A stretch of 64,000 nucleotides of DNA, taken from NCBI RefSeq assembly GCF_023370115.1, contig NZ_CP097160.1, positions 2,418,001-2,482,000 of the forward strand, in the 5' to 3' direction. The notes beneath the pieces are model-generated. The model saw only the letters and a program-made list of their open reading frames with translations, had not been told where the DNA came from and searched no databases. Shown in pieces: positions 1-64,000 of the stretch. The stretch comes from Gulosibacter sediminis. Its GTDB lineage: Bacteria > Actinomycetota > Actinomycetes > Actinomycetales > Microbacteriaceae. Made by a program: the position numbers and the translations under genes. Position 1 is the stretch's first letter. Each line of letters opens with the position of its first letter.

Positions 1-273
1 GGCATCTCGCTGAAATCACTCGACACTGGCGAGGCGTATCCGTCGGGCAAGGAGTACCGTCTCGAGGCGACCCTCAAGGAGGGCATCGATCAGCCCAACG
101 CGAAGAAGCTCTCGAAGCTGATCCGCGACGAGGCCCCGAAGTCGGTGAAGGCGCAGATTCAGGGCGACGAGCTGCGCGTGAGCTCGAAGAGCCGTGACGA
201 CCTGCAGGCAACGATGCAGCTGCTGCGCGGCGCCGACGTCGAGCTCGACCTGCAGTTCGTCAACCTCCGCTAA
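1..273 (+). CDS. YajQ family nucleotide-binding protein (3' part)
   Basis: The reading frame is open from the window edge and ends in TAA, giving the last 90 residues of a protein whose start lies upstream. The end of the protein ([19 protein letters not shown], then [20 protein letters not shown], finishing [10 protein letters not shown]) is the typical C-terminus of the YajQ/DUF520 family, proteins of about 162 residues with two ferredoxin-like folds. Some members bind cyclic di-GMP; which nucleotide this one binds cannot be told from the sequence. Cardiolipin synthase starts 20 bp downstream on the same strand, so the two may be co-transcribed. Confidence 0.88.
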
Positions 274-293
274 GCAGCGGAGACCCACACCCC

Positions 294-1841
294 ATGCTCC
301 ACAGCGAGTCCGGAGGCGGCGGAATCTGGCTCGGCCCGCTCGGCTACTGGGGCCTGAGCGACAGCACGTGGTGGATCAGCCTCATCGGCGCGACGAACCT
401 CGTCATCGTCATCACGATGCTGTTCACCGTCGGCAAGAACCGCCGCCCGACGACCGCCGTGGCCTGGCTGCTCGCCGTCACGCTCATCCCGTACGTCGGG
501 CTGCTGCTGTTCGCGATGTTCGGAAGCAACCACCTGCCCCGCTCGCAGCGGCGCAAGCAGGAGGAGTTCGACGAGCTGCTGCGCGAGGCCACGCAGGGCC
601 TCGACGATCGCGTGACGACGACGATGCCGAAGCGCTTTCGCCAGGTCTCGCGGCTCGCGCGCAAGCTCACGGCCATTCCGCGCCTGCCGGGCAACCGCAT
701 CCAGATTCACACCGAGTACGACGCGACGATTCTCGAGATGGCGCGCGAGATCGACGGCGCTGAAGACTACGTGCACATGCTCTTCTACACGGTCGGCTAC
801 GACGACGTCACGAAGCCGTTCTTCGATGCCATCGAGCGGGCGCAGGCCCGCGGCGTGACGGTGCGCGTGCTCTTCGACCAGGTCGGCACGGTGCGCTACA
901 GCGGCTACAAGGAGCTGCGCAGCCGACTGCGCGCAATGGGCGTCGACTACCACCACGTCTACCCCGTGTTGCCGTGGAAGGGCGGCTGGCAGCGCTTCGA
1001 CCTGCGCAACCACCGCAAGCTGCTCGTCGTCGACGGCCGCGCCGGCTGGGTCGGCTCGCAAAACGTCATCGCCCGCGACTATCACAAGGGCGGCAAGCCG
1101 GGCGAACGCAAGCTCTGGCAAGACATCATGCTGCGGCTGCAGGGCCCGATGGTGATCGCGCTCGACGCCGTGTTCCGCAACGACTGGTACATGATCACCG
1201 GCGTGCTGATCGAAGATGCCGACCAGCCGACGGCGCAGGACTACATCGACGAGCTCGAGCGGGCCCGTGTGCTCGGCGCGGTCGAGGAAACCTATGACTG
1301 CCAGCTCGTACCCTCCGGCCCCGGTTACGAGAACGAAAACAACCTGCGCATCTTCGTGCAGCTGCTCTACCTCGCCCGCAAGCGCGTGGTCATCGCGACC
1401 CCGTACTTCGCGCCCGACGACTCGATGCTCTACGCCATCACGACCGCGGCGCAGCGCGGGGTCAAGGTCGAGCTGTACGTGTCGATGAAGGGTGACCAGT
1501 TCTTCATTCAGCACGCGCAGCAGTCGTTCTACGAGCAGCTGCTGCGCGCCGGCGTGCGCATCATGCGCTACGAGGAGCCGTACATCCTCCACGCGAAGCA
1601 CATGACCGTCGACGACGAGGTGTCGTTCGTCGGCTCGAGCAACCTCGACATGCGCTCATTCACGCTCAACGCCGAGCTCATGCTGCTCGTCTACGGCCGC
1701 GCGTTCGCGACCCGGATGCACGGGGTCGAGGAGTCGTACCGCGCGGCTTCGAAGGAGCTCACGCTGCACGAATGGCTCGAGCGTCCCTGGTACCGGGAGG
1801 CGGCCGACAACGTCGCCCGCCTCACCTCGGTCGTGCAGTAG
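294..1841 (+). CDS. cls: Cardiolipin synthase (phospholipase D superfamily)
   Basis: This 515-residue membrane enzyme should join two phosphatidylglycerol molecules (or use CDP-diacylglycerol) to make cardiolipin. Two N-terminal transmembrane segments (about residues 20-70) form the PLDc_N region. Two HKD catalytic motifs follow: HRKLLVVDGRAGWVGSQN near residue 240 and HAKHMTVDDEVSFVGSSN near residue 433, both with the His, Lys and Asp/Glu positions intact. Length fits full-size Cls (about 480-515). The ATG has a GGAGA motif about 10 nt upstream. The gene meets the ferredoxin reductase gene tail to tail, with 6 bp between the stop codons. Confidence 0.93.
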   Translation: MLHSESGGGGIWLGPLGYWGLSDSTWWISLIGATNLVIVITMLFTVGKNRRPTTAVAWLLAVTLIPYVGLLLFAMFGSNHLPRSQRRKQEEFDELLREATQGLDDRVTTTMPKRFRQVSRLARKLTAIPRLPGNRIQIHTEYDATILEMAREIDGAEDYVHMLFYTVGYDDVTKPFFDAIERAQARGVTVRVLFDQVGTVRYSGYKELRSRLRAMGVDYHHVYPVLPWKGGWQRFDLRNHRKLLVVDGRAGWVGSQNVIARDYHKGGKPGERKLWQDIMLRLQGPMVIALDAVFRNDWYMITGVLIEDADQPTAQDYIDELERARVLGAVEETYDCQLVPSGPGYENENNLRIFVQLLYLARKRVVIATPYFAPDDSMLYAITTAAQRGVKVELYVSMKGDQFFIQHAQQSFYEQLLRAGVRIMRYEEPYILHAKHMTVDDEVSFVGSSNLDMRSFTLNAELMLLVYGRAFATRMHGVEESYRAASKELTLHEWLERPWYREAADNVARLTSVVQ

Positions 1842-1847
1842 CGCCCG

Positions 1848-3221
1848 CTACTTCGCCTCGCCGGTCTCGTCACGCGAGACGTTGATCATCTCGTCGCGCT
1901 CGACGACCTTGATGCGCTCGCGCCCCTCGGCTTCGCCGAGCTGCTGCTCGTGCGCGTCGAGTCGGCGCCAGCCCTCGAGGTCGGTGAAGCGCACCTGGCG
2001 CTCCGCCAGCAGCTCGAACAGCTCCTGCTCGTCATCGATCGTCGGCTGCCACCAGTTCGACTCGTCGCCGAGGATCTGCTCGACGGTCTCGCGCGCATCC
2101 GACTTCGTCGCGCCGATGAGCCCGACGGGGCCGCGCTTGATCCAGCCGGTCGCGAACAGGCCCTGCACGCGCTCGCCGTTGCCGTCGACCACTGCGCCGG
2201 CGTCGTTCGGGATCACGCCGCGGCGCTCGTCGAACGGCACGTCCTCGAGCGGCGAGCCGAAGTAGCCCACGGCACGATAGACCTGGCCGACGGGGATGTC
2301 GCGGGTCTCGTCGGTGTCGGCGACGCCGCCGTCGGCGGTCGGCTCGGTGCGCACGACGCGCAGCGCCGAGACGCGGCCATCTTCCGTGACCACCTCGGCG
2401 GGGCGGGCGTAGAAGTGCAGGTGGATGCGGCGGGGCGCCTCGAGCGCTTCCTGCTCGCCGCGCCACTTGCCGAGGATGCGGCTGATGACGAGGATCTGCT
2501 TGTTCTTCTTCGCGGCCTCGTCGGCCTCGGGATCGCGGTCGAAGTCTTCCTCGGCCACGACGATGTCGACGCCGGGCACCTCGCCGAGCTCGCGGAGCTC
2601 GAGCGGCGTGAACTTCACCTGCAGCGGGCCGCGACGGCCGAACACATGCACGTCGGTGACGGCGGTGTTCTTGAGGCCCTCGTAGACGTTCGCGGGAATC
2701 TCGGTGGGCAGCATGTCGTCGGCGTGCTTCGCGAGCACACGGGCGACGTCGAGCGCGACGTTGCCGTTACCGATAACGGCGACCGACGACTGGTCGAGCG
2801 CCCAGGTTCGGCTCGCCTCGGGGTACCCGTCGTACCAGTTCACGAAGTCGGCGGCGCCGTAGGAGCCCTCCGCCTCGATGCCGGGAATGTCGAGGTCGGC
2901 GTCGTAGAACGCGCCGGTCGAGAAGATGACGATGTTGTAGCGCTGCTGCAGGTCTTCGAGCGTGATGTCGGTGCCGAAGTTCACGTTGCCGAAGATGCGG
3001 ATGCGGCCGGTGTCGAGCACGTCGCGCAGCGCGTTCACGACGCCCTTGATGCGCGGGTGGTCGGGGGCCACGCCGTAGCGCACGAGGCCGTAGGGCGCGG
3101 GGAGCCGCTCGAACAGGTCAATCGAGACCTCGTGCGTGCCCTCGGCCTCTTTCATGAGGATGTCCGAGGCGTAGATGCCGGCGGGGCCGGCACCAACTAC
3201 GGCGACGCGAAGACGAGACAT
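1848..3221 (-). CDS. FAD-dependent ferredoxin-NADP+ reductase, FprA/adrenodoxin reductase type
   Basis: A 457-residue flavoprotein that would move electrons between NADPH and a ferredoxin. The N-terminus VAVVGAGPAGIYASDILM is the FAD-binding GxGxxG Rossmann motif. A second motif, VAVIGNGNVALDVARVLA near residue 155, binds NADPH, and ATGWIKRGPVGLIGATKSDA near residue 355 is the family's C-terminal FAD signature. The start is set at MSRLRVAV because an AGGAG lies 6 nt upstream; a frame 10 codons longer has no such signal. It is the last gene of a probable menG-polyprenyl synthase-reductase operon. Its natural ferredoxin partner is not visible here. Confidence 0.9.
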   Translation of the reverse strand: MSRLRVAVVGAGPAGIYASDILMKEAEGTHEVSIDLFERLPAPYGLVRYGVAPDHPRIKGVVNALRDVLDTGRIRIFGNVNFGTDITLEDLQQRYNIVIFSTGAFYDADLDIPGIEAEGSYGAADFVNWYDGYPEASRTWALDQSSVAVIGNGNVALDVARVLAKHADDMLPTEIPANVYEGLKNTAVTDVHVFGRRGPLQVKFTPLELRELGEVPGVDIVVAEEDFDRDPEADEAAKKNKQILVISRILGKWRGEQEALEAPRRIHLHFYARPAEVVTEDGRVSALRVVRTEPTADGGVADTDETRDIPVGQVYRAVGYFGSPLEDVPFDERRGVIPNDAGAVVDGNGERVQGLFATGWIKRGPVGLIGATKSDARETVEQILGDESNWWQPTIDDEQELFELLAERQVRFTDLEGWRRLDAHEQQLGEAEGRERIKVVERDEMINVSRDETGEAK

Positions 3222-3294
3222 GGTTGCTCCTACTCGTGGCGGGTGGTTCAAGTGATGAGTGCCGGGTCAAACACCGGCCGCGCTGGGCGCGCGC

Positions 3295-4413
3295 CTAAAA
3301 GTCGCGTTCGACGAGGCGCTGAGCAAATTCTCGCAGCGCCTCCTTGACGACGCCCGACGGCAGGACGTCGAGCGACGCGGTCGCGCGGTGCACGTACTCG
3401 TGGGCGGCGTCGATGGTCTCGCGGGTGACCTCGTGGGCGCGCAGCTCGGCGATGATCGCATCGATCTCGGCGGGGTCGGCCTGCACGAGCGGTTCCGGGC
3501 GCGCAAGGGTCTCGTCGGCGCTGCCGGGTTCGCTGCCGGCCACGCGGGTACGGATGCGGTCGAGCAGGTCGGCGGCAGGCGCATCCCCCGCCGCGGCGCG
3601 CCGCTCGAGCAGCAGCACGGGCAGCGTCTCGACGCCGGCCCGCAGGTCGGTGCCGGCGCGCTTGCCGGTGGTGTCGGCGGCGGGCGAGAGGTCGATCACG
3701 TCGTCGACGATCTGGAAGGCGACGCCGACCGCCTCACCGAAGTCGCGCATCGCGGGGCGGAACTCGGCCGGCGCATCCGACAGCAGCACGCCGTACTCGC
3801 TGGCCGCGCCGATGAGCGAGCCCGTCTTGTCGGCGAGCACGCGGATGTAGTGGTCGATACGGTCTTCGCCCTCGCGCGGGCCGATGGTCTCGTGCATCTG
3901 CCCGAGCACGAGCCGCTCGAAGACGGTGGCCTGCATGCGGATCGCCTCGGCGCCAAGGTACGAGAAGATCTGCGAGGCGCGGGCGAAGAGCAGGTCGCCG
4001 GCGAGGATCGCGGTCGAGTTGCTCCAGCGCAGGTGCGCGGCGGTGACGCCGCGGCGAAGGGTCGCCTCGTCCATGACGTCGTCGTGGTAGAGCGATGCGA
4101 GGTGCGTGATTTCGACCGCGGCGGCGGCCTCGTCGAGGGCGTCGCTCACCGGCGTCGGGCCGAGCTGGGCCGCGAGTAGCACGAGCATCGGGCGCAGGCG
4201 CTTGCCGCCGGCACTCATGAGGTAGGTCGTCGTCGTAGCCGCGACCTGGTCGGAGTACTTCACCTGGTCGTGCAGCACCTGCTCGACGCGCTCGAGGCCC
4301 TCGTCAAGGGTCGCCTTGAGCTTGCGTTCGGCAGGTTTGCCGAACAACTGCTTCGCGAAGCCGGCACCGATCGCGCCGTGTGCGGGGCGGCGTGCCGAAG
4401 TCGAGGCGGTCAC
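3295..4413 (-). CDS. Polyprenyl diphosphate synthase (menaquinone side chain)
   Basis: A 372-residue trans-prenyl chain elongase that condenses isopentenyl diphosphate to build the isoprenoid tail attached by MenA. Both Asp-rich motifs are present: the first in SLYHDDVMDEATLRRG (DDxxD, near residue 107) and the second in FQIVDDVIDLS near residue 235. The conserved GGKRLRP motif is near residue 70. GTG start with AGGAGA upstream. The C-terminal 100 residues carry a family-atypical stretch rich in Ala, Arg and Glu. It lies between menG and the reductase gene on the same strand, which supports a role in quinone rather than carotenoid synthesis. Chain length cannot be read from the sequence. Confidence 0.9.
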   Translation of the reverse strand: MTASTSARRPAHGAIGAGFAKQLFGKPAERKLKATLDEGLERVEQVLHDQVKYSDQVAATTTTYLMSAGGKRLRPMLVLLAAQLGPTPVSDALDEAAAAVEITHLASLYHDDVMDEATLRRGVTAAHLRWSNSTAILAGDLLFARASQIFSYLGAEAIRMQATVFERLVLGQMHETIGPREGEDRIDHYIRVLADKTGSLIGAASEYGVLLSDAPAEFRPAMRDFGEAVGVAFQIVDDVIDLSPAADTTGKRAGTDLRAGVETLPVLLLERRAAAGDAPAADLLDRIRTRVAGSEPGSADETLARPEPLVQADPAEIDAIIAELRAHEVTRETIDAAHEYVHRATASLDVLPSGVVKEALREFAQRLVERDF

Positions 4414-4452
4414 GTAGTCTCCTGAAGCTTGCGAGTGAGGTGGATGCGGTGG

Positions 4453-5160
4453 CTAGGCCGCAGGTTTCGTGCCGCGGTGCAGCGCCACGATGCCGTACGT
4501 CAGATTGCGGTGCGCGACCTGCTCGTACCCGACCTCGCGCAGCCAGCTCGCGAACGTCGCCTGCTCGGGCCACGCCTGAATCGTGTTGAAAAGGTAGTCG
4601 TAGGCTTCGGGGTCGCTCGACACGAGCTTCACGATGCCGGGCATGAGCACGTTCATGTAGGTGTCGTAGCCGAAGTTCACGAGGCCGTTCGTCGGATGCG
4701 AAAACTCGCACACGAGGATGCGGCCGCCGGGCTTCGTCACGCGCAGCATCTCGGCGAGCGCACGCTTCGGCTCCTGCACGTTGCGGATGCCGAAGCTCAC
4801 GGTCGTGACGTCGAAGGTGTTGTCCTCGAACGGGAGTTGCGTCGCGTCGCCCTGCTGGAACGTGATGTTCGGATGTTCCCCGTGGCGCTTGATCGCTTCG
4901 CTGATCATGCCGTGCGAGAAGTCGAGGCCGGTCACGGTCGCGCCGTAGTCGGCGAGGATGCGCGTCACGGTGCCGGTGCCGCAGGCGACGTCGAGCACGC
5001 GCTGGCCGGGGTGCGGGTCGATCGCACGCCGAGCGCGCATCCGCCAATACGGTGTTACACCGAGCGAAAGTACGTCGTTCGTGAGGTCGTACCCGCGGGA
5101 AACTCGGTCGAACATCGACGAGACATCGTCGGGTCGCTTCGCGAGATCGGGTTTGGTCAC
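4453..5160 (-). CDS. menG: Demethylmenaquinone methyltransferase
   Basis: A 235-residue class I SAM-dependent methyltransferase that does the last step of menaquinone synthesis, C-methylation of the naphthoquinone ring. The UbiE/MenG family start (MFDRVSRGYDLTNDVLSLG) is followed by the SAM-binding motif RVLDVACGTGTVTRILADYG and the second signature RVTKPGGRILVCEFSHPT. Length matches the family. The GTG start has no Shine-Dalgarno but sits 6 nt after TAGACT (read on the minus strand, 5167-5172), so the mRNA is probably leaderless. It is divergent from menF across 59 bp and first in the operon with the prenyl synthase. Confidence 0.95.
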   Translation of the reverse strand: MTKPDLAKRPDDVSSMFDRVSRGYDLTNDVLSLGVTPYWRMRARRAIDPHPGQRVLDVACGTGTVTRILADYGATVTGLDFSHGMISEAIKRHGEHPNITFQQGDATQLPFEDNTFDVTTVSFGIRNVQEPKRALAEMLRVTKPGGRILVCEFSHPTNGLVNFGYDTYMNVLMPGIVKLVSSDPEAYDYLFNTIQAWPEQATFASWLREVGYEQVAHRNLTYGIVALHRGTKPAA

Positions 5161-5219
5161 CCGAATAGTCTAGGACACCCTCCGCTCCCTGCCTTCGCGC
5201 GCGCGGTACGCTGGCACGC

Positions 5220-6560
5220 GTGATGGTTGCGCTCCCCCGGCTCCGCGTTCGTACCGCGCGAATTGCCGACCCGGGCGGGCTGCTGCAGCTGGCGCCCGTG
5301 CCCGGCGCCGGCCAACTGCGGGAGCTTGCCGTGTGGTTGCGCCGAGGCGACGGCATCGTCGGCCGCGGCGAGGTCTGGCGGGCCGAGTTCTCGGGCCCCG
5401 AACGCATCCGCGAGGCCCGCGAGACTTGGCGGCAGCTGGTCGAGGCGAGCGAGATCTCCGACGAGGTGCAGCTGCCCTCGACCGGGCTCGTCGCGTTCGG
5501 CGCATTCGCCTTCGCCGACTCAAGCGAGGCCGCGAGCGTGCTGCGCGTGCCCGAGCTGATCTTCGGCCGCCGCGGCGGCGTCGCGTTCGTGACGCGCGTT
5601 ACCCTCGCCGGCGACGACGACCCCGAGGACGAGTCGGAGCCGGTACTCGCGACCGCGCAGCTGCCGGTGATCGCGCCGGTCGGCGAGTTTGCGCCGCTGA
5701 CGTTTGCCGAGGGTGCGATGACCGCCGCGCTGCACCACGACGCCGTGGCCGAGGCCGTCTCGCGGATCCGTGGCGGCGAGCTGTCGAAGGTCGTCATCGC
5801 CCGCGACCTCAAGGCCCCGATTGCCGCCGGGCAAGACTTCCGCGCCGTGCTTGCGCGCCTCACCGAGGCCTACCCCGAGACGTGGACGTACGCCGTCGAC
5901 GGCCTCATCGGCGCGAGCCCCGAAATGCTCGTGCGGGTGATCGATGGCGCCGTCACCGCGCGCGTGCTCGCCGGCACCGCGCCGCGCGAGACCGACGCAG
6001 GGGCCGACGCCAGCGCGGCCGCGTCGCTGCGCGCATCCGCGAAGAATCGCGAGGAGCACCGCTACGCCGTCGAGTCGGCGCTCGGATCGCTGCGCTCGCT
6101 CGACCGCCACGACGAGCCCGACTCGGGCCTGACCGCGTCGCCCGAGCCGTTCCTGCTCGAGCTGCCGAACGTGTGGCACCTCGCGAGCGACATTCGCGGC
6201 ACGCTGCCTCGCGACGCGAGCGTGCTCGACCTCGTGGCCGCGCTGCACCCGACCGCCGCGGTCGGCGGCACCCCGCGCAACGCGGCGCTCGCCGCGATCG
6301 ACGAGCTCGAGCCCTTCGACCGGATGCGCTACGCCGGCCCCGCGGGCTGGCTCTCGGCGTCGGGCGACGGCGAGTGGGTCGTCGCGCTGCGCGGCGCCGA
6401 GTTTGCGACGGATGCGGTGACCGCTTTCGCCGGCGGTGGCATCGTCGGCAGCTCCGACCCCGACGAGGAGTTCGCCGAGACACTGCCGAAGTTCCGGCCA
6501 ATCGTCGAGGCGCTCGGGGCGACGGTGGATGCGGCGGGGCCTCGACCGGCGGGATCCTAA
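5220..6560 (+). CDS. menF: Isochorismate synthase
   Basis: A 446-residue chorismate-binding enzyme converting chorismate to isochorismate, the entry step of the menaquinone pathway. The conserved C-terminal catalytic region is clear: GELSKVVIARDL near residue 190, the ALHPTAAVGGTPRNAAL block near residue 345, and YAGPAGWLSASGDGEWVVAL near residue 375, which holds the usual Mg-binding and chorismate contacts. GTG is 7 nt after TACGCT (5207-5212), a leaderless arrangement; the next codon is ATG, so the start is uncertain by one residue. It is transcribed divergently from menG. A salicylate or siderophore role is less likely given the men neighbours. Confidence 0.93.
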   Translation: MMVALPRLRVRTARIADPGGLLQLAPVPGAGQLRELAVWLRRGDGIVGRGEVWRAEFSGPERIREARETWRQLVEASEISDEVQLPSTGLVAFGAFAFADSSEAASVLRVPELIFGRRGGVAFVTRVTLAGDDDPEDESEPVLATAQLPVIAPVGEFAPLTFAEGAMTAALHHDAVAEAVSRIRGGELSKVVIARDLKAPIAAGQDFRAVLARLTEAYPETWTYAVDGLIGASPEMLVRVIDGAVTARVLAGTAPRETDAGADASAAASLRASAKNREEHRYAVESALGSLRSLDRHDEPDSGLTASPEPFLLELPNVWHLASDIRGTLPRDASVLDLVAALHPTAAVGGTPRNAALAAIDELEPFDRMRYAGPAGWLSASGDGEWVVALRGAEFATDAVTAFAGGGIVGSSDPDEEFAETLPKFRPIVEALGATVDAAGPRPAGS

Positions 6561-6709
6561 AGCACCGCGCATCCGTACCGTTTTTCGTCGCGTGACACTG
6601 CCCTGAGCTGGGCGACCCGGACGCGTTAGGGTGAGCACGTGCGGTGCCCGAGCGCCCGCGGCGTCGAGGCCGCAGGCGCGGTGCCGCGCGGATGCGGAGG
6701 CAGGATTCG

Positions 6710-8137
6710 ATGTCGGAGACCCCGTCAGCCGCGCCCGTCGAGCTGCCAGCAGACCGGCCCGGGCCACACCGGCGCCGCCTGACCTGGGTCGCGGTCGCCG
6801 CGACGTTCGGTGGGTTACTGTTTGGCTACGACACCGGCGTGATCAACGGCGCGCTCGAGCCGATGTCGGCCGAGCTGGGGTTGACGCCGCTGACGGAGGG
6901 GTTTGTCACGTCAAGCCTGCTCATCGGCGCGGCGATCGGCGCCTACGTCGGCGGGCATTGGAGCGACACGGTCGGGCGCCGACGGGCGCTCGTGCAGGTC
7001 GCAGTGCTGTTCTTCATCGGCACGGTCGGGTGCGTATTCACGCCCGGCGTCGCGGTGCTGCTCGTCGCGCGAGTCGCGCTCGGCTTCGCGGTGGGCGCTG
7101 CATCCGTCACCGTGCCCGTCTACCTCGCTGAGATGTCACCGGCCGAGCGGCGCGGTGCGTTCTCGGGGCGCAACGAGCTCGCGATCGTGGTGGGACAGTT
7201 TCTCGCGTTTCTCATCAACGCGGTGATCGCGAATCTGTGGGGCGAGCACGAGGGCGTGTGGCGGTACATGCTCGCGATCTGCGCTGTGCCGGCCGTGTGC
7301 CTGTTTATCGGGATGCTGCGGATGCCCGAGTCGCCCCGATGGTTACTCGCGAAGGGGCAGGAGGACGAGGCGCTGGCGGTGCTCGAGCAGGTGCGCGCGC
7401 CCGAGCGGGCGGCCGCCGAGCTCGCCGAGATGGCCACGACGCGGCAGCGCCAGGATGCGGTGCGAGCGATGGGCTGGTCGAGCGTCGCGGTGCCGTGGGT
7501 GCGACGCATCCTCTTCGTCGGCATTTTTCTTGCCGTCGCGCAGCAGCTCACGGGCATCAACTCGATCATGTATTACGGCACGCAGATGCTCACCGAGGCC
7601 GGTTTCTCGGCGAGCGCGGCGATCGTCGCGAATGTTGCGAACGGCGCGCTCGCCGTCGCGGGCACCGTCGTGTGTCTGTTCTTCGTGATCGAGCAGGTGT
7701 CGCGGCGGCGGTTAATTCTGACGGGATTCGTGCTGACGACCGTGTGCCACCTGCTGATCATGATCGCGGCGTTCGTGTTGCCTGCCGGCGAGGTGCGCGC
7801 GTGGTGCGTGCTCGTGCTGTGCGTGACGTTCGTGTTCTGCATGCAGCTCGCGCTGAACGCGCCGGTGTGGGTGTGCCTGTCGGAGCTGTTCCCGTTGCGC
7901 CTGCGCGGCTTCGGCATGGGAGTTTCGGTGCTGTGCGGCTGGCTCGCGAACGCGGCGATTGCGTTCTTGGTGCCGATTCTGCGCGAGGTGTTTGGACTGC
8001 AGGGCGTGTTCGGCACGTTCTTCGTGCTCGGAGTGGTCGCGTTTGCTGTGTTGCTGCGGGTGCTGCCGAATACGTCGGGCGCCTCGCTCGAAGCGCTCGA
8101 GACGAAGCTCGCGCGCTCGCCCCGCGCAGTTTTCTAG
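6710..8137 (+). CDS. Sugar porter family MFS transporter
   Basis: A 475-residue, 12-transmembrane transporter of the sugar porter family (MFS 2.A.1.1), probably a proton symporter. Signatures are GGLLFGYDTGVINGAL in TM1, GRRRALV after TM2, VYLAEMSPAERRGAFSGRNE in the TM4-6 region, RWLLAKGQEDEA in the central loop, and QQLTGINSIMYYGTQML in TM7. ATG 6710 is chosen over upstream GTG codons because a GGAGG lies about 9 nt before it. A TAGGGT at 6627-6632 could be the -10 box, giving a short leader. The last three codons and the stop lie inside a 52-bp palindromic repeat. No sugar-metabolic gene is adjacent, so the substrate is unknown. Confidence 0.88.
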   Translation: MSETPSAAPVELPADRPGPHRRRLTWVAVAATFGGLLFGYDTGVINGALEPMSAELGLTPLTEGFVTSSLLIGAAIGAYVGGHWSDTVGRRRALVQVAVLFFIGTVGCVFTPGVAVLLVARVALGFAVGAASVTVPVYLAEMSPAERRGAFSGRNELAIVVGQFLAFLINAVIANLWGEHEGVWRYMLAICAVPAVCLFIGMLRMPESPRWLLAKGQEDEALAVLEQVRAPERAAAELAEMATTRQRQDAVRAMGWSSVAVPWVRRILFVGIFLAVAQQLTGINSIMYYGTQMLTEAGFSASAAIVANVANGALAVAGTVVCLFFVIEQVSRRRLILTGFVLTTVCHLLIMIAAFVLPAGEVRAWCVLVLCVTFVFCMQLALNAPVWVCLSELFPLRLRGFGMGVSVLCGWLANAAIAFLVPILREVFGLQGVFGTFFVLGVVAFAVLLRVLPNTSGASLEALETKLARSPRAVF

Positions 8138-8177
8138 TTTTGATGCGCTACTAACCGCAGCGCACGTAGAAAACTGC
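8126..8177. repeat. 52-bp palindromic repeat, copy 1
   Basis: Begins GCAGTTTTCTA and ends TAGAAAACTGC, an 11-bp perfect terminal inverted repeat, with a central TGCG...CCGCA dyad. It is exactly the same length as the two copies at 8199 and 8590. It covers the last codons and the TAG stop of the sugar transporter, so transcripts of that gene would end in this hairpin. Confidence 0.8.
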
Positions 8178-8198
8178 AACCACTGCAACCTCAGCGGT

Positions 8199-8250
8199 GC
8201 GGTTTTCTATCTTTGATGCGGTTACAACTGCAACGTTCGTAGAAAACCGC
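8199..8250. repeat. 52-bp palindromic repeat, copy 2
   Basis: Begins GCGGTTTTCTA and ends TAGAAAACCGC; compared with copy 1 the third base and its pairing partner have both changed (A-T to G-C), so the terminal pairing is kept. The middle holds TGATGCGGTTACAACTGCA. It is 21 bp after copy 1 in intergenic DNA. Confidence 0.8.
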
Positions 8251-8305
8251 ATCGATGGCTGGGCGCCGCGTCGCGGGGACCACCCCGGCGGATGCGCGGG
8301 GCGGG

Positions 8306-8524
8306 TCAGCGCGCGTCGTGCAGGATGCGCTGGGCGCGGGCGAAGACCGGCGCGTCGACCATTTCGCCGTCAAGCTGCGCGACGCCGTCGCCGACCGCCT
8401 TGGCGAATCGCTCGGGGCGATCCCCGGGCACGAACAGCGCGGTCGTGATGCGCCCAAACGTTTCGTCATCGACGCTGCCGTGGCCAACCCGTTGCTCTGA
8501 CACTGAGTCTCCGTTCCGCTCCAT
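8306..8524 (-). pseudogene. CitE-like (HpcH/HpaI aldolase family) remnant, internally deleted
   Basis: A 72-residue open frame that joins the two ends of a citrate-lyase beta-subunit-like protein. TALFVPGDRPERFAKAV matches the family's N-terminal motif (normally near residue 10), and within 10 residues it runs into LDGEMVDAPVFARAQRILHD, which matches the family's C-terminal end (normally near residue 270). The whole TIM-barrel centre, including Mg-binding residues, is missing, while the frame is intact. This looks like an in-frame internal deletion of roughly 200 codons. An AT-rich stretch at 8536-8556 lies just upstream and may be the old promoter. It is very unlikely to encode an active lyase. 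Confidence 0.7.
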
Positions 8525-8589
8525 CGCGTAGCTCTCAATAATGTATTTTATTTAATGTCATCTCGTGCGCCGCCGCGACCCCGCGCCGT

Positions 8590-8641
8590 GCGGTTTTCTA
8601 CGGGTGACGCGGTTGTAACCGCATCACCCGTAGGAAACCGC
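8590..8641. repeat. 52-bp palindromic repeat, copy 3
   Basis: The most symmetrical copy. It starts GCGGTTTTCTACGGGTGA and ends TCACCCGTAGGAAACCGC, nearly perfect complements, around a central GCGGTTGTAACCGC dyad. The rest of the intergenic stretch 8138-8762, apart from the repeats and the citE remnant, shows no gene. Confidence 0.8.
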
Positions 8642-8762
8642 ATCGGTGGGTCGTGGGTAGGCGAAAACGCGATGAGGCGACGCCGTCATGAATGCGCAAA
8701 CGCGCGGAAACGACGTCGCCACGAACGCGCAAACGCCCCACGCCCCACGCCCCAACGAACCC

Positions 8763-9644
8763 CTACTTGCTCGAATCCTTCAGGCGCTTGAGCTCGGTCT
8801 TCGGGTCGAAATCGGCCTCGGGCCAGTCGAGTTCCAGGCCGCGCAGGGTGTTCAGCAGCAGGCCCTTCACGAACAGCCGGGAGAACCACTTGCGGTCGGC
8901 GGGCACAATCCACCACGGCGCCTCCGGCGTCGAGGTGCGCTGAATCGCGATCTCGTAGGCCTGCTGGTACTCGTCCCAGAGCTCGCGCTCGTCGATGTCA
9001 CCCGGGTTGTACTTCCAGTGCTTGTCGTCACGCTCGATGCGCTCGCGCAGCCGCTCCTCCTGCTCGTCCTTCGAGATGTGCAGGAACACTTTTACGACCT
9101 TGGTCCCAGCAGCAACTAGCCCGCGCTCGAAGTCGACGATCGCTCCATACCGGCGCTCGATCTCCTCCTCGGGCGCGAGCGAGCGCACGCGCTGCACGAG
9201 CACGTCCTCGTAGTGCGAGCGGTCGAAGACGCCGATGAACCCGGGCTTCGGCACCTGCTTCTCGATGCGCCAGAGGAAGTCATGCGCGAGCTCCTCCTCG
9301 GTCGGGCGCTTGAACGACGCGAGTTGGAGGCCCTGCGGGTCGACCGAGCCGAACACGTGGCGGATGATGCCGCCCTTGCCGGCCGAGTCCATGCCCTGCA
9401 GCACGAACAGCACGCTCGGCGCGTTCGGGTCGTCGGCCCGCGCCTTCGCGTACATGCGCTCCTGCAAGTCAGCGAGTTCCTTGTCGCGCACGGTGAGGAG
9501 TTCCTCACCGATCTCCTTCTCGTTCTTTTTCGCCGTGAAGCCCGGCGTCTCGTCTGGTGCCAGGTCGCCAATCGAGAACTGATCGTCAGTGATTCGCGCG
9601 CGCAGCGCATCCTCGAGGTCGATGTAGTCAGTGATGTCGGCCAT
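8763..9644 (-). CDS. Polyphosphate kinase 2 family protein
   Basis: A 293-residue PPK2-type kinase that transfers phosphate between polyphosphate and nucleotides. The Walker A motif is in VLQGMDSAGKGGIIRHVFG near residue 83, the Walker B region in GFIGVFDRSHYEDVLVQRVR near residue 135, and a lid/Arg region in ERYGAIVDFERGL... EQEERLRERIERDD follows. The single-domain size matches class I or III PPK2, which tend to act on NDP or NMP; the class cannot be settled by eye. No Shine-Dalgarno is visible; TAGGCT (minus strand, 9652-9657) is 7 nt before the ATG, suggesting leaderless transcription. The next gene in the same direction upstream is menD. Confidence 0.88.
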   Translation of the reverse strand: MADITDYIDLEDALRARITDDQFSIGDLAPDETPGFTAKKNEKEIGEELLTVRDKELADLQERMYAKARADDPNAPSVLFVLQGMDSAGKGGIIRHVFGSVDPQGLQLASFKRPTEEELAHDFLWRIEKQVPKPGFIGVFDRSHYEDVLVQRVRSLAPEEEIERRYGAIVDFERGLVAAGTKVVKVFLHISKDEQEERLRERIERDDKHWKYNPGDIDERELWDEYQQAYEIAIQRTSTPEAPWWIVPADRKWFSRLFVKGLLLNTLRGLELDWPEADFDPKTELKRLKDSSK

Positions 9645-9676
9645 GGCACAGAGCCTAGACCCGCGTCACTGGAGCC

Positions 9677-11593
9677 CTACTCGGTGTCGGCGTCGGTTTC
9701 GCCCTGCTCGGCGTCGAGCGGCACCTCGATGACGATGCGCGGCGACGTCTGGTCGGTGAGCGCCTCCTCGAGCTGCGAGCGCGTCGTCGCGCGGCGGTAG
9801 CCCCAGCCGAACGCGTCGGCGATCGCCTCGATATTCACCTCGCGCCCCGTGCGCATGACCCGCTCGAACGCGGCCGCGTCGGCGGTCTCGGCGACCTCGA
9901 GGCCGTCGAAAATCGTGCCACCGCCATCGTTACCAACGATGATCTGCAGCCGCGGCGCATCCTCGCCACCCTGCATGACGAGCAGTGACGAGGCATCGTG
10001 CACGAACGCGAGATCGCCGACGAGCAGGCGCGTCACGCCGGCCCGCGAGCTCAGTTCGTCGCCGTGCTGGCTCGCGTCGGCGACGCCGAGCGCCGTCGCG
10101 ATCGTGCCGTCGATGCCGGCGAGCCCGCGGTTCGCGTGCACGCGCAGCCGCTTGCCGGGCGCGCGGCCGTCGAGATCGCGAATGAGCCGGGATGCGGCGA
10201 CGACCAGCCGGTCGTGCGGCCATGTGTGTCGCCAGATGGCGTCGACGAGCATGTGCCGGTTCACCGGCTCGCGCGAGACGGCGAGCTCCTGCTGGCCGAA
10301 GCGCGCGCGGTCGCGGAAGTCGCGGCTGCGCGAGGCCTCGATGTCGGGCGCCGGGGCGTCCGAGCCCTGCTCGAGCACGAGGGCGCGGGATGCGTCGAGC
10401 CAGCCGGCGAGCATCCGATCGGCCTCGCGGCGCAGCTGAAACATCTCGTCGCTCGCACCGAGCCGCGTCGAACCGAACGCGAGCACCTTGACGTCGTCGA
10501 CGTGCTCGGCCGACTTCGTCGGGCTGAACGCGGGCGCGCCGGGCCGGTTGACCACGATGACCCGCAGGCCGGGCCGCTTCAGCAGCGCCGTCACCTCGCG
10601 GCTCAGGGTCGGATGCCCGACGACGATCGCGAGCTCGAGCCCGTCGCGCAGTCCGGGCACGGTGCTCGCCTCGCCGAGCAACTGCCGGTAGGCGACGACG
10701 AGGTTGCGGCCGAACCGGGCGCCACTCGACACCTCGGCCACGAGCGGCCAGCCGCCCTGGCGCGCGATACGCTCGGCGCTCGGGCCGGCACCGTCGCCCG
10801 CGATGACGATGCCGACGGGCCAGTCGGCCGGGTCGAGCTCGACGATTTCGAGCGGCGTCACACTGTCGTGGGCCGACGCGCGCAGCTTTGCCGGCGCGGC
10901 CTTGTGCTGTTCGATGGTCGCGGTGATCTGCGCCGCAAGCTCGGTGCCGATGCCCCGGCCAAGGATGCGCGCATCGCCACTCTTGCCCGGCCACGCGGCC
11001 TCGGCCGCCTCGAGCTCGGGCGACACCGGCGAGGCGAGCGCCTCGACCCGGCCGCTGAGGTCGGGCACGATGCCCGAGAGCGGTTCGCGGTAGGCGACGT
11101 TGAGGTGCCAGGCCGAGCGCGCCGTCGCGAGTTCCTTGCCCGCCCCCGCCGCGAGCGCGAGGCTCAGCTCACCGCCGTCGGGCGCGCCGAGGGTGGTCGT
11201 GTTGATGAGCGGGCCGAAGATGCCGCTCTGCACCGTGGTCTGGTTCGCGCCCGTGCCGATGAGTTCCTTCGGCCGGTCGCCCGTAAGCGCAATGAGCGGC
11301 ACGCCCGAGTGGTGCGCCTCGAGCATCGCCGGGTGGAGGTTCGCGACCGCCGTGCCCGACGTCGTGATGACCGGCACCGGTCGGCCCGATTCACGCGCGA
11401 GGCCGAGCGCGAAGAACGCGGCGCCACGCTCATCCACTCGCACGTGCAGGCGCACGGCGCGCACCCGCTCGAGCTCGGCCGCGACGAGGGCGAGCGCCTG
11501 CGAGCGCGAGCCAGGGCACACGACAATGTCGCGCACCCCGCCGTTCACCGCCGCGACAAGCAGCTCAACTGCTGCCGCGAGCGCGGCGCTCAC
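9677..11593 (-). CDS. menD: 2-succinyl-5-enolpyruvyl-6-hydroxy-3-cyclohexene-1-carboxylate synthase
   Basis: A 638-residue thiamine diphosphate enzyme that adds the succinyl-semialdehyde unit from 2-oxoglutarate to isochorismate. The N-terminal VVCPGSRSQALALVA and VDERGAAFFALGLA, which holds the catalytic Glu, are MenD hallmarks, followed by TTSGTAVANLHPAMLEA. The TPP-Mg region is LLVGDLAFVHDASSLL near residue 530, ending in NDGGGTIFDGLE. It is slightly longer than the usual 550-580. Its start overlaps the stop of the upstream small membrane protein by 4 bp, so the two are translationally coupled. Confidence 0.95.
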   Translation of the reverse strand: MSAALAAAVELLVAAVNGGVRDIVVCPGSRSQALALVAAELERVRAVRLHVRVDERGAAFFALGLARESGRPVPVITTSGTAVANLHPAMLEAHHSGVPLIALTGDRPKELIGTGANQTTVQSGIFGPLINTTTLGAPDGGELSLALAAGAGKELATARSAWHLNVAYREPLSGIVPDLSGRVEALASPVSPELEAAEAAWPGKSGDARILGRGIGTELAAQITATIEQHKAAPAKLRASAHDSVTPLEIVELDPADWPVGIVIAGDGAGPSAERIARQGGWPLVAEVSSGARFGRNLVVAYRQLLGEASTVPGLRDGLELAIVVGHPTLSREVTALLKRPGLRVIVVNRPGAPAFSPTKSAEHVDDVKVLAFGSTRLGASDEMFQLRREADRMLAGWLDASRALVLEQGSDAPAPDIEASRSRDFRDRARFGQQELAVSREPVNRHMLVDAIWRHTWPHDRLVVAASRLIRDLDGRAPGKRLRVHANRGLAGIDGTIATALGVADASQHGDELSSRAGVTRLLVGDLAFVHDASSLLVMQGGEDAPRLQIIVGNDGGGTIFDGLEVAETADAAAFERVMRTGREVNIEAIADAFGWGYRRATTRSQLEEALTDQTSPRIVIEVPLDAEQGETDADTE

Positions 11594-12060
11594 GAGCGCG
11601 TGCCTTCGGAATCCGAGTCGGGGCCGGTGCCCGGGGCATCGCCGAGGTTGTCGTCACCCTTGCGGGGCTGCTCGTCGTCGGGCTCGATGGTGGGCAGCGC
11701 GCCGGTGTGGTTCGACGGATGCTGGTTCATGCTCGTGCGGCGGGCCTGCTCGATCTCGTCGTCGAGCTTGCGCATCTCGTCTTCGAGCTCGGCGATGCGG
11801 TCGTCGTGCGCCTTGTCGTCGCCGATGCTGCGCAGGTAATCGATGTCGTTGTCGGGCGCGCGCTGGTCGTCGCCCACCGGGCCCTTGCCCATGAAGATCC
11901 AGAGCAGCGGGCCGATCACGGGCAGCAGCAACACGACAACGAGCCAGATTGGCTTGCGGAAAATCCGGGTGCGGTTCGCGTCCGACATCGCGCAGTCGAC
12001 GACTGCGTAGACCGTCAACGCGACGGCGACGACCACTCCGAGAATTATCCAGCGACCCAT
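11590..12060 (-). CDS. Small membrane protein with PLDc_N-type transmembrane hairpin
   Basis: A 156-residue protein with two transmembrane segments, residues 3-24 (IILGVVVAVALTVYAVVDCA) and about 38-57 (KPIWLVVVLLLPVIGPLLWI), followed by a charged, likely cytoplasmic tail. The pattern WLVVVLLLPVIGPLLWIFMG matches the PLDc_N / phospholipase D nuclease N-terminal domain found in many small actinobacterial proteins with no catalytic part. The tail contains a probable short coiled coil (RIAELEDEMRKLDDEIEQAR). It precedes menD with a 4-bp overlap. TAGGAT at 12069-12074 (minus strand) is 8 nt before the ATG. Function unknown; the coupling hints at a role near membrane-bound quinone synthesis. Confidence 0.8.
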   Translation of the reverse strand: MGRWIILGVVVAVALTVYAVVDCAMSDANRTRIFRKPIWLVVVLLLPVIGPLLWIFMGKGPVGDDQRAPDNDIDYLRSIGDDKAHDDRIAELEDEMRKLDDEIEQARRTSMNQHPSNHTGALPTIEPDDEQPRKGDDNLGDAPGTGPDSDSEGTRS

Positions 12061-12126
12061 ACCCGTAGATCCTACCTTCGCGAGCCTGACGAACCGTCAG
12101 AGCCGGGGATTCGTAGACTGGTTGTG

Positions 12127-12543
12127 ATGAAGACTTCACGCGCCTGGATCATCTACACGGTCGTTCGCCTGCTCGCTTTCGCGGTGCCGTTCATGCTCGT
12201 CATGCTGCTGCTGCCGACCGTGCAATGGAATTGGCTGATCGCCGTGGTGGTCGCCTCCGTCATCGGCTTCCTCGTGTCGCTGCTGTTCCTGCGCTCCGAG
12301 CGGCTCGCGATCGGCGGCGCGATCATGCAGCAGCGCGAAGGTCGCGTCGTCGGGGCGGATGCCGAGGCCGAGGATGCGGTGCTCGACGAGCAGGAGCACG
12401 AGCAGTCGGATGAGGTGGCCGAGTCGGAGGCTCCCGCCGACGACGCCGAGGCAGCGACCGCCTCCGAGTCGGACGCCACCCCGGAAACGACCGAGGCCGC
12501 CGATCTCGAAGAGACCGACGACCCCGGAGAGCCGGCCAAGTAG
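12127..12543 (+). CDS. DUF4229-like two-TM membrane protein
   Basis: A 138-residue protein starting MKTSRAWIIYTVVRLLAFA with two transmembrane helices (about residues 8-30 and 35-57) and a long acidic tail rich in Glu, Asp, Ala and Thr from residue 85 to the end. The N-terminal part matches the DUF4229 pattern common next to menaquinone genes in Actinobacteria. The ATG is 7 nt after TAGACT (12114-12119), again leaderless, and diverges from the PLDc_N gene across 66 bp. It faces menA tail to tail with 3 bp between. No function is known; the tail's acidity suggests an interaction surface. Confidence 0.75.
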   Translation: MKTSRAWIIYTVVRLLAFAVPFMLVMLLLPTVQWNWLIAVVVASVIGFLVSLLFLRSERLAIGGAIMQQREGRVVGADAEAEDAVLDEQEHEQSDEVAESEAPADDAEAATASESDATPETTEAADLEETDDPGEPAK

Positions 12544-12546
12544 GGC

Positions 12547-13521
12547 TTAGCCGAGGTAGTCCGGCACCACCGCCGGCGTGATGTTCGGCACGATGATGCC
12601 GATCGCCATGATGATCGCCCATGCGAACGAGCCGAGCGACGTCAGCTTGAGCGCGAGAATCAGGTCGCGCGGGCTCTCCGAAGTCGACGTGATCACGACG
12701 GCGGGGCCGAGAATCAACAGCGTGAACAGCGCGAAGCCCGACAGCGGGTAGACGAGCATGAACATGATCGTCGCGACGAACGGGGCGAGCGCGAAGACGC
12801 CGAAGAAGATGCGGCCCGTGCCCCGGCCGACGAGCACGGCGAGGGTGCGCTTGCTCGCGAGGCGGTCTTGCTCGAGGTCGCGCAGGTTGTTCACCATGAG
12901 CACGGCGCAGGCGAACAGGCCGGCGGCGACGCCGAGTACCCAGGCGTTCGACGGTACGAAGAGCACCTGCACGTAGGCGGTGCCGGCGGTCGCGACTAGG
13001 CCGAAGAAGATGAAGACGAAGACCTCGCCGAGGCCCGCGTAGCCGTACGGGCGCTTGCCGCCGGTGTAGAACCAGGCGGCGAGAATCGCGAGCACGCCGA
13101 TGGCGAGCAGCCACCACTGCCCGGTGCGCACGACGAGGAACAGGCCAGCGACCGCCGCGAGGCCGAAGAAGAAGAACGCGAGGTTGCGCACCTGCTTCGG
13201 GTCGACGCCGCCGCCACCCGTGAGCCGGGCCGGGCCGACGCGTACGTCGTCGGTTCCGCGAACACCGTCGGAGTAGTCGTTCGCGTAGTTCACGCCGATC
13301 TGCAGGAACAGCGCCACCGCGAGCGCGGCGAGCGCCCGCACCCAGTGAAACTCACCGGGCTGCGCGCTCACGGCCGAGGCGAAGCCGAGCAGCACGGGCG
13401 ACACGGCGAGCGGCAGGGTGCGCAGCCGCGCCCCGGAAATCCAATCGCGCAGGGTCACGCTGCGCGCGTTCGCCTGCTTTCGCGGTTGCTGGGTGGGATT
13501 GCTGCGTTTCTGTTTGGCCAC
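12547..13521 (-). CDS. menA: 1,4-dihydroxy-2-naphthoate polyprenyltransferase
   Basis: A 324-residue integral membrane UbiA-family enzyme that joins the polyprenyl tail to DHNA. The first Asp motif is in GVNYANDYSDGVRGTDD near residue 80 (NxxxDxxxD) and the second is in MVNNLRDLEQDRLASKRT near residue 207. About nine hydrophobic segments are seen. The GTG start has no Shine-Dalgarno; TAGAAT (minus strand, 13528-13533) lies 6 nt upstream and overlaps the stop codon of menE, so menA may have its own leaderless promoter inside the men operon. Confidence 0.94.
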   Translation of the reverse strand: MAKQKRSNPTQQPRKQANARSVTLRDWISGARLRTLPLAVSPVLLGFASAVSAQPGEFHWVRALAALAVALFLQIGVNYANDYSDGVRGTDDVRVGPARLTGGGGVDPKQVRNLAFFFFGLAAVAGLFLVVRTGQWWLLAIGVLAILAAWFYTGGKRPYGYAGLGEVFVFIFFGLVATAGTAYVQVLFVPSNAWVLGVAAGLFACAVLMVNNLRDLEQDRLASKRTLAVLVGRGTGRIFFGVFALAPFVATIMFMLVYPLSGFALFTLLILGPAVVITSTSESPRDLILALKLTSLGSFAWAIIMAIGIIVPNITPAVVPDYLG

Positions 13522-13530
13522 CCAGTGATT

Positions 13531-14799
13531 CTAAGTCGCCTCGGCTTCGTGCCGACGCGCAAGCGACTCCGCGAGCTCGCGCAGCGCGCGCCGGTCGGGT
13601 TTTCCGCTCGCGAGCCGCGGCAGTTCGGGGATGCGCGCGGTGAGCGCCGGGCGTGCGGCCGCACCAAACGGCGTGAGCGCCAAACGGATGCGCTGCCAGC
13701 GAGCATCCCCGCCCGCGTCGAGCGCCGGCTCGCCCACCGCAGGGTCGGCAGCGAGCAACGCGACGCGCTGGCCCCACTCGTGGCTCGGCACGGCGACGGC
13801 GACGACCTCGTCGAAGCTGCCGGCGGAGCTCGCGGCGAGCGTGACCTCGTCGAGATTCACCTTGACGCCGCCCGAGATGATCACGCTGTCGAAACGACCC
13901 GTCACGGCGATCGTGCCGGTCGCCTCGGCGTCGAGTCCGAGCGCCCAGGGCCCGTCGCCGCTCACGGTGCCGGCGTCGCCCGTGCGATACCAGCGGTCGC
14001 CGGCCTCGTCGGTGACGAAGGCCCGGGTGGTGCGCTCGGGGTCGCCGAGGTACCCGAGCGCGAGCGACGGCGAAGCGACCCAGAGCTCGCCGTCGACCTC
14101 GCGCATCCGCACTCCGGGCAGCGGCTGCGCGTTGTACGCGGCGCCGCCGCTCGTCTCGCTCGAGCCGTACGTCGTCGTGACCGGCCAGCCGAGCCTGCGC
14201 GCCTCGGCGAGCAGCTCGGGCGGCGTCGCCTGCCCACCGACGAGGATGCCGTCGAAGCGCGCGAGCGCGGCCGCGACCCGCGCATCCGACCGCGCCGTGT
14301 CGACGAGCCGCCGCAGTTGCACGGGCACGAGCGACACGTAGCGCCGCGCCCCGGTCAGCCGGGCGGCGTCGGCGACGAAGCCCTCGGGCGTGAAGTGCTC
14401 GCCCGAGGCGATGACGGGCTCGCTGCCGGCGACGATCGAGCGCACGAGCACCTGCGCGCCCGCGATGTAGTGTGCGGGCAGCGTGAGCAGCCACTGCTCG
14501 CCGCCCGCCTCGGCCCCGCCGAGGCGAAGGTGCGTCGCGCGCGCCCCGGCGAGGAGCCCCTCGGCCGTGAGCAGCACGCGCTTCGGCGCGGCGGTCGAAC
14601 CACTCGTCTCGATCACGAGGGCAACGTCGTCCGGCACGGTCGCGCCGCGCAGCTCGTCGCTCGGCCCCGACCAGCCGGCCGGGCGCGGCAGCAGCGCCGG
14701 CCCCTCGCCCGCGAGCGCCGCGCGCAACTGGGCGAAGAACTCGGCGGTGTCGTCAACCGCGACCTCGCGCAGCTCGCGCGAGCCGAGCATCCGGCCCAT
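13531..14799 (-). CDS. menE: o-Succinylbenzoate-CoA ligase
   Basis: A 422-residue ANL-superfamily ligase that activates o-succinylbenzoate with ATP and CoA. The P-loop-like motif is ALVIETSGSTAAPKRVLLTA near residue 83, and the adenylate-forming signatures TTTYGSSETSGGAAYN (near 210), WYRTGDAGTV (near 270) and DSVIISGGVKVNLDEVT (near 300) follow; a late Lys in LASGKPDRRALREL is the catalytic Lys region. It is shorter than the usual 450-490, with a compact N-terminus. Its ATG overlaps the TAA of menB by one base, so the two are co-translated. Confidence 0.92.
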   Translation of the reverse strand: MGRMLGSRELREVAVDDTAEFFAQLRAALAGEGPALLPRPAGWSGPSDELRGATVPDDVALVIETSGSTAAPKRVLLTAEGLLAGARATHLRLGGAEAGGEQWLLTLPAHYIAGAQVLVRSIVAGSEPVIASGEHFTPEGFVADAARLTGARRYVSLVPVQLRRLVDTARSDARVAAALARFDGILVGGQATPPELLAEARRLGWPVTTTYGSSETSGGAAYNAQPLPGVRMREVDGELWVASPSLALGYLGDPERTTRAFVTDEAGDRWYRTGDAGTVSGDGPWALGLDAEATGTIAVTGRFDSVIISGGVKVNLDEVTLAASSAGSFDEVVAVAVPSHEWGQRVALLAADPAVGEPALDAGGDARWQRIRLALTPFGAAARPALTARIPELPRLASGKPDRRALRELAESLARRHEAEAT

Positions 14800-15710
14800 T
14801 AGTAGTACCAGGGGTACGGCGCCCAGTCGGGGTCGCGCTTCTGCAGAAACGCGTCGCGGCCCTCGACGGCCTCGTCGGTCATGTACCCGAGCCGCGTCGC
14901 CTCGCCGGCGAAGAGCTGCTGGCCGACGAGCCCGTCGTCCTGCAGGTTCATGGCGTACTTGAGCATGCGGATGGCCGTGGGCGACTTCGTGAGGATCGTC
15001 TCGGCCATGCTCAGGGCCTCGGTCTCGAGCTCGGCGTGGGGCACAACACGGTTCACGGCGCCAACCTCGTAGCCGCGCTGCGCGTCGTATTCCTCGGCGA
15101 GAAAGAACGCCTCGCGGGCGAACTTCTGGCCGACCTGCTTCGCAAAGTAGGCCGAGCCGTAGCCGGCATCGAACGAGCCGACGTTCGCGTCGGTCTGCTT
15201 GAACATCGCGTGCTCGCGCGAGGCGATCGTGAGGTCGGTGACGACGTAGAGCGAGTGCCCGCCGCCAGCCGCCCAGCCGTTGACGACCGAGATGACGACC
15301 TTCGGCATGAAGCGAATAAGTCGCTGTACCTCGAGAATGTGCAGGCGGCCCGCGCGCGCCTTGTCGACCGAGTCGGCCGTCTCGCCCTCGGCGTACTGGT
15401 AGCCGTCGCGGCCGCGGATGCGCTGGTCACCACCCGAGCAGAAGGCGTAGCCGCCATCCTTCGGGCTCGGGCCGTTGCCGGTGAGCAGCACGACGCCGAC
15501 GCGCGGGTTCTGGCGGGCGTCGTCGAGCGCAGTGTAGAGCTCGTCGACAGTCTTCGGGCGGAACGCGTTGCGCACCTCGGGGCGGTCGATCGCGACGCGC
15601 GCGATGCGGCCGGTCGTGTCGATGTGGTACGTGATGTCGGTGAAATCGAACTGCGACACCCGCTGCCAGCGCGACGGGTCGAAGACGTCAGAAACCTGCT
15701 CGGTAGTCAT
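14799..15710 (-). CDS. menB: 1,4-dihydroxy-2-naphthoyl-CoA synthase
   Basis: A 303-residue crotonase-fold enzyme that closes the second ring to give DHNA-CoA. Typical MenB blocks: RVAIDRPEVRNAFRPKTVDEL near residue 38 with the substrate-binding Arg, GYAFCSGGDQRIRG near residue 88, VVNGWAAGGGHSLYVVTDLT near residue 150 and the oxyanion/catalytic segment NVGSFDAGYGSAYFA near residue 185. It ends PYPWYY, as many MenB proteins do. The ATG follows TACGGT (minus strand, 15717-15722) by 6 nt; leaderless. It heads the menB-menE-menA run. Confidence 0.96.
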   Translation of the reverse strand: MTTEQVSDVFDPSRWQRVSQFDFTDITYHIDTTGRIARVAIDRPEVRNAFRPKTVDELYTALDDARQNPRVGVVLLTGNGPSPKDGGYAFCSGGDQRIRGRDGYQYAEGETADSVDKARAGRLHILEVQRLIRFMPKVVISVVNGWAAGGGHSLYVVTDLTIASREHAMFKQTDANVGSFDAGYGSAYFAKQVGQKFAREAFFLAEEYDAQRGYEVGAVNRVVPHAELETEALSMAETILTKSPTAIRMLKYAMNLQDDGLVGQQLFAGEATRLGYMTDEAVEGRDAFLQKRDPDWAPYPWYY

Positions 15711-15737
15711 ATGACCACCGTAGTCGCCCGCTGCGGG

Positions 15738-16181
15738 CTACCAGTTGATGGGGGCGTCGGGCAGCGTGCCGCCGTTAATGATGAACTGCAGGATCGTATT
15801 GAGCACGAGCCACGCGGGCGCCGCGCCGACGATGAAGCTGCAGATGAAGGCGAAGATGCCGGTCGCGCGGCCCGACTTGAAGAAGATCGCGTAGAGCGAC
15901 GCGGTGATCGACACGAAGCCGAGCGAACCCGCGATAAGCAGCCACATCTGCAGCTCGAACTGGCGGCCGATGCCGAAGAAGTTGAAGAGGTAGAGGCCCG
16001 TGATGATGTCGGCGGCGAGCGTCAGCACGGCGCCAAACATCGCCCAGTGGCCGACGCGCCAGCTGAGCGGGTTGAGCATCTGGTCGACCCACGGCAGCGG
16101 CACCACGGTGGCATGCCGGTACGAGGGGTCGCGGTCGCGCTTGCGGCGCGGGCCGCGAGCGACGCTCTGCTCGATCGCCAT
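15738..16181 (-). CDS. Four-TM membrane protein of unknown function in the men cluster
   Basis: A 147-residue protein with a basic N-terminus (RGPRRKRDRDP) and four hydrophobic helices, at about residues 43-63, 72-95, 98-115 and 118-140. No catalytic motif is recognised. It sits between menB and menC on the minus strand, 27 bp downstream-facing of menB's promoter. The start at ATG 16181 has a GGA 6 nt before it; an upstream Met would add about 20 unlikely residues. The location suggests a membrane partner for quinone synthesis or transport, but this is only inference from position. Confidence 0.7.
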   Translation of the reverse strand: MAIEQSVARGPRRKRDRDPSYRHATVVPLPWVDQMLNPLSWRVGHWAMFGAVLTLAADIITGLYLFNFFGIGRQFELQMWLLIAGSLGFVSITASLYAIFFKSGRATGIFAFICSFIVGAAPAWLVLNTILQFIINGGTLPDAPINW

Positions 16182-16286
16182 TCGATTCCGTTCGGGCTGG
16201 TAGGGATGTGACTGTTGATTAGTGTAGTGCGCGCTGGCCGGGCAGTTCATTCGGCGCCGCGCCGCCGGGCGCGCGAAGATGGGCAC

Positions 16287-17309
16287 ATGCCTGCCCCCAT
16301 CGTGCCCCTCGACGATCTCCTCGCCCGCGCCCACATCGTGTCGCTGCCGCTCAACACGAAGTTCCGCGGCGTGACCCACCGCGAGGCGGCGCTCATCGAG
16401 GGCACCGCCGAGGTCGCGGGCCAGCCCGTGTGGAGCGAGTTCTCGCCGTTCCTCGAGTACGGCCCCGCCGAGGCGTCGACCTGGCTGGCCGCGGCAATCG
16501 AGTACGGCTTCTCGCCCACCCTCGACCGCCGCACTTCGGGCTCGGTGCCGGTGAACGCGACGGTGCCAGCGGTCGCCGCCGAGCGCGTCGCCGAGGTGCT
16601 CGCGCGCTACGACGGCTGCGAGGTCGTCAAGGTGAAGGTCGCCGAGCGCGGTCAGTCGCTCGCCGACGACCTCGCGCGGCTCGAGGCGGTGCGGGGCGCT
16701 GCGCCCGATGCTCGCCTCCGCATCGATGCGAACGCGGGCTGGTCGGTGGCCGAGGCCACGACGGCCCTGCGCACCCTTGCCGACGCCGGCTTCGAGTTCG
16801 AGTACGCCGAGCAGCCGGTCGCGACGATCGAGGAGCTCGTGCGGCTGCGGGAGGCCCTCGCGGGCGGCCCGGCCGCACGCATCCGCATCGCCGCCGACGA
16901 GCTCGTGCGCAAGGCGAGCGACCCGCTCCAAGTCGCCCGCTCGGGCGCCGCCGACCACCTCGTCGTCAAGGCCCAGCCACTCGGCGGGGTGAGCCGCGCG
17001 GCCGAGATCGTGCGCGCATCCGGTCTCACCGCGACCGTGTCGAGCGCCCTCGACACCTCGGTGGGCATCGTCATGGGCGCGCAGCTCGCGGCGCTGTTGC
17101 CCGAGCCCGTATTCGCCGCGGGCCTCGGCACGGTCTCGCTCTTCGCCGACGAGGTGAGCGAGCCGCGGCGCCCCGTCGGCGGCCGCATCTCGCTCGCCCC
17201 GGTCGTGCCCGACGAAGCCGCGCTACGCACGAACGCCGCCCCGAAGGAGCGGCGTTCGTGGTGGTTCGAGCGGATGCGCGAGTGCTACGCGCGGCTCGAG
17301 GCCAAGTAA
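16287..17309 (+). CDS. menC: o-Succinylbenzoate synthase
   Basis: A 340-residue enolase-superfamily enzyme that dehydrates SHCHC to o-succinylbenzoate. The catalytic Lys pair is in EVVKVKVAERG near residue 113; the metal ligands are Asp in RLRIDANAGWS (near 148), Glu in FEYAEQPVATIEEL (near 174) and Asp in RIAADELVRKA (near 206); the second acid/base Lys is in DHLVVKAQPLGG near residue 230. All are intact. The start at MPAPIVPLDD fits the short actinobacterial OSBS type; an upstream TTG is in frame but unlikely. It ends 12 bp from the end of ccsB, tail to tail. Confidence 0.93.
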   Translation: MPAPIVPLDDLLARAHIVSLPLNTKFRGVTHREAALIEGTAEVAGQPVWSEFSPFLEYGPAEASTWLAAAIEYGFSPTLDRRTSGSVPVNATVPAVAAERVAEVLARYDGCEVVKVKVAERGQSLADDLARLEAVRGAAPDARLRIDANAGWSVAEATTALRTLADAGFEFEYAEQPVATIEELVRLREALAGGPAARIRIAADELVRKASDPLQVARSGAADHLVVKAQPLGGVSRAAEIVRASGLTATVSSALDTSVGIVMGAQLAALLPEPVFAAGLGTVSLFADEVSEPRRPVGGRISLAPVVPDEAALRTNAAPKERRSWWFERMRECYARLEAK

Positions 17310-17321
17310 CTTCTCGGCGGC

Positions 17322-18395
17322 CTACAGGCCCGAGTACGAGTGCAGGCCGGTGAAGAACACGTTGACGATGCCGAAGTTGAACATCACGGTCGCGAAGCCG
17401 ACGATCGCGAGCCAGGCCGAGGGCCCGCCGCGCCAGCCCTTCGTGCTGCGCGCGTGCAGGTAGCCGGCGTAGACCACCCAGATGATGAAGGTCCACACCT
17501 CCTTGGTGTCCCAGCCCCAGTAACGACCCCACGCGGCCTCGGCCCAGATTGCGCCGGCGACGAGCGTGAAGGTCCAGAAGATGAAGCCGACGACGTTGAC
17601 GCGGAACGCCAAGTCCTCGAGGCGCTCCGAGCTCGGCAGCGCCGAGAGCGGACCGCCCTTCGCCGCCGCCCCCGCGCGCACGCGCGCCTCGCGGCGCTGC
17701 TGCAGCAGTTGCAGCACCGACAGGCCGAAGCCGAGGGCGAGGAAGCCGGTCGCGAGCGACGCGATGAACACGTGAATGACGAGCCAGTAGCTCTGCAGCG
17801 CAGGCTGCAGCGGCATGACCTCAACGCGGAAACCGACGGTCGCGATGCCGAGGAACAGCGTCACCATGCCGGTGATGAAGGTGCCGAGGAACCGGAGATC
17901 CTGCCACAGCTGCGAGACGAGGAACACGAGCACGATGAGCAGCGTCGCCGTGAGCGTGAACTCGTACATGTTCGACCACGGCACGCGCCCGGCCGCGAGG
18001 CCGAGGGTGAGCGCCGAGGTGAAGTGCGCCGCGAAGCCGACGAGGGTCGCGATCATCGCGGCGGGCAGGAAGCGCGTCGCGCGCAGGTCGCGCCAGCTCT
18101 CGCCGCCGCCGGCCTTGGTGGCACGCACGGCGGTGCCGCCCGAGCCGCCCGCCTCGGGCGCCTTCGACGTCACGATGCCGGCGTCGCCCGCATCGGCGTG
18201 GCTCACGGTGGCGCCCACGAGCTCGCGCGAGGTCGCGCCGAGGGCCGAGCCCGAGTTGCGGGCGGCCGCGGCGCGCTTCGCCTCGGCCGAGCCGCGGCCC
18301 GAGAGGTCGAGCGCGAAGAGGATGAACGCCACGGCGTAGACGCCCATGGCGACGTAGTACGCGATGTCCGACCAGTTGATGAGGGATTCGATCAT
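17322..18395 (-). CDS. ccsB: Cytochrome c biogenesis protein CcsB/ResC
   Basis: A 357-residue multi-TM protein of System II cytochrome c maturation that, with ResB, brings heme to the outer face and ligates it to apocytochrome c. The Trp-rich heme-handling (WWD-like) motif is WGRYWGWDTKEVWTFIIW near residue 285, with conserved His in FAAHFTSALT and WLVIHVFIASLATGFLALG. About eight transmembrane helices are seen. A hydrophilic Ala/Gly-rich loop (residues 35-95) is longer than in most CcsB proteins. It is the last gene of the resA-ccdA-resB-ccsB run. Confidence 0.93.
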   Translation of the reverse strand: MIESLINWSDIAYYVAMGVYAVAFILFALDLSGRGSAEAKRAAAARNSGSALGATSRELVGATVSHADAGDAGIVTSKAPEAGGSGGTAVRATKAGGGESWRDLRATRFLPAAMIATLVGFAAHFTSALTLGLAAGRVPWSNMYEFTLTATLLIVLVFLVSQLWQDLRFLGTFITGMVTLFLGIATVGFRVEVMPLQPALQSYWLVIHVFIASLATGFLALGFGLSVLQLLQQRREARVRAGAAAKGGPLSALPSSERLEDLAFRVNVVGFIFWTFTLVAGAIWAEAAWGRYWGWDTKEVWTFIIWVVYAGYLHARSTKGWRGGPSAWLAIVGFATVMFNFGIVNVFFTGLHSYSGL

Positions 18396-18459
18396 GTGGG
18401 GTGTTGCTCCGAGCGGCGAGGATCCGCCGACATTCTGGTTGCGCCGGGGCGCGACCGAG

Positions 18460-20154
18460 TCAGGATTCGCCGCTCGACGAGGCGGCGGCAGGATGCTTCA
18501 AGGATACGAGCTCGCGCGTGCAGGCGTCTACGAGTTCGTTCACGGCCCGTGCCAACTGCGGGTCCTCGCCGCGCGCGAGGCCGGCGAACTCGACGAGCAC
18601 GCCGTCGCCGGCGCCCTGCACCTTCACCCAGGTGCGGCGGCGCGGCACGAGCAGCGACGAGATGAGGCCGGCGATCGACAGGAAGACGAAGACCGCGACC
18701 GGCACGCGCGTGTAGTCGCGGTGCACATCGAACGACGCGTAGCGCGGTACCTCGGCGTCGAGTGTGATGGTGCCGAGGCCGTTTGGCAGTTCGATCGTCT
18801 CGCCCGGGCGAAGCTGCATCGCCTCGCCGTGGTCGCCGCCAGCGATCTGTGTGAGGTTTTCGGTGTCGAGGCGGTAGACCGAGGTCGGAATGCCATCGTC
18901 GAGCCCGAGGTCGCCCACGTAGACGTTGAGCGAGAGCATCGGGTCGAGTAGGTCCTGGTTCGTCGACGTATAGGCGCCCGACTCGAGCTGCGTCGCCGTC
19001 GGGTAGAAGAAGCCGACCATGCCGACCTGCTCGGCCAGCCCATCCGGAATCTTCACGACGCCGGTCGAGGTGAGGAACGAGTCCTGGGGAATGAACACGA
19101 CCGAGTCGTGGAACACCTCGTTGCCGTCGGCGTCGCGCACGGTCACCGTCGGCGCGTACCCGTTCGCGAGCAGGTAGGTGTCGGTACCGTCCATGCGCAG
19201 CGGGTCGTTCACCTTAATGACGTCCTGGTACGCCTCCTGGCCCGGATGCTGCACCGTCACGTTCGCGGTGTAGTCGGTCGGAATACCGATGGCGTTCTGA
19301 TTTTCGTCCTCGTACGTCACCTGCAGGTCGTCGAGTTTGATCGAGAAGCCGGGGATCTGCCCCGGCGTGAAGAAGCGGCCGGGTGTGAATGACGAATAGC
19401 TCACGAGGCCGTTGACGTACGACTGCCCCTCGACGAGCACGCGCTGGCCGTGCCAGTTAAAGCCCGACAGCACGCCGACCGAGATGATCACGCCGAGCAT
19501 GCCGACGTGGAAGATGAGGTTGCCCGTCTCGCGCAGATAGCCGCGCTCTGCCGACACCGAGAGGGTGCCGGCGCGCTTGCCGCGGGCCTGCGTCTCGTAG
19601 AGCATCGTGCGGTAGCGGCGCGACTTGAGCAGCCGCTGCGCTGCGGCGACGATCTCGCCCTCGCGACCAACCCAGCGCGCGTCGAGCTTCAGCGTCGCGT
19701 ACGCGTCGAGGCGCTGCAGCCGGGCGGGGGTGCGGGGCGGCTTCGAGCGCAGCGCCCGGAAGTGGTGCGCGGTGCGGGGCAGGATGCAGCCGACGAGCGA
19801 CACGAACAGCAGCAGGTAGATCGCCGAGAACCACCACGACGAGTAGACGTCGAACATGCCCCACTGGTCGAGCGTCGGCGCCGTGTCGGGGTGATTCGTG
19901 AAGTACTGGGTGACGCCGTTCGGGTCGCTCGAGCGCTGTGGCACGAGCGAACCGGGCACGGCCGCGATGGCGAGCAGCAACAGCAGGATGATCGCCGTGC
20001 GCATGCTCGTGAGCCAGGTCCAGAGGTTGCGCAACACCGTGACGGCGCGCGCTCCGGGCCCGCGGCGGGTGCCAGCGGGCTGCTGCTTCGGCGCGCGAAT
20101 GCTGGGTTCGAACCCCTCGCTGCCGGCGTCGATGTGATCAGAGGGGCGCGACAT
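18460..20154 (-). CDS. resB: Cytochrome c biogenesis protein ResB
   Basis: A 564-residue ResB-family protein. It has an N-terminal hydrophobic helix (TAIILLLLLAIAAVPGSLVPQ), the SWWFSAIYLLLFVSLVGCILPR helix pair, a large extracytoplasmic domain (about residues 200-480), and a C-terminal helix (VPVAVFVFLSIAGLISSLL). RTAHHFRALRSKPP and LIFHVGMLGVIISVG carry the conserved His thought to serve heme transfer. The start at MSRPSDHIDAG overlaps ccdA by 17 bp; no strong Shine-Dalgarno is visible, so the exact start is uncertain. It works as a complex with CcsB. Confidence 0.92.
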   Translation of the reverse strand: MSRPSDHIDAGSEGFEPSIRAPKQQPAGTRRGPGARAVTVLRNLWTWLTSMRTAIILLLLLAIAAVPGSLVPQRSSDPNGVTQYFTNHPDTAPTLDQWGMFDVYSSWWFSAIYLLLFVSLVGCILPRTAHHFRALRSKPPRTPARLQRLDAYATLKLDARWVGREGEIVAAAQRLLKSRRYRTMLYETQARGKRAGTLSVSAERGYLRETGNLIFHVGMLGVIISVGVLSGFNWHGQRVLVEGQSYVNGLVSYSSFTPGRFFTPGQIPGFSIKLDDLQVTYEDENQNAIGIPTDYTANVTVQHPGQEAYQDVIKVNDPLRMDGTDTYLLANGYAPTVTVRDADGNEVFHDSVVFIPQDSFLTSTGVVKIPDGLAEQVGMVGFFYPTATQLESGAYTSTNQDLLDPMLSLNVYVGDLGLDDGIPTSVYRLDTENLTQIAGGDHGEAMQLRPGETIELPNGLGTITLDAEVPRYASFDVHRDYTRVPVAVFVFLSIAGLISSLLVPRRRTWVKVQGAGDGVLVEFAGLARGEDPQLARAVNELVDACTRELVSLKHPAAASSSGES

Positions 20155-20962
20155 ATCCGGGAAGAATAGATCCGATGTAGGAGACGAACAGCTGCCACAC
20201 GCCAGCAACCATGAGCACGCCGATCAAGATGATCAGGGCGGCGCCGATGAGGTTGATGGTGCGGATGTGCCGCTTGAGCCAACCGATCCAGCCCGTCGCC
20301 GAGCTCCAGAACACGGCGGCGAGCACGAATGGGAGGCCGAGGCCGAGGCAGTAAGCGAAGGCGAGCAGCGCGCCGCGCCCGGCCGAGGCCGAGTCGAACG
20401 AGAGCGACTGGATCGCGACGAGGGTCGGGCCGATACACGGCGCCCAGCCGAGCGCGAAGATCGCGCCGAGCAGCGGTGCGCCGACGAGGCCGGCGGGTGC
20501 GCGGCCGAGCTTGATCGTGCGCTGCCAGGGGCCCGCCATGCCCATGAACACGAGGCCCATGAGAATCACGACGACGCCGAGGATGCGCGTGATGGGGTCT
20601 TGGTAGCGCAGGAACCAGACGCCGAGCTGACCGAAGAAGGCGCCGGTGACAACGTAGATCACCGAGAAGCCGAGCACGAACAGCAGGGCGCCGAGCGCGA
20701 CGCGACCGCGGGCCGGGGCCGCGGCCTCGCGCACCGCGGTGGCCGTGCCGCCCGACGCGGCCGGCTCGCGCGCATCCTGCTTGTTCTTGTCGGAGTTCTT
20801 GGTGTCTGATTTTTTGGTGTCGGAGACCGCGCCGAGCATGCCGATGTACCCCGGAATCACGGGCAGCACGCAGGGCGAGGCGAATGAGATGAGCCCGGCG
20901 AGCAGCGCGATCGGCAGCGCCGCGAGGAGCTGCCCGCTGATGATGACTTCGCCGGGGTTCAC
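20138..20962 (-). CDS. ccdA: Cytochrome c biogenesis protein CcdA
   Basis: A 274-residue, six-TM thiol reductase that carries electrons from cytoplasmic thioredoxin to the extracytoplasmic ResA. The two redox Cys are in SFASPCVLPVIPGYIGML near residue 30 and LGWAPCIGPTLVAIQ near residue 177. A hydrophilic insert rich in Ser, Asp, Lys and Thr (SDTKKSDTKNSDKNKQDA) follows TM1, longer than usual for the family. It starts 3 bp after the resA stop and overlaps resB, so the three are tightly co-expressed. Confidence 0.94.
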   Translation of the reverse strand: MNPGEVIISGQLLAALPIALLAGLISFASPCVLPVIPGYIGMLGAVSDTKKSDTKNSDKNKQDAREPAASGGTATAVREAAAPARGRVALGALLFVLGFSVIYVVTGAFFGQLGVWFLRYQDPITRILGVVVILMGLVFMGMAGPWQRTIKLGRAPAGLVGAPLLGAIFALGWAPCIGPTLVAIQSLSFDSASAGRGALLAFAYCLGLGLPFVLAAVFWSSATGWIGWLKRHIRTINLIGAALIILIGVLMVAGVWQLFVSYIGSILPGYVAPL

Positions 20963-20965
20963 GAG

Positions 20966-21559
20966 CTACTCGGCGAGCGCGTCGTCGATCATCGAGCTGA
21001 GCACCGAGGTGTCAGCCAGGCCGCGAATCACGGCGGCGACCGAGCCGTTGCGGTCGAGCACGAGGGTCGACGGGATAGCCTGCGGCGACACGTTGTCGGC
21101 GAACGCGAGGCGCACGCCCGCGTCGTCGACGTCGAGGATGCTCGGGTACGTCACGCCGAACTCGTCGGCGAACGACTGGGCGGTTGAGGCCTGGTCGTAG
21201 ACGTTGACGCCGACGAACTGCACGCCGTCGTCTTCGTACTTCTCGTTGACGCTCTGCAGATCGGCGGCTTCGGCGCGGCACGGCGGGCAGGCCGCGTACC
21301 AGAAGTTGACGACGACGACCTCGCCGGCATAGTCCTCGCTCGAGAAGGTGTCGCCCGACTCGGTCGGCCCCTCAAAGGCGATGGGGTCGGCGCGTTGGTC
21401 GGCGGGGAAGATCTCCCACGAGCCGTCGCCCGAAACGTAGCCCTGCTCAGAATCTGCGGCGTACTGCTGCGCGAACTCGTCGTTGGCGCAGCCGGTGAGG
21501 GCGAGGGCCGTGGCGAGGCCGAGCGCGGTTGCGGTCACTCGGCGGTGGCGTCTGCTCAC
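20966..21559 (-). CDS. resA: TlpA/ResA-type thioredoxin-like lipoprotein
   Basis: A 197-residue secreted thioredoxin-fold protein that reduces apocytochrome c cysteines before heme attachment. The N-terminus is a lipoprotein signal: SRRHRR, a hydrophobic core, then the lipobox LALTGC. The active site is WYAACPPCRAEA (CPPC). The GTG start is chosen because GGGAG lies about 6 nt upstream and it overlaps the phosphatase stop by 4 bp (GTGA). A longer upstream frame has no signal-peptide logic and is discounted. Confidence 0.92.
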   Translation of the reverse strand: MSRRHRRVTATALGLATALALTGCANDEFAQQYAADSEQGYVSGDGSWEIFPADQRADPIAFEGPTESGDTFSSEDYAGEVVVVNFWYAACPPCRAEAADLQSVNEKYEDDGVQFVGVNVYDQASTAQSFADEFGVTYPSILDVDDAGVRLAFADNVSPQAIPSTLVLDRNGSVAAVIRGLADTSVLSSMIDDALAE

Positions 21560-22203
21560 ACAGCTCCCTGGTCGGTGGCCCCAGCGAGTTCGCTGGCGGC
21601 CGGTTCGTGATAATCGGCTTCGATGAAGCCGGTTGCCGGGTGGTATTCGAGCACAGTGATGCTCGAAAGGGCGCAACGGCGCTTGGCTGGATTGTGCGGG
21701 AGTGGCCGGTGGGTCACGGCCCGGTGCACCATCCAGATCGGCAATTGGTGTGTCACCACGATAACATCGGCGCCCTTCGCGGCGGCCGCGTGCTCGAGCA
21801 GCGAGGCCTTCATGCGGGCGACGATTTCGGTGAACGGTTCGCCCCAGCTTGGCACCCACGGCAGGGCGAAGTGTGGCCAGTTGCTTGGCTTGCGCCAGGC
21901 GCCGTCGGGGCCGCCCAGGCGCTGGCCCTCGAAGACGTTCCAGGGCTCGACAATGCGGTCGTCGATGACCGGCTCGAGCCCGAAGGCCTCGGCGACCGGC
22001 GACGCCGACTCCTGCGTGCGCACCAGCGGCGAGACGACGAGACGCCCGGCCGGCACGTTGCGCGCCGCGAGATCGTCGGCCGCGAGCTTCGCCATGCGAT
22101 GGCCCCGGTCGCTGAGATGGTAGTTCGGCAGGCGCCCGTACAGAATGCCCTCGGGGTTGTCGACCTCGCCGTGCCGCACCAGGTGGATTCGCTGCTCCTG
22201 CAT
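21556..22203 (-). CDS. Histidine phosphatase family protein
   Basis: A 215-residue phosphoglycerate-mutase-like phosphatase. The catalytic RHG motif is RIHLVRHGEVDNPEG at the N-terminus; the second Arg is in VVSPLVRTQESA and the second His in VIVVTHQLPIWMV. The substrate is not predictable. The ATG follows TAGGCT (minus strand, 22211-22216) by 7 nt with no Shine-Dalgarno: leaderless. It overlaps resA by 4 bp and so leads the cytochrome c maturation operon, a gene order I recognise from other Actinobacteria, though its part in that process is unknown. Confidence 0.9.
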   Translation of the reverse strand: MQEQRIHLVRHGEVDNPEGILYGRLPNYHLSDRGHRMAKLAADDLAARNVPAGRLVVSPLVRTQESASPVAEAFGLEPVIDDRIVEPWNVFEGQRLGGPDGAWRKPSNWPHFALPWVPSWGEPFTEIVARMKASLLEHAAAAKGADVIVVTHQLPIWMVHRAVTHRPLPHNPAKRRCALSSITVLEYHPATGFIEADYHEPAASELAGATDQGAV

Positions 22204-22210
22204 AGTCGCA

Positions 22211-22238
22211 AGCCTAGCGAGACGCGTCTGCGTAGGCT
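22211..22238. promoter_or_regulatory. Near-symmetrical divergent leaderless promoter
   Basis: AGCCTA at 22211-22216 and TAGGCT at 22233-22238 are mirror-image -10 boxes; the 16 bp between them (GCGAGACGCGTCTGCG) are also almost a perfect dyad around GACGCGTC. Each -10 is 6-7 nt from a start codon, of the phosphatase on the minus strand and the 118-residue gene on the plus strand. Confidence 0.6.
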
Positions 22239-22244
22239 GATCGC

Positions 22245-22601
22245 ATGGAGGATTGGATCGAGCATCGGCGCGGCCTCGACCGCGAACTGCTGGGCTGGAT
22301 GCGCCCCGACGGCGACCACTTCGTCGTCATCGATCTGCTCGGCCGCGAGCGCACCGCGCCGCTCGACTGGTTCGCCGCCGAGGAGTTCCTCGAGGAGCTC
22401 GGCCTGCGGTACCTCGCCGACAAATATGAGCTGCGGCTGGCGGATGCGCGGTGGCAGACCGTGCGGATCGTCGAGTCCTCGCCCACGCGCATCCGCCTAC
22501 TCGAAGACGACGGTTCAGCACAGGCAATCGGCGCCCCGCAGGTGTTCCACGACATCGCTTTCCCGGCCGACCCGAGCATCCTGCGCCCCGCCGACGCGTA
22601 G
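22245..22601 (+). CDS. Conserved-looking hypothetical protein, 118 aa
   Basis: A soluble acidic protein beginning MEDWIEHRRGLDRELLGWM. No signal peptide, transmembrane segment or metal motif is seen. The predicted pattern is a mix of beta strands (DHFVVIDLLGRE, WQTVRIVESSPTRIRLLED) and helices (AAEEFLEELGLRYLADKYEL), which suggests a small folded domain. Codon use matches the neighbours, supporting a real gene. ATG is 6 nt after TAGGCT, leaderless. It is followed by aspS on the same strand after 62 bp but aspS seems to have its own promoter. I do not recognise the family. Confidence 0.7.
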   Translation: MEDWIEHRRGLDRELLGWMRPDGDHFVVIDLLGRERTAPLDWFAAEEFLEELGLRYLADKYELRLADARWQTVRIVESSPTRIRLLEDDGSAQAIGAPQVFHDIAFPADPSILRPADA

Positions 22602-22663
22602 CCGCGGCTGAGCCGCCGCTGCGAGGGCACGTGCGCGCGGCGCCGGGCGACTAGGATGGCGGG

Positions 22664-23974
22664 GTGACTCAACGAACCGTGATTGCCGCACTTGCCGGGC
22701 TCGAGGATGGACCGGTCAAGGTTCAGGGCTGGGTAGACACCGTCCGCGACCAGAAGAAGGTGCAGTTCGTCGTGCTTCGCGACGAGACTGGCGCCCTGCA
22801 GCTCGTGAACCCGCGCAGCGAGGGCCGCGAGCAGATTAGCGACACGATCTCGTCGCTCGCGCAGGGCACCATGCTCACCGTCACCGGCGACCTCAAGAAG
22901 GACGAGCGCGTGAAGCTCGGCGGCCTCGAGGTGAAGGTCGGCGAGATCATCGTCGAGTCGGAGGCCGACCCCGAGACGCCGATCGCCGACGACACGTCGA
23001 TCGACAAGCGCCTCGACTGGCGTTTCCTCGACCTGCGCACGCCGCGCAACAACACGCTCTTCCGCGCCCAGACCACCTTCACGCACGCGATGCGCGACTA
23101 CTGGTTCGAGCGCGACTACATCGAGGTGTTCACGCCGAAGCTCATGGCGAGCGCGTCGGAGTCGAACGCCGAGCTGTTCAAGGTCGACTACTTCGACCGC
23201 CCCGCGTACCTCGCGCAGTCGCCCCAGTTCTTCAAGCAGATGGCGCAGTCGGCCGGCTTCGGCAAGATCTTTGAGATCGGCCCTGTGTTCCGCGCCGACC
23301 CGTCGTTCACCTCGCGTCACGCGACCGAGTTCACCGGTGTTGACGCCGAGATCTCGTGGATCGACTCGCACGCCGATGTCATGAACATGCAGGAGGAGCT
23401 CATGCGCACCGCCCTGCAGGCGGTCTCGGAGCGCCACGGCGACGCGATCAAGGAGCACTTCGACGTCGACGTGAAGGTGCCCGACGTCGCGTTCCCGCGC
23501 ATCCCGCTGCTCGAGGCGCGCGAGATCGTGCAGTCGCGTGGCCACAAGTTCGAGCGCGACGACCTCGACATGGACCCCGAGGGCGAGCGCGAGATCGGCC
23601 GCTGGGCGCTCGAAGAGCACGGCAGCGAGTTCGTGTTCCTCACCGACTACCCCGTTTCGATCCGCCCGTTCTACCACATGCGGCACGAGCACGACGCGTC
23701 GCTGACGAAGTCGTACGACCTCATCTGGAACGGCGTCGAGATCTCGACGGGCGCGCAGCGCGAGCACCGCATCGACGTGCTCGAGCAGCAGATCCGCGAG
23801 AAGGGCCTCGAGCCCGAGGAGCTCTCGTTCTACCTCGACTTCTTCCGCTACGGCGCGCCCCCGCACGGCGGCTTCGGCATGGGCCTCGCCCGCATGATGA
23901 TGCTCATGCTGCACCAGGCGAACCTGCGCGAGGTGACCTACCTCTTCCGCGGCCCGAACCGCCTCACGCCGTAA
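22664..23974 (+). CDS. aspS: Aspartyl-tRNA synthetase, archaeal-type (short form)
   Basis: A 436-residue class IIb synthetase. The N-terminal OB-fold (VKVQGWVDTVRDQKKVQFVVLRD) binds the anticodon; class II motif 2 is FRADPSFTSRHATEFTGVDA near residue 210 and motif 3 is GGFGMGLARMMMLML near residue 405. It lacks the roughly 150-residue GAD insertion of the usual bacterial AspRS (about 590 residues) and ends in NREVTYLFRGPNRLTP-like sequence as archaeal and some bacterial enzymes do. Such short enzymes may also charge tRNA-Asn; that cannot be judged here. GTG is 6 nt after TAGGAT (22652-22657): leaderless. A strong terminator follows. Confidence 0.92.
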   Translation: MTQRTVIAALAGLEDGPVKVQGWVDTVRDQKKVQFVVLRDETGALQLVNPRSEGREQISDTISSLAQGTMLTVTGDLKKDERVKLGGLEVKVGEIIVESEADPETPIADDTSIDKRLDWRFLDLRTPRNNTLFRAQTTFTHAMRDYWFERDYIEVFTPKLMASASESNAELFKVDYFDRPAYLAQSPQFFKQMAQSAGFGKIFEIGPVFRADPSFTSRHATEFTGVDAEISWIDSHADVMNMQEELMRTALQAVSERHGDAIKEHFDVDVKVPDVAFPRIPLLEAREIVQSRGHKFERDDLDMDPEGEREIGRWALEEHGSEFVFLTDYPVSIRPFYHMRHEHDASLTKSYDLIWNGVEISTGAQREHRIDVLEQQIREKGLEPEELSFYLDFFRYGAPPHGGFGMGLARMMMLMLHQANLREVTYLFRGPNRLTP

Positions 23975-24004
23975 CGCGCATCCGCTTTGGCGCCGCTTGG
24001 CGCT

Positions 24005-24050
24005 ACGACTCGACCCCCGTGCAGCTGTTGCTCGGGGGTCGAGTCGTTTC
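24005..24050 (+). terminator. Rho-independent terminator after aspS
   Basis: A 15-bp perfect stem (ACGACTCGACCCCCG, 24005-24019, paired with 24033-24047) around a 13-nt loop, followed by TTTC. It lies 31 bp after the aspS stop and 18 bp before the end of the convergent DUF1345 gene, so it may work in both directions. Confidence 0.85.
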
Positions 24051-24064
24051 GGAGCGTCGTGCGC

Positions 24065-24835
24065 CTAGGACGAGGCCATGGCGGCCGGCAGCGCCACCGA
24101 GATCACGAGGGCGATGATGACGGTGTTGAAGACGTAGGCGATGACGTTGTGGATGAGCGCGTTGCGGCGTGAGCGCCGAGTCTCGAACATGCCCTTCGCC
24201 AGGTTGTAGCCGGTCGACACCTGCAGCGACACGAGCAGAAAGTCAACGAACGACGGGGCCTCGCGCGACTCGATGAACTCGCCGCCGTCGGCCGCCCAGT
24301 CGCGCATGTACCGCACCGCGAAGGCGACGACGATGAGGATCCACGAGCCGACCATCGCGACGAGCGCGCCGTAGGTCGCCAGCGGGCTCTCGCGCACGCC
24401 TGGCACGATGATGAACGCGAGCACGCAGATGAGCGAGATGCCGCCGGCGCCGATCGCGGTCGACACCTCGTCGAAGCCTGCCCAGCGCAGTTGGCGCTCT
24501 TCGTCTGCGTTGCGTGGTGACGAGAAGCGCGCGAGCGTGGCGAGGTCCTCCCCCGCGGCCCCGCGGAACGCCCAGAGCGTCAGCGGCACGTAGGAAAGCA
24601 CGCTCGTCGCCTGCATGACGGCGTACGCGAAGATCACCGGAACCGCGATGCGCTCAAGTCGGTCGGACCACGTGCTCGCCTCGTCGAAGTCGCTGAAACC
24701 GGGGAGCAGCAGCGGCACGAGCACCGAGATGCCGATGGCGCCGACGATCCACTGACGGTGGTCCTCGCGGGCGAGCCAGCGCGGTTGCATCGCCTGACTG
24801 CTGCCGTTGTCATTCTTCCGCCGCCCCAGACCCAT
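24065..24835 (-). CDS. DUF1345-family membrane protein
   Basis: A 256-residue protein with six hydrophobic helices. It begins MGLGRRKNDNGSSQ, then HRQWIVGAIGISVLVPLLLPG. The late stretch VDFLLVSLQVSTGYNLAKG followed by RRSRRNALIHNVIAYVFNTVII is the DUF1345 signature. The function of this family is unknown. The ATG is 7 nt after TACCCT (minus strand, 24843-24848), so it is probably leaderless; an ORF extending 45 codons upstream has poor codon use and is discounted. It converges on aspS. Confidence 0.82.
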   Translation of the reverse strand: MGLGRRKNDNGSSQAMQPRWLAREDHRQWIVGAIGISVLVPLLLPGFSDFDEASTWSDRLERIAVPVIFAYAVMQATSVLSYVPLTLWAFRGAAGEDLATLARFSSPRNADEERQLRWAGFDEVSTAIGAGGISLICVLAFIIVPGVRESPLATYGALVAMVGSWILIVVAFAVRYMRDWAADGGEFIESREAPSFVDFLLVSLQVSTGYNLAKGMFETRRSRRNALIHNVIAYVFNTVIIALVISVALPAAMASS

Positions 24836-24956
24836 GTGCCCGAGGGTAGTGGATGCGGTGTGGCAGGTTTGGTCGGTACCCTCGGGTCGTCCGCTCGTGT
24901 TGATTGGCTCTGGGCAGATCCGACACGACGCAACATGACGGCAGAGAGGAACGAAC

Positions 24957-25241
24957 ATGCTCGATCCCAACTCTGAAGCAAGTCAGGGCATTGCCGGGCG
25001 GCAGCAGGCCATGCAGTCAGTGGCGCAGGCGCTCATTCAAGTTCTCGCTGATGCCTCGCCCGAGTTCACAGCCGCGCGGTACTCGTGCCGATACGTTGGC
25101 GGTCTCTCGCACGCAAGCACGACGAGGGAGCCAAGAACCCGCCGCCATATCGGGACTAGCCGAACTCATCGACGCCGCAGGCACACCGTTCCCAGCATTT
25201 TCTTGTGGCGCAACTTGCTGCGGATCCCGCGGAAATCCTGA
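24957..25241 (+). pseudogene. Possible decayed small gene upstream of the acyltransferase
   Basis: ATG 24957 has a good Shine-Dalgarno (GAGAGGAA, 6 nt away). The first 50 residues (MLDPNSEASQGIAGRQQAM, then SVAQALIQVLADASPEFT) look like a normal helical protein start; afterwards the frame becomes Arg/Thr-rich with no protein character, while another frame nearby reads SGLAELIDAAGTPFPAF. A frameshifted remnant is the simplest reading. The product family is not recognised. The rest of 24849-25288 shows no other gene. Confidence 0.25.
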
Positions 25242-25288
25242 GCGGCGCCTCAACGCGCGGTCGCGAATCGGTACGTACCCTCGTGCCG

Positions 25289-26419
25289 ATGCAAACTCTG
25301 GGTGATCGGCTTTCAAGCCGCGAAAACGGCCTTGACGTCCTGCGCTTCCTGCTCGCCGCGGTCGTCATCGTCTCCCACACCTGGCTCATTTCGGGCTTCA
25401 GCTCGCATCCCACCCGCGGCCTCGGCGAGTGGGCGGTGTTCGCGTTCTTCGTGCTGAGCGGCTACTTGGTCACCGCATCCGCCGCCCGCATGCCGATCGG
25501 CCCGTACCTCTGGCGGCGCGCGCTCCGCATCTTCCCCGGACTCTGGACGGTTCTGCTGGTGACCGCGTTCGTCTTTGCGCCGCTCGCGTCAGTCCTCTCG
25601 ATGCAGCACTACGACTTCGGCGACGCCGTGAGCTACGTCACAAAGAACGCCCTACTCGAGGTGAATCAGTCGACGATCGACGGCACCCTCGAGCTCGAGC
25701 CCTACCGGGCGACCTGGAACGGCTCGCTCTGGACCCTCATGTACGAGGGCGCCGCGTACCTCGCGGTCGGCGTGCTGTTTCTCAGCAAGTGGGTGCGCGG
25801 GCACCTGCACCTCGTGATTCCGGTGCTCTTCGTCGCCGCGAGCGTCGCGCTGCCCCTCGCCGAGGGCCCGCTCGGCATCACGAACGAGGTCGCGCTCGCC
25901 GCGCTGCGCCTCGCCCGCTACTTCCTCGCCGGGATGCTCCTCTACGTCTTCCGCGAGCACATCACTCTGAATCCCTGGCTGCCGATCGCCTGCGCGGCCG
26001 CGGTCATCCCGCTCGCGACGATGGGCTGGGGCACCTACCTCACGCCGCTGCCGCTCGCGCTCGCCGTGCTCTGGGCGGGCGCGGTGCTGCCGCTGCGCCT
26101 GCCGCACCGCGTCGACCTCTCGTACGGCATGTACATCTGGGCGTTCCCGATTCAGCAGCTGATCATGCTCTTCGGGCTCGGCTGGCTGAATCCGTGGGTG
26201 ACGGCGGTGATCGCGTTCACGATCGTCGTGCCGCTCGCGTGGCTGTCGTGGACCTTCGTCGAATCGCCGGCGCTGCGGCTGCGCCGACTCGTGCCGACCC
26301 GCCCGCGAGACGACAACGCGGCGCGAAGCCGGGGCCCCGCGCCGCTCACGTCACCCGTCGCCGCTACAGGTCGGCGTACAGCAGCTCTGGCTGCTCAATC
26401 CGGTCAGTCACGAATGTGA
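25289..26419 (+). CDS. Acyltransferase 3 family membrane protein (OafA/YrhL-like)
   Basis: A 376-residue, about ten-TM acyltransferase that would O-acylate an exported glycan or lipid. Family motifs: ENGLDVLRFLLAAVVIVSHT near residue 10, including the catalytic His; FAFFVLSGYLVTASAARM near residue 55; YLWRRALRIFPGLWTVLLV near residue 76; and SLWTLMYEGAAY near residue 145. The start at MQTLGDRLSS lacks a clear Shine-Dalgarno. The last 56 bp overlap the convergent E2 gene, and the C-terminal tail after residue 350 looks like non-conserved extension, so a stop codon may have been lost. No polysaccharide genes are adjacent. Confidence 0.85.
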   Translation: MQTLGDRLSSRENGLDVLRFLLAAVVIVSHTWLISGFSSHPTRGLGEWAVFAFFVLSGYLVTASAARMPIGPYLWRRALRIFPGLWTVLLVTAFVFAPLASVLSMQHYDFGDAVSYVTKNALLEVNQSTIDGTLELEPYRATWNGSLWTLMYEGAAYLAVGVLFLSKWVRGHLHLVIPVLFVAASVALPLAEGPLGITNEVALAALRLARYFLAGMLLYVFREHITLNPWLPIACAAAVIPLATMGWGTYLTPLPLALAVLWAGAVLPLRLPHRVDLSYGMYIWAFPIQQLIMLFGLGWLNPWVTAVIAFTIVVPLAWLSWTFVESPALRLRRLVPTRPRDDNAARSRGPAPLTSPVAATGRRTAALAAQSGQSRM

Positions 26420-27800
26420 GGAACTGGCTCGCGGCCTCGCCATCGCAGACGCGGTGGTCGAAGACAAAGCTAAAGGTCGCGACCTTGCGCAGCGCGATCT
26501 CGCCGCGGTAGGCCCACGGGCGATCGTTGATGCGCCCGATGCCGAGCATCGCCGCCTCAGGCTGGTTGATGATCGGCGAGGCGCCGTCGACGCCGAAGGC
26601 GCCGTAGTTGTTCAGCGTGAAGGTGCCGCCGCGCAGTCGCTCGGGCGGGAACTTGCCCTCACCCGCCGCGGCGACGACCTCGCCCACCGCATCCCGCAGC
26701 TGGCGCAGGTTCATCGACTCGGTGTGGTGCACGACCGGCACGACGAGCCCGCGCGGGGTCTGCGCCGCGAGGCCGAGGTTAATGCGCCCGTGTTCGATGA
26801 CGGCGTCGCCGTCGAAGCTCGAGTTGAGGCGAGGATGCTTACGCAGGCCAGCGACAACGAGGCGCGCGATGAGCGTCGTGATGCTGAACTTCTCGCCCGT
26901 CGCCTCCTGCAGGCTGCGGCGCAGCTCGATGAGCGGCGTCACGTCGACGTCGAGCCAGATCGTCGCCTTCGGCACCTCGGCGTGCGAGGAGGCCATGTGC
27001 TTCGCGGTGACGGCGCGCATGCCGCTGAGTGGCACTCGGCGGTCGCCGAAATCGGCCGCGTTCTGCGCGGCGAGCTCGGCGGTCGCCGGCACATCGGATT
27101 GCAGTTGCGCGATCGCCGCGCGCACGTCGTCGCGCAGCACGAGGCCGTTCGGGCCGGTGCCCTGCAGGTGCCGCGCGTCGAAGCCGGCCTCCTTCGCCTC
27201 GCGGCGCACGAGCGGCGACATGACGGGCGAGTTGCGCGACTCGTCGAGTTGGCCGAATGTTGCGGGGTTGGCGGCGCTGGCGGATGCGGCGGCCGGGCTT
27301 GAAACTGCGGGAGCGACGTTCGCGACGGATGCCGAGCTCGCGCCGGTCTCACAGCTCGCGGCCGCGGGTTCAGCGCACTTGCTGCGGCGCTTGAAGCGGC
27401 CGCCCTCGGGGCGCTTCAGCCGCGCCTCGCTGTCGTTCGTGCCGTAACCGATGAGCACGGCGCCCGAGCCGGCGTTGACGGCGGTGCCGTCGGCCCGCTC
27501 GGCGGGTTCGGTGGCCTGCGCTGGGGCGGGAGCCGGCGCATCCGACTCGAGCTGCGCATCCGCGCCGACGCCGACCGTGAGCAGCACCTGACCGGCGTTG
27601 AGCGTGTCGCCCACCGCGCCGCCAAGCGATACGACGGTGCCCGCGTAGGGCACGGGCAGCTCGACGATCGACTTCGCCGACTCGACCTCAACGACGAGCT
27701 GGTCGATGTGCACCTCGTCGCCGACGGCGACCTTCCAGTCGACGATGGTCGCCTCGACGAGACCTTCGCCGAGGTCGGGCAGGATGAATTCTCGGTTCAT
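26364..27800 (-). CDS. 2-oxoacid dehydrogenase E2 component (dihydrolipoamide acyltransferase)
   Basis: A 478-residue three-domain E2. The lipoyl domain starts REFILPDLGEGLVEATI, with the lipoyl Lys at residue 43 in VEVESAKSIVELP; the E1/E3-binding domain is MSPLVRREAKEAGFDARHLQ near residue 205; the catalytic acyltransferase domain ends with FVFDHRVCDGEAASQFL (HxxxDG) near residue 450. The linker carries an odd basic stretch (ARLKRPEGGRFKRRSK). ATG 27800 is 2 bp after the E1beta stop; an in-frame GTG 3 codons earlier overlaps it. The single lipoyl domain and gene order favour a branched-chain 2-oxoacid dehydrogenase. No E3 gene is adjacent. Confidence 0.92.
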   Translation of the reverse strand: MNREFILPDLGEGLVEATIVDWKVAVGDEVHIDQLVVEVESAKSIVELPVPYAGTVVSLGGAVGDTLNAGQVLLTVGVGADAQLESDAPAPAPAQATEPAERADGTAVNAGSGAVLIGYGTNDSEARLKRPEGGRFKRRSKCAEPAAASCETGASSASVANVAPAVSSPAAASASAANPATFGQLDESRNSPVMSPLVRREAKEAGFDARHLQGTGPNGLVLRDDVRAAIAQLQSDVPATAELAAQNAADFGDRRVPLSGMRAVTAKHMASSHAEVPKATIWLDVDVTPLIELRRSLQEATGEKFSITTLIARLVVAGLRKHPRLNSSFDGDAVIEHGRINLGLAAQTPRGLVVPVVHHTESMNLRQLRDAVGEVVAAAGEGKFPPERLRGGTFTLNNYGAFGVDGASPIINQPEAAMLGIGRINDRPWAYRGEIALRKVATFSFVFDHRVCDGEAASQFLTFVTDRIEQPELLYADL

Positions 27801-27802
27801 GA

Positions 27803-28846
27803 TCACCACTCCCAGGTGTCAAGTGCGGCGAGCACGCGCTCGGCAGTGGGCAGGTAGAACTCCTCGAGCTTCGGCGAGGGGTAGGGAATGTCGAAGCCGG
27901 TGACGCGCAGCACGGGGGCGTCGAGCCAGTGGAAATTGCGCTGCATGACGCGGGCCGCGACCTCGGCGCCGTAGCCGCCGAACTGAGCCGCCTCGTGAAT
28001 CACCGCGGCGCGCGAGCACTTGCGCACCGAGGCCGACACCGTCTCATCATCGAAGGGCGAGAGCGAGCGCAGGTCGATGACCTCGACACTGAGCCCCTCC
28101 TCGGCGCCAAGCTCGGCGGCGCGCAGGGCGACCTCGACGGTTGGTCCGTAGCTGAGCAGTACGACGTCGTCGCCCTCGCGCAGCACGCGGGCACGGTTCC
28201 AGTCGGTGCCGGGCTCGTCGCGGCGCACCTCGCCGCGGGTCCAGTAGCGGCGCTTCGGTTCGAAGACGATCACCGGGTCTTGCGAGTCGATCGCGTGGCG
28301 CAGCTGGTGGTAGGCGTCGTGCGCGTTCGAGGGCGTCAGCACCGTGAGGCCCGGGGTGTGGGCCCAGTAGGCCTCCGACGAGTCGGAGTGGTGCTCGACG
28401 CCGCCGATGCCGCCGCCGTAGGGGATGCGGATGACGAGCGGCAGCTCGACCCGCCCGCGCGTGCGGTTGCGCATCTTCGCGACGTGCGAGAAGACCTGCT
28501 CGAGGGCCGGGTAGCTGAACGCGTCGAACTGCATCTCGACGACGGGGCGCATGCCCGCCATCGCCATGCCGATCGCGGTGCCGACGATGCCCGACTCGGC
28601 GAGCGGCGAGTCCCACACGCGCTGCGGGCCCCACTTCGCTGCGAGGCCGTCGGTGACGCGGAAGACTCCGCCGAGCGGGCCGACGTCCTCGCCGTAGACG
28701 ACGACACGGTCGTCAGCGGCGAGCGCATCGTCGAGTGCCCCGGTGAGAGCGGCGGCGATGCTCAGGGTCTCGGGCGCGGATGCGGTGGGCACGTCGCGCT
28801 CCTCGGGCTCGGCCGCGGCGGCGGTTTCGTAACCGGTGTCGATCAT
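27803..28846 (-). CDS. 2-oxoacid dehydrogenase E1 component, beta subunit
   Basis: A 347-residue transketolase-like subunit pairing with E1alpha. Signatures: VVVYGEDVGPLGGVFRVTDG near residue 45, SPLAESGIVGTAIGMAMAGM near residue 80, MQFDAFSYPALEQVFSHVAK near residue 105, and VLTPSNAHDAYHQLRHAI near residue 160. ATG 28846 (MIDTGYET) is preferred over ATG 28852 because GGAGG is 7 nt before the former and only 1 nt before the latter. It begins 2 bp after E1alpha ends. Confidence 0.93.
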   Translation of the reverse strand: MIDTGYETAAAAEPEERDVPTASAPETLSIAAALTGALDDALAADDRVVVYGEDVGPLGGVFRVTDGLAAKWGPQRVWDSPLAESGIVGTAIGMAMAGMRPVVEMQFDAFSYPALEQVFSHVAKMRNRTRGRVELPLVIRIPYGGGIGGVEHHSDSSEAYWAHTPGLTVLTPSNAHDAYHQLRHAIDSQDPVIVFEPKRRYWTRGEVRRDEPGTDWNRARVLREGDDVVLLSYGPTVEVALRAAELGAEEGLSVEVIDLRSLSPFDDETVSASVRKCSRAAVIHEAAQFGGYGAEVAARVMQRNFHWLDAPVLRVTGFDIPYPSPKLEEFYLPTAERVLAALDTWEW

Positions 28847-28848
28847 GG

Positions 28849-29919
28849 TCATGCCTCCCTCGTTGCGAGCTCGGCCGCCAGCGCATCGCGCTGTTCGCGC
28901 AACGCCGCGCGCGGCTCCGCATAGACGTGCTCGAACAGTTCGAGTGGGTCGACCGTGACGTCTTCGTTCATGACGTCGCGGGTGAGCTGTGCGATTTCTT
29001 CGGCCTCGGGCACCTCGGGCACCTCGCCTGTGGCCGCGAGGTAGCGCTCGAGCCGCTCGATCGCATCTTGCTCGCGCCACGCATCCGCCTCGGCCGATTC
29101 GCGGTAGCGACTCGGGTCGTCGGAGTTCGTGTGCGCCTCGAGGCGGTAGGTGCGGGCCTCGATGAGTGTCGGGCCCTGGCCGGCGCGGGCGCGCTCGGCG
29201 GCCTCGCGTACGACCGCGATGACGGCGGCGACGTCGTTGCCGTCGACGCTGATGCCCGGCATGCCGAGGCCGGCGCCGCGGTCGGCAATCGAGCGCGAGC
29301 GGGTCTGGTGCTTTAACGGCACCGAGATGGCGTACTGGTTGTTCTGCACGAAGAAAACGGTTGCGGTCTGCCAGGTTGCCGCGAAGTTCATCGCCTCGTG
29401 GGCGTCGCCCTCGCTTGTCGAGCCGTCACCGAGATAGGCGAGGGTGACGGTGTCGCGGCCCTGCAGGTGCTCGCCGTGTGCGAAGCCGACGGCGTGCAGC
29501 GACTGGGTCGCGAGCGGGGTCGAGAGCGACGAGGCACGCCACTCATACGGGTCGTACGCGACGTGCCAGTCGCCGCGGAAGAACGCGAGGATCTCGCGCG
29601 GGTGCATCCCGCGGGTGAGCAGTGCCGATGACTCGCGGTAGGTCGGGAAGAGCCAGTCGCGGTCTTCGAGGCCGAGCACGCTGCCGACCTCGCCGGCCTC
29701 CTGGCCGTAGGCGGATGGGTAGGTCGCGAGGCGACCCTGGCGGGTGAGCGCGGTGACCTGCGCCTCCCAGCGGCGGGCGATGACCATGCGTCGGTAGGCC
29801 TCGACGAGCGTGTCGCGGTCGGGCAGCTCGTAGCCGCCCTCGACGGGTTCGCCAGCCGCGTTGAGCAGCTGAATGGGTGAGTCGCTGGGAAGCAGCGACG
29901 CGACGTCGTTGTCTCGCAT
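28849..29919 (-). CDS. 2-oxoacid dehydrogenase E1 component, alpha subunit
   Basis: A 356-residue thiamine diphosphate-binding subunit that decarboxylates a 2-oxoacid, likely of branched-chain type. The TPP motif runs from LAYLGDGSTSEGDAHEAMNF near residue 170 to VFFVQNNQYAISVP near residue 200; ISVDGNDVAAVIAVVREA near residue 225 and RTYRLEAHTNSDDPSRYR near residue 255 (phosphorylation-loop region) are typical. ATG with CTGGAG 3 nt upstream. It heads the E1alpha-E1beta-E2 operon. Upstream, two 13-bp direct repeats could bind a regulator. Confidence 0.93.
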   Translation of the reverse strand: MRDNDVASLLPSDSPIQLLNAAGEPVEGGYELPDRDTLVEAYRRMVIARRWEAQVTALTRQGRLATYPSAYGQEAGEVGSVLGLEDRDWLFPTYRESSALLTRGMHPREILAFFRGDWHVAYDPYEWRASSLSTPLATQSLHAVGFAHGEHLQGRDTVTLAYLGDGSTSEGDAHEAMNFAATWQTATVFFVQNNQYAISVPLKHQTRSRSIADRGAGLGMPGISVDGNDVAAVIAVVREAAERARAGQGPTLIEARTYRLEAHTNSDDPSRYRESAEADAWREQDAIERLERYLAATGEVPEVPEAEEIAQLTRDVMNEDVTVDPLELFEHVYAEPRAALREQRDALAAELATREA

Positions 29920-30003
29920 GGCTCCAGGATGCGCCGGGCCGGCCGGCCGCGCGAGGCTTGCGAGGGAGGCGTGGTCGCCTTGCCCAATCGTCCGTGAAGT
30001 TTC

Positions 30004-30048
30004 GCCGTTTGTCTGGCGTTTTGGGGTGTTTGCAGGCCGTTTGTCTGG
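30004..30048 (-). promoter_or_regulatory. Paired 13-bp direct repeats upstream of the 2-oxoacid dehydrogenase operon
   Basis: GCCGTTTGTCTGG occurs at 30004-30016 and again, unchanged, at 30036-30048. The 32-bp spacing is about three turns of DNA, so a protein could sit on both from one face. They lie 85-130 bp upstream of E1alpha and just after the DinB gene end. No regulator is known for them. Confidence 0.45.
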
Positions 30049-30063
30049 GTGATATTGGCGGGG

Positions 30064-30606
30064 CTATTCGCCGGTTTCGCCGTCGATCGACTCGCGGATT
30101 AGGTCGGCGTGGCCGTTATGGCGCGCGTACTCCTCGATGAGGTGCACGAGGATCCAACGGAGCGAGACGAGTTCCTCGCCTTTCCATACCTCGTAGCTCG
30201 AGTCGAGCGCCGCTGTGCGGCCGAGTTCGCCCGTGACGTGGCTAATGACCGCGCACGATGCGTTGACGGATGCGCGCCAAAGTTCGCGAAGCTCGTCGCC
30301 CGACGCCGTGCTCACGAGGTGCCAGTCGGCGTCGTAGTCGGCCTGCCAGTCGGTGCTCGCCCAGGGCTCGTTGGAGTTGCCGCCGACGTGCTGGGCGAGC
30401 CAGTTGTCTTCGACGTAGGCGAGGTGCGCGAGCATGCCGCCGAGCGACATCGTGCTCGGCGCGAGCGTCTGGCGGAGCTGCTCGTCGGTGAGCGATCGGG
30501 TCTTCCACTCGAGGGTGTCGCGCTGGTAGCCCAGGAAGCCGATGAGGGTCTCGTATTCGTCGCCGGTGAAGGGAGGTTCGGTGCGTCCATGGTCGTCGAT
30601 CGTCAT
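30064..30606 (-). CDS. DinB family / DUF664 protein
   Basis: A 180-residue four-helix-bundle protein of the DinB superfamily, many of which bind a metal through three His and act as thiol-dependent transferases. Visible candidates are His in MLAHLAYVEDNW (near residue 60), and HLIEEYARHNGHADLIRE near residue 160, matching the family pattern. The start MTIDDHGRTEPPF is chosen because upstream codons fall in a repeat region with no coding character. No Shine-Dalgarno is clear. The substrate is unknown; some relatives use mycothiol. Confidence 0.85.
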   Translation of the reverse strand: MTIDDHGRTEPPFTGDEYETLIGFLGYQRDTLEWKTRSLTDEQLRQTLAPSTMSLGGMLAHLAYVEDNWLAQHVGGNSNEPWASTDWQADYDADWHLVSTASGDELRELWRASVNASCAVISHVTGELGRTAALDSSYEVWKGEELVSLRWILVHLIEEYARHNGHADLIRESIDGETGE

Positions 30607-30642
30607 GGGGCGAGTTTGGCATGGCGGGGCGGGAGGGCGTGG

Positions 30643-30757
30643 TGTCGGAGGCTCGTGGTCAAGTAGTTCCAGCCCCCTAAAACCACCGTCGACTCGTCCA
30701 CCACCACTGCCCCGCAACCGTGTCGGAGGCTCATGGTGCAGTAGTTCCACTCCCCCA
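30643..30757. repeat. Two imperfect direct repeats, 78 bp apart
   Basis: TGTCGGAGGCTCGTGGTCAA at 30643 recurs as TGTCGGAGGCTCATGGTGCA at 30721; each continues with AGTAGTTCCA and a run of C. About 37 bp are shared with few changes. The surrounding 30607-30929 has no convincing gene and reaches up to the HNH endonuclease start. Confidence 0.6.
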
Positions 30758-30929
30758 GATTCCGTTGCCGACTCGCTCCTCGCCCACACTGTCGTGGCCA
30801 GGAACTCCCAGCAAAAAGATCGCGTCCAGGGGTCACGTTTTGGCCCGCTCACGCGTCTCCAAGACAACAACGAACACATCCGCCCGGCTCCGAACTATCT
30901 GCCGCTCTTGCTCGAGGAGGTGACCCCCG

Positions 30930-32432
30930 ATGACCGCACCCAACCCCGCCACGCCCGAGGACACCGGTGAGGGCTTCGAGCCCACCCGGCACGCGCACCA
31001 GCATCGGCCAGACGGCACCACCCCAGAACCCGAAACCGACGGCATCAACGAGTATGTGCGTGACCACCGCGACACCTACTTGGAAGGCGAACGCCAGGCA
31101 CGCCTCGGCGAGTTCCTGAAACTCACCGCCCTCGCCGGCGCCTACGGCGACGCGGTCGCGCGCACCGAACTCCAGGTCGAAGAACGCAGCTACGTCGCGA
31201 GTTACGACGACCTGTTCCGCCTGAACCTGCGGTCGATCGTCGCGGACTTCGGCATCAAAACCAACGAATCCGACGCCGCGCTCGTCAACCGGGCCCACGA
31301 CGCGCACCGCCTGACGACTCAGCACGTGTGTTGGTTGCCGGCACTGCGCGACGGCGGCGTCACCATGCGCCACGCCCGCGTACTCCTACGCTACGCGAAC
31401 AACGTGCCCGACGAGCGCCGCGACGACTACACCCGCAACGTCCTCGACTACGCCCTCACCGCGACCGTCACCCAAACCGACACGTACGCGCGCAAGCTCG
31501 CCGCGGATCTCGCGGCGCCGGAGTTCGAAGAAGCATTTCAGCACGAGTACGCGCGCCGCCGGGTCACGATCGAGGACCGCGACTTCGGCATGTCCACGAT
31601 CCACATCGACGTGCCCACCGCACAAGGTCACGCGATCGTCGACCTCGCCGATCAGCAAGCCCGTTTCCTGCACACTGAGCACGAGGCTGAGGCCGACGAG
31701 CACCGGCAACGCGTCCGCACCGCCGCCGCGACAGGAACCGCTCTGTCGACCGAGGACGCCGAGTTCGTCGAAGACACCCGCACGCTCCGGCAGTTGCAGA
31801 CCGACCTCGTTGTCGACACGCTCCTCACCGCGACCCCGCAAGCCATCATCGACTCGCCCACCGCGGGCGCGGCCCGCGTCACCGCGACCGTGAGCGTCGT
31901 GATCCCGGTGATGAACCTCATCAACCCCGATGCGCCCCGCGAAGTCGCGACCATCGACGGGATGAACCCGTTCAGCATGACCGAAGCCCGCGAACTCGCG
32001 GCTGGCGCGTCGTGCTTCCAGCGCATCCTCACCGACCCGATCACCGGGCACGTCCTCACCGTCGATACCCGCAAACCCACCACCGAGATGCGGCGATTCT
32101 TGCAAATCCGCGACCAAACATGCGTGTTCCCCGGGTGCCGACGCGCCGCGCATCGCAGCGAGTTGGATCACATCACGCCGTGGGCCGCGGGCGGCAACAC
32201 ATCCGTCGATAACCAGGCACACCTGTGTCGACAACACCACATCCTGAAACACCAACGACCGTGGCGATACCGGCACCTGGGCAACGGGATCTACGAATGG
32301 GAATCCCCACTCGGAGAGGTCTTCATCACCCGCGCCGACCCAATCGGACCACGGAAGCCTGTCTTCAGACCCTCCGACGGACTCGGGGAGAGCTCTGCCT
32401 ACGACCCAACCACAGGTCCCGCACCCTTCTGA
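30930..32432 (+). CDS. DUF222 / HNH endonuclease domain protein
   Basis: A 500-residue protein with an N-terminal helical DUF222 region (about residues 40-330) and a C-terminal HNH nuclease: CVFPGCRRAAHRSELDHITP near residue 395, then WAAGGNTSVDNQAHLCRQHH, with the zinc-binding Cys pairs and the catalytic His. ATG has GAGGAGG 7 nt upstream. This family is found in many copies in actinobacterial genomes and travels as a probable mobile or selfish element; the role is unproven. The last 14 codons belong to a 69-bp repeat that continues in frame past the stop, so the gene was probably longer once. Confidence 0.88.
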   Translation: MTAPNPATPEDTGEGFEPTRHAHQHRPDGTTPEPETDGINEYVRDHRDTYLEGERQARLGEFLKLTALAGAYGDAVARTELQVEERSYVASYDDLFRLNLRSIVADFGIKTNESDAALVNRAHDAHRLTTQHVCWLPALRDGGVTMRHARVLLRYANNVPDERRDDYTRNVLDYALTATVTQTDTYARKLAADLAAPEFEEAFQHEYARRRVTIEDRDFGMSTIHIDVPTAQGHAIVDLADQQARFLHTEHEAEADEHRQRVRTAAATGTALSTEDAEFVEDTRTLRQLQTDLVVDTLLTATPQAIIDSPTAGAARVTATVSVVIPVMNLINPDAPREVATIDGMNPFSMTEARELAAGASCFQRILTDPITGHVLTVDTRKPTTEMRRFLQIRDQTCVFPGCRRAAHRSELDHITPWAAGGNTSVDNQAHLCRQHHILKHQRPWRYRHLGNGIYEWESPLGEVFITRADPIGPRKPVFRPSDGLGESSAYDPTTGPAPF

Positions 32433-32597
32433 CACGGGAGAACTCTGCCCACGGGGGAGAACTCTGTCTACGACCCGCTCGGAGATCTGGCGCCCATCCA
32501 AGCGGCGAGCGCTCCGCATCCTGCCAAGAACGCTGCCTACGCCCCGACGACAGATCCAGCGCCTTTCCGATGTGGGGTTTCCTCTGACGTGAGAGGG
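32391..32597 (+). repeat. Three 69-bp repeats at and after the HNH gene end
   Basis: Units start at 32391, 32460 and 32529, exactly 69 bp apart, with related heads: AGCTCTGCCTACGACCC, AACTCTGTCTACGACCC and AACGCTGCCTACGCCCC. In the HNH frame they read SAYDPTTGPAPF, SVYDPLGDLAPI and AAYAPTTDPAPF. The first contains the TGA stop at 32430; the frame then stays open to 32612. Confidence 0.7.
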
Positions 32598-32653
32598 CCG
32601 GCTCTGTCTTGAAGTCGCCCAAGCCCGCGGCGATCGCGCGGCAGGCCGGGCGC

Positions 32654-33127
32654 CTACTCGTCGTCGGGGTCCGAGAACGAGGTGTCGTCGAGGGGGTCCT
32701 TCGAGCGCTCGCCGATGATCAGGTGGGTGCGCACCGACTCGACCCCGGGCATCCGCAGTACACGCTGCAACACGGTCGTGCTCAGTTCCTCGTGCGATGG
32801 CGCGGCGATCTCCACGAGATAGTCAATGTCACCGGCGATCGTGTGCACCCGCGTGACGAACGGCACTTCGAGCAGGCGGTCGGCAAGGTCGGCGCCAGCC
32901 GCGGTCGCGCCGGTATCGACCACCAGCAGTGCCCGCACCGGCAGGCCCGCCGCCGCGACATCAACCCTCGCCGAGAATCCGGTAATCACCCCATCGGCAA
33001 TCAGCTGCCGAAGTCGCTCATGAGCGGCCGAACGCGAGATGTGCACCGACTCCGCGAGCGCGCGAATCGAGAGCCGCGCATCCTTCCGCAGCGCCCGAAC
33101 AATGGCCCGGTCGATTTCGTCTCGCAT
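32654..33127 (-). CDS. Lrp/AsnC family transcriptional regulator
   Basis: A 157-residue regulator with an N-terminal helix-turn-helix (RAIVRALRKDARLSIRALAE, then ISRSAAHERLRQLIADGVIT) and a C-terminal RAM ligand-binding domain (FVTRVHTIAGDIDYLVEI and MPGVESVRTHLIIGE). These proteins sense amino acids or related acids and often control branched-chain 2-oxoacid dehydrogenase (bkd) operons. The 2-oxoacid dehydrogenase operon 2.7 kb away is a reasonable but untested target. ATG with GAGGTC just upstream; divergent promoters are not shared with any neighbour. Confidence 0.9.
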   Translation of the reverse strand: MRDEIDRAIVRALRKDARLSIRALAESVHISRSAAHERLRQLIADGVITGFSARVDVAAAGLPVRALLVVDTGATAAGADLADRLLEVPFVTRVHTIAGDIDYLVEIAAPSHEELSTTVLQRVLRMPGVESVRTHLIIGERSKDPLDDTSFSDPDDE

Positions 33128-33151
33128 GACCTCGATTATTGCGGAGGCAAA

Positions 33152-33388
33152 CTACACGCGCGTGAGTGCAGCGCGTAGACGCTGCTGGTCAACGAACCAC
33201 GTCGAATGCTGCACACCATCGATCGCCACAACGGGAATCAGTTCGCCATACTGCGCCTGCAACTGCGCATCCTCAAGGATGTTGTGGCGCCGCAACTCAG
33301 CACCCGCGGCTGCCGCCTCCGCAACGACCACCGTCGCGGCATCATCACAAAGGTGGCAGCCCGGCTTCTCGTACAGGTCGACGATCAT
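33152..33388 (-). CDS. Glutaredoxin-like protein
   Basis: A 78-residue thioredoxin-fold protein starting IVDLYEKPGCHLCDDAA, with a CxxC redox site (CHLC). The cis-Pro region is ELIPVVAIDGVQHSTWFVD. It belongs to the DUF836/glutaredoxin-2-like group of very short proteins. Its ATG overlaps the nhaA stop by 4 bp, so the antiporter and this thiol protein are co-translated. The partner for reduction is not visible here. Confidence 0.88.
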   Translation of the reverse strand: MIVDLYEKPGCHLCDDAATVVVAEAAAAGAELRRHNILEDAQLQAQYGELIPVVAIDGVQHSTWFVDQQRLRAALTRV

Positions 33389-34626
33389 GGCAGCGGCACG
33401 TGGGTCGTGTCGACGGGGTCGGTCTTGTGCGCCTTGACACGCAAACGCAACGTGACCACCGCAACAATTGCCGCAGCCAGAGAGCCGAACAGCACACCGA
33501 GGTGCGCAAATTCGAGGAAAGTCTCATCACTTCGGAACGCGAGCTCACCGATGAGCAGCGACACGGTGAAGCCGATACCGGCCAGCCCGCCAAGCGCGGC
33601 GATGTCCCACATATTGATCTGCTTCTCGAGCCGGAACATCGGCAGCTTGTGCAGCACGAGCACGGTCAAGAAGATGCCAAGCGGCTTGCCCACGAACAGG
33701 CCAAGGAACACGCCGAGGAACACGGGGTTTGTGATCGCATCCGCGAAGCTCCCCTCCCCCGGCGCAAACGGCACACCGGCGGCAAAGAAGGCAAACACCG
33801 GCAGCGCGATTCCCTGCGAAATCGCGTTCCAGTCGTGCTCCATGTCCTCCGCAAGCGAGATCTCATCGTTCCCTCGCGGCAGCGCGGGCACGACGAGACC
33901 CAGCAGCACCGCCGCAATCGTCGCGTGCACACCGGCGAGCAGCATCAGCCACCACGCAATGAGCGCGATCGGCACGAGCAGCCAGATCTTGTTAATGCCG
34001 CGGTTCACCAGGTACGCGTAGAGGCCGATCACGACGAGCGAGCCAATGAGCGCAATAAAGTTGAGGGCCGCGGTGTAGAAGATCGCGATCACGATAATGC
34101 CGAGCAGGTCATCCATCACCGCGAGTGTGAGCAAGAAGGTGCGGAACGCGCTCGGGAGCCCCTTGCCCACAACGGCGAGCAAGCCGAGGCAGAACGCGAT
34201 GTCGGTGGCGACTGGAATCGCCCAGCCCTGCATCCCGTCGATGCCGCTCGCGCCCACCACAATTGCGTAGGTCGCAGCGGGCACCACCATGCCACCCACC
34301 GCGGCGGCGATGGGCAGGGATGCGGTGCGCGGGTCGCGCAAGGCACCTGTCACGAACTCGCGCTTGAGTTCGAGGCCGACCACGAAGAAGAAGATCGCGA
34401 GCAAACCGTCGCTTACCCAGTGGCCGATCGACATGTGCTCGATGCCGATCCACGGAATCGGTAGATCGAAGTCGCGCACGTTCTCGTAGAACGGCGCAAG
34501 CGGCGTATTCGCGACGATGATCGCGAGCACTGCGGCAATCAGCAGCAGCGTGCCGCCGGTCTTGCGCGAGTTGAGGCGCTCCTTGAGCGAGAAGCGGTCG
34601 TCGGGACGATGAGCCGTCATCGGCAT
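33385..34626 (-). CDS. nhaA: Na+/H+ antiporter NhaA
   Basis: A 413-residue, 12-helix antiporter exporting Na+ in exchange for H+. The unwound-helix motif VATDIAFCLGLLAVVG near residue 133 and the essential Asp pair in LAVMDDLLGIIVIAIFY near residue 168 are intact; AYLVNRGINKIWLLVP and GFTVSLLIGELAF near the end also fit. Length is normal. GGAG lies 8 nt upstream of ATG. It follows the bS22 gene on the same strand after a terminator-like hairpin. Confidence 0.95.
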   Translation of the reverse strand: MPMTAHRPDDRFSLKERLNSRKTGGTLLLIAAVLAIIVANTPLAPFYENVRDFDLPIPWIGIEHMSIGHWVSDGLLAIFFFVVGLELKREFVTGALRDPRTASLPIAAAVGGMVVPAATYAIVVGASGIDGMQGWAIPVATDIAFCLGLLAVVGKGLPSAFRTFLLTLAVMDDLLGIIVIAIFYTAALNFIALIGSLVVIGLYAYLVNRGINKIWLLVPIALIAWWLMLLAGVHATIAAVLLGLVVPALPRGNDEISLAEDMEHDWNAISQGIALPVFAFFAAGVPFAPGEGSFADAITNPVFLGVFLGLFVGKPLGIFLTVLVLHKLPMFRLEKQINMWDIAALGGLAGIGFTVSLLIGELAFRSDETFLEFAHLGVLFGSLAAAIVAVVTLRLRVKAHKTDPVDTTHVPLP

Positions 34627-34721
34627 CTCCAGTCATCTAGGCGTGCAAAAAACTCCCGCTGACCAGACTTCCCAGCACACCTCGGGCAAGTGTACGTGGC
34701 AGCACGCCTCACGGAAAACGC

Positions 34722-34753
34722 GTGAGGGGCGCCGGTCGCCCGGAGCCCCTCAC
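34722..34753 (-). terminator. Hairpin terminator after bS22
   Basis: GTGAGGGGC (34722-34730) pairs with GCCCCTCAC (34745-34753), a 9-bp stem; read on the minus strand it is followed by GCGTTTTCC. A second possible stem, CCTCACG (34707-34713) with CGTGAGG (34721-34727), shares bases with it, so the two cannot form together. Confidence 0.65.
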
Positions 34754-34766
34754 ACAGCAGCAGTCG

Positions 34767-34865
34767 TTACTTCTTGTTGCGACGCTGGTGACGAGTCTTG
34801 CGAAGCAGCTTGCGGTGCTTCTTCTTCGACATGCGCTTGCGGCGCTTCTTAATCACTGAACCCAT
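34767..34865 (-). CDS. 30S ribosomal protein bS22 (AURKAIP1/COX24 domain)
   Basis: A 32-residue, extremely basic protein, [20 protein letters not shown] followed by [12 protein letters not shown]. This matches the small actinobacterial ribosomal protein bS22 first seen in mycobacterial ribosome structures, where it binds rRNA near the decoding region. The start has AAGGAA 7 nt upstream. Only nhaA follows on the strand. A long hairpin sits in its leader. Confidence 0.92.
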
Positions 34866-34883
34866 AGTTATTCCTTAAATCTT

Positions 34884-34929
34884 GCGGGATGCGCGCAGAG
34901 GCCTCCGAGCACGCGGAGGCACATCCTGC
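34884..34929 (-). promoter_or_regulatory. Leader hairpin of bS22 gene
   Basis: GCCTCCG (34901-34907) pairs perfectly with CGGAGGC (34914-34920); the outer arms GCGGGATG (34884-34891) and CATCCTGC (34922-34929) pair with one mismatch. On the minus strand it lies just after TAAAAT (34931-34936), a possible -10 box, and ends about 18 nt before the bS22 start. It could also end transcription from the BldC-like gene. Confidence 0.5.
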
Positions 34930-34950
34930 GATTTTACACCCGAGGGTGGG

Positions 34951-35148
34951 TTAGGCGCGCTCTTCGCCGCGAATTCCGGCGATGGTGTCCTGAACAGCTG
35001 ACTCCGGCACGCGATATGAGCGACCAAACTTCACGGCGGGCAGGTCGCCCGCGTGCACCATGCGATACACGGTCATCTTGGACACACGCATCAGCTCGGC
35101 GACCTCGGCAACCGTGAGAAAGCGGACGTCAGACAGTTCCGATTCCAT
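34951..35148 (-). CDS. BldC-like MerR-type helix-turn-helix protein
   Basis: A 65-residue DNA-binding protein with one winged helix-turn-helix: VRFLTVAEVAELMRVSKMTV, then YRMVHAGDLPAVKFGRSYRV. This is the short BldC/excisionase-like family, one member of which controls development in Streptomyces. The start MESELSD has GGGGGAG 4 nt upstream; a longer frame upstream has no support. The protein is highly conserved in non-sporulating actinobacteria too; targets are unknown. Confidence 0.92.
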   Translation of the reverse strand: MESELSDVRFLTVAEVAELMRVSKMTVYRMVHAGDLPAVKFGRSYRVPESAVQDTIAGIRGEERA

Positions 35149-35339
35149 ACTCTCCCCCAGATTGTTGTTGCGGTCGTGCCCCGTGTGACGGTTGTGAACG
35201 GAGTGCTGAGTCAACATTAGAGTGTTGCTCCCAGAATCTTCAAGCCTCGGGTATATAGTGCCGCGCATTCATCTCCCGGTCGTACGCCGGTCGCCCGCGC
35301 GTGGTTGCAGATCCCTTGCACCCGAGTACGATCGCAGTC

Positions 35340-36770
35340 ATGCCGAGCCCGGAGACTGCGCGGCGCTCGCCGGTACGTCGAGTGCGCGATTGGGTCACCA
35401 GCATGAGCACGCACTCTCCGAGTCGCTTTGCCGTGCTGGCGTTCACCGGCATCATTTTTCTCTTCACGTTCGTATTGATGCTCCCCATCTCCTCCGAGAA
35501 TGGGCACTTCACGCCGTTCCCGCAGGCCCTGTTTACTGCGGTCTCAACTATCTGTGTCACGGGCCTCTCGGTCGTCGACATGGCGACACACTGGTCGGTG
35601 TTCGGCGACGGCGTCATCTTCCTCGGCCTCCAGGTCGGCGCGATCGGCGTGCTCACGCTCGCGTCGATCCTCGGCACCGCCGTCACCCGCAAGCTGGGCC
35701 TGCGACAGCGACTCATGGCCGCATCCGACCAAAACTCGCTGCGCCTGCACTCGGGCCCGGTCGCCGAGTCGCAGGCGGTGCGCCTCGGCGATATCCCGGG
35801 CGTGCTCGTCACCGTCGCGGTCTCGCTCGTCATTATCGAGACGATCATCGCGGTGCTGATCCTGCCGGTGCTCCTGCTGCAGCCCGACTACGGGCCCTGG
35901 TGGGTCGCCCTGCGCGATGCCTTCTATTACGCCGCGAGCGCGTTCACGAACACCGGCTTCACGCCGAACGCCGAGGGCCTCGCCCCGTTCGACCACAACC
36001 TCTGGTTCCTCGTCTGCCTCTGCACCGCGGTGTTCATCGGTTCGATCGGCTTCCCCGTCATCTTCGCGCTCACCCGCTGGGTGAAGACGCGCCAACGCCT
36101 CAGCGTGCACGTGAAGCTCACGCTGACGACCACCGTGATCCTGTTCCTCGCCGGCTGGATCATCATTTACCTGCTCGAGTTCGACAACCCCGAGACGCTC
36201 GCGGGCCAGGAACCCTGGTTCGCGCCGTTCACCGCAGGCTTCACGTCGGCGATGACGAGATCTGGCGGCTTCTCGACGGTCGACATCGCCTCGATGAACG
36301 ACTCGACGCTCACGGTCATGAGCATGCTCATGTTCGTCGGCGGCGGCTCGGCTTCGACGGCTGGCGGCATCAAGGTGACGACCATTGCGATCCTCTTCCT
36401 CGCCGCCGTCGCCGAGGCGAAGGGTGTGCAGGACATGCAGGTCTTCCGCCGCCGCATCCCGAACGACGTGCTGCGCCTCGCCGTCGCGGTCGCGCTCTGG
36501 GGCGCGACAATCGTCGCGGTCGCCTCGATTTCGCTCATGCACATCACCGGCACCGAGTTCAAATACGCCCTGTTCGACACCATCTCGGCGTTCGCGACCT
36601 GCGGCCTCTCGACCGGCCTCACACAGAACCTGCCCGACACGGGCGTCTATATCCTCACCGCCACGATGTGGTTGGGTCGAGTCGGCACCGTAACGTTCGC
36701 GGCCGCAGTCGCGTCGAGCGACCGAAAACAGCTCTACACGCTGCCCGAAGAAAGGATCATCGTTGGGTGA
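35340..36770 (+). CDS. Potassium uptake protein, TrkH/KtrB family
   Basis: A 476-residue ion channel-like subunit with four pore-loop repeats: ALFTAVSTICVTGLSVVDMA near residue 65, SAFTNTGFTPNAEG near residue 200, SAMTRSGGFSTVDIASMN near residue 302, and ISAFATCGLSTGLTQNLP near residue 415. Each keeps the selectivity Gly. ATG follows TACGAT (35327-35332) by 7 nt, with TTGCAG 16 bp before that box: leaderless promoter. The stop overlaps the next gene, encoding its regulatory RCK subunit. Confidence 0.94.
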   Translation: MPSPETARRSPVRRVRDWVTSMSTHSPSRFAVLAFTGIIFLFTFVLMLPISSENGHFTPFPQALFTAVSTICVTGLSVVDMATHWSVFGDGVIFLGLQVGAIGVLTLASILGTAVTRKLGLRQRLMAASDQNSLRLHSGPVAESQAVRLGDIPGVLVTVAVSLVIIETIIAVLILPVLLLQPDYGPWWVALRDAFYYAASAFTNTGFTPNAEGLAPFDHNLWFLVCLCTAVFIGSIGFPVIFALTRWVKTRQRLSVHVKLTLTTTVILFLAGWIIIYLLEFDNPETLAGQEPWFAPFTAGFTSAMTRSGGFSTVDIASMNDSTLTVMSMLMFVGGGSASTAGGIKVTTIAILFLAAVAEAKGVQDMQVFRRRIPNDVLRLAVAVALWGATIVAVASISLMHITGTEFKYALFDTISAFATCGLSTGLTQNLPDTGVYILTATMWLGRVGTVTFAAAVASSDRKQLYTLPEERIIVG

Positions 36771-37434
36771 CGCAATCTCCCCCACCGCCCCGGTGCTACT
36801 GATCGGCCTCGGCCGGTTCGGCGCCGCCACCGCGGGCCAGCTGCAGCGGCTCGGCCGCGAGGTGCTCGCCGTCGACACCGACGCGAACCTCGTGCAGAAG
36901 TGGGCCGAGCGCGTCACGCACGCCGTGCAGCTCGACGCCCGCAACATCGACGCGCTCAAGCAGATCGGCGCGCAGGAGTTCTCGATCGCGGTCGTCGCGG
37001 TCGGCACCTCGATCGAGGCGAGCGTGCTCGTCACCGCAAACCTCGTCGACCTCAAGATCCCCCAGATCTGGGCGAAGGCGATGTCGACGACGCACGGGCG
37101 GATCCTGCGCCGCATCGGCGCGCACCACGTCGTCTTCCCCGAGGCCGAGGCCGGCGAGCGCGCCGCGCACCTGCTCAACGGGCGCATGCTCGACTTCATC
37201 GAGTTCGACGACGGCTTCGTGCTCTCGAAGATGTACCCGCCGAAACCGCTGCGCGGCAAGACGCTCGCCGAGTCCGAGATCCGCACGACTTATCACGTAA
37301 CAGTCGTTGGCGTGAAGTCACCCGGCGAGGAGTTCACCTACGCCGAGGCGGGCACCATGATTTCCGATCACGACGTCATCATCGTCGCGGGCGAACCCGA
37401 AGACGTTGAACGCTTCTCCGGTCTGCACATCTAG
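36763..37434 (+). CDS. Potassium uptake regulatory subunit, TrkA/KtrA family
   Basis: A 223-residue RCK protein gating the adjacent channel. The N-terminal Rossmann fold starts VLLIGLGRFGAATAGQLQRL (GxGxxG) for NAD(H) or ATP/ADP, and the C-terminal RCK-C domain (about residues 140-223) holds VVGVKSPGEEFTYAEAG. The TTG start overlaps the channel gene by 8 bp and has GAAAGGA about 7 nt upstream; GTG codons nearby are out of frame. The two genes form one operon. Confidence 0.93.
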   Translation: MGDAISPTAPVLLIGLGRFGAATAGQLQRLGREVLAVDTDANLVQKWAERVTHAVQLDARNIDALKQIGAQEFSIAVVAVGTSIEASVLVTANLVDLKIPQIWAKAMSTTHGRILRRIGAHHVVFPEAEAGERAAHLLNGRMLDFIEFDDGFVLSKMYPPKPLRGKTLAESEIRTTYHVTVVGVKSPGEEFTYAEAGTMISDHDVIIVAGEPEDVERFSGLHI

Positions 37435-37443
37435 GCTCGAACC

Positions 37444-37908
37444 ATGCCTATGAACGTCGAGTCATTCAATCTTGACCACCGCGCCGTGCGCGCCCCCTAC
37501 GTGCGCATCGCCGATCGCAAGGAGCTGCCCGGCGGCGACGTGCTCGTGAAGTACGACGTGCGCTTTACGCAGCCGAACGTCGGCCACCTCGACATGCCCG
37601 CGGTGCACTCCATCGAGCACCTCACGGCCGAGCTCATGCGCAACCACACCGACCAGCTCATCGATTTCTCGCCCATGGGCTGCCAGACGGGCTTCTACGC
37701 CCTCATGCTCGGCGTCGAAACCGACGACTTCCTGCCGCTGCTCGAGCAGACCTTCGGCGACATCCTCGAAGCAAGCGAGGTGCCCGCGGCGAACGAGGTG
37801 CAGTGCGGCTGGGGCGCGAACCACTCGCTCACGGCGGCGCAGGATGCGGTGCGCGGCTTCCTCGGCTCCCGCGACGAGTGGCTCGACGTCACCGGCGAAG
37901 ACGCCTGA
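37444..37908 (+). CDS. luxS: S-ribosylhomocysteine lyase
   Basis: A 154-residue metalloenzyme that splits S-ribosylhomocysteine into homocysteine and DPD, the AI-2 precursor. The metal site is [14 protein letters not shown] near residue 54 (HxxEH) and the catalytic Cys is in [13 protein letters not shown] near residue 80. ATG is 6 nt after TAGGCT (37432-37437), which includes the stop of the preceding gene: leaderless. It overlaps mtnN by one base; together they complete SAH recycling. No AI-2 receptor is in the window. Confidence 0.95.
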
Positions 37909-38612
37909 TGCGGCTGATCCTCACGGCCATGCGCGAGGAGGCCGAGCCCTTCGTTGACGCGCTCACCGACTCGAGTAAGGTCACCACGCCGTTCGCCGGC
38001 ACCTTCGCCTGGCGCGGCACCTTCGCCGAGCAGGAGGTCACGATCGCGACCGCCGGCATCGGCCTCGCGGCGGCCGCCTCGATCGCCGCCTGGGCCGTCA
38101 CGCAGTGGTCGCCCGAGCTCGTCGTCTCTGGCGGTACGTGCGGTGGGCTCGCCCCGCAGACCCGCGTCGCCGAGGTGGCCATCGCCGACTCGACGACGTA
38201 TGGCACGGCAGATGCGACCGAGTTCGGCTACGAGCGCGGCCAGGTGCCGCAGCAGCCGCTGCGCTTCCCCGTGAGCGAGCGCGCGCTCGCCGCTGCCCGC
38301 GAGCTCGCGGCCGCACCCGAGCGCGCCGCCGAGGGCGCCCGCTGGCACGTCGGGCGCATCCTTTCGGGCGACACCTTCGTGACCGCCCGCAACGTCGCCG
38401 ACATGCGCGAGGCCTTCGCCGATGCGGTGGGCACCGACATGGAGTCGTGCGCCATCGCCCAGGTGTGTGCGTCGCTCGACACCGAGTTCATCTCGGTGCG
38501 CGGCATCTCCGACCTCTGCGGGCCCGAGGCGGGCGTCGACTTCCACGTCGGCGTCGACGTCGCCGCGGCGGCGAGCCGCGACGCGGTCGACGCGATCCTG
38601 CGCGCGCTCTAG
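37908..38612 (+). CDS. mtnN: 5'-methylthioadenosine/S-adenosylhomocysteine nucleosidase
   Basis: A 234-residue purine nucleosidase/phosphorylase-fold enzyme that removes adenine from SAH and MTA, feeding LuxS. Visible are RLILTAMREEAEPF at the N-terminus with the catalytic Glu, ELVVSGGTCGGLAPQTRV near residue 67, MESCAIAQVCASLDTEFISV near residue 180 and RGISDLCGPEAGVDF near residue 198 with the catalytic Asp. Its ATG overlaps the TGA of luxS (TGATG). The gene ends directly against the convergent J-domain gene with no spacer. Confidence 0.93.
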   Translation: MRLILTAMREEAEPFVDALTDSSKVTTPFAGTFAWRGTFAEQEVTIATAGIGLAAAASIAAWAVTQWSPELVVSGGTCGGLAPQTRVAEVAIADSTTYGTADATEFGYERGQVPQQPLRFPVSERALAAARELAAAPERAAEGARWHVGRILSGDTFVTARNVADMREAFADAVGTDMESCAIAQVCASLDTEFISVRGISDLCGPEAGVDFHVGVDVAAAASRDAVDAILRAL

Positions 38613-40067
38613 CTAAGCGTCGACGCGCAGCTCGAGCACGTCGCGCAGCAGCAGTCGGTCGACGTGCTCGCCCTCTGCCGAGAGCCACTCGCCGATCTCG
38701 CGCAGCATCGACTCGGGCGAGGCGAGGCGCACGTGCTGCCACGTGCGCGAGTTGTCGACGGCGAACGCTCCCGGCCCATCCGGCGTGATCGTGAGCCAGC
38801 CGCGCACCTGCGCGACCTCGGCGAAGGTCTCGCGGAACCGCGTGACCCGGTGCGGGAACTCCTCGAGCGGCACGCTGCCGGGCTCGCCGCCGCGCACGAC
38901 GTGACCCCGCGTATCCAGTCCATAGGTGCCGGGGTGCCACAGGCGGTCGTCGATGAGCGCGAGGCGTCGGCCGCAGAGCACGGCGTGCGAAATGGTCGAG
39001 ATGTACTCGTCACCGTCGGGCAGGCGCAGGCCGTGCACGATGCGCACGCCGGGGATGCGCTCGAGCGCCTCGAGCGTCGGGCCAATGAGCTGCTCGGCGT
39101 ACTGCCGGCGAATGGGGTTCACGCCCGCGAGCGAGTGCTGCAGCGCAACCTCGCCGGGCGTGCCCCACTGGCGCTGCTCGGAATCAACGGCCGGGGCCGT
39201 CTCGTTCGCGATGTCGCAGAGCATCCGCTCGCGCACCATGCGCTTGGTGCGCGGGTCGAGGCCCCACGAGGCGAGCAGCGCGAGCAGCACGCCCACAAGC
39301 GAGAGCACGCCGCGTGCGACGTAGAACGGCACTCCCTCGGGCGCACCCTCGAAGATCCGGAACATGGCGATGAGGAACGCGCCGGCCGCGTCGAGCGCGA
39401 TGCCGGCGATGTTCGCCCAGAAGAGGATGCGCGCAAGCTGCAGCCGCGCGCCGACCCAGCGCAGCGAGATCCACACGAACGAGAGTACGAGCAGCACGTA
39501 GCTCGCGATCCACCACGGCACGACGAGCCCGAACACCGACTGTGCGATGCAGACGCCGATGGTGCAGAGCACGAACGGCAGCACGGTGAGCAGCTCGCGC
39601 AGGCGCGGCCCGTGCACGATGGGCCGCGCGGGCGGCCATACCTCGGGGTGCGGGTGCCACGCCGTGCGGTACCAGCCCATGCGCCGCACGTCGACCTTCG
39701 GCTTCGGCAGCCGCTCAAAGGTCGGCACCTCGTCGGTGCCGGCAGCGGTGCTGTGTGCCGCGGGGCGGGGCGGAGCCGGGCGTGCGCGGCTCGCGCGCTG
39801 CTGCTGGCGCAGGCGCACGCCGTGATCGCGCCGCACGGGCGCGACACCGGTGAGCTGCGCGAGCCACGCGTCGTGCTCGGCACGGCGACGGGGGTTCGTG
39901 AGCACCTCGACCGCGAGGCGCACGCGCGTGAACTGCTGCGCGTCACCGCCAAGGTCGGGGTGCGTCTCGCGCTGGCGGGCGCGGCCGGCGCGGCGAAGCT
40001 CGGCGTCAGAGACATCGGGCTCGACGCCGAGGACCTCGTAGAGATTCTCTGGAAAGTCGGGGCTCAT
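38613..40067 (-). CDS. J-domain membrane protein with a NERD-like C-terminal region
   Basis: A 484-residue protein. Residues 5-70 are a J domain (ENLYEVLGVEPDVSDAELRR with the HPD motif in RETHPDLGGDAQQF), which would recruit Hsp70/DnaK. Four hydrophobic helices follow at about residues 165-185, 188-207, 222-242 and 255-275. The C-terminal half (from GTPGEVALQHSLAGV near residue 310) has the strand pattern VRIVHGLRLPDGDEYISTI and RRLALIDDRLWH, which resembles nuclease-related (NERD-like) domains but lacks an obvious catalytic triad. The start overlaps the proC end by 4 bp. Function unknown. Confidence 0.75.
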   Translation of the reverse strand: MSPDFPENLYEVLGVEPDVSDAELRRAGRARQRETHPDLGGDAQQFTRVRLAVEVLTNPRRRAEHDAWLAQLTGVAPVRRDHGVRLRQQQRASRARPAPPRPAAHSTAAGTDEVPTFERLPKPKVDVRRMGWYRTAWHPHPEVWPPARPIVHGPRLRELLTVLPFVLCTIGVCIAQSVFGLVVPWWIASYVLLVLSFVWISLRWVGARLQLARILFWANIAGIALDAAGAFLIAMFRIFEGAPEGVPFYVARGVLSLVGVLLALLASWGLDPRTKRMVRERMLCDIANETAPAVDSEQRQWGTPGEVALQHSLAGVNPIRRQYAEQLIGPTLEALERIPGVRIVHGLRLPDGDEYISTISHAVLCGRRLALIDDRLWHPGTYGLDTRGHVVRGGEPGSVPLEEFPHRVTRFRETFAEVAQVRGWLTITPDGPGAFAVDNSRTWQHVRLASPESMLREIGEWLSAEGEHVDRLLLRDVLELRVDA

Positions 40068-40909
40068 GCCGAGCCCGCAGCGAGTTCATCGTTGCGGCGG
40101 ATGTTCGCGCGCATGGCCGCCTCGAAGGTGCCCGCCAGGTCGGCGGCCTCGAGCTGGGCGATCGACTGCTCGGTCGTGCCCTTGGGGCTCGTGACGGCGC
40201 GACGCAGCTCGGCGGGCGTCTTGTCGGGGTTCGCGGCGACGAGGCCGACGGCGCCGTGGAAGGTCTGCACGACGAGCGCGTGCGCCTCCTCGGCGCTCAT
40301 GCCGATGCGCTGCGCGGCCTCGGTCATCTGCTCGATGAGGAAATAGACGTGCGCGGGGCCCGAGCCCGAGATCGCGGCGAGGGCCGGGATGCGCGACTCC
40401 TCGAGCTCGACGACGGTGCCAACAGCCGAGAAGATCGCTCGGGCATAGCCCATCGCCTGCTCATCGGCGGCGGTGCCACCCGCAATGCCTGCGGCGCCGA
40501 GGCCGATGGCGGATGGGGTGTTCGGCATCGCGCGCACGACGCGCACGTCGGGGCGCAGCCGCGCCTCCATCGCCTCAGTCGTGATGCCCGCGGCCACCGA
40601 GATCACGACGGCGCCGGGCTCGATCGCGTCGCCCACCTCGTCGAGGAGGTCGGCGATCATGTACGGCTTCACGCCGAGCAGCACGATCTGCGCGCCCGCG
40701 ACGGCCTCACGGCTCGCGTTCGGGTTCGTCTCAATGGCGGCCGCCTCGACCCGCGGCTCCTGGGCGAAGCGGTCGGCCGATGCCTGCGACTTGGTCGTCA
40801 CGCGCACCGGCAGCTGCGCCAGCGCGTCGCCAGCCAGCAGACCGTCAAGAATGGCGCCGGTCATGTTGCCGGTGCCGAGAATGGCGAGGTTTGGCAGAGC
40901 GTCAGTCAC
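40064..40909 (-). CDS. proC: Pyrroline-5-carboxylate reductase
   Basis: A 281-residue enzyme for the last step of proline synthesis. The NAD(P)H-binding motif is NLAILGTGNMTGAILDGLL, the middle has IVLLGVKPYMIADLLDEV and VRVVRAMPNTPSAIGLGAAG, and the C-terminal signature is AISGSGPAHVYFLIEQMTEA. GTG 40909 is chosen: it gives the usual short N-terminus and is 8 nt after TAGACT (minus strand, 40918-40923). An in-frame GTG at 40942 would start inside a 29-bp palindrome. It is co-directional with the J-domain gene. Confidence 0.93.
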   Translation of the reverse strand: MTDALPNLAILGTGNMTGAILDGLLAGDALAQLPVRVTTKSQASADRFAQEPRVEAAAIETNPNASREAVAGAQIVLLGVKPYMIADLLDEVGDAIEPGAVVISVAAGITTEAMEARLRPDVRVVRAMPNTPSAIGLGAAGIAGGTAADEQAMGYARAIFSAVGTVVELEESRIPALAAISGSGPAHVYFLIEQMTEAAQRIGMSAEEAHALVVQTFHGAVGLVAANPDKTPAELRRAVTSPKGTTEQSIAQLEAADLAGTFEAAMRANIRRNDELAAGSA

Positions 40910-40938
40910 AGTTAATGAGTCTATTCTGGTCGCATCGA

Positions 40939-40967
40939 TCACGGTGACCCCGCGCGGGGCACCGTGA
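40939..40967. promoter_or_regulatory. 29-bp near-perfect palindrome upstream of proC
   Basis: TCACGGTG...CACCGTGA arms around CCCCGCGCGGGG, with a single mismatched pair. It lies over the expected -35 position of the proC promoter and 31 bp before the small gene on the plus strand, so it could be an operator acting on both. Confidence 0.5.
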
Positions 40968-40997
40968 AATCACGCCGCTACAGAGGGGATGCCGATC

Positions 40998-41285
40998 ATG
41001 ACGTCGAATGCCGCGGAGACCGTGCGCACGCTGATGCTCGAAAGCGCCTACGTGAACGAAGTGCTCAAGGTAGCGATCGACGACAACGAGAAGGTCGCCG
41101 GGGTGCAGTTCTGCCTCGCCAACATCGACGACCTCGGCGCCCTGCCGCCGCTGTTCGCCCAGCTGCGCGCCGACATCAAGCTCGCGCTGCCCGAGGTTGA
41201 GCACGTGTTCCTTGAACCCGACGTCACCGAGCGGCGCGCCGAAGCCGTGCCCACCGAGAACGTCGTCATTCGCGGCTGGGACTAA
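40998..41285 (+). CDS. Small protein resembling a CDF transporter dimerisation domain
   Basis: A 95-residue soluble protein starting MTSNAAETVRTLMLESAYVN. The end, RADIKLALPEVEHVFLEPDV followed by TERRAE, resembles the cytoplasmic dimer domain of cation diffusion facilitators, but no transporter part is present. ATG 40998 is preferred because GAGGGG is about 10 nt upstream; ATG 40989 would abut that motif. No other feature is recognised. It ends where tadA ends, tail to tail. Confidence 0.65.
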   Translation: MTSNAAETVRTLMLESAYVNEVLKVAIDDNEKVAGVQFCLANIDDLGALPPLFAQLRADIKLALPEVEHVFLEPDVTERRAEAVPTENVVIRGWD

Positions 41286-41744
41286 CTAGCGCCCCGCGAA
41301 GAATTCGCTCAGCGGAGCCGCACACTCGGCCTCGAGCACGCCGCCCACCACCTCGCTGCGCTGCGGAAGTCGCCCGTCGCGCAGCAGGTCGTAGACCGAC
41401 CCCGCCGCGCCGGCCTTCGCATCCCATGCCCCGAAGACCACCCGCGCGACGCGGGCGGTGAGTGCCGCGCCAGCGCACATGACGCACGGCTCGAGCGTGG
41501 TGAAGAGGATGCAGTCGTCGAGCCGCGAACTGCCCCGCGCGGCCGCCGCCTCCCGCAGCGCCACGATCTCGGCGTGCCCGGTCGGGTCGTGTTCGACCTC
41601 GCGCACGTTGCGCCCGGTGCCGAGCACGTGCCCGTCGGCGTCGGTGACGACCGCGCCGATGGGGATGTCGCCGGAGGCCCCGGCGAGGCTCGCCTCGGCG
41701 AGGGCCACCCGCATCAGGCGTTCGTAGAGTTCGGGGACGCGCAT
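41286..41744 (-). CDS. tadA: tRNA adenosine(34) deaminase
   Basis: A 152-residue zinc deaminase turning A34 to inosine in tRNA-Arg(ACG), which is encoded in this window at 54.4 kb. The zinc site is [13 protein letters not shown] near residue 55 (HAE) and [18 protein letters not shown] near residue 83 (PCxxC). The start [10 protein letters not shown] has GGAGGT 6 nt upstream. It diverges from upp across 53 bp, an arrangement common in Actinobacteria. Confidence 0.94.
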
Positions 41745-41797
41745 CCGACACCTCCGACTCCGCACGCGACGCAATTTCGCTCGCTACGCTAACTCCT

Positions 41798-42433
41798 ATG
41801 GAGCTGCACGTCGCGAACCACCCGCTGATCGACCACAAGATGACGCTGCTGCGTGACAAAGCGACGCCGTCGCCAGCGTTCCGCGAGCTCGTCGCCGAGC
41901 TCGTGAACCTGCTCAGCTACGAGGCGACGCGCGGCTTGCGCGTCGAGCCCGTCGAGTTCGCGACGCCGGTTGCCACCACGACCGGCTCGAAGGTGACCGA
42001 GCCGCTGCCGCTTGCCGTGCCGATCATCCGCGCCGGTCTCGGCATGCTCGACGGCTTCCTCAAGCTCATGCCGTACTGCGAGGTCGGCTTCGTCGGCATG
42101 CGCCGCAACGACGAGACCCTGCAGCCCGAGACCTACGCGAAGCGCCTGCCCGAAGACCTCGCCGATCGCCAGTGCTACGTGCTCGACCCGATGCTCGCGA
42201 CCGGCGGCTCGCTCGCCGCCACCGTGCACTTCCTGCTCGAGGCCGGCGCGACTGACGTCACGGCCATCTGCCTCGTCGCGGCACCCGAGGGCGTCGAGAA
42301 GATGCAGGCCGAGTTCCCCGACGCGAACGTGCGGGTCGTCGTCGCCGCCCTCGACGAGGGGCTCAACGAGCAGGGCTTCATCGTGCCCGGCCTCGGCGAC
42401 GCGGGCGACCGCCTCTACGGCGTCGTCGACTAG
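41798..42433 (+). CDS. upp: Uracil phosphoribosyltransferase
   Basis: A 211-residue salvage enzyme making UMP from uracil and PRPP. The PRPP-binding motif is [19 protein letters not shown] near residue 127, and the uracil-binding end is [18 protein letters not shown]. Length is typical. ATG is 7 nt after TACGCT (41785-41790): leaderless. The stop overlaps the stop of the convergent hypothetical gene by 4 bp. Confidence 0.95.
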
Positions 42434-42906
42434 GCGTCCGAGCCGACTCCGAGCACGAGGTACTCGACCTGCTGCTTGACGAAGGCGAGCCCCTCGCACG
42501 CCTTCAGTGCGTCGGCCTTCGCGCGCTGGAACTGCTGCGCGAGCGCCTCCGGCCAGTGCGGCAGCCGCGACTGCAGCGCGTCATCGAGTCGCTCGAGGGA
42601 CTCCTCGAGGCCGATGTTGCCGGGGTCGACCGGCGCGCGGCGTGGCACTCCCCTGGCATCGAGCGGTGCGGACTCGCGCAGCGCGTCCTCGAAGCTGGTG
42701 ATCGCGCCGATGAGCTCGGCCGCGAGTTCGGTCCAGCTGTTGACGAGGCCCTGAAACTCGAGCGCGGTGGGCGTATCGAAGCCGCTGCGCGGAATGCCGT
42801 CGAAGTCGGCGCGCACCAGTTCGAGCAGGCCCATGAGTTCGGCGCGCGACGTGCTCACAATTTGCACACTGTCCGCGATCGCACGATCCATATCAGCCTG
42901 GTTCAT
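42430..42906 (-). CDS. Hypothetical helical protein, 158 aa
   Basis: A soluble, mostly helical protein beginning [20 protein letters not shown]. Long helices are likely in [38 protein letters not shown] and [20 protein letters not shown]. No signal peptide, membrane helix or motif is recognised. ATG has AAAGGT 7 nt upstream. It runs towards upp and shares 4 bp with it. Codon usage fits a real gene. Confidence 0.65.
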
Positions 42907-43020
42907 GGCCCACCTTTAAGCAAAACTGACAGCCGTCTCGGCCTGGTGCGAGTATACGAACGCGAGGTCAGGGCCCGCCCGACCGGGGCCTGAAATCACC
43001 CCGAGGGATCACCCAATACA

Positions 43021-43062
43021 ACTTCCGACCGATATTCGGCCGCGAGCCGAACGTCCGGAAGT
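43021..43062. promoter_or_regulatory. Long hairpin / nested inverted repeat upstream of the winged-helix gene
   Basis: Outer arms ACTTCCG and CGGAAGT, inner arms TTCGGC and GCCGAA. It lies 22 bp before the candidate promoter at 43084. It may be an operator or end transcription of something upstream. The rest of 42907-43083 shows no gene. Confidence 0.45.
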
Positions 43063-43083
43063 CACTTGATTTCGAATAACGAC

Positions 43084-43112
43084 TTGACTTTGGTTGAGGG
43101 CGCAAACAAACT
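43084..43112 (+). promoter_or_regulatory. Candidate promoter of leader ORF and winged-helix gene
   Basis: TTGACT at 43084-43089 and CAAACT at 43107-43112 are 17 bp apart, and ATG 43120 is 7 nt further. An alternative pair is TTGGTT (43090) with TAACAT (43113), also 17 bp apart, which would start transcription a few bases inside the leader ORF. Confidence 0.4.
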
Positions 43113-43119
43113 TAACATC

Positions 43120-43218
43120 ATGACTGCAAATTACGCCCGCCCTGTGTACGCCCTTGAGGTGGCAGGTCGAGCCGGCATGATGGCCGGCGTTGTGGCGTGC
43201 TGTCGAATGTGTCGCTAG
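43120..43218 (+). CDS. Candidate Cys-rich leader peptide, 32 aa
   Basis: ATG 43120 opens a short frame MTANYARPVYALEVAGRAGM that ends VVACCRMCR-stop, with three Cys in the last six residues. It has no Shine-Dalgarno and would be leaderless. Short leaderless ORFs ending in Cys codons are known in mycobacteria as cysteine-responsive attenuators; this one ends 89 bp before the winged-helix regulator start. Whether it is translated, and what it senses, is inference. Confidence 0.4.
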   Translation: MTANYARPVYALEVAGRAGMMAGVVACCRMCR

Positions 43219-43307
43219 CACGTATTCCCGCGCACATCTCGCGCACCCCGCCCGACTCCGGGCACGTACTCGCACGCACAACGACCTCATCTGCAGCAAG
43301 GATTTCA

Positions 43308-44060
43308 ATGTCGAACATCGCCCCGTTCTCACGCCCTACGCACGCCCACGTTCCCACCGCGGCAGCCGACCTCAAGCCCGTCACCCCGAGCTACCCCGCC
43401 GCCGCGCAGCGCGAGGCCGCCGCTCCCGTGCAGCCGGTTGCTCCGGCCCCCGAAACCCGCGGCTTCGCGCTCTACGTCGGCCTTGACACCGACACCGCGA
43501 CGGCCGACGGCGTGACCCTCACCGAGGTCGTCACCGCCCTGCGCCGCGTGCTCGCCGAGCGCGCCCCGTCGGCCTCGAGCTACGCATCCGTCGCCTTCGC
43601 GCCCGCCGGCGCGCCCGGCGACAGCATCGACCTCGTCCGCCTCGCCCTTCAGGAGCCGGGCGCGGTGCGCGAGCAGCGCGCCGCCCGCCAGGAAGAAGAG
43701 CGTGCCGAAGAGGCGAAGCGCTCGCAGGCAAAGGTTGAGATCGACACCTCGCGCAAGCGCGTGCTCGTGCAGGGCGAGAATGCCGACTTCACCTACAAGG
43801 AGTTCGAGCTGCTGCAGGCGCTCGTGCTCCGCGAGGGCCGCACCGTCAGCCGCGAAGAGATCATCGACGTGCTGTGGCGCGAGTCGCACGAGGAGCGCCC
43901 GCACGAGCGCACCATCGACGTGCACGTGCGTCGCCTGCGCCAGCGTCTCGGCGACTACGCCGACATCGTGCGCACCGTGCGCGGCATCGGCTACCGCTTC
44001 GACCGCCACGCCGACGTGCGCATCGTGCACTCGCTCGCGCCCTCGCCCGACCGTCACTAA
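43308..44060 (+). CDS. OmpR-type winged-helix DNA-binding protein without a receiver domain
   Basis: A 250-residue regulator. The C-terminal DNA-binding domain (about residues 150-240) contains ENADFTYKEFELLQALVLRE, then TVSREEIIDVLW, and the wing VRTVRGIGYRFDRHADV. The N-terminal 60 residues are Ala/Pro-rich and disordered; residues 60-120 may form a small domain (GFALYVGLDTDTATADGVTL), followed by a charged helix (REQRAARQEEERAEEAKRSQ). No phospho-acceptor Asp domain exists, so control must be by ligand, level or partner. ATG has AAGGAT 6 nt upstream. Confidence 0.85.
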   Translation: MSNIAPFSRPTHAHVPTAAADLKPVTPSYPAAAQREAAAPVQPVAPAPETRGFALYVGLDTDTATADGVTLTEVVTALRRVLAERAPSASSYASVAFAPAGAPGDSIDLVRLALQEPGAVREQRAARQEEERAEEAKRSQAKVEIDTSRKRVLVQGENADFTYKEFELLQALVLREGRTVSREEIIDVLWRESHEERPHERTIDVHVRRLRQRLGDYADIVRTVRGIGYRFDRHADVRIVHSLAPSPDRH

Positions 44061-44122
44061 TCTCGGCGCGGTCTGGGAGGTTCCGCGGAATTCTCCGCGC
44101 GCCGCAACCTAGACTCGCGTAC

Positions 44123-44584
44123 GTGAGTGACACAGCACATCGATCCGCCGCGGCCGCAAAGCCGAGCGACGCCTGGGAGGCGCTCTTCCGAGCGCAGGTG
44201 TCGATCATGCGCGACCTGCGTCGGGACTTCACCAATGTCGGCATGTCGATGAACGAGTACGACGTACTCTTCAACACGTATCGCGCGCCGAACCACCGCA
44301 TCCGCCTGCGCGAGCTCAACGCGTCGGTGCTGATCACGCAGTCCTCGGTCTCGAGGCTCGTCGATCGGCTCGTCGCCCGCGAGTTCATGGTGAAACTCGA
44401 GGACGAACTGGATGCGCGCGGCACCGTCGTCGAGCTGACGGCTGAGGGGGTGCGCGCGTTCCGCAGTGCCGCGATCGTGCACACCGAAAACATCAACGAC
44501 CGCGTCGGCAGCGTGCTGACCCCCGACGAGCTCGTCACGCTGCGCGATCTCTGCACCAAGCTGCGCGAGCACGACGAGGCATGA
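44123..44584 (+). CDS. MarR family transcriptional regulator
   Basis: A 153-residue winged-helix regulator. Core segments are MSMNEYDVLFNTYRAPNHRI, RLRELNASVLITQSSVSRLV (recognition helix), and the wing VKLEDELDARGTVVELTAEG. GTG start 7 nt after TAGACT (44110-44115): leaderless. The stop overlaps the start of an ArsR-type regulator by 4 bp, making a two-regulator operon with an SDR enzyme. The ligand is unknown. Confidence 0.9.
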   Translation: MSDTAHRSAAAAKPSDAWEALFRAQVSIMRDLRRDFTNVGMSMNEYDVLFNTYRAPNHRIRLRELNASVLITQSSVSRLVDRLVAREFMVKLEDELDARGTVVELTAEGVRAFRSAAIVHTENINDRVGSVLTPDELVTLRDLCTKLREHDEA

Positions 44585-44910
44585 GTGAGTCCGGGGTCGC
44601 CTGGCCCGGCGGCGAGGGTGCACCTGTCTCCGCGGCGGCCGCGCGCTCGCTTGCCGCGTCGCTGCAGGCGCTCGCCGAGCCGGCCCGGCTGCGCATCCTG
44701 TCGATCGTGGCATCGAACGACCCGCGGCCGACGACCGTGACCGAGCTCGTCGACGCCGTCGGGCTCTCGCAGGCAACCGTCTCGCACCATCTCAAGCATT
44801 TGCTGCAGGCGGGCTTCGTGAGCGCCGAGCGTGCGGGAAACTGGAATCTCTACCGCGCCAACGCCGACGCCTACGCCGACGTCGTGCAGCGGCTCTCGCC
44901 CGACCGCTAA
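44581..44910 (+). CDS. ArsR family transcriptional regulator
   Basis: A 109-residue HTH protein: LAEPARLRILSIVASNDPRP, then DAVGLSQATVSHHLKHLLQA for the recognition helix. No Cys metal site (no CxC) is seen, so it is probably not a metal sensor of the classical type. Its start overlaps the MarR gene end and the SDR gene starts 9 bp downstream; all three are likely co-transcribed. Confidence 0.9.
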   Translation: MSESGVAWPGGEGAPVSAAAARSLAASLQALAEPARLRILSIVASNDPRPTTVTELVDAVGLSQATVSHHLKHLLQAGFVSAERAGNWNLYRANADAYADVVQRLSPDR

Positions 44911-44919
44911 GGAGCCATC

Positions 44920-45615
44920 GTGAGCCAAGCCATCGCCATCGTCACCGGGGCCTCGAGCGGAATCGGGCACGAGATCGTGCGCGAGCTCGCGTCGACCCAC
45001 CGCATCGTCGCGCTCGGGCGGGATGCGGCCCGGCTCGCCGCGACCGGGGCCGAGATCACGGTGACCGCCGACCTGCGCGACGCGGGCGAGTTCGCCGCTG
45101 GCGGCAAGGTCACGGCGCTCATCGACTCGCTCGACCGCGTCGACGTGCTCGTGCATTCGGCTGCCGTCGGCACGCCGGGCAGCTTCGCCGAGACCGACGC
45201 CGCCGAGTGGCACCGCCAGCTCACGACGAACGTCGTGGCGCCGGCGCTGCTCACGAGGCTCGCGCTGCCGAAGCTGCGGGATGCGGCGGGCACCGTCGTG
45301 TTCCTCGGCTCGGGTGTCTCGGTGCGCCCGGCGCACCAGATGGCGGCGTACGTCGCGTCGAAGCACGCCCTCAAGGGGCTCGCCGACTCGCTGCGGCTCG
45401 AGGAGGCCGAGCATGGCGTCCGCGTCACGACGCTCATGCCCGGCCAGGTCGACACCCCCATGCAGGTCGAACTGCAGGAGGGCCTCGGTAATACCTACCG
45501 GCCGGAGCGCTACCTACGCCCCGAGACCGTCGCTCGCGCGGTTCGGTACGTTGTTGACGCCCCCGCGGACGCTCACCTTACCGACCTCAGCATCCGCCCC
45601 CGCGTCGCGGGCTAG
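44920..45615 (+). CDS. SDR family oxidoreductase
   Basis: A 231-residue classical short-chain dehydrogenase. Cofactor motif AIVTGASSGIGHEIVRELA (TGxxxGxG), NxAG-equivalent VLVHSAAVGTPG, catalytic Ser in VFLGSGVSV and YxxxK in MAAYVASKHALKGLADSL. Substrate unknown. GTG with AAGGAG 6 nt upstream. The last 102 bp lie opposite the end of the YhgE/Pip gene. It is controlled perhaps by the MarR and ArsR proteins just upstream. Confidence 0.92.
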   Translation: MSQAIAIVTGASSGIGHEIVRELASTHRIVALGRDAARLAATGAEITVTADLRDAGEFAAGGKVTALIDSLDRVDVLVHSAAVGTPGSFAETDAAEWHRQLTTNVVAPALLTRLALPKLRDAAGTVVFLGSGVSVRPAHQMAAYVASKHALKGLADSLRLEEAEHGVRVTTLMPGQVDTPMQVELQEGLGNTYRPERYLRPETVARAVRYVVDAPADAHLTDLSIRPRVAG

Positions 45616-47916
45616 CCGCGCGATCTTCCGGCGCTCGAGCCACACGGCGACGGCGACGCCGAACAGCGCGATCGCGAACCAGATGAGCAGGTGGCCGACC
45701 GCCGCACTGACGTTGATGGTCGAGCCCGCAATGAGCGCGCGGAACGCCTCGACCGAGTACGACAGCGGCAGCCACGGGTGGATCGCCTGATAGAACGGCG
45801 GCGCCGTTTGCACGGGATACGTCGCGCCCGCTGAAGAGAGCTGGAGCACGATCATCACGAGCGCGAGGAATCGGCCCGGGGCGCCGAGCAAGGCGACGAG
45901 CGCCTGGTTCATCGCGACAAAGGTTACGCTCGCGAGGAACGCCAGACCAACGACCGGCCACACCAGCGCGTAGTCGACGCCGACGAGGAAGTGCACGACG
46001 AACAGCATGAGCGTGCTCTGCACGAGGCCCATGATCGCGCCGGGCAGGAACGCCCGCAAGGTGTCGACGAGGATCGACCCGCTGCCGCGCGCCTTGCGCA
46101 GCGGCTCGTGCATCATGAAGTACGCCATGCCGCCGACCCAGAGCGCGAGCGACATGAAGTAGGGCGCCATGCCGTCGCCGTTCTTCGCGACCTCGTTCTG
46201 GCGGCTCGTGTCGAGCTGCACCGGGTTCGAGGTGACGTCCGCCAGCGTCTCTGACTCGCTGTCGGTGTAGGAGGGCACCTCGTCGACGCCGTCCTCGAGG
46301 CCCGAGGTGAGCTCGCCGCTGCCGTCGAGCAGCTGGTCGAGACCGTCGCGCAGCGAGTTCGTGCCATCGGCGGCCTCGCCCGTGCCGTCGGCGACCTGGT
46401 GCGCGCCGTCGGAGAGCTCGTTCGCGCCGTCGCTCAGCTCGCCCGTGCCGTCGGCGAGGGTGTTCGCGCCCGAGGCGAGCGTGCTCGTGCCGCTCGCGAG
46501 CGTCGAGGCGCCGTCGGCGAGCTGGCCGTTCGCATCCGCGAGCTGCTGCGCACCCGAGTTCACCTGTGCAATGCCGTCGGCGAGCGCGCCGGAGGCGTCG
46601 CGCAGCTGCGAGGTGCCGCCCGCGAGGGTCTCGGCGCCGGTGGCGACCTGCTGGGCGCCGTCGTTGAGCTCGTTGACCTGGTCGACGATCGCGCCCGGGT
46701 CCTGCAGCGCGTCGAGGCCCGAGAGATCGATGCCGTCGAGGCTCGTCGCGGCGTCGTCGAAGCCGGTCTGCACCTGCTGCGCGCCCGACTGAATCTGCGT
46801 CACGAGCGCGAACTTTTCTTCGTCGGTGAGGGTGTCCCAGTTCGTCACGAGGTCGTCGAGGCCGGTCACGACGTCCGAGGCGCCGGTCTGCAACTCGCCG
46901 CCCTGAGCGGTGAGCTGTTCGGCGACCTGCGCGACCGTTTCGGCCGTCGACGCGGCGCCATTCACCGCATCCGCGAGCTGCTGCGTGCCGTCGGCCACCT
47001 GGCCGGCGCCGTCGGCGAGGCTCTGCGCCCCGTCGTCGAGCTGGGCGGCCTGGTCGGGCAGGCCCGAGGTCTGTTCTTCGAGCTCGGCCGTGCCGGACGC
47101 GAGTTCGTTGGCGCCACTCGCGGCCTGCTGCGCACCCGAAGAGAGCTGCTGCGCGCCCGAGTCGAGCGTGGCGGCGCCCGAGGCGAGGTCGGATGCGCCG
47201 CTCGCGGCCTGGTCGGCGCCGCTCGCGAGGGTGTCGGCGCCGCTCGCGAGCTCGCCCGTGCCGCTCACGAGCTGGTTGATGCCCACCTGCAGCTCGCCCG
47301 CGCCGTCGTCGGCGTCGCCGATGCCGTTGCCGAGCTCGGTCGAGCCGTCGGCGGCCTCTTGCAGGCTGCCGTGGATCGAGGTGAAGCCGGCGTAGATGTT
47401 CGTCAGATACTCGTCGGACACCTCGGTCGCGAGCTCATCGGCGACGACGGTGCCGATCTGGTTCGCGATCGTGCCGACGAACATGTTCGCGGCGTCGTTC
47501 GTCTCGATGTGCAGCTTGGCCTGCTTCGGGTCGTCGCCCGCGGGCGAGACCGCGTTCGCCGAGAAGTCCTCGGGGATCGTCAGCACCGCGAGCACCTCAC
47601 CGTCGGCAAGCTGCTCGGCGGCCTCTTCGGCCGACAGCTCCTCCCAGTCGAAGTTCTTCGCCTCGTCGCTGTCGACGAGCTTCTCGGTGAGCTGGTCGCC
47701 GAGGTCGACGGTCTTGGTCTCGCCGTCGGTCGTCTCGGTCGTGGTGGCGACATCGTTGTTCACGACGGCGGCCTGGATGTTGTCGAAGTTGCCCTGCGGG
47801 TCGCTGAACGAGCCCGTGAGCAGGCCCGAGTAAATCAGCGGCACCGTGGCGAGGCCTGCAAAGATGATGGCTCGCCACAGTTTTCCGTTGCGATTCTTAG
47901 CTTGCGTTTCGGTCAT
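45514..47916 (-). CDS. YhgE/Pip family membrane protein (phage-infection-protein-like)
   Basis: An 800-residue protein with one N-terminal TM helix (AIIFAGLATVPLIYSGLLTG) and five C-terminal helices (about residues 585-770) of ABC-2 type. The extracytoplasmic middle (about 200-560) is filled with heptad-like repeats such as LASGADTLASGADQAASGA and LSDGANELSDGAHQVADGT, typical of YhgE/Pip. Relatives include a phage receptor and type VII secretion-linked proteins; here the role is likely efflux. It forms an operon with the TetR gene. Its last 34 codons overlap the SDR gene in antisense. Confidence 0.88.
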   Translation of the reverse strand: MTETQAKNRNGKLWRAIIFAGLATVPLIYSGLLTGSFSDPQGNFDNIQAAVVNNDVATTTETTDGETKTVDLGDQLTEKLVDSDEAKNFDWEELSAEEAAEQLADGEVLAVLTIPEDFSANAVSPAGDDPKQAKLHIETNDAANMFVGTIANQIGTVVADELATEVSDEYLTNIYAGFTSIHGSLQEAADGSTELGNGIGDADDGAGELQVGINQLVSGTGELASGADTLASGADQAASGASDLASGAATLDSGAQQLSSGAQQAASGANELASGTAELEEQTSGLPDQAAQLDDGAQSLADGAGQVADGTQQLADAVNGAASTAETVAQVAEQLTAQGGELQTGASDVVTGLDDLVTNWDTLTDEEKFALVTQIQSGAQQVQTGFDDAATSLDGIDLSGLDALQDPGAIVDQVNELNDGAQQVATGAETLAGGTSQLRDASGALADGIAQVNSGAQQLADANGQLADGASTLASGTSTLASGANTLADGTGELSDGANELSDGAHQVADGTGEAADGTNSLRDGLDQLLDGSGELTSGLEDGVDEVPSYTDSESETLADVTSNPVQLDTSRQNEVAKNGDGMAPYFMSLALWVGGMAYFMMHEPLRKARGSGSILVDTLRAFLPGAIMGLVQSTLMLFVVHFLVGVDYALVWPVVGLAFLASVTFVAMNQALVALLGAPGRFLALVMIVLQLSSAGATYPVQTAPPFYQAIHPWLPLSYSVEAFRALIAGSTINVSAAVGHLLIWFAIALFGVAVAVWLERRKIARLARDAGADAEVGKVSVRGGVNNVPNRASDGLGA

Positions 47917-48530
47917 TTCGTGAAGTCCGTCATTGAGTAGTTGGCCGCACCAGAGGCGGCAAGGATGTTCGCGGCGAAGCGCTGCACGGTCGGTTCCAGT
48001 GCATTTTCGCCCATGAAGTCACTCGAGAGCCAGGCAATCGCGCGCCAGACCGCGCCGGCGCCGAGGAATTCGGCGCGGGCCAGGGCCTCGCGCTCGTCGA
48101 CGCCCTCGCGCAGGCGGGGTGCGAGCGGCGAGTGATGCAGGAATTGGTCGGCGAGGTAGTGGACGATGCCCGCGAGCACCGGCACGGCGGCCGGGCCACT
48201 CAGGATCGGCAGGTAGATCACCGCATCCCGCTGCAGTTCGCCGAACAGCAGCGCGAGGCGGGCGCGGGCGAAGTCGTCCCACGAGTCGCCCGGCAGCCCG
48301 CTCGGCATGCGGTCGAACAGCTCGCCGAGGCGCTGCAGGGTGGCGACGCGCACGAGGTCCGGCACGTCGGTGAAGTGCTGGTAGAAGGTCGGCCGGCTCA
48401 CGCCGGCGCGCTTCACGACATCGGTAATCGAGGGCGTGCCCCCGTCCGCAGCCAGATGGGCCCAGACCGCCTCAATGAGGGCGGCGCGGGAGCGAAGGGC
48501 GCGTGGGTCGATGGCGTTCGTGCTTGTCAC
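47913..48530 (-). CDS. TetR family transcriptional regulator
   Basis: A 205-residue repressor. The N-terminal HTH reads RAALIEAVWAHLAADGGTPS, then ITDVVKRAGVSRPTFYQHFT. The C-terminal ligand domain is not assignable. GTG start 8 nt after TAAATT, which lies inside a perfect palindrome at 48537-48558, so it should repress its own operon. It overlaps the YhgE/Pip gene by 4 bp (ATGA). Confidence 0.92.
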   Translation of the reverse strand: MTSTNAIDPRALRSRAALIEAVWAHLAADGGTPSITDVVKRAGVSRPTFYQHFTDVPDLVRVATLQRLGELFDRMPSGLPGDSWDDFARARLALLFGELQRDAVIYLPILSGPAAVPVLAGIVHYLADQFLHHSPLAPRLREGVDEREALARAEFLGAGAVWRAIAWLSSDFMGENALEPTVQRFAANILAASGAANYSMTDFTK

Positions 48531-48536
48531 GAGCGA

Positions 48537-48558
48537 CTAATTTACATTTGTAAATTAG
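48537..48558 (-). promoter_or_regulatory. TetR operator (22-bp palindrome)
   Basis: CTAATTTACA and TGTAAATTAG are perfect complements around a 2-bp centre. The site is 6 bp from the TetR start codon and covers its probable -10 box. It is AT-rich in a very GC-rich setting, which makes chance unlikely. Confidence 0.75.
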
Positions 48559-48682
48559 ATTTCGCAAGGGGTGCCACACCGCCAACACACAGCTTGGTCG
48601 GTGCGATGCATCATGACGGATACGTTGAACTCAACTGTCTGTGGCGAGGACGTTCCTCTGAAGCAGCGGGAAGAAGGACCCC

Positions 48683-48820
48683 ATGGCCACGGTGTCCCAG
48701 CTGGATCCGACGCCGCGCTCGGGCTTGCCAAACGCGCTGAACCAGCCGTTCGCGGAGGCGGTTCGCCACGTCAGCATCGGTGATGGGGGCCGCCAGCCAG
48801 CGCGAAATGCACGCCGTTGA
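48683..48820 (+). CDS. Small ORF of doubtful status, 45 aa
   Basis: ATG 48683 has a strong Shine-Dalgarno (GAAGAAGGA) and encodes MATVSQLDPTPRSGLPNALN, then QPFAEAVRHVSIGDGG. No family is recognised. It may be a real short protein or the start of a truncated gene. The rest of 48559-48958 has no convincing gene. Confidence 0.25.
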   Translation: MATVSQLDPTPRSGLPNALNQPFAEAVRHVSIGDGGRQPARNARR

Positions 48821-48958
48821 ATTCATCAGCCTTGCTCGTTCTACCTGCGACGGCGTCGAACATACCAAGGCTCAGGGATCCTGTGAGCAGGACAGTAGAG
48901 TCAGCATCAGTCAGTGAGGATTGACGGTGATGCCCTCAAGCGAACAAGGAGAGGCCCG

Positions 48959-50065
48959 ATGAACTCTGAAACCGGCGGTGTCGTATCGGCCCCACCAGTA
49001 CCCGACAGGAGCATTCTGGCGCCCGCCACAGCAGAATTCGCCAATCTAGTCGAGCGCCTCGTCGCCAGCGCCGAGCAGTGCCGCGGCGAGCCGCAAGCAA
49101 TGCTCGCGACCCTCAGCGAAGACGCGATTTCGCCAGAAGACTTTCCACTTCCTGGCAAGCACACGCTTGCCCTCTGGGAGCTGCTCGCAGAAGTGGCGGC
49201 CACGGATCTGGTCGCAGCGCGCACGCTCGAACCCCACCTCGACGCACTGGCCATTACTGCGCAGAGCCCCGACCCAATACCTGCCGAGGGCACTTGGGGC
49301 GTGTATGCGGCCGAAGGTGGCAACTCACCGTTGACCGCCCACCATCATCCTGGCTCGGCGTCGGACGTGTATCTGAACGGCGTCAAGCCGTGGTGCTCGC
49401 TCGCGGCCTCACTCGACGCCGCGTTGGTGACCGCCCACACGGATGGGGGACGTCAGCTATTCGCCATCGATCTTCACCACCCCGGCGTCCAGGTGGAACG
49501 GGTGCGATGGGTGAGCCGTGGGCTCGCACACGTCCCCAGCGGCCCGGTTCGTTTCGACAACGTACCCGCCACAGCCGTCGGCGCCGTGGGCTGGTATTTC
49601 GATAGACCAGGCTTTGCGTGGGGCGGAGCCGGGGTGGCCGCATGCTGGTTCGGCGGCGCCGTTGGTGTTTACCGCGATCTCGTCTCAGCGGCCGCGCGGC
49701 GGCCACCGGATCAGATTGGTTTCGCCCTACTGGGTCGCGCCGCCCGGTTGGTTCGGACCGGCAAGACTGCCCTGACCGACGCAGCGGAGCGCGTCAACAA
49801 CGCAGCATTCGATTGGCCAGACTCCCTCGCCCTGCGCAGCACCATCGCCGACATCTGCGCCGACGTGCTCGAGATCTCGGGTCTGGCGCACAGCCCTTCC
49901 GCCCTCGCGTTCGACGATGTGCATGCCCGTCGCGTCGCTGACCTCGCAATGTACCTCCAGCAGCATCACGGCGGCCGAGACGATGCCGCTCTTGGCGAGT
50001 TCATCGTGCGTGACGATCCGTGGCATGCACTCACCGGGCCCTCAACTCCGGTCGCCAAATCATGA
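48959..50065 (+). CDS. Acyl-CoA dehydrogenase-like protein
   Basis: A 368-residue protein with the acyl-CoA dehydrogenase fold: an N-terminal helical part, a central beta region (NSPLTAHHHPGSASDVYLNG, then VKPWCSLAASLDAALVTAHT) where WCS-type FAD contacts occur, and a C-terminal helical bundle (residues 220-368). The usual catalytic Glu cannot be placed with confidence, so it may be a divergent or non-fatty-acid member. AAGGAG lies 7 nt before ATG. Its stop overlaps the PIG-L/methyltransferase start by 4 bp. Confidence 0.8.
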   Translation: MNSETGGVVSAPPVPDRSILAPATAEFANLVERLVASAEQCRGEPQAMLATLSEDAISPEDFPLPGKHTLALWELLAEVAATDLVAARTLEPHLDALAITAQSPDPIPAEGTWGVYAAEGGNSPLTAHHHPGSASDVYLNGVKPWCSLAASLDAALVTAHTDGGRQLFAIDLHHPGVQVERVRWVSRGLAHVPSGPVRFDNVPATAVGAVGWYFDRPGFAWGGAGVAACWFGGAVGVYRDLVSAAARRPPDQIGFALLGRAARLVRTGKTALTDAAERVNNAAFDWPDSLALRSTIADICADVLEISGLAHSPSALAFDDVHARRVADLAMYLQQHHGGRDDAALGEFIVRDDPWHALTGPSTPVAKS

Positions 50066-51429
50066 GCGCCCCGCGGTTCACGCACGACGAGCCCGGCACG
50101 GGCGCTTCCGACTGGGATTGTGCGCACGAGCTTCCCGGCGTCACGATGACACAACTCCTCTCCCCAGGCGCCTCGCTCATCGTCGTCGTCGCCCATCCTG
50201 ACGATGAAACACTCGGAGCGGGTGGTCTGATTGCGACCGCGGCCGCACACGGGCATGACGTCACCGTGGTGCTCTGCAGCGACGGTGAAGCGTCGCATCC
50301 CGACTCCCGCACGCACACCCGCCGAGAACTCGCCGTGATTCGACGGCGAGAGTTCACCGCAGCTATGGACGCGCTCGGGAGCGCGTCGAAGAAGTCCTGC
50401 AACCGTGTTTCGTTCACTGCGCTGGGGCTGCCCGACGGACATGTGGGCGAGTTCGGTACAGAAATTGAGCGGGAACTTCGACGACTCGTGACTCCGAGCA
50501 CCACCATTGCATCGCCATGGCGGAGCGACGGCCATTCCGACCACGACGCGGTCGGCGAGATAGCCGCGGCAGTAGCCGCCGAGCTCGGGCTGACACTGCT
50601 TGAATTTCCGATCTGGTACTGGCACTGGGCTCAGCCCGCCGCCGATCCTCGCTGGCGTTCCATGCGCACCTTTCGGCTCGATCCGAGCGCGGCGGGCGCA
50701 AAACGGCTTGCGATGGCCGCATACCCGTCCCAGACGACGCCGCTCTCCGCAGCGAAAGAGGATGCTCCTGTGCTCACAGAGCAGTTCTTGCAGCATTTTC
50801 ACCGAGACACGGAGGTGTTCCTTCGCACCGAACCCGGCCCGCTCGGAGCGCCGCAAGCGCGCGAAACATTTAACTCGCTCTTCGACAGCGACCCGGATCC
50901 CTGGCGCTTCGACAGCGATTACGAGGTGCGCAAACGAGAGGTCCTGCTTACATCGCTCGCTCGCCCGGTCTACCGGCAAGCGTTGGAGCTCGGGAGCGCG
51001 ACCGGCGCGCTCACCGAACGGCTGGCGCAGCGGTGCGAATGTGTGGTCGCGATCGATGCGAGTGACGTGGCCGTCGAGCGCAGTCGCGTCCGCTTGTCGC
51101 AGTACCGGCATGTTCGTGTCGAGCATCGCGAGGTGCCAGCGGATTGGCCAGACACCGGTCCCTTCGATCTGGTGGTCATGTCTGAATTCGGCTACTACCT
51201 CACCCGTATCGAACTGGAGGAGGTCTTCGAACGGATCGAAGCGTCCGTGACGCCAGACGCACAGGTGGTGCTCTGCCATTGGTTGCACCCGATCGACGGT
51301 TGGGCGCTGGACGGGCGTGACGTGCACGAAGCCGCTCGGCGACGTGGATGGACTGCGCGAGTCACGCACCACGAAGCGGACTTCCTCTTGGAAGTCTTCA
51401 CATTGAACGCGTCGGCTGACTCGATATGA
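50062..51429 (+). CDS. Fusion of PIG-L deacetylase and SAM-dependent methyltransferase
   Basis: A 455-residue bifunctional protein. Residues 35-240 form a PIG-L zinc deacetylase: VVAHPDDETLGAGGLIAT (AHPDDE) and SDGHSDHDAVGEIAA with the third ligand His. Residues 275-440 form a class I methyltransferase: ALELGSATGALTERLAQRCE (GxxxG SAM motif) and PFDLVVMSEFGYYLTRIELE, like NodS-type enzymes. It would deacetylate and methylate a glycan-like substrate. It overlaps both neighbours by 4 bp (ATGA). The substrate is unknown; mycothiol-type or aminosugar compounds are possible. Confidence 0.85.
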   Translation: MSAPRFTHDEPGTGASDWDCAHELPGVTMTQLLSPGASLIVVVAHPDDETLGAGGLIATAAAHGHDVTVVLCSDGEASHPDSRTHTRRELAVIRRREFTAAMDALGSASKKSCNRVSFTALGLPDGHVGEFGTEIERELRRLVTPSTTIASPWRSDGHSDHDAVGEIAAAVAAELGLTLLEFPIWYWHWAQPAADPRWRSMRTFRLDPSAAGAKRLAMAAYPSQTTPLSAAKEDAPVLTEQFLQHFHRDTEVFLRTEPGPLGAPQARETFNSLFDSDPDPWRFDSDYEVRKREVLLTSLARPVYRQALELGSATGALTERLAQRCECVVAIDASDVAVERSRVRLSQYRHVRVEHREVPADWPDTGPFDLVVMSEFGYYLTRIELEEVFERIEASVTPDAQVVLCHWLHPIDGWALDGRDVHEAARRRGWTARVTHHEADFLLEVFTLNASADSI

Positions 51430-52154
51430 GCGGTCCTGCGTGCTCGGCATTGGCGGTGGTGATTCCGGTACGCGACGAAGCTGCGCTGGTGGGACGAGCG
51501 GTCGTCGCGGCGCTGGCTGCGATGACCGCGGCCGAGTCGAGTTTTGGCGTCCGCACTCTCCTTGTTGTCGTATTCGACACATGCGTCGATGACTCCGAGC
51601 CTGCCGCCCGCGCCGCATCGGCGGGCGATCCGCGAGTGGAGTTTGTGCAGGCCCGATTGGGCGCGGTCGGACGAACACGCGCCGTCGGCGTCGCCACGGC
51701 CTTAGGAATCCTGAGGCGGCCGCCCGCAGATGTCTGGATCGCCAACAGCGACGGCGACTCTCAAGTACCGGTCCACTGGTGCGTCGAGCAACTGCGCGAG
51801 GCAGCGGAGGGCGCCGCCGCCATAGTGGGTACGGTGATCCCGATCGGCAATAGCGACATGCACGAAACCCTCCAGACGTGGGCAGACGACTATCGGCCGG
51901 TTGATGGGCACGAGCACATCCATGGCGCGAACCTCGGTGTCCGAGCCGATGCGTACCTCGCTTCGGGCGGTTTCCCTCCGGTCACACACGACGAGGATGT
52001 GCGTCTCGTGCGGGCGCTGCGGGCTGGGGGTTATCGCGTCGTGGCGTCCGCTCGATGTCCGGTGCGCACCTCCGCTCGGACACTCGGTCGCGCGCCGCAC
52101 GGTTTCGCGGACTACCTCGCCGGGTTGCAATCGGACGCGCCGCGCAATCGTTGA
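51426..52154 (+). CDS. Glycosyltransferase family 2 protein
   Basis: A 242-residue GT-A fold transferase: LAVVIPVRDEAALVGRAVVA at the start, a DxD-type site in WIANSDGDSQVPVHWC near residue 105, and the acceptor motif GFPPVTHDEDVRLVRALRAG near residue 187. No membrane helix is present, so it is cytoplasmic. It overlaps the fusion gene by 4 bp and is third in the operon. The sugar donor and acceptor are unknown. Confidence 0.88.
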   Translation: MSGPACSALAVVIPVRDEAALVGRAVVAALAAMTAAESSFGVRTLLVVVFDTCVDDSEPAARAASAGDPRVEFVQARLGAVGRTRAVGVATALGILRRPPADVWIANSDGDSQVPVHWCVEQLREAAEGAAAIVGTVIPIGNSDMHETLQTWADDYRPVDGHEHIHGANLGVRADAYLASGGFPPVTHDEDVRLVRALRAGGYRVVASARCPVRTSARTLGRAPHGFADYLAGLQSDAPRNR

Positions 52155-52207
52155 GGTCGAACACAAGCGAGTCTGATACGCCTTGCGTACAGACGAACGG
52201 AGATCTC

Positions 52208-52732
52208 ATGGCAACTCAGAGCACATCCACGAAGACCAGCGCCCGCCGTAGCACCAGGCAGAATGCGGAGGGCGGTTTCAAGGCATCGGCATCACTCACC
52301 GACGACCTCCAACGAGTACACGTCGACCTCATCGAACTTCATCTCCAGGGCAAGCAGGCGCACTGGAATGTTGTCGGCAAGAACTTCCGTGATCTCCACC
52401 GCCAACTGGACGAGATTGTCCAGAGCGCGCGCGAGTTCAGCGATGAGGTCGCCGAACGCATGCGCGCGCTCCATGCCATTCCGGACGGACGCAGCGGCAC
52501 GGTGGCCAAGAACACGACGCTGCCCGAGTTCCCCGCGGGCGAAGTCGACACTGCGGACACAATCGACCTCATCACCGAGCGACTCGAAACCACGGTTGGC
52601 ACGCTTCGGGACGTGCACGACAACGTCGACGAACAAGATCCGACGAGCGCCGACCTGCTGCACGCGATCATCCAACGCTTCGAGCAACTCGCCTGGATGG
52701 TGAGCGCGGAGAATCGCACACCGTCAAAGTAA
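52208..52732 (+). CDS. dps: Dps family DNA-protecting ferritin
   Basis: A 174-residue Dps protein that oxidises and stores iron and binds DNA in stress. The N-terminal tail (MATQSTSTKTSARRSTRQNA) is basic, as in DNA-binding Dps. The ferroxidase signature is QAHWNVVGKNFRDLHRQLDE near residue 55 with the His, Asp and Glu ligands. CGGAG is 6 nt before ATG. It follows the GT2 operon after 53 bp and may share stress control with it; it is followed by a hairpin. Confidence 0.93.
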   Translation: MATQSTSTKTSARRSTRQNAEGGFKASASLTDDLQRVHVDLIELHLQGKQAHWNVVGKNFRDLHRQLDEIVQSAREFSDEVAERMRALHAIPDGRSGTVAKNTTLPEFPAGEVDTADTIDLITERLETTVGTLRDVHDNVDEQDPTSADLLHAIIQRFEQLAWMVSAENRTPSK

Positions 52733-52791
52733 CCACACGACGGAACTGAACACGCTAGCTGCTGACGCGCCGCACGCGATTGTGAAGGGAA

Positions 52792-52828
52792 CGCCGTTGA
52801 CACCAGACCCGACTCGCTGTCAACGGCG
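52792..52828. terminator. Inverted repeat between dps and the IS remnant
   Basis: CGCCGTTGACA (52792-52802) pairs with TGTCAACGGCG (52818-52828), an 11-bp perfect stem with a 15-nt loop; no T-run follows. It covers the stop codon of the transposase remnant, so it may be an end of the old element instead of a terminator. Confidence 0.4.
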
Positions 52829-53408
52829 CCGGTGGTAGGTCCGTTCGATCCGTGTCACGATTGCGAAACGAAGGTCGTCGCGAGTGGCCCATCGTCGGCT
52901 GTTGAGCACGTTTTTCTGGAGCAGGGCGACGACCGATTCCATTGCCGCGTAGTCGCCGGTAGCGCCGACCCGGCCCATGGATCCGATGAGCCCCGCCCGG
53001 TCGAGTTCGGCTTGGAAGCGCCGCGAACGAAACTGGCCGCCTCTCTCGATGTGAACCGTCGTGCCGACGTGGTCGCAGCGCTGGATCGCCATCCGTAAGG
53101 CGGCGACCGCGAGCTCTCAAGTCATGCGATTGTTGGTTGAGTATGCGACGATCCGGTTCGACCAGGCATCCTTCACGGCGCACTGATAGACCTAGCGCGG
53201 ACCGGTCGGGTGCTCCGAGACTTGCCTGCGCCAGAGCCAGTCAGCGCCACCAGACGCACCGCACTGACGCGGTGAACCCGTTCTCGGCGAACTCATCTGC
53301 GATGAACCGGAATCCGAACGCGGGGTCATCGGCATGCACGTCAATGGCCGCGTTGGTCAAGTGCGCGTCGCCGCCGTATTCCTCGTCCAGTTCGTTGTCG
53401 TTGCTCAT
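52820..53408 (-). mobile_element. Decayed IS3-family transposase (orfB remnant)
   Basis: Minus-strand translation matches the IS3 transposase: AIDVHADDPAFGFRFIADE near the start, then after a deletion VYQCAVKDAWSNRIVAYSTN, and HIERGGQFRSRRFQAELDRA, GSMGRVGATGDYAAMESVVA and IVTRIERTYHRRR. It is broken: a TGA interrupts NNRMT-stop-ELAVAAL, a central stretch is missing, and the second catalytic Asp (normally HSDRG) reads HIERG. The third catalytic residue (Glu in MESVV) remains. No flanking target duplication is recognised. Confidence 0.8.
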
Positions 53409-53761
53409 GCGTGGCCCTCGAGGTAATCACGCAGAATCACTGCGTGATTTACCTCGGGCGACTTCGCGCCGTAGAGCAGCGTGACCGTGTCATTTTCTCG
53501 CGCCAGGCCAAGCAGCTCGTCGACCGCATCCGGCTCCTCGTCGAGCTCGGCGCGGTACTTCTCGGCGAACTCGTCCATGCGCTCGGCGTCGTGGTCCCAC
53601 CACTTGCGCAGCTCGGGGCTCGGCGCGACGCCCTTGCACCAGTCGTCGAGCCGCGCGTCGGCTTTCGCGACGCCGCGCGGCCAGAGCCGGTCAACGAGCA
53701 CCCGCACGCCGTCGTCGTCACTTGCCTCGTCGTAGATTCGCTTGATTCGAAGTTGCCCCAT
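53405..53761 (-). CDS. DUF488 domain-containing protein
   Basis: A 118-residue protein matching the DUF488 family: RIKRIYDEASDDDGVRVLVD, RLWPRGVAKADARLDDWCKG, then LLYGAKSPEVNHAVILRDYL near the end. The family's role is unknown; it may bind nucleic acid or a small ligand. GGAGGAGGAG about 8 nt upstream sets the start. Its stop shares bases (ATGA) with the start of the IS3 remnant frame, suggesting the element landed close to the gene end. Confidence 0.9.
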   Translation of the reverse strand: MGQLRIKRIYDEASDDDGVRVLVDRLWPRGVAKADARLDDWCKGVAPSPELRKWWDHDAERMDEFAEKYRAELDEEPDAVDELLGLARENDTVTLLYGAKSPEVNHAVILRDYLEGHA

Positions 53762-53885
53762 CGCGATCTCCTCCTCCATGTCATTTGACCACGAATGCGC
53801 GCACCGCCGCGAGTGCTCGCGCGAGCGCCACTTGGCCGCGTTAGCGTGTCGACAAGAAGCATCGACGCTTACCTCGGAGGCCCGC

Positions 53886-54329
53886 ATGACTGACTTCTCG
53901 ACGCTGACCGGACTCGAACAGCTCGCGCATCTCGAGGAACTCGGCAGACCCATCGCGCCGATCGCGACGCACTTCAATCTGCGGCTCGTTTCGTACTCCG
54001 AGGGCGACGTCCACTTTGAGGCGCGGCCCGAGGCCTCGCACTACAACCCGATCGGCACGGTGCACGGCGGCTTTGCAGCGACGCTGCTCGACTCGGCGTG
54101 CGCGACGGCGATCCACACGACGCTGCGCGCCGGGCAGGCGTACACCTCGCTCGAGATTAAGGTGAACTATTTGCGCACGATCACCGAAGACACCGGTGTT
54201 GTGCACGTGCACGGCTGGGTGACGAAGTCGGGTTCGCGCGCGGGCTTCGCCGAGGCGGATGTGCGGGATGCGGAGGGCCGCGTGCTCGCAACCGCGTCGA
54301 GCACCTGCGCGATCTTCGCGACCTGCTGA
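53886..54329 (+). CDS. PaaI-type hotdog thioesterase
   Basis: A 147-residue hotdog-fold thioesterase with the signature HYNPIGTVHGGFAATLLDSA near residue 58 (HGG with the downstream Asp). SLEIKVNYLRTITEDTG is the core strand region. Relatives hydrolyse aromatic or DHNA-CoA thioesters; as no other DHNA-CoA thioesterase (MenI) is in the window, it is a possible candidate, but 37 kb from the men genes. GGAGG lies 6 nt before ATG. Confidence 0.88.
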   Translation: MTDFSTLTGLEQLAHLEELGRPIAPIATHFNLRLVSYSEGDVHFEARPEASHYNPIGTVHGGFAATLLDSACATAIHTTLRAGQAYTSLEIKVNYLRTITEDTGVVHVHGWVTKSGSRAGFAEADVRDAEGRVLATASSTCAIFATC

Positions 54330-54356
54330 CCCCGAGCATGGCGGCGCGTGACTGAG

Positions 54357-54388
54357 AGAAAGCAAAACGGCCCGCCGAAGCGGGCCGT
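54357..54388 (-). terminator. Terminator of tRNA-Arg
   Basis: A 9-bp perfect stem (ACGGCCCGC, 54367-54375, with 54380-54388) whose loop on the minus strand is TTCG, followed by TTTTGCTTTC. It ends tRNA-Arg transcripts and may also stop the thioesterase mRNA from the other side. Confidence 0.85.
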
Positions 54389-54410
54389 CCAGTTCTGTCT
54401 CCACACAGAG

Positions 54411-54483
54411 TGCGCCTGGAGGGACTCGAACCCCCAACCTTCTGATCCGTAGTCAGATGCTCTATCCATTGAGCTACAGGCGC
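54411..54483 (-). tRNA. tRNA-Arg (ACG)
   Basis: Read on the minus strand: acceptor GCGCCTG pairs with CAGGCGC, D-arm GCTC/GAGC, anticodon stem TCTGA/TCAGA around CTACGGA (anticodon ACG), T-loop TTCGAGT. CCA is not encoded. A34 should be changed to inosine by TadA. It is followed by a stem with a UUCG loop. Confidence 0.97.
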
Positions 54484-54561
54484 AGGTCGCCTTGGCGACT
54501 GATCTAGCTTAGCAACGCCCAGGCGGAAGTTCAAATCGGCCCCAGAGAGTAACTTGGAGAG

Positions 54562-55818
54562 GTGACAACTGGGCATGCGGGCTTCTCTGAAACGGGCACT
54601 ACCTGGATAGGACACCGCCGCGGGACGGGTGGCTACACGCTCATCCAGCTCGCCATGTTCATCGCGGGTGTCGCGACGTTCGCGCAGCTGTACGCGCCGC
54701 AGGCCGTGCTGCCGCAGATCGCCGGCGGATTTGGCGTGAGCACGGCCGAGTCGGCGCTCATGATCTCAGCGGGCACGCTCGGGCTCGCCCTCGCAGTGGT
54801 GCCCTGGTCGCTCGTCGCCGACCGCATCGGGCGCAAGCGGGCCATGTCGATCGCAATCGTCGCGGCGACGCTGCTCGCGTTCGTCACCCTCGCGATGCCG
54901 AACTTCGAGCTCGCGATCATCGTGCGCTTCTTCGAGGGCTGCGCGCTCGGCGGCGTCCCCGCCGTCGCCATGGCCTACCTCAACGAGGAGGTGCATAAGA
55001 AGGATGCGGCGGCCGCGGTCGGCACCTTCATCGCCGGCAACACCATCGGCGGCCTCTCGGGCCGCATCATCTCGGGCCCGCTCGCCGAGGCAACCGGCTC
55101 GTGGCAGTTCGGCGTGCTCGCGGTCGCGATTCTCTCGGCCATCGCATCCGTGCTGTTCATTCTGCTCGCGCCCAGGCCGAGCGGCTTCCAACCGCTGAGC
55201 CAGATCAGCATCGGCGAATCGGTCGCGACCACACTGCGCAACGCCTGGCACCACCTGCACGACCCGGTGCTCGTCTCGCTCTACGTGCAGCCGTTCCTGC
55301 TCATGGGCGGCTTCGTCGCCATCTACAACTACCTCGGCTTCCACCTCAGCGCGCCGCCGTTCCTGCTGCCGGTGTGGGTGTCGTCGATGGTGTTTCTCGC
55401 CTACCTCGCGGGCTCGGTGTCGTCGCCGTTCGCGGGGCGCATCGCGGGGCGGCACGGCCGCAAGCTCGTCATGATCGTGTGCGACCTCGTGGCCATCGCG
55501 TCGCTGTTGCTCATGCTCATCCCGAACCTCTGGGCAATCATCGTCGGCCTCGTGCTCATGACCGCCGCGTTCTTCGGCTCGCACTCGACCGCATCCGGCT
55601 GGGCCGGCGCGTGGCCGACCGAGGGCCGCGCGCAGTCGACCGCGCTCTACAACTTGCTCTACTACGTCGGCTCGAGCGTGTTCGGCTATGTCGGCGGCGT
55701 CTTCTACCAGCAGTGGGGCTGGGATGCGCTCGTCTACCTCGTCGCGGGGCTGTTCGGCTCGGGGATGCTCGTGGGCATCCTCGTGCTGCCGCGCAAGCCG
55801 CGGCCCGCTCAGCCCTAG
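54562..55818 (+). CDS. MFS transporter
   Basis: A 418-residue, 12-TM transporter. Typical parts: QLYAPQAVLPQIAGGFGVST after TM1, DRIGRKRAMSIAIVAATLLA between TM2 and TM3, EGCALGGVPAVAMAYLNEEV near TM4, and RIAGRHGRKLVMIVCDLVAI in the second half. It resembles the YnfM/arabinose-efflux-like drug exporters. The GTG is 6 nt after TAACTT (54550-54555); leaderless. Its stop is 3 bp from the end of the convergent LysR gene. Substrate unknown. Confidence 0.88.
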   Translation: MTTGHAGFSETGTTWIGHRRGTGGYTLIQLAMFIAGVATFAQLYAPQAVLPQIAGGFGVSTAESALMISAGTLGLALAVVPWSLVADRIGRKRAMSIAIVAATLLAFVTLAMPNFELAIIVRFFEGCALGGVPAVAMAYLNEEVHKKDAAAAVGTFIAGNTIGGLSGRIISGPLAEATGSWQFGVLAVAILSAIASVLFILLAPRPSGFQPLSQISIGESVATTLRNAWHHLHDPVLVSLYVQPFLLMGGFVAIYNYLGFHLSAPPFLLPVWVSSMVFLAYLAGSVSSPFAGRIAGRHGRKLVMIVCDLVAIASLLLMLIPNLWAIIVGLVLMTAAFFGSHSTASGWAGAWPTEGRAQSTALYNLLYYVGSSVFGYVGGVFYQQWGWDALVYLVAGLFGSGMLVGILVLPRKPRPAQP

Positions 55819-55821
55819 CCA

Positions 55822-56679
55822 TTAGCCTTCGACGGGCCGCAGGCTCGCGGCCGCGGCGGCGAAGAGCGCGTCGGTCACCCGCTCGAGCGTGGCCGTGCCG
55901 AGCGACCAGCTGTGCCAGAACAGCGGTACGTCGATGTGGCGGTCGTCGATCGGCTCGACGCCATCGACGAGTTGGAGCTCGGGCACCATGCCCCAGCCAA
56001 AGCCGTGCTCGACGGCCCGCACGAACTCGCCCGAGCCGGGCACGCGATGCCGCGGCGGAGCAGCATCCCGGCCCACGATGCCGAGCAGTTCGCGCTGCAG
56101 CGAATCCGACTCGTCGTACTCGATGAGGGGCGCGGCCGCGAACCCCGGCCGGCCCTCGCCGAACCAGCGCGCCCGAAACTCGGGCGTCGCGACCGGCAGG
56201 TAGCGCATCGCGCCGAGCGGCCGTACTGCGCAGCCCTGCACGGTCTCGCGGTCGGAGCTGATCGCCGCCACGACCGTGCCGTTGCGCAGCAGCTCGGTCG
56301 TGCGGGTCTGGTCGTCGCGCTGGAACTCGAACAGGATCTCGCCGGCGAGCGGTGCGAGCGCGGGCAGCACCCACGTGATGAGCGAGTCAGAGTTCACCGC
56401 GATGGGCAGCGTCGCAATGGCGTCGTCGCGCAGCACCTGCTCGGCCTCGCCCGCGAGCACCTCGAGCTGGCGTGCGAGCCGCAGCAGGGCCGCGCCGTGC
56501 TCGGTCGCGCGCACCGGGCGGGCGCGCACGAGCAGCACGCGCCCGACGTCGTGCTCGAGCGCGCGGATGCGCTGGCTCACCGCCGACGCGGTGACGTGGA
56601 GCGCCTCGGCGGCCGCGTCAAACGACCCGTGGTCGACGACGGCGACGAGGGCACGGAGGCGGGCAAGATCGAGTTCCAT
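55822..56679 (-). CDS. LysR family regulator, ArgP/LysG type
   Basis: A 285-residue activator. N-terminal HTH: LARLRALVAVVDHGSFDAAA, then LHVTASAVSQRIRALEHDVG. The ligand domain begins IATLPIAVNSDSLITWVLPA near residue 90, as in ArgP. In Corynebacterium the homologue LysG turns on lysE when lysine, arginine or histidine build up. It is divergent from the lysE-like gene, which is the expected target. Confidence 0.92.
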   Translation of the reverse strand: MELDLARLRALVAVVDHGSFDAAAEALHVTASAVSQRIRALEHDVGRVLLVRARPVRATEHGAALLRLARQLEVLAGEAEQVLRDDAIATLPIAVNSDSLITWVLPALAPLAGEILFEFQRDDQTRTTELLRNGTVVAAISSDRETVQGCAVRPLGAMRYLPVATPEFRARWFGEGRPGFAAAPLIEYDESDSLQRELLGIVGRDAAPPRHRVPGSGEFVRAVEHGFGWGMVPELQLVDGVEPIDDRHIDVPLFWHSWSLGTATLERVTDALFAAAAASLRPVEG

Positions 56680-56712
56680 AAGCGCTGCTTAATCTACTGA
56701 AGAAAGTTGATT

Positions 56713-56725
56713 ATGACTTAGTCAT
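56713..56725. promoter_or_regulatory. Putative LysG/ArgP binding site
   Basis: ATGAC-TTA-GTCAT, a 13-bp dyad, lies between the two divergent start codons and over the -35 position of the exporter promoter (TACCCT at 56735-56740, GTG 7 nt further). LysR activators often bind such a place. Confidence 0.5.
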
Positions 56726-56747
56726 TGCCGTTTTTACCCTGGAATGC

Positions 56748-57365
56748 GTGATCTTCTCCCCTGGTGCCGCTCTCGCCGGCCTCGGCTTCGGCCTCTCGCT
56801 CATCATCGCAATCGGCGCGCAGAACGCGTTCATCCTGCGCCAGGGCATCCGTCGCGAGCATGTCTTCGCGATCGCGCTGTTCTGTGCGGTCTCGGATGCG
56901 GCACTCATCTCGCTCGGCATCTTCGGCCTCGGCGGGCTCATCGCGCTCGCGCCGTGGCTCATCGTGGTGATGCGCTGGGCCGGGGTCGTGTTCCTCGTGC
57001 TCTACGGCGCGTTCGCGCTCCGCCGAGCGTTCCGCGCCGAATCGCTCGAGCCCGAGGCGGATGGGGAGGCTCGCGCGCCGCTCGGGGCGACGATGCTCGC
57101 GATCGCGGCGATCACCTGGCTCAATCCGCACGTCTACCTCGACACCGTGATGCTCATGGGCTCGGTCGCGAACTCGTACCACGAGGCCCGCTGGAGCTTC
57201 GGGGTGGGCGCCGTGGTCGGAAGCTTCGTGTGGTTCTTCGGAGTCGGTTATGGCGCGCGCTGGCTGCGCCCGATCTTCCGCAACCCCCGCGCCTGGCGCA
57301 TCCTCGACATCGTGATCGCGCTGACGATGTTCGCGATTGCCGCCTCACTCGCGCTGGGAGCGTAG
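56748..57365 (+). CDS. lysE: LysE family basic amino acid exporter
   Basis: A 205-residue, six-TM exporter for lysine or arginine. Family signs: GLSLIIAIGAQNAFILRQGI at the start, AWLIVVMRWAGVVFLVLYGA near residue 72, and ITWLNPHVYLDTVMLMGSVA near residue 123 with the conserved NPxxYxD. GTG is 7 nt after TACCCT: leaderless. It is paired with the LysG/ArgP-type regulator. Confidence 0.92.
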   Translation: MIFSPGAALAGLGFGLSLIIAIGAQNAFILRQGIRREHVFAIALFCAVSDAALISLGIFGLGGLIALAPWLIVVMRWAGVVFLVLYGAFALRRAFRAESLEPEADGEARAPLGATMLAIAAITWLNPHVYLDTVMLMGSVANSYHEARWSFGVGAVVGSFVWFFGVGYGARWLRPIFRNPRAWRILDIVIALTMFAIAASLALGA

Positions 57366-57376
57366 CCGCCGCATCC

Positions 57377-58429
57377 CTACCGCCCGACCTTGCCGAAAAG
57401 CGACGCGATCGGCGCGAGCACGATCGGCCGCGCGGCAAACCACGCGCCGACGATGACCGCGAGCGAGACGAGGAAGATGAAGAAGCCGGCCCAGTTGTCG
57501 GCCTCTTGCCCCGCATACATGTGGTTGAGGTTGCGCAGCGCCCCCGTGGCGAGCACGAGCGTCACATGTACGACGATGAACAGCACGAAGTAGAGCATGG
57601 CGGGGAAGTGCACAGCGCGGGCAACCTCGACCGGGTAGATCTTGTTGAGGCGCTGCGCCTTCGCCGGCCACAAGCCCGACATGCGCACACCGGTGAGCGC
57701 GCTGATTGGCGCCGCGATGAACACCGTGAGGAAGTACATCAGCTGCTGGATGCTGTTGTAGTTGACCCAGCCGTGCTCGGTCGGCCAGTCGAGCGAGGCG
57801 TACTGCAGGATCGCCGAGAGCGCGTTCGGGAACACCTCCCAGCTCGTCGGCACGATGCGCATCCAGTGCCCCGACGCGAACAGCAGCACGATGAAGACGA
57901 CACCGTTGACGAGCCAGAGCAGGTCGAGGGCCTGGTGGAACCAGATTGTGAGGCTGATGCGCTTCGACTCCTTGCCCCACTTCGGCGTCCAGTACGCCTG
58001 CGGGCGCTGCTCGTGCCGAATATGCGTGCCCGAGCGAATGATGAGCACCATCAGGAACATGTTGAAGAAGTGCTGCCAGCTCACCCAGGCGGGAAACCCA
58101 GGCTGCGCGCTCTCGGGCAGCTCGTACTCGCCGGGGTAGCGGGCCAGCCAGATCTGCACTCCGGGCAGGGTGCGCAGCCACTGCGCGAGCAGGGTGAGCA
58201 GGGTCGCGAGGATGAGCACGCCGACGATCGCCGCCACGGGCCGGAACCAGCGCCGCTGGGTGAGCGGGGTGGGTTCTGGGGTGGTGGTGGCCGGAGCCGC
58301 GGCGCCCAAACCCCGACGCGGCGGCGCCTGCTGTCCGGTTGGCTCGACCGGCTCGGCCGGCGCGGCCGGCTGTCCCGGGCGCGGGAGGCCCCGGCGAGGT
58401 GTCTGCGGTGATCCACCGTCGATCGTCAT
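57377..58429 (-). CDS. Membrane cytochrome b-type protein in the etf operon
   Basis: A 350-residue protein with a Pro-rich cytoplasmic N-terminus (residues 1-60) and about six TM helices. His residues placed for heme binding are in SWQHFFNMFLMVLIIRSGTH, LTIWFHQALDLLWLVN, and VARAVHFPAMLYFVLFIVVH. This is the pattern of cytochrome b561/formate-dehydrogenase gamma-like domains. It begins 6 bp after etfA, so it is in one operon with etfB-etfA. It may take electrons from ETF and reduce menaquinone; this is inference. No iron-sulphur or flavin motif is seen in it. Confidence 0.8.
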   Translation of the reverse strand: MTIDGGSPQTPRRGLPRPGQPAAPAEPVEPTGQQAPPRRGLGAAAPATTTPEPTPLTQRRWFRPVAAIVGVLILATLLTLLAQWLRTLPGVQIWLARYPGEYELPESAQPGFPAWVSWQHFFNMFLMVLIIRSGTHIRHEQRPQAYWTPKWGKESKRISLTIWFHQALDLLWLVNGVVFIVLLFASGHWMRIVPTSWEVFPNALSAILQYASLDWPTEHGWVNYNSIQQLMYFLTVFIAAPISALTGVRMSGLWPAKAQRLNKIYPVEVARAVHFPAMLYFVLFIVVHVTLVLATGALRNLNHMYAGQEADNWAGFFIFLVSLAVIVGAWFAARPIVLAPIASLFGKVGR

Positions 58430-58435
58430 GGCCCG

Positions 58436-59419
58436 CTACTTCTTTGCGTGCAGCGTTTCGATCAGCTGCGGCACGATCTTGAAGACGTCGCCGACGATGC
58501 CGAAGTCGGCGATGTCGAAGATCGGCGCCTCGGCGTCCTTATTGATTGCGACGATGGTCTTCGCGGTCTGCATGCCGGCGCGGTGCTGAATGGCGCCCGA
58601 GATGCCGAGGGCGACGTAGAGCTGCGGCGATACCGAGACGCCGGTCTGGCCGACCTGGTGACTCTGCGGAATGTAGCCCGCGTCCACCGCGGCGCGCGAG
58701 GCGCCGACGGCTGCGCCCAGCGCATCCGCGAGCTGCTCGACGAGCACGAACTGCTCCTCCGAGCCGATGCCGCGGCCGCCCGAGACGACCTTGGCGGCGC
58801 TGCGCAGATCAGGGCGATCCGACTTCTCGGTCGAAGCCTCGTACGAGGTGATCGTTGCGGCGGGCGCGCCACTCGCCGGCACCGCGAGGGTCTCCACGAC
58901 GGGCTGAGTGGGCTGGCCGGTCGCCTCGACGGCGCCCTGGCGCACCGTGATGACGGGCGCGCCGAGCGTCACGGCCGAGTCGACGCTGTAGTTGCCGCCG
59001 TAGACGGAGTGGTGCACGACCACGCCCTCCTCGTCACGCGAGATGCCGACGGCGTCGACCGCAATGGCCTCGCGAGCGCGGGCAGCGAAGCGGCCGGCGA
59101 TGTCGCGGCCGTCGGCCGAGTTCGAGAGCACGTAGGCGACGGGATGCACGGCCTCGGCCGCCGCGGCGAGCGCATCGACCTGCGGGGTCGCGACCTCGGC
59201 GCCGAAGCGCTCGGTCTCGGCGACGAACACGTGGGCCGCACCATACTGGCCGAGCGCCTCGGCGCCAGCCTGGCCGGCGCCGACCGGGGTCACGAGGAGC
59301 ACGACGGGCGTGCCCGCGCCTGCGGCAGCGGCGATGAGCGAGGCGGTCGAGCGCACTGGTGCACCGGCGTGATCGGTGTCGGCGACGACGAGGACAGCGT
59401 CATTCGGGAATGCAGTCAT
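58436..59419 (-). CDS. etfA: Electron transfer flavoprotein, alpha subunit
   Basis: A 327-residue FAD-binding subunit. The FAD domain signature runs from [20 protein letters not shown] to [20 protein letters not shown] near residue 265, then [20 protein letters not shown]. The N-terminal half ([20 protein letters not shown]) packs with EtfB. It passes electrons from acyl-CoA or other dehydrogenases to the quinone pool. It starts 11 bp after etfB and is followed by the cytochrome b gene after 6 bp. Confidence 0.95.
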
Positions 59420-59430
59420 GGCTTCTTCCT

Positions 59431-60207
59431 CTACGCGAGACGGTTCTGGACGAGGTAGTCGGCGAGTTGGTCGGCGGCGGTGCCGTCATCGACCACCTTG
59501 ACGCCGGCCGCGCGGGCGGGCTTCTCGGCGATGCCGATGAGGATCGAGCGGTGGGCGTTCGGGTCGGCCACGTTGACGCCGAGGTCGGCCGCGGTGAGCG
59601 TCACGTACGGCTTCTTCTTCGCGGCCATGATGCCCTTGAAGTTCGGGAAGCGCGGGTCGGGCAGTGCCTCGGTGATCGAGGCCACCGCGGGCAGCGGCGC
59701 CGACACGACGGTGGTGCCGCCGTCGACCGCGCGGTGACCGCCGACGGTGCTCTCGGCGAGGTCGAGGCTCGACAGGGCGCCCGTGTAGGGCACCCCGAGG
59801 TGTTCCGCGACCATCGCGGGCACCACGCCACCGGTGCCATCGGTCGACAGGTTGCCCGCGATGACGAGGTCGAAGCCGGTGCGCTGGATCGCTGCCGCGA
59901 GGACCTCGGCGGTGAGGCCGAGGTCGGCGCCCGCGAGCGAAGCGTCGGCGACGTGGACAGCGCTCTGCGCGCCCATCGCGAGCCCCTTGCGGATCGTCGC
60001 GATGGCGCGCTCGGGGCCCATGCTCAGCACGGTCACCTCGGCGCTGGGGTTCGCGTCGGCGTAACTCAGCGCGGCCTCGACCGAGCGCTCGCAGATCTCA
60101 TCGAGCACGGCCTCGCTGGCAGCCCGATCGGCGAGACCGGTCTCCAGGTTGAGCACCCGGTCGCCATAGGTATCGGGCACTTCTTTTACGAGTACAACGA
60201 TCTTCAT
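59431..60207 (-). CDS. etfB: Electron transfer flavoprotein, beta subunit
   Basis: A 258-residue AMP-binding subunit. The start [20 protein letters not shown], the central [20 protein letters not shown] and [20 protein letters not shown] are typical. ATG 60207 is chosen over the adjacent ATG 60210 because GGAG is then 6 nt upstream. It is the first gene of the etfB-etfA-cytochrome b operon. A GntR regulator gene ends 103 bp upstream. Confidence 0.95.
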
Positions 60208-60310
60208 CATTCTCTCCTCACAGGCGCTGGCCTACGCTGGCCACGCTCCCCGCGTTCCCCGTTGAACGCAGTAGGTACTTCGATGATGACGCTGAGTTAT
60301 GTAGATTGCG

Positions 60311-61057
60311 TTATTGCGCCGCGCGCGCTGCCGCCTCGTTGTCGTCGTCCCAGATGCCGCGCTGCGCGAGGGTTTCGATGAGGCGGTCGGCGGCACCGGT
60401 GATGTGCCGCGCCATCGCTTCGCGGGCGCGCTCGGGGTCGCGTGCCTTCAGCGCCGCGAGGATTTGGGGATGCCCGTCTCGGCTAGCCGAGATTTGGCCC
60501 TCAACGGCGGCATAGAAGTGCGTCGGCAGATGCTTCACGACCGACCCCTGGAGCAACGCCAGCCGGTTGGACTGCGCAGCAAGGTTGATCTCACGATGGA
60601 ACAGGTGACCAAGGTCTGCGACGGCTTGGGAGTCACCGGCCTTCACCGCGGCCTCATACTGCTCGATCATGCCCTCGAGCACGTCAAGGCCTTCGTCACT
60701 GATGCGCTCGGCCGCGCGAGCCGCAAGTTCTCCCGCGAGCACCGCCTGTGCCCAGAACAGGTCTCGGATGTCGTCGGCCAAGAACGGTGCCACGACAAAG
60801 CCGCGCCGAGGTACGAGCCGAACAAAGCCTTCGCTTTTGAGCATGAGCAGGCCCTCGCGCACCGGCGTGTTGCTCACGCCGACGGCCTCGGCGATTGGCT
60901 CCATGCGCAGGTAATCGCCGGCCTTGACTTCGCCCGAGATGATGAGCTCGCGCACGTAGGTGGCGACCTCTTCGGGCAGCTGCTGCCGACGGGTCTTCGA
61001 CCGGGTGTACGAACCAGTCCGCTGCGTTGCTGATGTAATCCGCTCCGTCGAAGCCAT
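60311..61057 (-). CDS. GntR family regulator, FadR/FCD type
   Basis: A 248-residue repressor-like protein. Winged HTH: LPEEVATYVRELIISGEVKA, then LRMEPIAEAVGVSNTPVREG. The FCD ligand domain follows (about residues 105-235) with metal-binding His in HLFHREINLAAQSN and ARHITGAADRLIET. Ligands are often carboxylic acids. The ATG has no Shine-Dalgarno but is 6 nt after TATAGT (minus strand, 61064-61069): leaderless. It may control the etf operon just downstream. Confidence 0.92.
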   Translation of the reverse strand: MASTERITSATQRTGSYTRSKTRRQQLPEEVATYVRELIISGEVKAGDYLRMEPIAEAVGVSNTPVREGLLMLKSEGFVRLVPRRGFVVAPFLADDIRDLFWAQAVLAGELAARAAERISDEGLDVLEGMIEQYEAAVKAGDSQAVADLGHLFHREINLAAQSNRLALLQGSVVKHLPTHFYAAVEGQISASRDGHPQILAALKARDPERAREAMARHITGAADRLIETLAQRGIWDDDNEAAARAAQ

Positions 61058-61097
61058 AAATAAACTATATCCGCGACGGTGAGCCGTGAAGAGGCGC

Positions 61098-61180
61098 GAA
61101 TTCCGGAGGAATTCTCCTACGCGGACACGGAGGGATTTGAACCCCGCGCCGCGCAAGCGGCGCGTCACCATCCGACGGTG
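61098..61180 (-). repeat. Partial duplication of tRNA-Ser 3' end (tRNA-like remnant)
   Basis: 61111-61144 is identical to 61211-61244, the T-arm, acceptor 3' strand and flank of tRNA-Ser(GCT), exactly 100 bp away. The copy also carries a hairpin (61098-61114) matching that after tRNA-Ser. Before the T-arm it has CGCGCCGC-TTGC-GCGGCGCG, a variable-arm-like stem, and a 5-bp stem with a 7-nt loop like an anticodon arm, but no D-arm or acceptor 5' strand. Confidence 0.7.
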
Positions 61181-61221
61181 AGCAGTTGCAAGGACGAGAA
61201 TCTCGGAGAGATTCTCCTACG

Positions 61222-61312
61222 CGGACACGGAGGGATTTGAACCCTCGGTCCCCCTATTGAGGGACTCCACCTTAGCAGGGTGGTGCACTCGGCCTGACTA
61301 TGCGACGTGTCC
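61222..61312 (-). tRNA. tRNA-Ser (GCT)
   Basis: On the minus strand GGACACG starts the acceptor and CGTGTCC ends it; the anticodon loop is CTGCTAA (GCT), there is a long variable arm (GTCCC...GGGAC-type) as in type II tRNAs, and T-loop TTCAAAT. CCA is not encoded. A 9-bp hairpin follows 5 nt downstream of the gene end. Confidence 0.96.
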
Positions 61313-61367
61313 AGACTGACCAAGACTACACGATGTCGGCGGCCTGGAAAATCAGCCGCCGGCATCG

Positions 61368-62660
61368 CTAGAACAGTGTGTCGGTGTTCGAACAGGTCTC
61401 TTGGTCGGCGGTCTGGCCGTCGAAGTCGACGCTCGGCGTGGGCTCGGTCGTGGGGCCGACCGTGCTGTCGGTCGTGGCGTCGGGGCTCTCGGTGCCCGTG
61501 GCGTCGCCAGGGTCACCGGTGTCAGCACTGTCGGTGCTGCCGGTATCGCCGGAGTCAGCGCTAGCCGAATCACCCGTGCCGTCGGTCGCGTCGGGCGTCG
61601 CGCTCTGAATCAACGGTTGGTCGTCGCGCAGCAGCTGCCACATGACATCGGCATCGGCAGTCGGCTCGACGCGGCCCGGCGAGTAAACAGAGTCGGCCAC
61701 CGGTAATCGCACGAACGCCATCGACTCGTTCGGCACCTGCGCCAATGCCGAGGCCAAACTCACGAGGGTGTCGATGTTGTTCATGTTGCTCGACAGCGTC
61801 ATGTTCTGCGTCGCCGCACGGGCGATGCCGTAGAGCTTCGTCGGGTTCGTCAGCGTCTCGTTGCTCTTCACGGTGCGGAACAGCGCCGAGAGGAACACCT
61901 GCTGGTTCGTGATGCGCGCGAGGTCGGAGCCGTCGCCCACGCCGTGGCGCGTGCGGAGGAACTTCAGCGCCTCCTCGCCCTTGAGCGAGTGGGTACCGGC
62001 TTCGAGGTTCAACCCGACGTAGGTGTCTTCGATGGGCTGCTCGACGCAGACGTCAACGCCACCAACGGCGTTCGACATCTCGATGACGCCGCGGAACGTG
62101 ATCATCGCCGCGTACTGAATGTCGAGCCCGCTCATCTCCTCGACAGTCGCGACGATGCAGCCCATGCCGCCCTCGTCGAGGATCGAGTTCATCATGACGC
62201 CGTAACGCTCGGAAACCTGCTCGCCGTCGTCGTTCGTGCACGCTGGCGTGTCGACGAGGGTGTCACGCGGAATCGAGACGACCGAGGCGTGAGAGTGGTC
62301 CTCCGAGAGGTGGAAGAGCATGTTCACGTCGTTGAGCGTGCCGTCGGCGTCGGGCGACCCCTCGCCGAATTCCTCGCCCTGACCGACGCGGGTGTCGCTG
62401 CCGACGAGCAGGATGTTCACGCCACCCTCGAACGTGTCAATGCTCGGGTCGGAATTGTCCTCGAGCTCAAACGTGCTGACGTTGCCGAGCAGGTTCCAGT
62501 AGACAATCGTGCCGAAGGTGATGAGCGAGACGAGCAGCACGGCGACAACCATGCCAACGCCCTTGCCCACGGTGCCCCACGTGCTGGTCACGGCGAGTCG
62601 CCCGTGCCGCGCTTGCGTGCCGCTCGGGGCGGCGGCGCGGGGGGAAGTGTGGTTTGCCAA
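61368..62660 (-). CDS. LytR-CpsA-Psr (LCP) family ligase
   Basis: A 430-residue membrane-anchored enzyme that attaches glycopolymers to peptidoglycan. One TM helix (GMVVAVLLVSLITFGTIVYW) follows a basic cytoplasmic part; the LCP domain has NILLVGSDTRVGQGEEFG, ASVVSIPRDTLVDTP with the catalytic-type Arg-Asp, and LKGEEALKFLRTRHGVGDGS. The C-terminus after residue 350 is rich in Asp, Ser, Thr and Gly. The TTG start is chosen because GGAG is 7 nt upstream; further in-frame codons run into the tRNA-Ser gene. Confidence 0.88.
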   Translation of the reverse strand: MANHTSPRAAAPSGTQARHGRLAVTSTWGTVGKGVGMVVAVLLVSLITFGTIVYWNLLGNVSTFELEDNSDPSIDTFEGGVNILLVGSDTRVGQGEEFGEGSPDADGTLNDVNMLFHLSEDHSHASVVSIPRDTLVDTPACTNDDGEQVSERYGVMMNSILDEGGMGCIVATVEEMSGLDIQYAAMITFRGVIEMSNAVGGVDVCVEQPIEDTYVGLNLEAGTHSLKGEEALKFLRTRHGVGDGSDLARITNQQVFLSALFRTVKSNETLTNPTKLYGIARAATQNMTLSSNMNNIDTLVSLASALAQVPNESMAFVRLPVADSVYSPGRVEPTADADVMWQLLRDDQPLIQSATPDATDGTGDSASADSGDTGSTDSADTGDPGDATGTESPDATTDSTVGPTTEPTPSVDFDGQTADQETCSNTDTLF

Positions 62661-62693
62661 GCACGGACTCCAGAGAGGGAAACAACGGATGCG

Positions 62694-62778
62694 CGGAGGG
62701 CGTGGGATTCGAACCCACGGGACATTGCTGCCCACTGGTTTTCAAGACCAGCTCCTTAGGCCGCTCGGACAGCCCTCC
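62694..62778 (-). tRNA. tRNA-Ser (TGA)
   Basis: On the minus strand GGAGGGC starts and GCCCTCC ends the acceptor; the anticodon loop is CTTGAAA (TGA), with stem CTGGT/ACCAG, a long variable arm and T-loop TTCGAAT. CCA is not encoded. It lies 33 bp upstream of the LCP gene on the same strand and may be co-transcribed with it. Confidence 0.96.
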
Positions 62779-62803
62779 AAACCGACAACAATTCGATAAC
62801 GAA

Positions 62804-63643
62804 TCAGCCGGACTGCGACATATCGTAGCCGACCTTCGCGAGGGCAAGTGCAAGACCGTCGTGATAAAAGTCCGTCGTCAGGTCGCTCGCGGCGTCAATC
62901 ACCTGCTGTGGCGCGTTTCCCATGGCAAAACTGCGCCCGCCAATTTCCTTCGCCCACTCGAGCATCTGGATGTCGTTGAAGCCGTCACCGGCGACGACGA
63001 CGTTGCGCCCAGAGATACCCAGGTTCGTGCGCACCTTCTCGAGCGCGGTCGCCTTGTTCACTCCCTCGGGCGCGATGTCGAGCCAAGCCGACCAACCCAC
63101 CGAGTAGGTCACCTGGTGCAGGCCCGAGCCCTTCACCTCGGCGACAAATTCTTCGACCGAGTGGTCCGGCGAGACTACGACGAGCCGCGTCACGGGGTGC
63201 CCGAGCAGGTCTTCAAACTTCACCTCGGTGCCCTGCGCCTCGAAGCTGCCGTCGGGAAACTGCCCCGAATAGCGGTAAACCCCATCCGGCCCCTCGACCG
63301 CGAAGCGCGCGTTGCGCAGCACGGGTCGCAGGCGGATGAGCGCGTCGGTCGGGTCGAAGGTCTCGACCCAGGCGGCCGCGTAGTCGCTGTTCGCCGGCGC
63401 CGAAACGCCCTCGGCGCGCTCGAGCACCATCGCACCGTTCGCCGACACGAGGTAGCGCGAGTCGAGCGAGAGCCGTTCGCGCACCGGGAGCATGTCGGCC
63501 GCTGAGCGCCCCGTGGCGAGCATCACCTCGTGGCCCTCGGCGCGCAGGCGCTTGACCTGCTGTCGGGTCGCGTCGGGAATCTCGCCGTCGACATCGAGGA
63601 TCGTGCCGTCGATGTCGAGGGCAATCAGCAGCCGCTCGGTCAT
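62804..63643 (-). CDS. HAD superfamily phosphatase, Cof type
   Basis: A 279-residue class IIB haloacid dehalogenase-like phosphatase. Motif I is [16 protein letters not shown] with the nucleophile Asp, motif II is [12 protein letters not shown], the later Lys is in [17 protein letters not shown], and motif IV is [19 protein letters not shown] cap domain lies between. Such enzymes act on sugar phosphates or nucleotides; the substrate is unknown. The start overlaps the serS stop by 4 bp (ATGA), with GGAG 8 nt upstream. Confidence 0.93.
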
Positions 63644-64000
63644 GCGATCGGCTCCAGCACCTCGAGGCCGCCGAGGTACGGGCGCAGCGCCTCGGGCACG
63701 AGCACCGAACCGTCGGCGCGCTGGTGGGTCTCGAGAATCGCGACGAGCCAGCGCGTGGTGGCGATCGTGCCGTTCAGGGTCGCAACCGGCTGCGTCTTGC
63801 CTTCCGCGCCGCGGGTGCGGATGCCGAGACGTCGCGTCTGGTAGGTGGTGCAGTTCGACGTCGACGTGAGCTCGCGGTACGCGTCCTGCGTCGGCACCCA
63901 CGCCTCGACGTCGTACTTGCGCGCGGCCGACGAGCCGAGGTCGCCGGCGGCGGTGTCGATGACCCGGTAGTGCAGGCCGAGGGCATGCATCATGTCCTCC
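63640..64000 (-). CDS. serS: Seryl-tRNA synthetase (3' part)
   Basis: The last 119 or so residues of SerRS; the gene enters from the right edge. It contains class II motif 3 surroundings: [38 protein letters not shown], and [20 protein letters not shown] with the motif 3 Arg, then [14 protein letters not shown]. It charges both tRNA-Ser species encoded nearby. Its stop overlaps the HAD gene start. Confidence 0.95.

Follow-up and report, generated by a model that had tools for sequence, protein, structure and literature searches.

We find that three adjacent genes of Gulosibacter sediminis, encoding a flavoprotein of the acyl-CoA dehydrogenase (ACAD) fold, a fusion of a PIG-L deacetylase with a NodS-type methyltransferase, and a small family 2 glycosyltransferase (GT2), form a real unit. 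Judging from sequence, we lean on balance towards the view that this operon makes a small glycoside with an N-methylated amino sugar, which would protect cells in stationary phase and under drying or oxidative stress. The features lie in the window, the 64,000-nucleotide stretch of DNA analysed here (contig NZ_CP097160.1, positions 2,418,001 to 2,482,000), and are numbered from its first letter:

48959-50065, + strand: ACAD-fold flavoprotein gene, 368 aa, ATG after AAGGAG; proposed flavin-dependent oxidase/oxygenase
50062-51429, + strand: whole PIG-L::methyltransferase fusion gene
50062-50847, + strand: PIG-L deacetylase domain of the fusion, approximately residues 1-262 (PF02585)
50848-51429, + strand: SAM methyltransferase domain of the fusion, NodS type (PF05401)
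51426-52154, + strand: small soluble GT2 glycosyltransferase, 242 aa (PF00535)
50062-50065, + strand: 4-bp overlap (ATGA) between genes 1 and 2, seen in the sequence
51426-51429, + strand: 4-bp overlap (ATGA) between genes 2 and 3, seen in the sequence
52208-52732, + strand: dps (PF00210), a wider cassette member in the genus Gulosibacter
52823-53092, - strand: IS3 transposase remnant, C-terminal quarter (NF033516)

The three genes of the initial annotation, with 4-bp overlaps at both junctions, are borne out by the reading frames and the sequence; its span of 48959-52732 holds for the three-gene operon (48959-52154) but runs on into dps, a separate gene 53 bp beyond the GT2 stop. In those 77 named loci (drawn from the best 80 of 536) where the four parts are all present and lie on the + strand, the stop codon reads [AGT]TGA, overlapping a possible start, in 73/77 ACAD and 60/77 methyltransferase genes, and in only 18/77 of the glycosyltransferase genes, which serve as an internal control; thus the gene overlaps exceed chance.

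The proposal of a common pathway would have been undermined had the genes not kept company elsewhere, and they do: among 396 Actinomycetota genomes the ACAD subfamily is found in 50, the methyltransferase in 50 and both in 47, and all 22 genomes with an operon-type PIG-L (at least 218 bits) also have the operon ACAD (22/22). A Fisher test on such counts disregards relatedness among the genomes, and we place no weight on it. A chance grouping is ruled out by ordinary ACAD loci, as any operon partner was found in 0/20 control loci (lower-scoring ACAD matches, one of which, L095, is without a 25-bit ACAD profile match), in a comparison whose profiles drew in part on the genomes that also supplied L079-L090. 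The ACAD-first sample consists of L031-L079, and L080-L090 were found via the PIG-L/methyltransferase protein. PIG-L and methyltransferase are fused in 77/78 named loci, which come from the best 80 of 536 confirmed, mostly Arthrobacter relatives. The gene set is also present in Pseudomonadota and Deinococcus, giving the same core in at least three phyla, with the plasmid collection as the sample outside Actinomycetota; within the genus it is patchy (3/11 genomes), and it is also carried on plasmids. Methylobacterium sp. FF17 has an ACAD match without the partner genes.

The deacetylase domain matches PF02585 at 91.8 bits (gathering cut-off 28.2; residues 40-171 of the fusion), and its HPDDE metal/base motif is conserved in 115/115 aligned operon homologues. 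Profile matches include TT1542 (86 bits), diacetylchitobiose deacetylase (82) and MshB (up to 64); HPDDE and the later Asp/His are common to the operon PIG-L and the MshB, BshB and diacetylchitobiose deacetylases but, unlike them, the operon protein is fused to a methyltransferase. The latter domain matches PF05401 (NodS) at 52.6 bits, with profile matches to 4isc_A (225.8 bits) and NodS (106.9), and the window protein reaches 66.7 bits on the NodS equivalog, whose cut-off is 300. No curated model whose substrate is known is matched at cut-off by the deacetylase or the methyltransferase.

In the Rubrobacter-type loci (L054-L078) the deacetylase is exchanged: PIG-L is present in 0/25, and an unrelated NodB-family CE4 deacetylase lies just upstream in 25/25, while such a gene is found in 0/35 A-type, 0/80 named (best 80 of 536) and 0/20 control loci. 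We considered that PIG-L might merely be unlinked in this lineage and rejected this, as the best PIG-L scores 68 bits in 13/25 genomes, versus approximately 300 for the operon type, and the NodB-type gene stands upstream. The Rubrobacter gene scores 113.4 bits on the NodB equivalog (cut-off 240); the window operon has PIG-L and no NodB. The swap suggests that de-N-acetylation coupled to N-methylation, as in Nod-factor synthesis, looks like the core chemistry, and fusion and swap together argue for a direct coupling of the two steps. The exchange may represent only one or two events, because 24/25 of these loci fall in one family (f34) and so approximate a single lineage.

The glycosyltransferase passes the PF00535 cut-off (23.7 bits versus 23.3), its predicted model (pLDDT 93.5) has a GT-A fold, and the DxD residues D109 and D111 are conserved in 113/113 aligned homologues, as expected of GT2. 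A glucosyl-3-phosphoglycerate synthase domain is fused to it in 9/25 Rubrobacter-type and 1/35 A-type loci; since only 1/4 tested proteins passes the curated cut-off, this fusion gives no general clue.

The first protein was described in the initial annotation as acyl-CoA dehydrogenase-like, which stands for its fold but not for its catalytic residue. Its sole Pfam match, PF02770, falls just below cut-off (32.8 bits versus 33.3), and its predicted model (pLDDT 88.5) matches ACAD-fold structures at Z 30-32, up to 31.9. At the C-terminal [Y/L]EGT position, assigned by hand alignment on shared anchors, the protein has His336 in place of the catalytic Glu; the 116 A-type rows with a letter there hold His 75, Ser 12, Trp 11, Gln 8, Glu 2 and others 8, and the Rubrobacter-type proteins His in 25/25. 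At the alternative position, which we take to be the isovaleryl-type site, there is Gly in 121/122 A-type rows, including window Gly222, and Asp in 25/25 Rubrobacter-type rows. The model resembles the nitrososynthase KijD3 (4kcf; Z 31.5, rmsd 2.9, 330 aligned), which ties as a fold match with isovaleryl-CoA dehydrogenase (4kto; Z 31.9, rmsd 2.9, 331 aligned); the substrate of KijD3 is a dTDP-amino sugar according to the title of its structure. Likeness to the KijD3/DnmZ nitrososynthases and the DszC/TdsC monooxygenases is one of fold only, and by fold only the operon flavoprotein is compatible with an amino-sugar N-oxygenase. With the usual base missing from nearly all operon homologues, it appears more likely to be a flavin-dependent oxygenase than an acyl-CoA dehydrogenase.

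We propose that the soluble GT2 uses an NDP-sugar to place an N-acetylhexosamine on a small acceptor; that PIG-L, whose family and intact active site are seen, would then remove the N-acetyl group; that the fused NodS-type domain would methylate the freed amine; and that the ACAD-fold flavoprotein might oxidise the product or the acceptor. Dps would act in parallel within the same stress state, and trehalose, made alongside in some hosts, could be a co-protectant or the acceptor.

Stress genes recur among the neighbours. The same Dps type is limited to the 3/11 genus genomes with the operon, and dps is found in 18/80 named loci (best 80 of 536), in 14 of these 18 at most 215 bp upstream of ACAD. 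Catalase occurs in 6/35 A-type loci (3/6 from one genus, g54) and 7/80 named loci (best 80 of 536), versus 1/20 controls; catalase and dps are missing from most neighbourhoods and from 25/25 Rubrobacter-type loci. Trehalose genes stand beside the operon only in Comamonas, where two members, C. antarctica among them, have a six-gene unit otsA-ACAD-PIGL-MT-GT-otsB (their OtsA proteins score below the OtsA cut-off), on one Acinetobacter plasmid, that of A. ursingii, where otsAB adjoins, and weakly at L050. Upstream of ACAD, stress sigma-factor patterns, based on what we take to be their consensus, were found in at most 2/35 A-type, at most 2/80 named (best 80 of 536) and 0/25 Rubrobacter-type loci, with none in the window. 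Genes for MFS, DUF421, CsbD, Ku and LigD proteins, noticed on plasmids, are near 0/35 A-type loci; the named loci (best 80 of 536) have MFS 1, DUF421 1, LigD 2 and Ku 1.

In A. baumannii, ACICU_02432-02435 encode the same four functions, with PIG-L and methyltransferase as separate genes, unlike the fusion of the window. According to Table 2 of PMC5660220, two mutants express this single operon at levels lowered 31- to 62-fold, with otsAB and catalase falling alongside. The link to stress first drawn from dps is supported by the catalase neighbours, the otsAB linkage and this co-regulation. Our literature search, thin in its coverage of subscription papers and preprints, found no assigned function for the operon, in keeping with the initial annotation; the A. 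baumannii version is, however, already in print as one operon, in an RNA-seq table which, in the part of PMC5660220 available, carries no discussion of it and gives no function.

Other products were weighed. Nod-factor synthesis (NodC-NodB-NodS) likewise brings together a GT2, a de-N-acetylase and a NodS-type N-methyltransferase, and the Rubrobacter-type deacetylase even belongs to the NodB family. A Nod-factor-like signal or lipid, in which a short GlcNAc chain made by GT2 is modified at its end by the deacetylase and NodS-type enzymes and the ACAD-like protein produces an unsaturated acyl group to be placed on the amine, would follow this logic and suit the ACAD fold. We think it unlikely, as the glycosyltransferase is a small soluble GT-A domain with no NodC model among its NCBIfam matches at E 0.01, the flavoprotein stands in place of an acyltransferase, of which none, NodA included, is named inside the gene set in the annotated neighbourhoods viewed, 114/116 A-type proteins have lost the Glu usual in dehydrogenases, and the neighbours are stress genes, not symbiosis genes. 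Alternatively, otsAB could supply the acceptor, so that trehalose or an OtsA-made analogue would bear the deacetylated, N-methylated amino sugar, as the Comamonas unit, the A. ursingii plasmid and the co-regulation with otsAB in A. baumannii (Table 2 of PMC5660220) might suggest; shared regulation explains the linkage equally well, however, and with otsA-like genes near 1/35 A-type, 0/25 Rubrobacter-type and 0/80 named loci (best 80 of 536) we regard this as unlikely.

That the product is a specialised metabolite, an antibiotic or toxin used in competition, is quite unlikely: the enzymes are typical of tailoring, and the patchy distribution (3/11 genus genomes) and plasmid carriage would fit, but neighbour clustering of the analysed loci gave no recurrent scaffold-making gene, the same core serves at least three phyla, and A. 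baumannii expression tracks stress genes in the tabulated data of PMC5660220. A low-molecular-weight thiol like mycothiol or bacillithiol, the protective thiol of the initial annotation, is highly improbable and we abandon it; despite the distant kinship of MshB/BshB-type PIG-L deacetylases and the stress context, the MshB, Mca and BshB models score 33.5-35.4 bits against cut-offs of 182.5-277, the gene set has no cysteine ligase, and a clear Mca is encoded elsewhere in the same genome.

Returning to the protectant glycoside, we suggest more tentatively, again from sequence, that it might represent a class of stress metabolite not recognised before: an amino-sugar glycoside, N-methylated and perhaps also N-oxidised, stabilising or radical-scavenging in dry or oxidatively stressed cells of at least three phyla, with two unrelated deacetylases, PIG-L and NodB-type, recruited for the same step. 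If so, an unnamed but common operon, carried by soil actinobacteria, Deinococcus, rhizobia and hospital Acinetobacter, would point to a protectant not yet isolated, and its company of dps, catalase and trehalose genes would suggest an uncounted component of dry-state survival. The deacetylase exchange also offers a testable reaction order for the operon: N-deacetylation, then N-methylation.

Signs of transfer noted earlier, codon use and the IS3 remnant, are upheld by the low GC3 of the operon and by the NF033516 fragment, both consistent with horizontal transfer. The remnant (52823-53092, - strand) covers positions 267-355 of 369 at 56.4 bits (E 2.8e-15), a fragment under the whole-protein cut-off of 160; a Pfam search of it gave no match, and 1598 plasmid records match it.

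The operon in the window belongs to a conserved unit of four parts, namely a flavoprotein of the acyl-CoA dehydrogenase fold (ACAD), a PIG-L deacetylase, a NodS-type methyltransferase and a glycosyltransferase (GT), and its product is most likely a glycoside with an N-methylated amino sugar that would serve survival under stress; we infer this product, the acceptor, the reaction of the flavoprotein and the survival effect. Sequence and predicted ORFs give:

48959-50065, + strand: ACAD gene
50062-51429, + strand: PIG-L::methyltransferase fusion gene
51426-52154, + strand: family 2 GT (GT2) gene
52208-52732: dps, 53 bp after the GT2 gene

The 4-bp overlaps described in the initial annotation are borne out by two ATGA junctions that link the three genes. 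In family searches the first protein has an ACAD middle domain, scoring slightly below cut-off, the second a PIG-L deacetylase (91.8 bits) followed by a NodS-family methyltransferase (52.6 bits), and the third scores slightly above the GT2 cut-off. Among 77 named loci (from the best 80 of 536 confirmed) whose four parts all lie on the + strand, [AGT]TGA stops end the ACAD gene in 73, the methyltransferase in 60 and the GT, which has no fixed partner gene, in 18; judged from such junctions, the gene coupling is a conserved design. Divergent from the operon lie genes for an 800-aa protein that has ABC-2 type membrane domains and is repetitive in its central part (45514-47916, - strand) and an adjoining TetR-type regulator (47913-48530, - strand).

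The gene-neighbourhood search called for by the initial annotation found that the set recurs. Profiles of the ACAD subfamily, the methyltransferase and PIG-L were searched against 396 genomes of the phylum. ACAD scores had a bimodal distribution, with 50 genomes scoring at least 95 bits and the remaining 42 matching genomes below 70; the methyltransferase profile reached at least 89 bits in 50 genomes, of which three have contig-edge fragments at 89-141 bits, and gave 85 and 77 in two further genomes. Both occur together in 47 genomes, with ACAD alone in G041, G152 and G433, and the methyltransferase alone in G346, G392 and G262, the last having an ACAD fragment at a contig end. PIG-L reached at least 218 bits in 22 genomes (next best 150), all of which have the ACAD. 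We fetched the neighbourhoods of all 49 ACAD-first loci outside the window genome and of 20 ordinary ACADs as controls: in the 24 loci of the window-like lineage (A-type), PIG-L, methyltransferase and GT each occur in 21 and all four parts in 19, versus 0/20 for each partner in the controls. The 80 named loci, the best of 536, have PIG-L in 78, the methyltransferase in 79, the GT in 77 and all four parts in 77, with PIG-L::methyltransferase fusions in 77/78. Two loci of genus g54 (L034, L036) keep ACAD and PIG-L, with methyltransferase and GT absent from the stretch.

A telling exception is the Rubrobacter-type lineage (25 loci, 24 in family f34), which has the methyltransferase in 25, the GT in 22 and PIG-L in none; across 13 of its genomes no operon-type PIG-L was found, the best match reaching 68 bits. 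On the R. indicoceani plasmid NZ_CP031116.1 an annotated polysaccharide deacetylase (L200:5874-6746) lies 44 bp upstream of the ACAD; it matches PF01522 at 92 bits, and among NCBIfam models NodB fits it best, with 113 bits, below the cut-off of 240. A NodB-family homologue occurs in 25/25 Rubrobacter-type loci, always upstream and on the same strand as the ACAD, at hit-to-hit distances of -15 to 573 bases, with TFDDGP in 25/25 and an RPP-like motif in 19/25; none was found in 35 A-type, 80 named (best 80 of 536) or 20 control loci. Two unrelated deacetylases thus occupy one place, which, although the exchange may represent only one or two events, is strong evidence for de-N-acetylation before NodS-type methylation as the core chemistry. 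A pyridine-nucleotide FAD oxidoreductase accompanies the set in 23/25 of these loci and might supply electrons to the flavoprotein. In L068 (1569-3239, - strand) the GT forms a fusion with a glucosyl-3-phosphoglycerate synthase domain that scores 341 bits, above cut-off, with weaker such fusions in eight further Rubrobacter-type loci.

The deacetylase and GT motifs are intact in the aligned operon loci: HPDDE in 115/115 PIG-L rows with the later Asp/His residues in at least 116/117, and both DxD aspartates in 113/113 GT rows. Ser112, Glu113 and Tyr116 of the methyltransferase are present in 118/118, and Glu91 and Gln335 of the ACAD protein in 122/122 and 116/116. Against solved structures, the PIG-L profile found TT1542 (86), diacetylchitobiose deacetylases (82), MshB and glycopeptide deacetylases; the methyltransferase profile found 4isc_A, titled merely 'Methyltransferase' (225.8 bits), and NodS (106.9). 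The GT model (pLDDT 93.5) has a GT-A fold, and its structure search gave GT-A matches, none specific (WrtF 9omi: Z 22.1, rmsd 2.5, 184 aligned). Beyond the window, the genome encodes a third PIG-L protein (G000:C1:2404037-2404531; 116 bits to MshB, cut-off 224), and elsewhere a clear Mca (351 bits).

For the flavoprotein, the predicted model (pLDDT 88.5) matches isovaleryl-CoA dehydrogenase 4kto (Z 31.9, rmsd 2.9, 331 aligned), TdsC 5xdc (Z 31.6, rmsd 2.7, 321 aligned) and KijD3 4kcf with a dTDP-amino sugar (Z 31.5, rmsd 2.9, 330 aligned) equally, so that the predicted fold alone does not decide the reaction. The usual dehydrogenase base is lost in nearly all homologues. Ordinary ACADs carry the catalytic Glu in a [Y/L/F]EGT motif near the C-terminus (10/19 control ORFs); manual alignment on shared anchors places His336 there in the window protein, and 116 A-type rows have His 75, Ser 12, Trp 11, Gln 8, Glu 2 and others 8, with His in 25/25 Rubrobacter-type rows. 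The missing base speaks against dehydrogenation as the probable reaction of the window-type protein. At the alternative base position, which we take to be that of isovaleryl-CoA dehydrogenase, A-type rows have Gly (121/122) and Rubrobacter-type rows Asp (25/25), so the latter may use a different kind of base.

Stress-gene neighbours recur. In the window genus, 3/11 genomes have the operon and only these have the cassette-type Dps (30-34% identical to other Dps of the genus), one copy being a 57-residue remnant, the C-terminal part adjoining the operon of genus-mate G005 (L081, about 4011-4181, - strand). Within stretches reaching at most 6 kb on each side, dps occurs in 5/35 A-type loci and 18 of the 80 named (best 80 of 536), and in 14 of these 18 it precedes the ACAD gene by no more than 215 bp. 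In the window and in genomes G009 and G399 dps comes after the GT. Catalase genes occur in 6/35 A-type and 7/80 named loci (best 80 of 536), versus 1/20 controls, and in 0/25 Rubrobacter-type stretches. Two Comamonas plasmids carry otsA-ACAD-PIGL-MTase-GT-otsB in one direction, joined by overlaps or few-base gaps (L201:6661-11657; L204:6445-11413), their OtsA proteins scoring 527 and 502 bits, below the cut-off of 565. An Acinetobacter ursingii plasmid has the operon beside genes for a catalase and an iron-containing redox enzyme that may be DtpC, otsAB being on the opposite strand; a search of 12 kb around the A. baumannii copy (L191) found no catalase.

A 2026 paper shows that DtpC, together with KatE, protects dried A. 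baumannii (PMC13232832), and a 2025 report links the locus ABUW_2433-2443, with katE and hydrophilins, to desiccation and (p)ppGpp (PMC12742793); its passages on that locus make no mention of the present operon. A 2017 RNA-seq table gives ACICU_02432-02435 as one operon, labelled glycosyltransferase, SAM methyltransferase, LmbE and ACAD-related, all four being 31- to 62-fold down in two colistin-dependent mutants, in which otsA fell 27- and 50-fold, otsB 12- and 35-fold and catalase ACICU_01426 22- and 31-fold (PMC5660220).

GC3 is 0.72 in each operon gene and 0.76 in dps, versus 0.87-0.93 in six neighbours; among 50 window ORFs listed mechanically (median 0.90) the two lowest values belong to the fusion gene and dps, and an IS3 remnant lies directly past dps. 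Together with the patchy distribution, this compositional evidence fits a joint gain of operon and dps by horizontal transfer, for which the initial annotation had left room. The set was present in 11/12 loci viewed from a plasmid collection: Deinococcus and Bradyrhizobium (both with the GT on the opposite strand), Pandoraea and Kitasatospora (GT missing from annotation and recovered as an ORF), Cupriavidus (PIG-L about 3 kb off, opposite strand), A. ursingii, A. baumannii, Sulfitobacter, two Comamonas, and Rubrobacter with its other deacetylase; in the Methylobacterium sp. FF17 locus it was absent. The 3.66 Mb source record of L191 is labelled a plasmid and may be a chromosome; there, at 10856-13872 and 18409-24540, the operon and predicted resistance genes are separated by a few kb.
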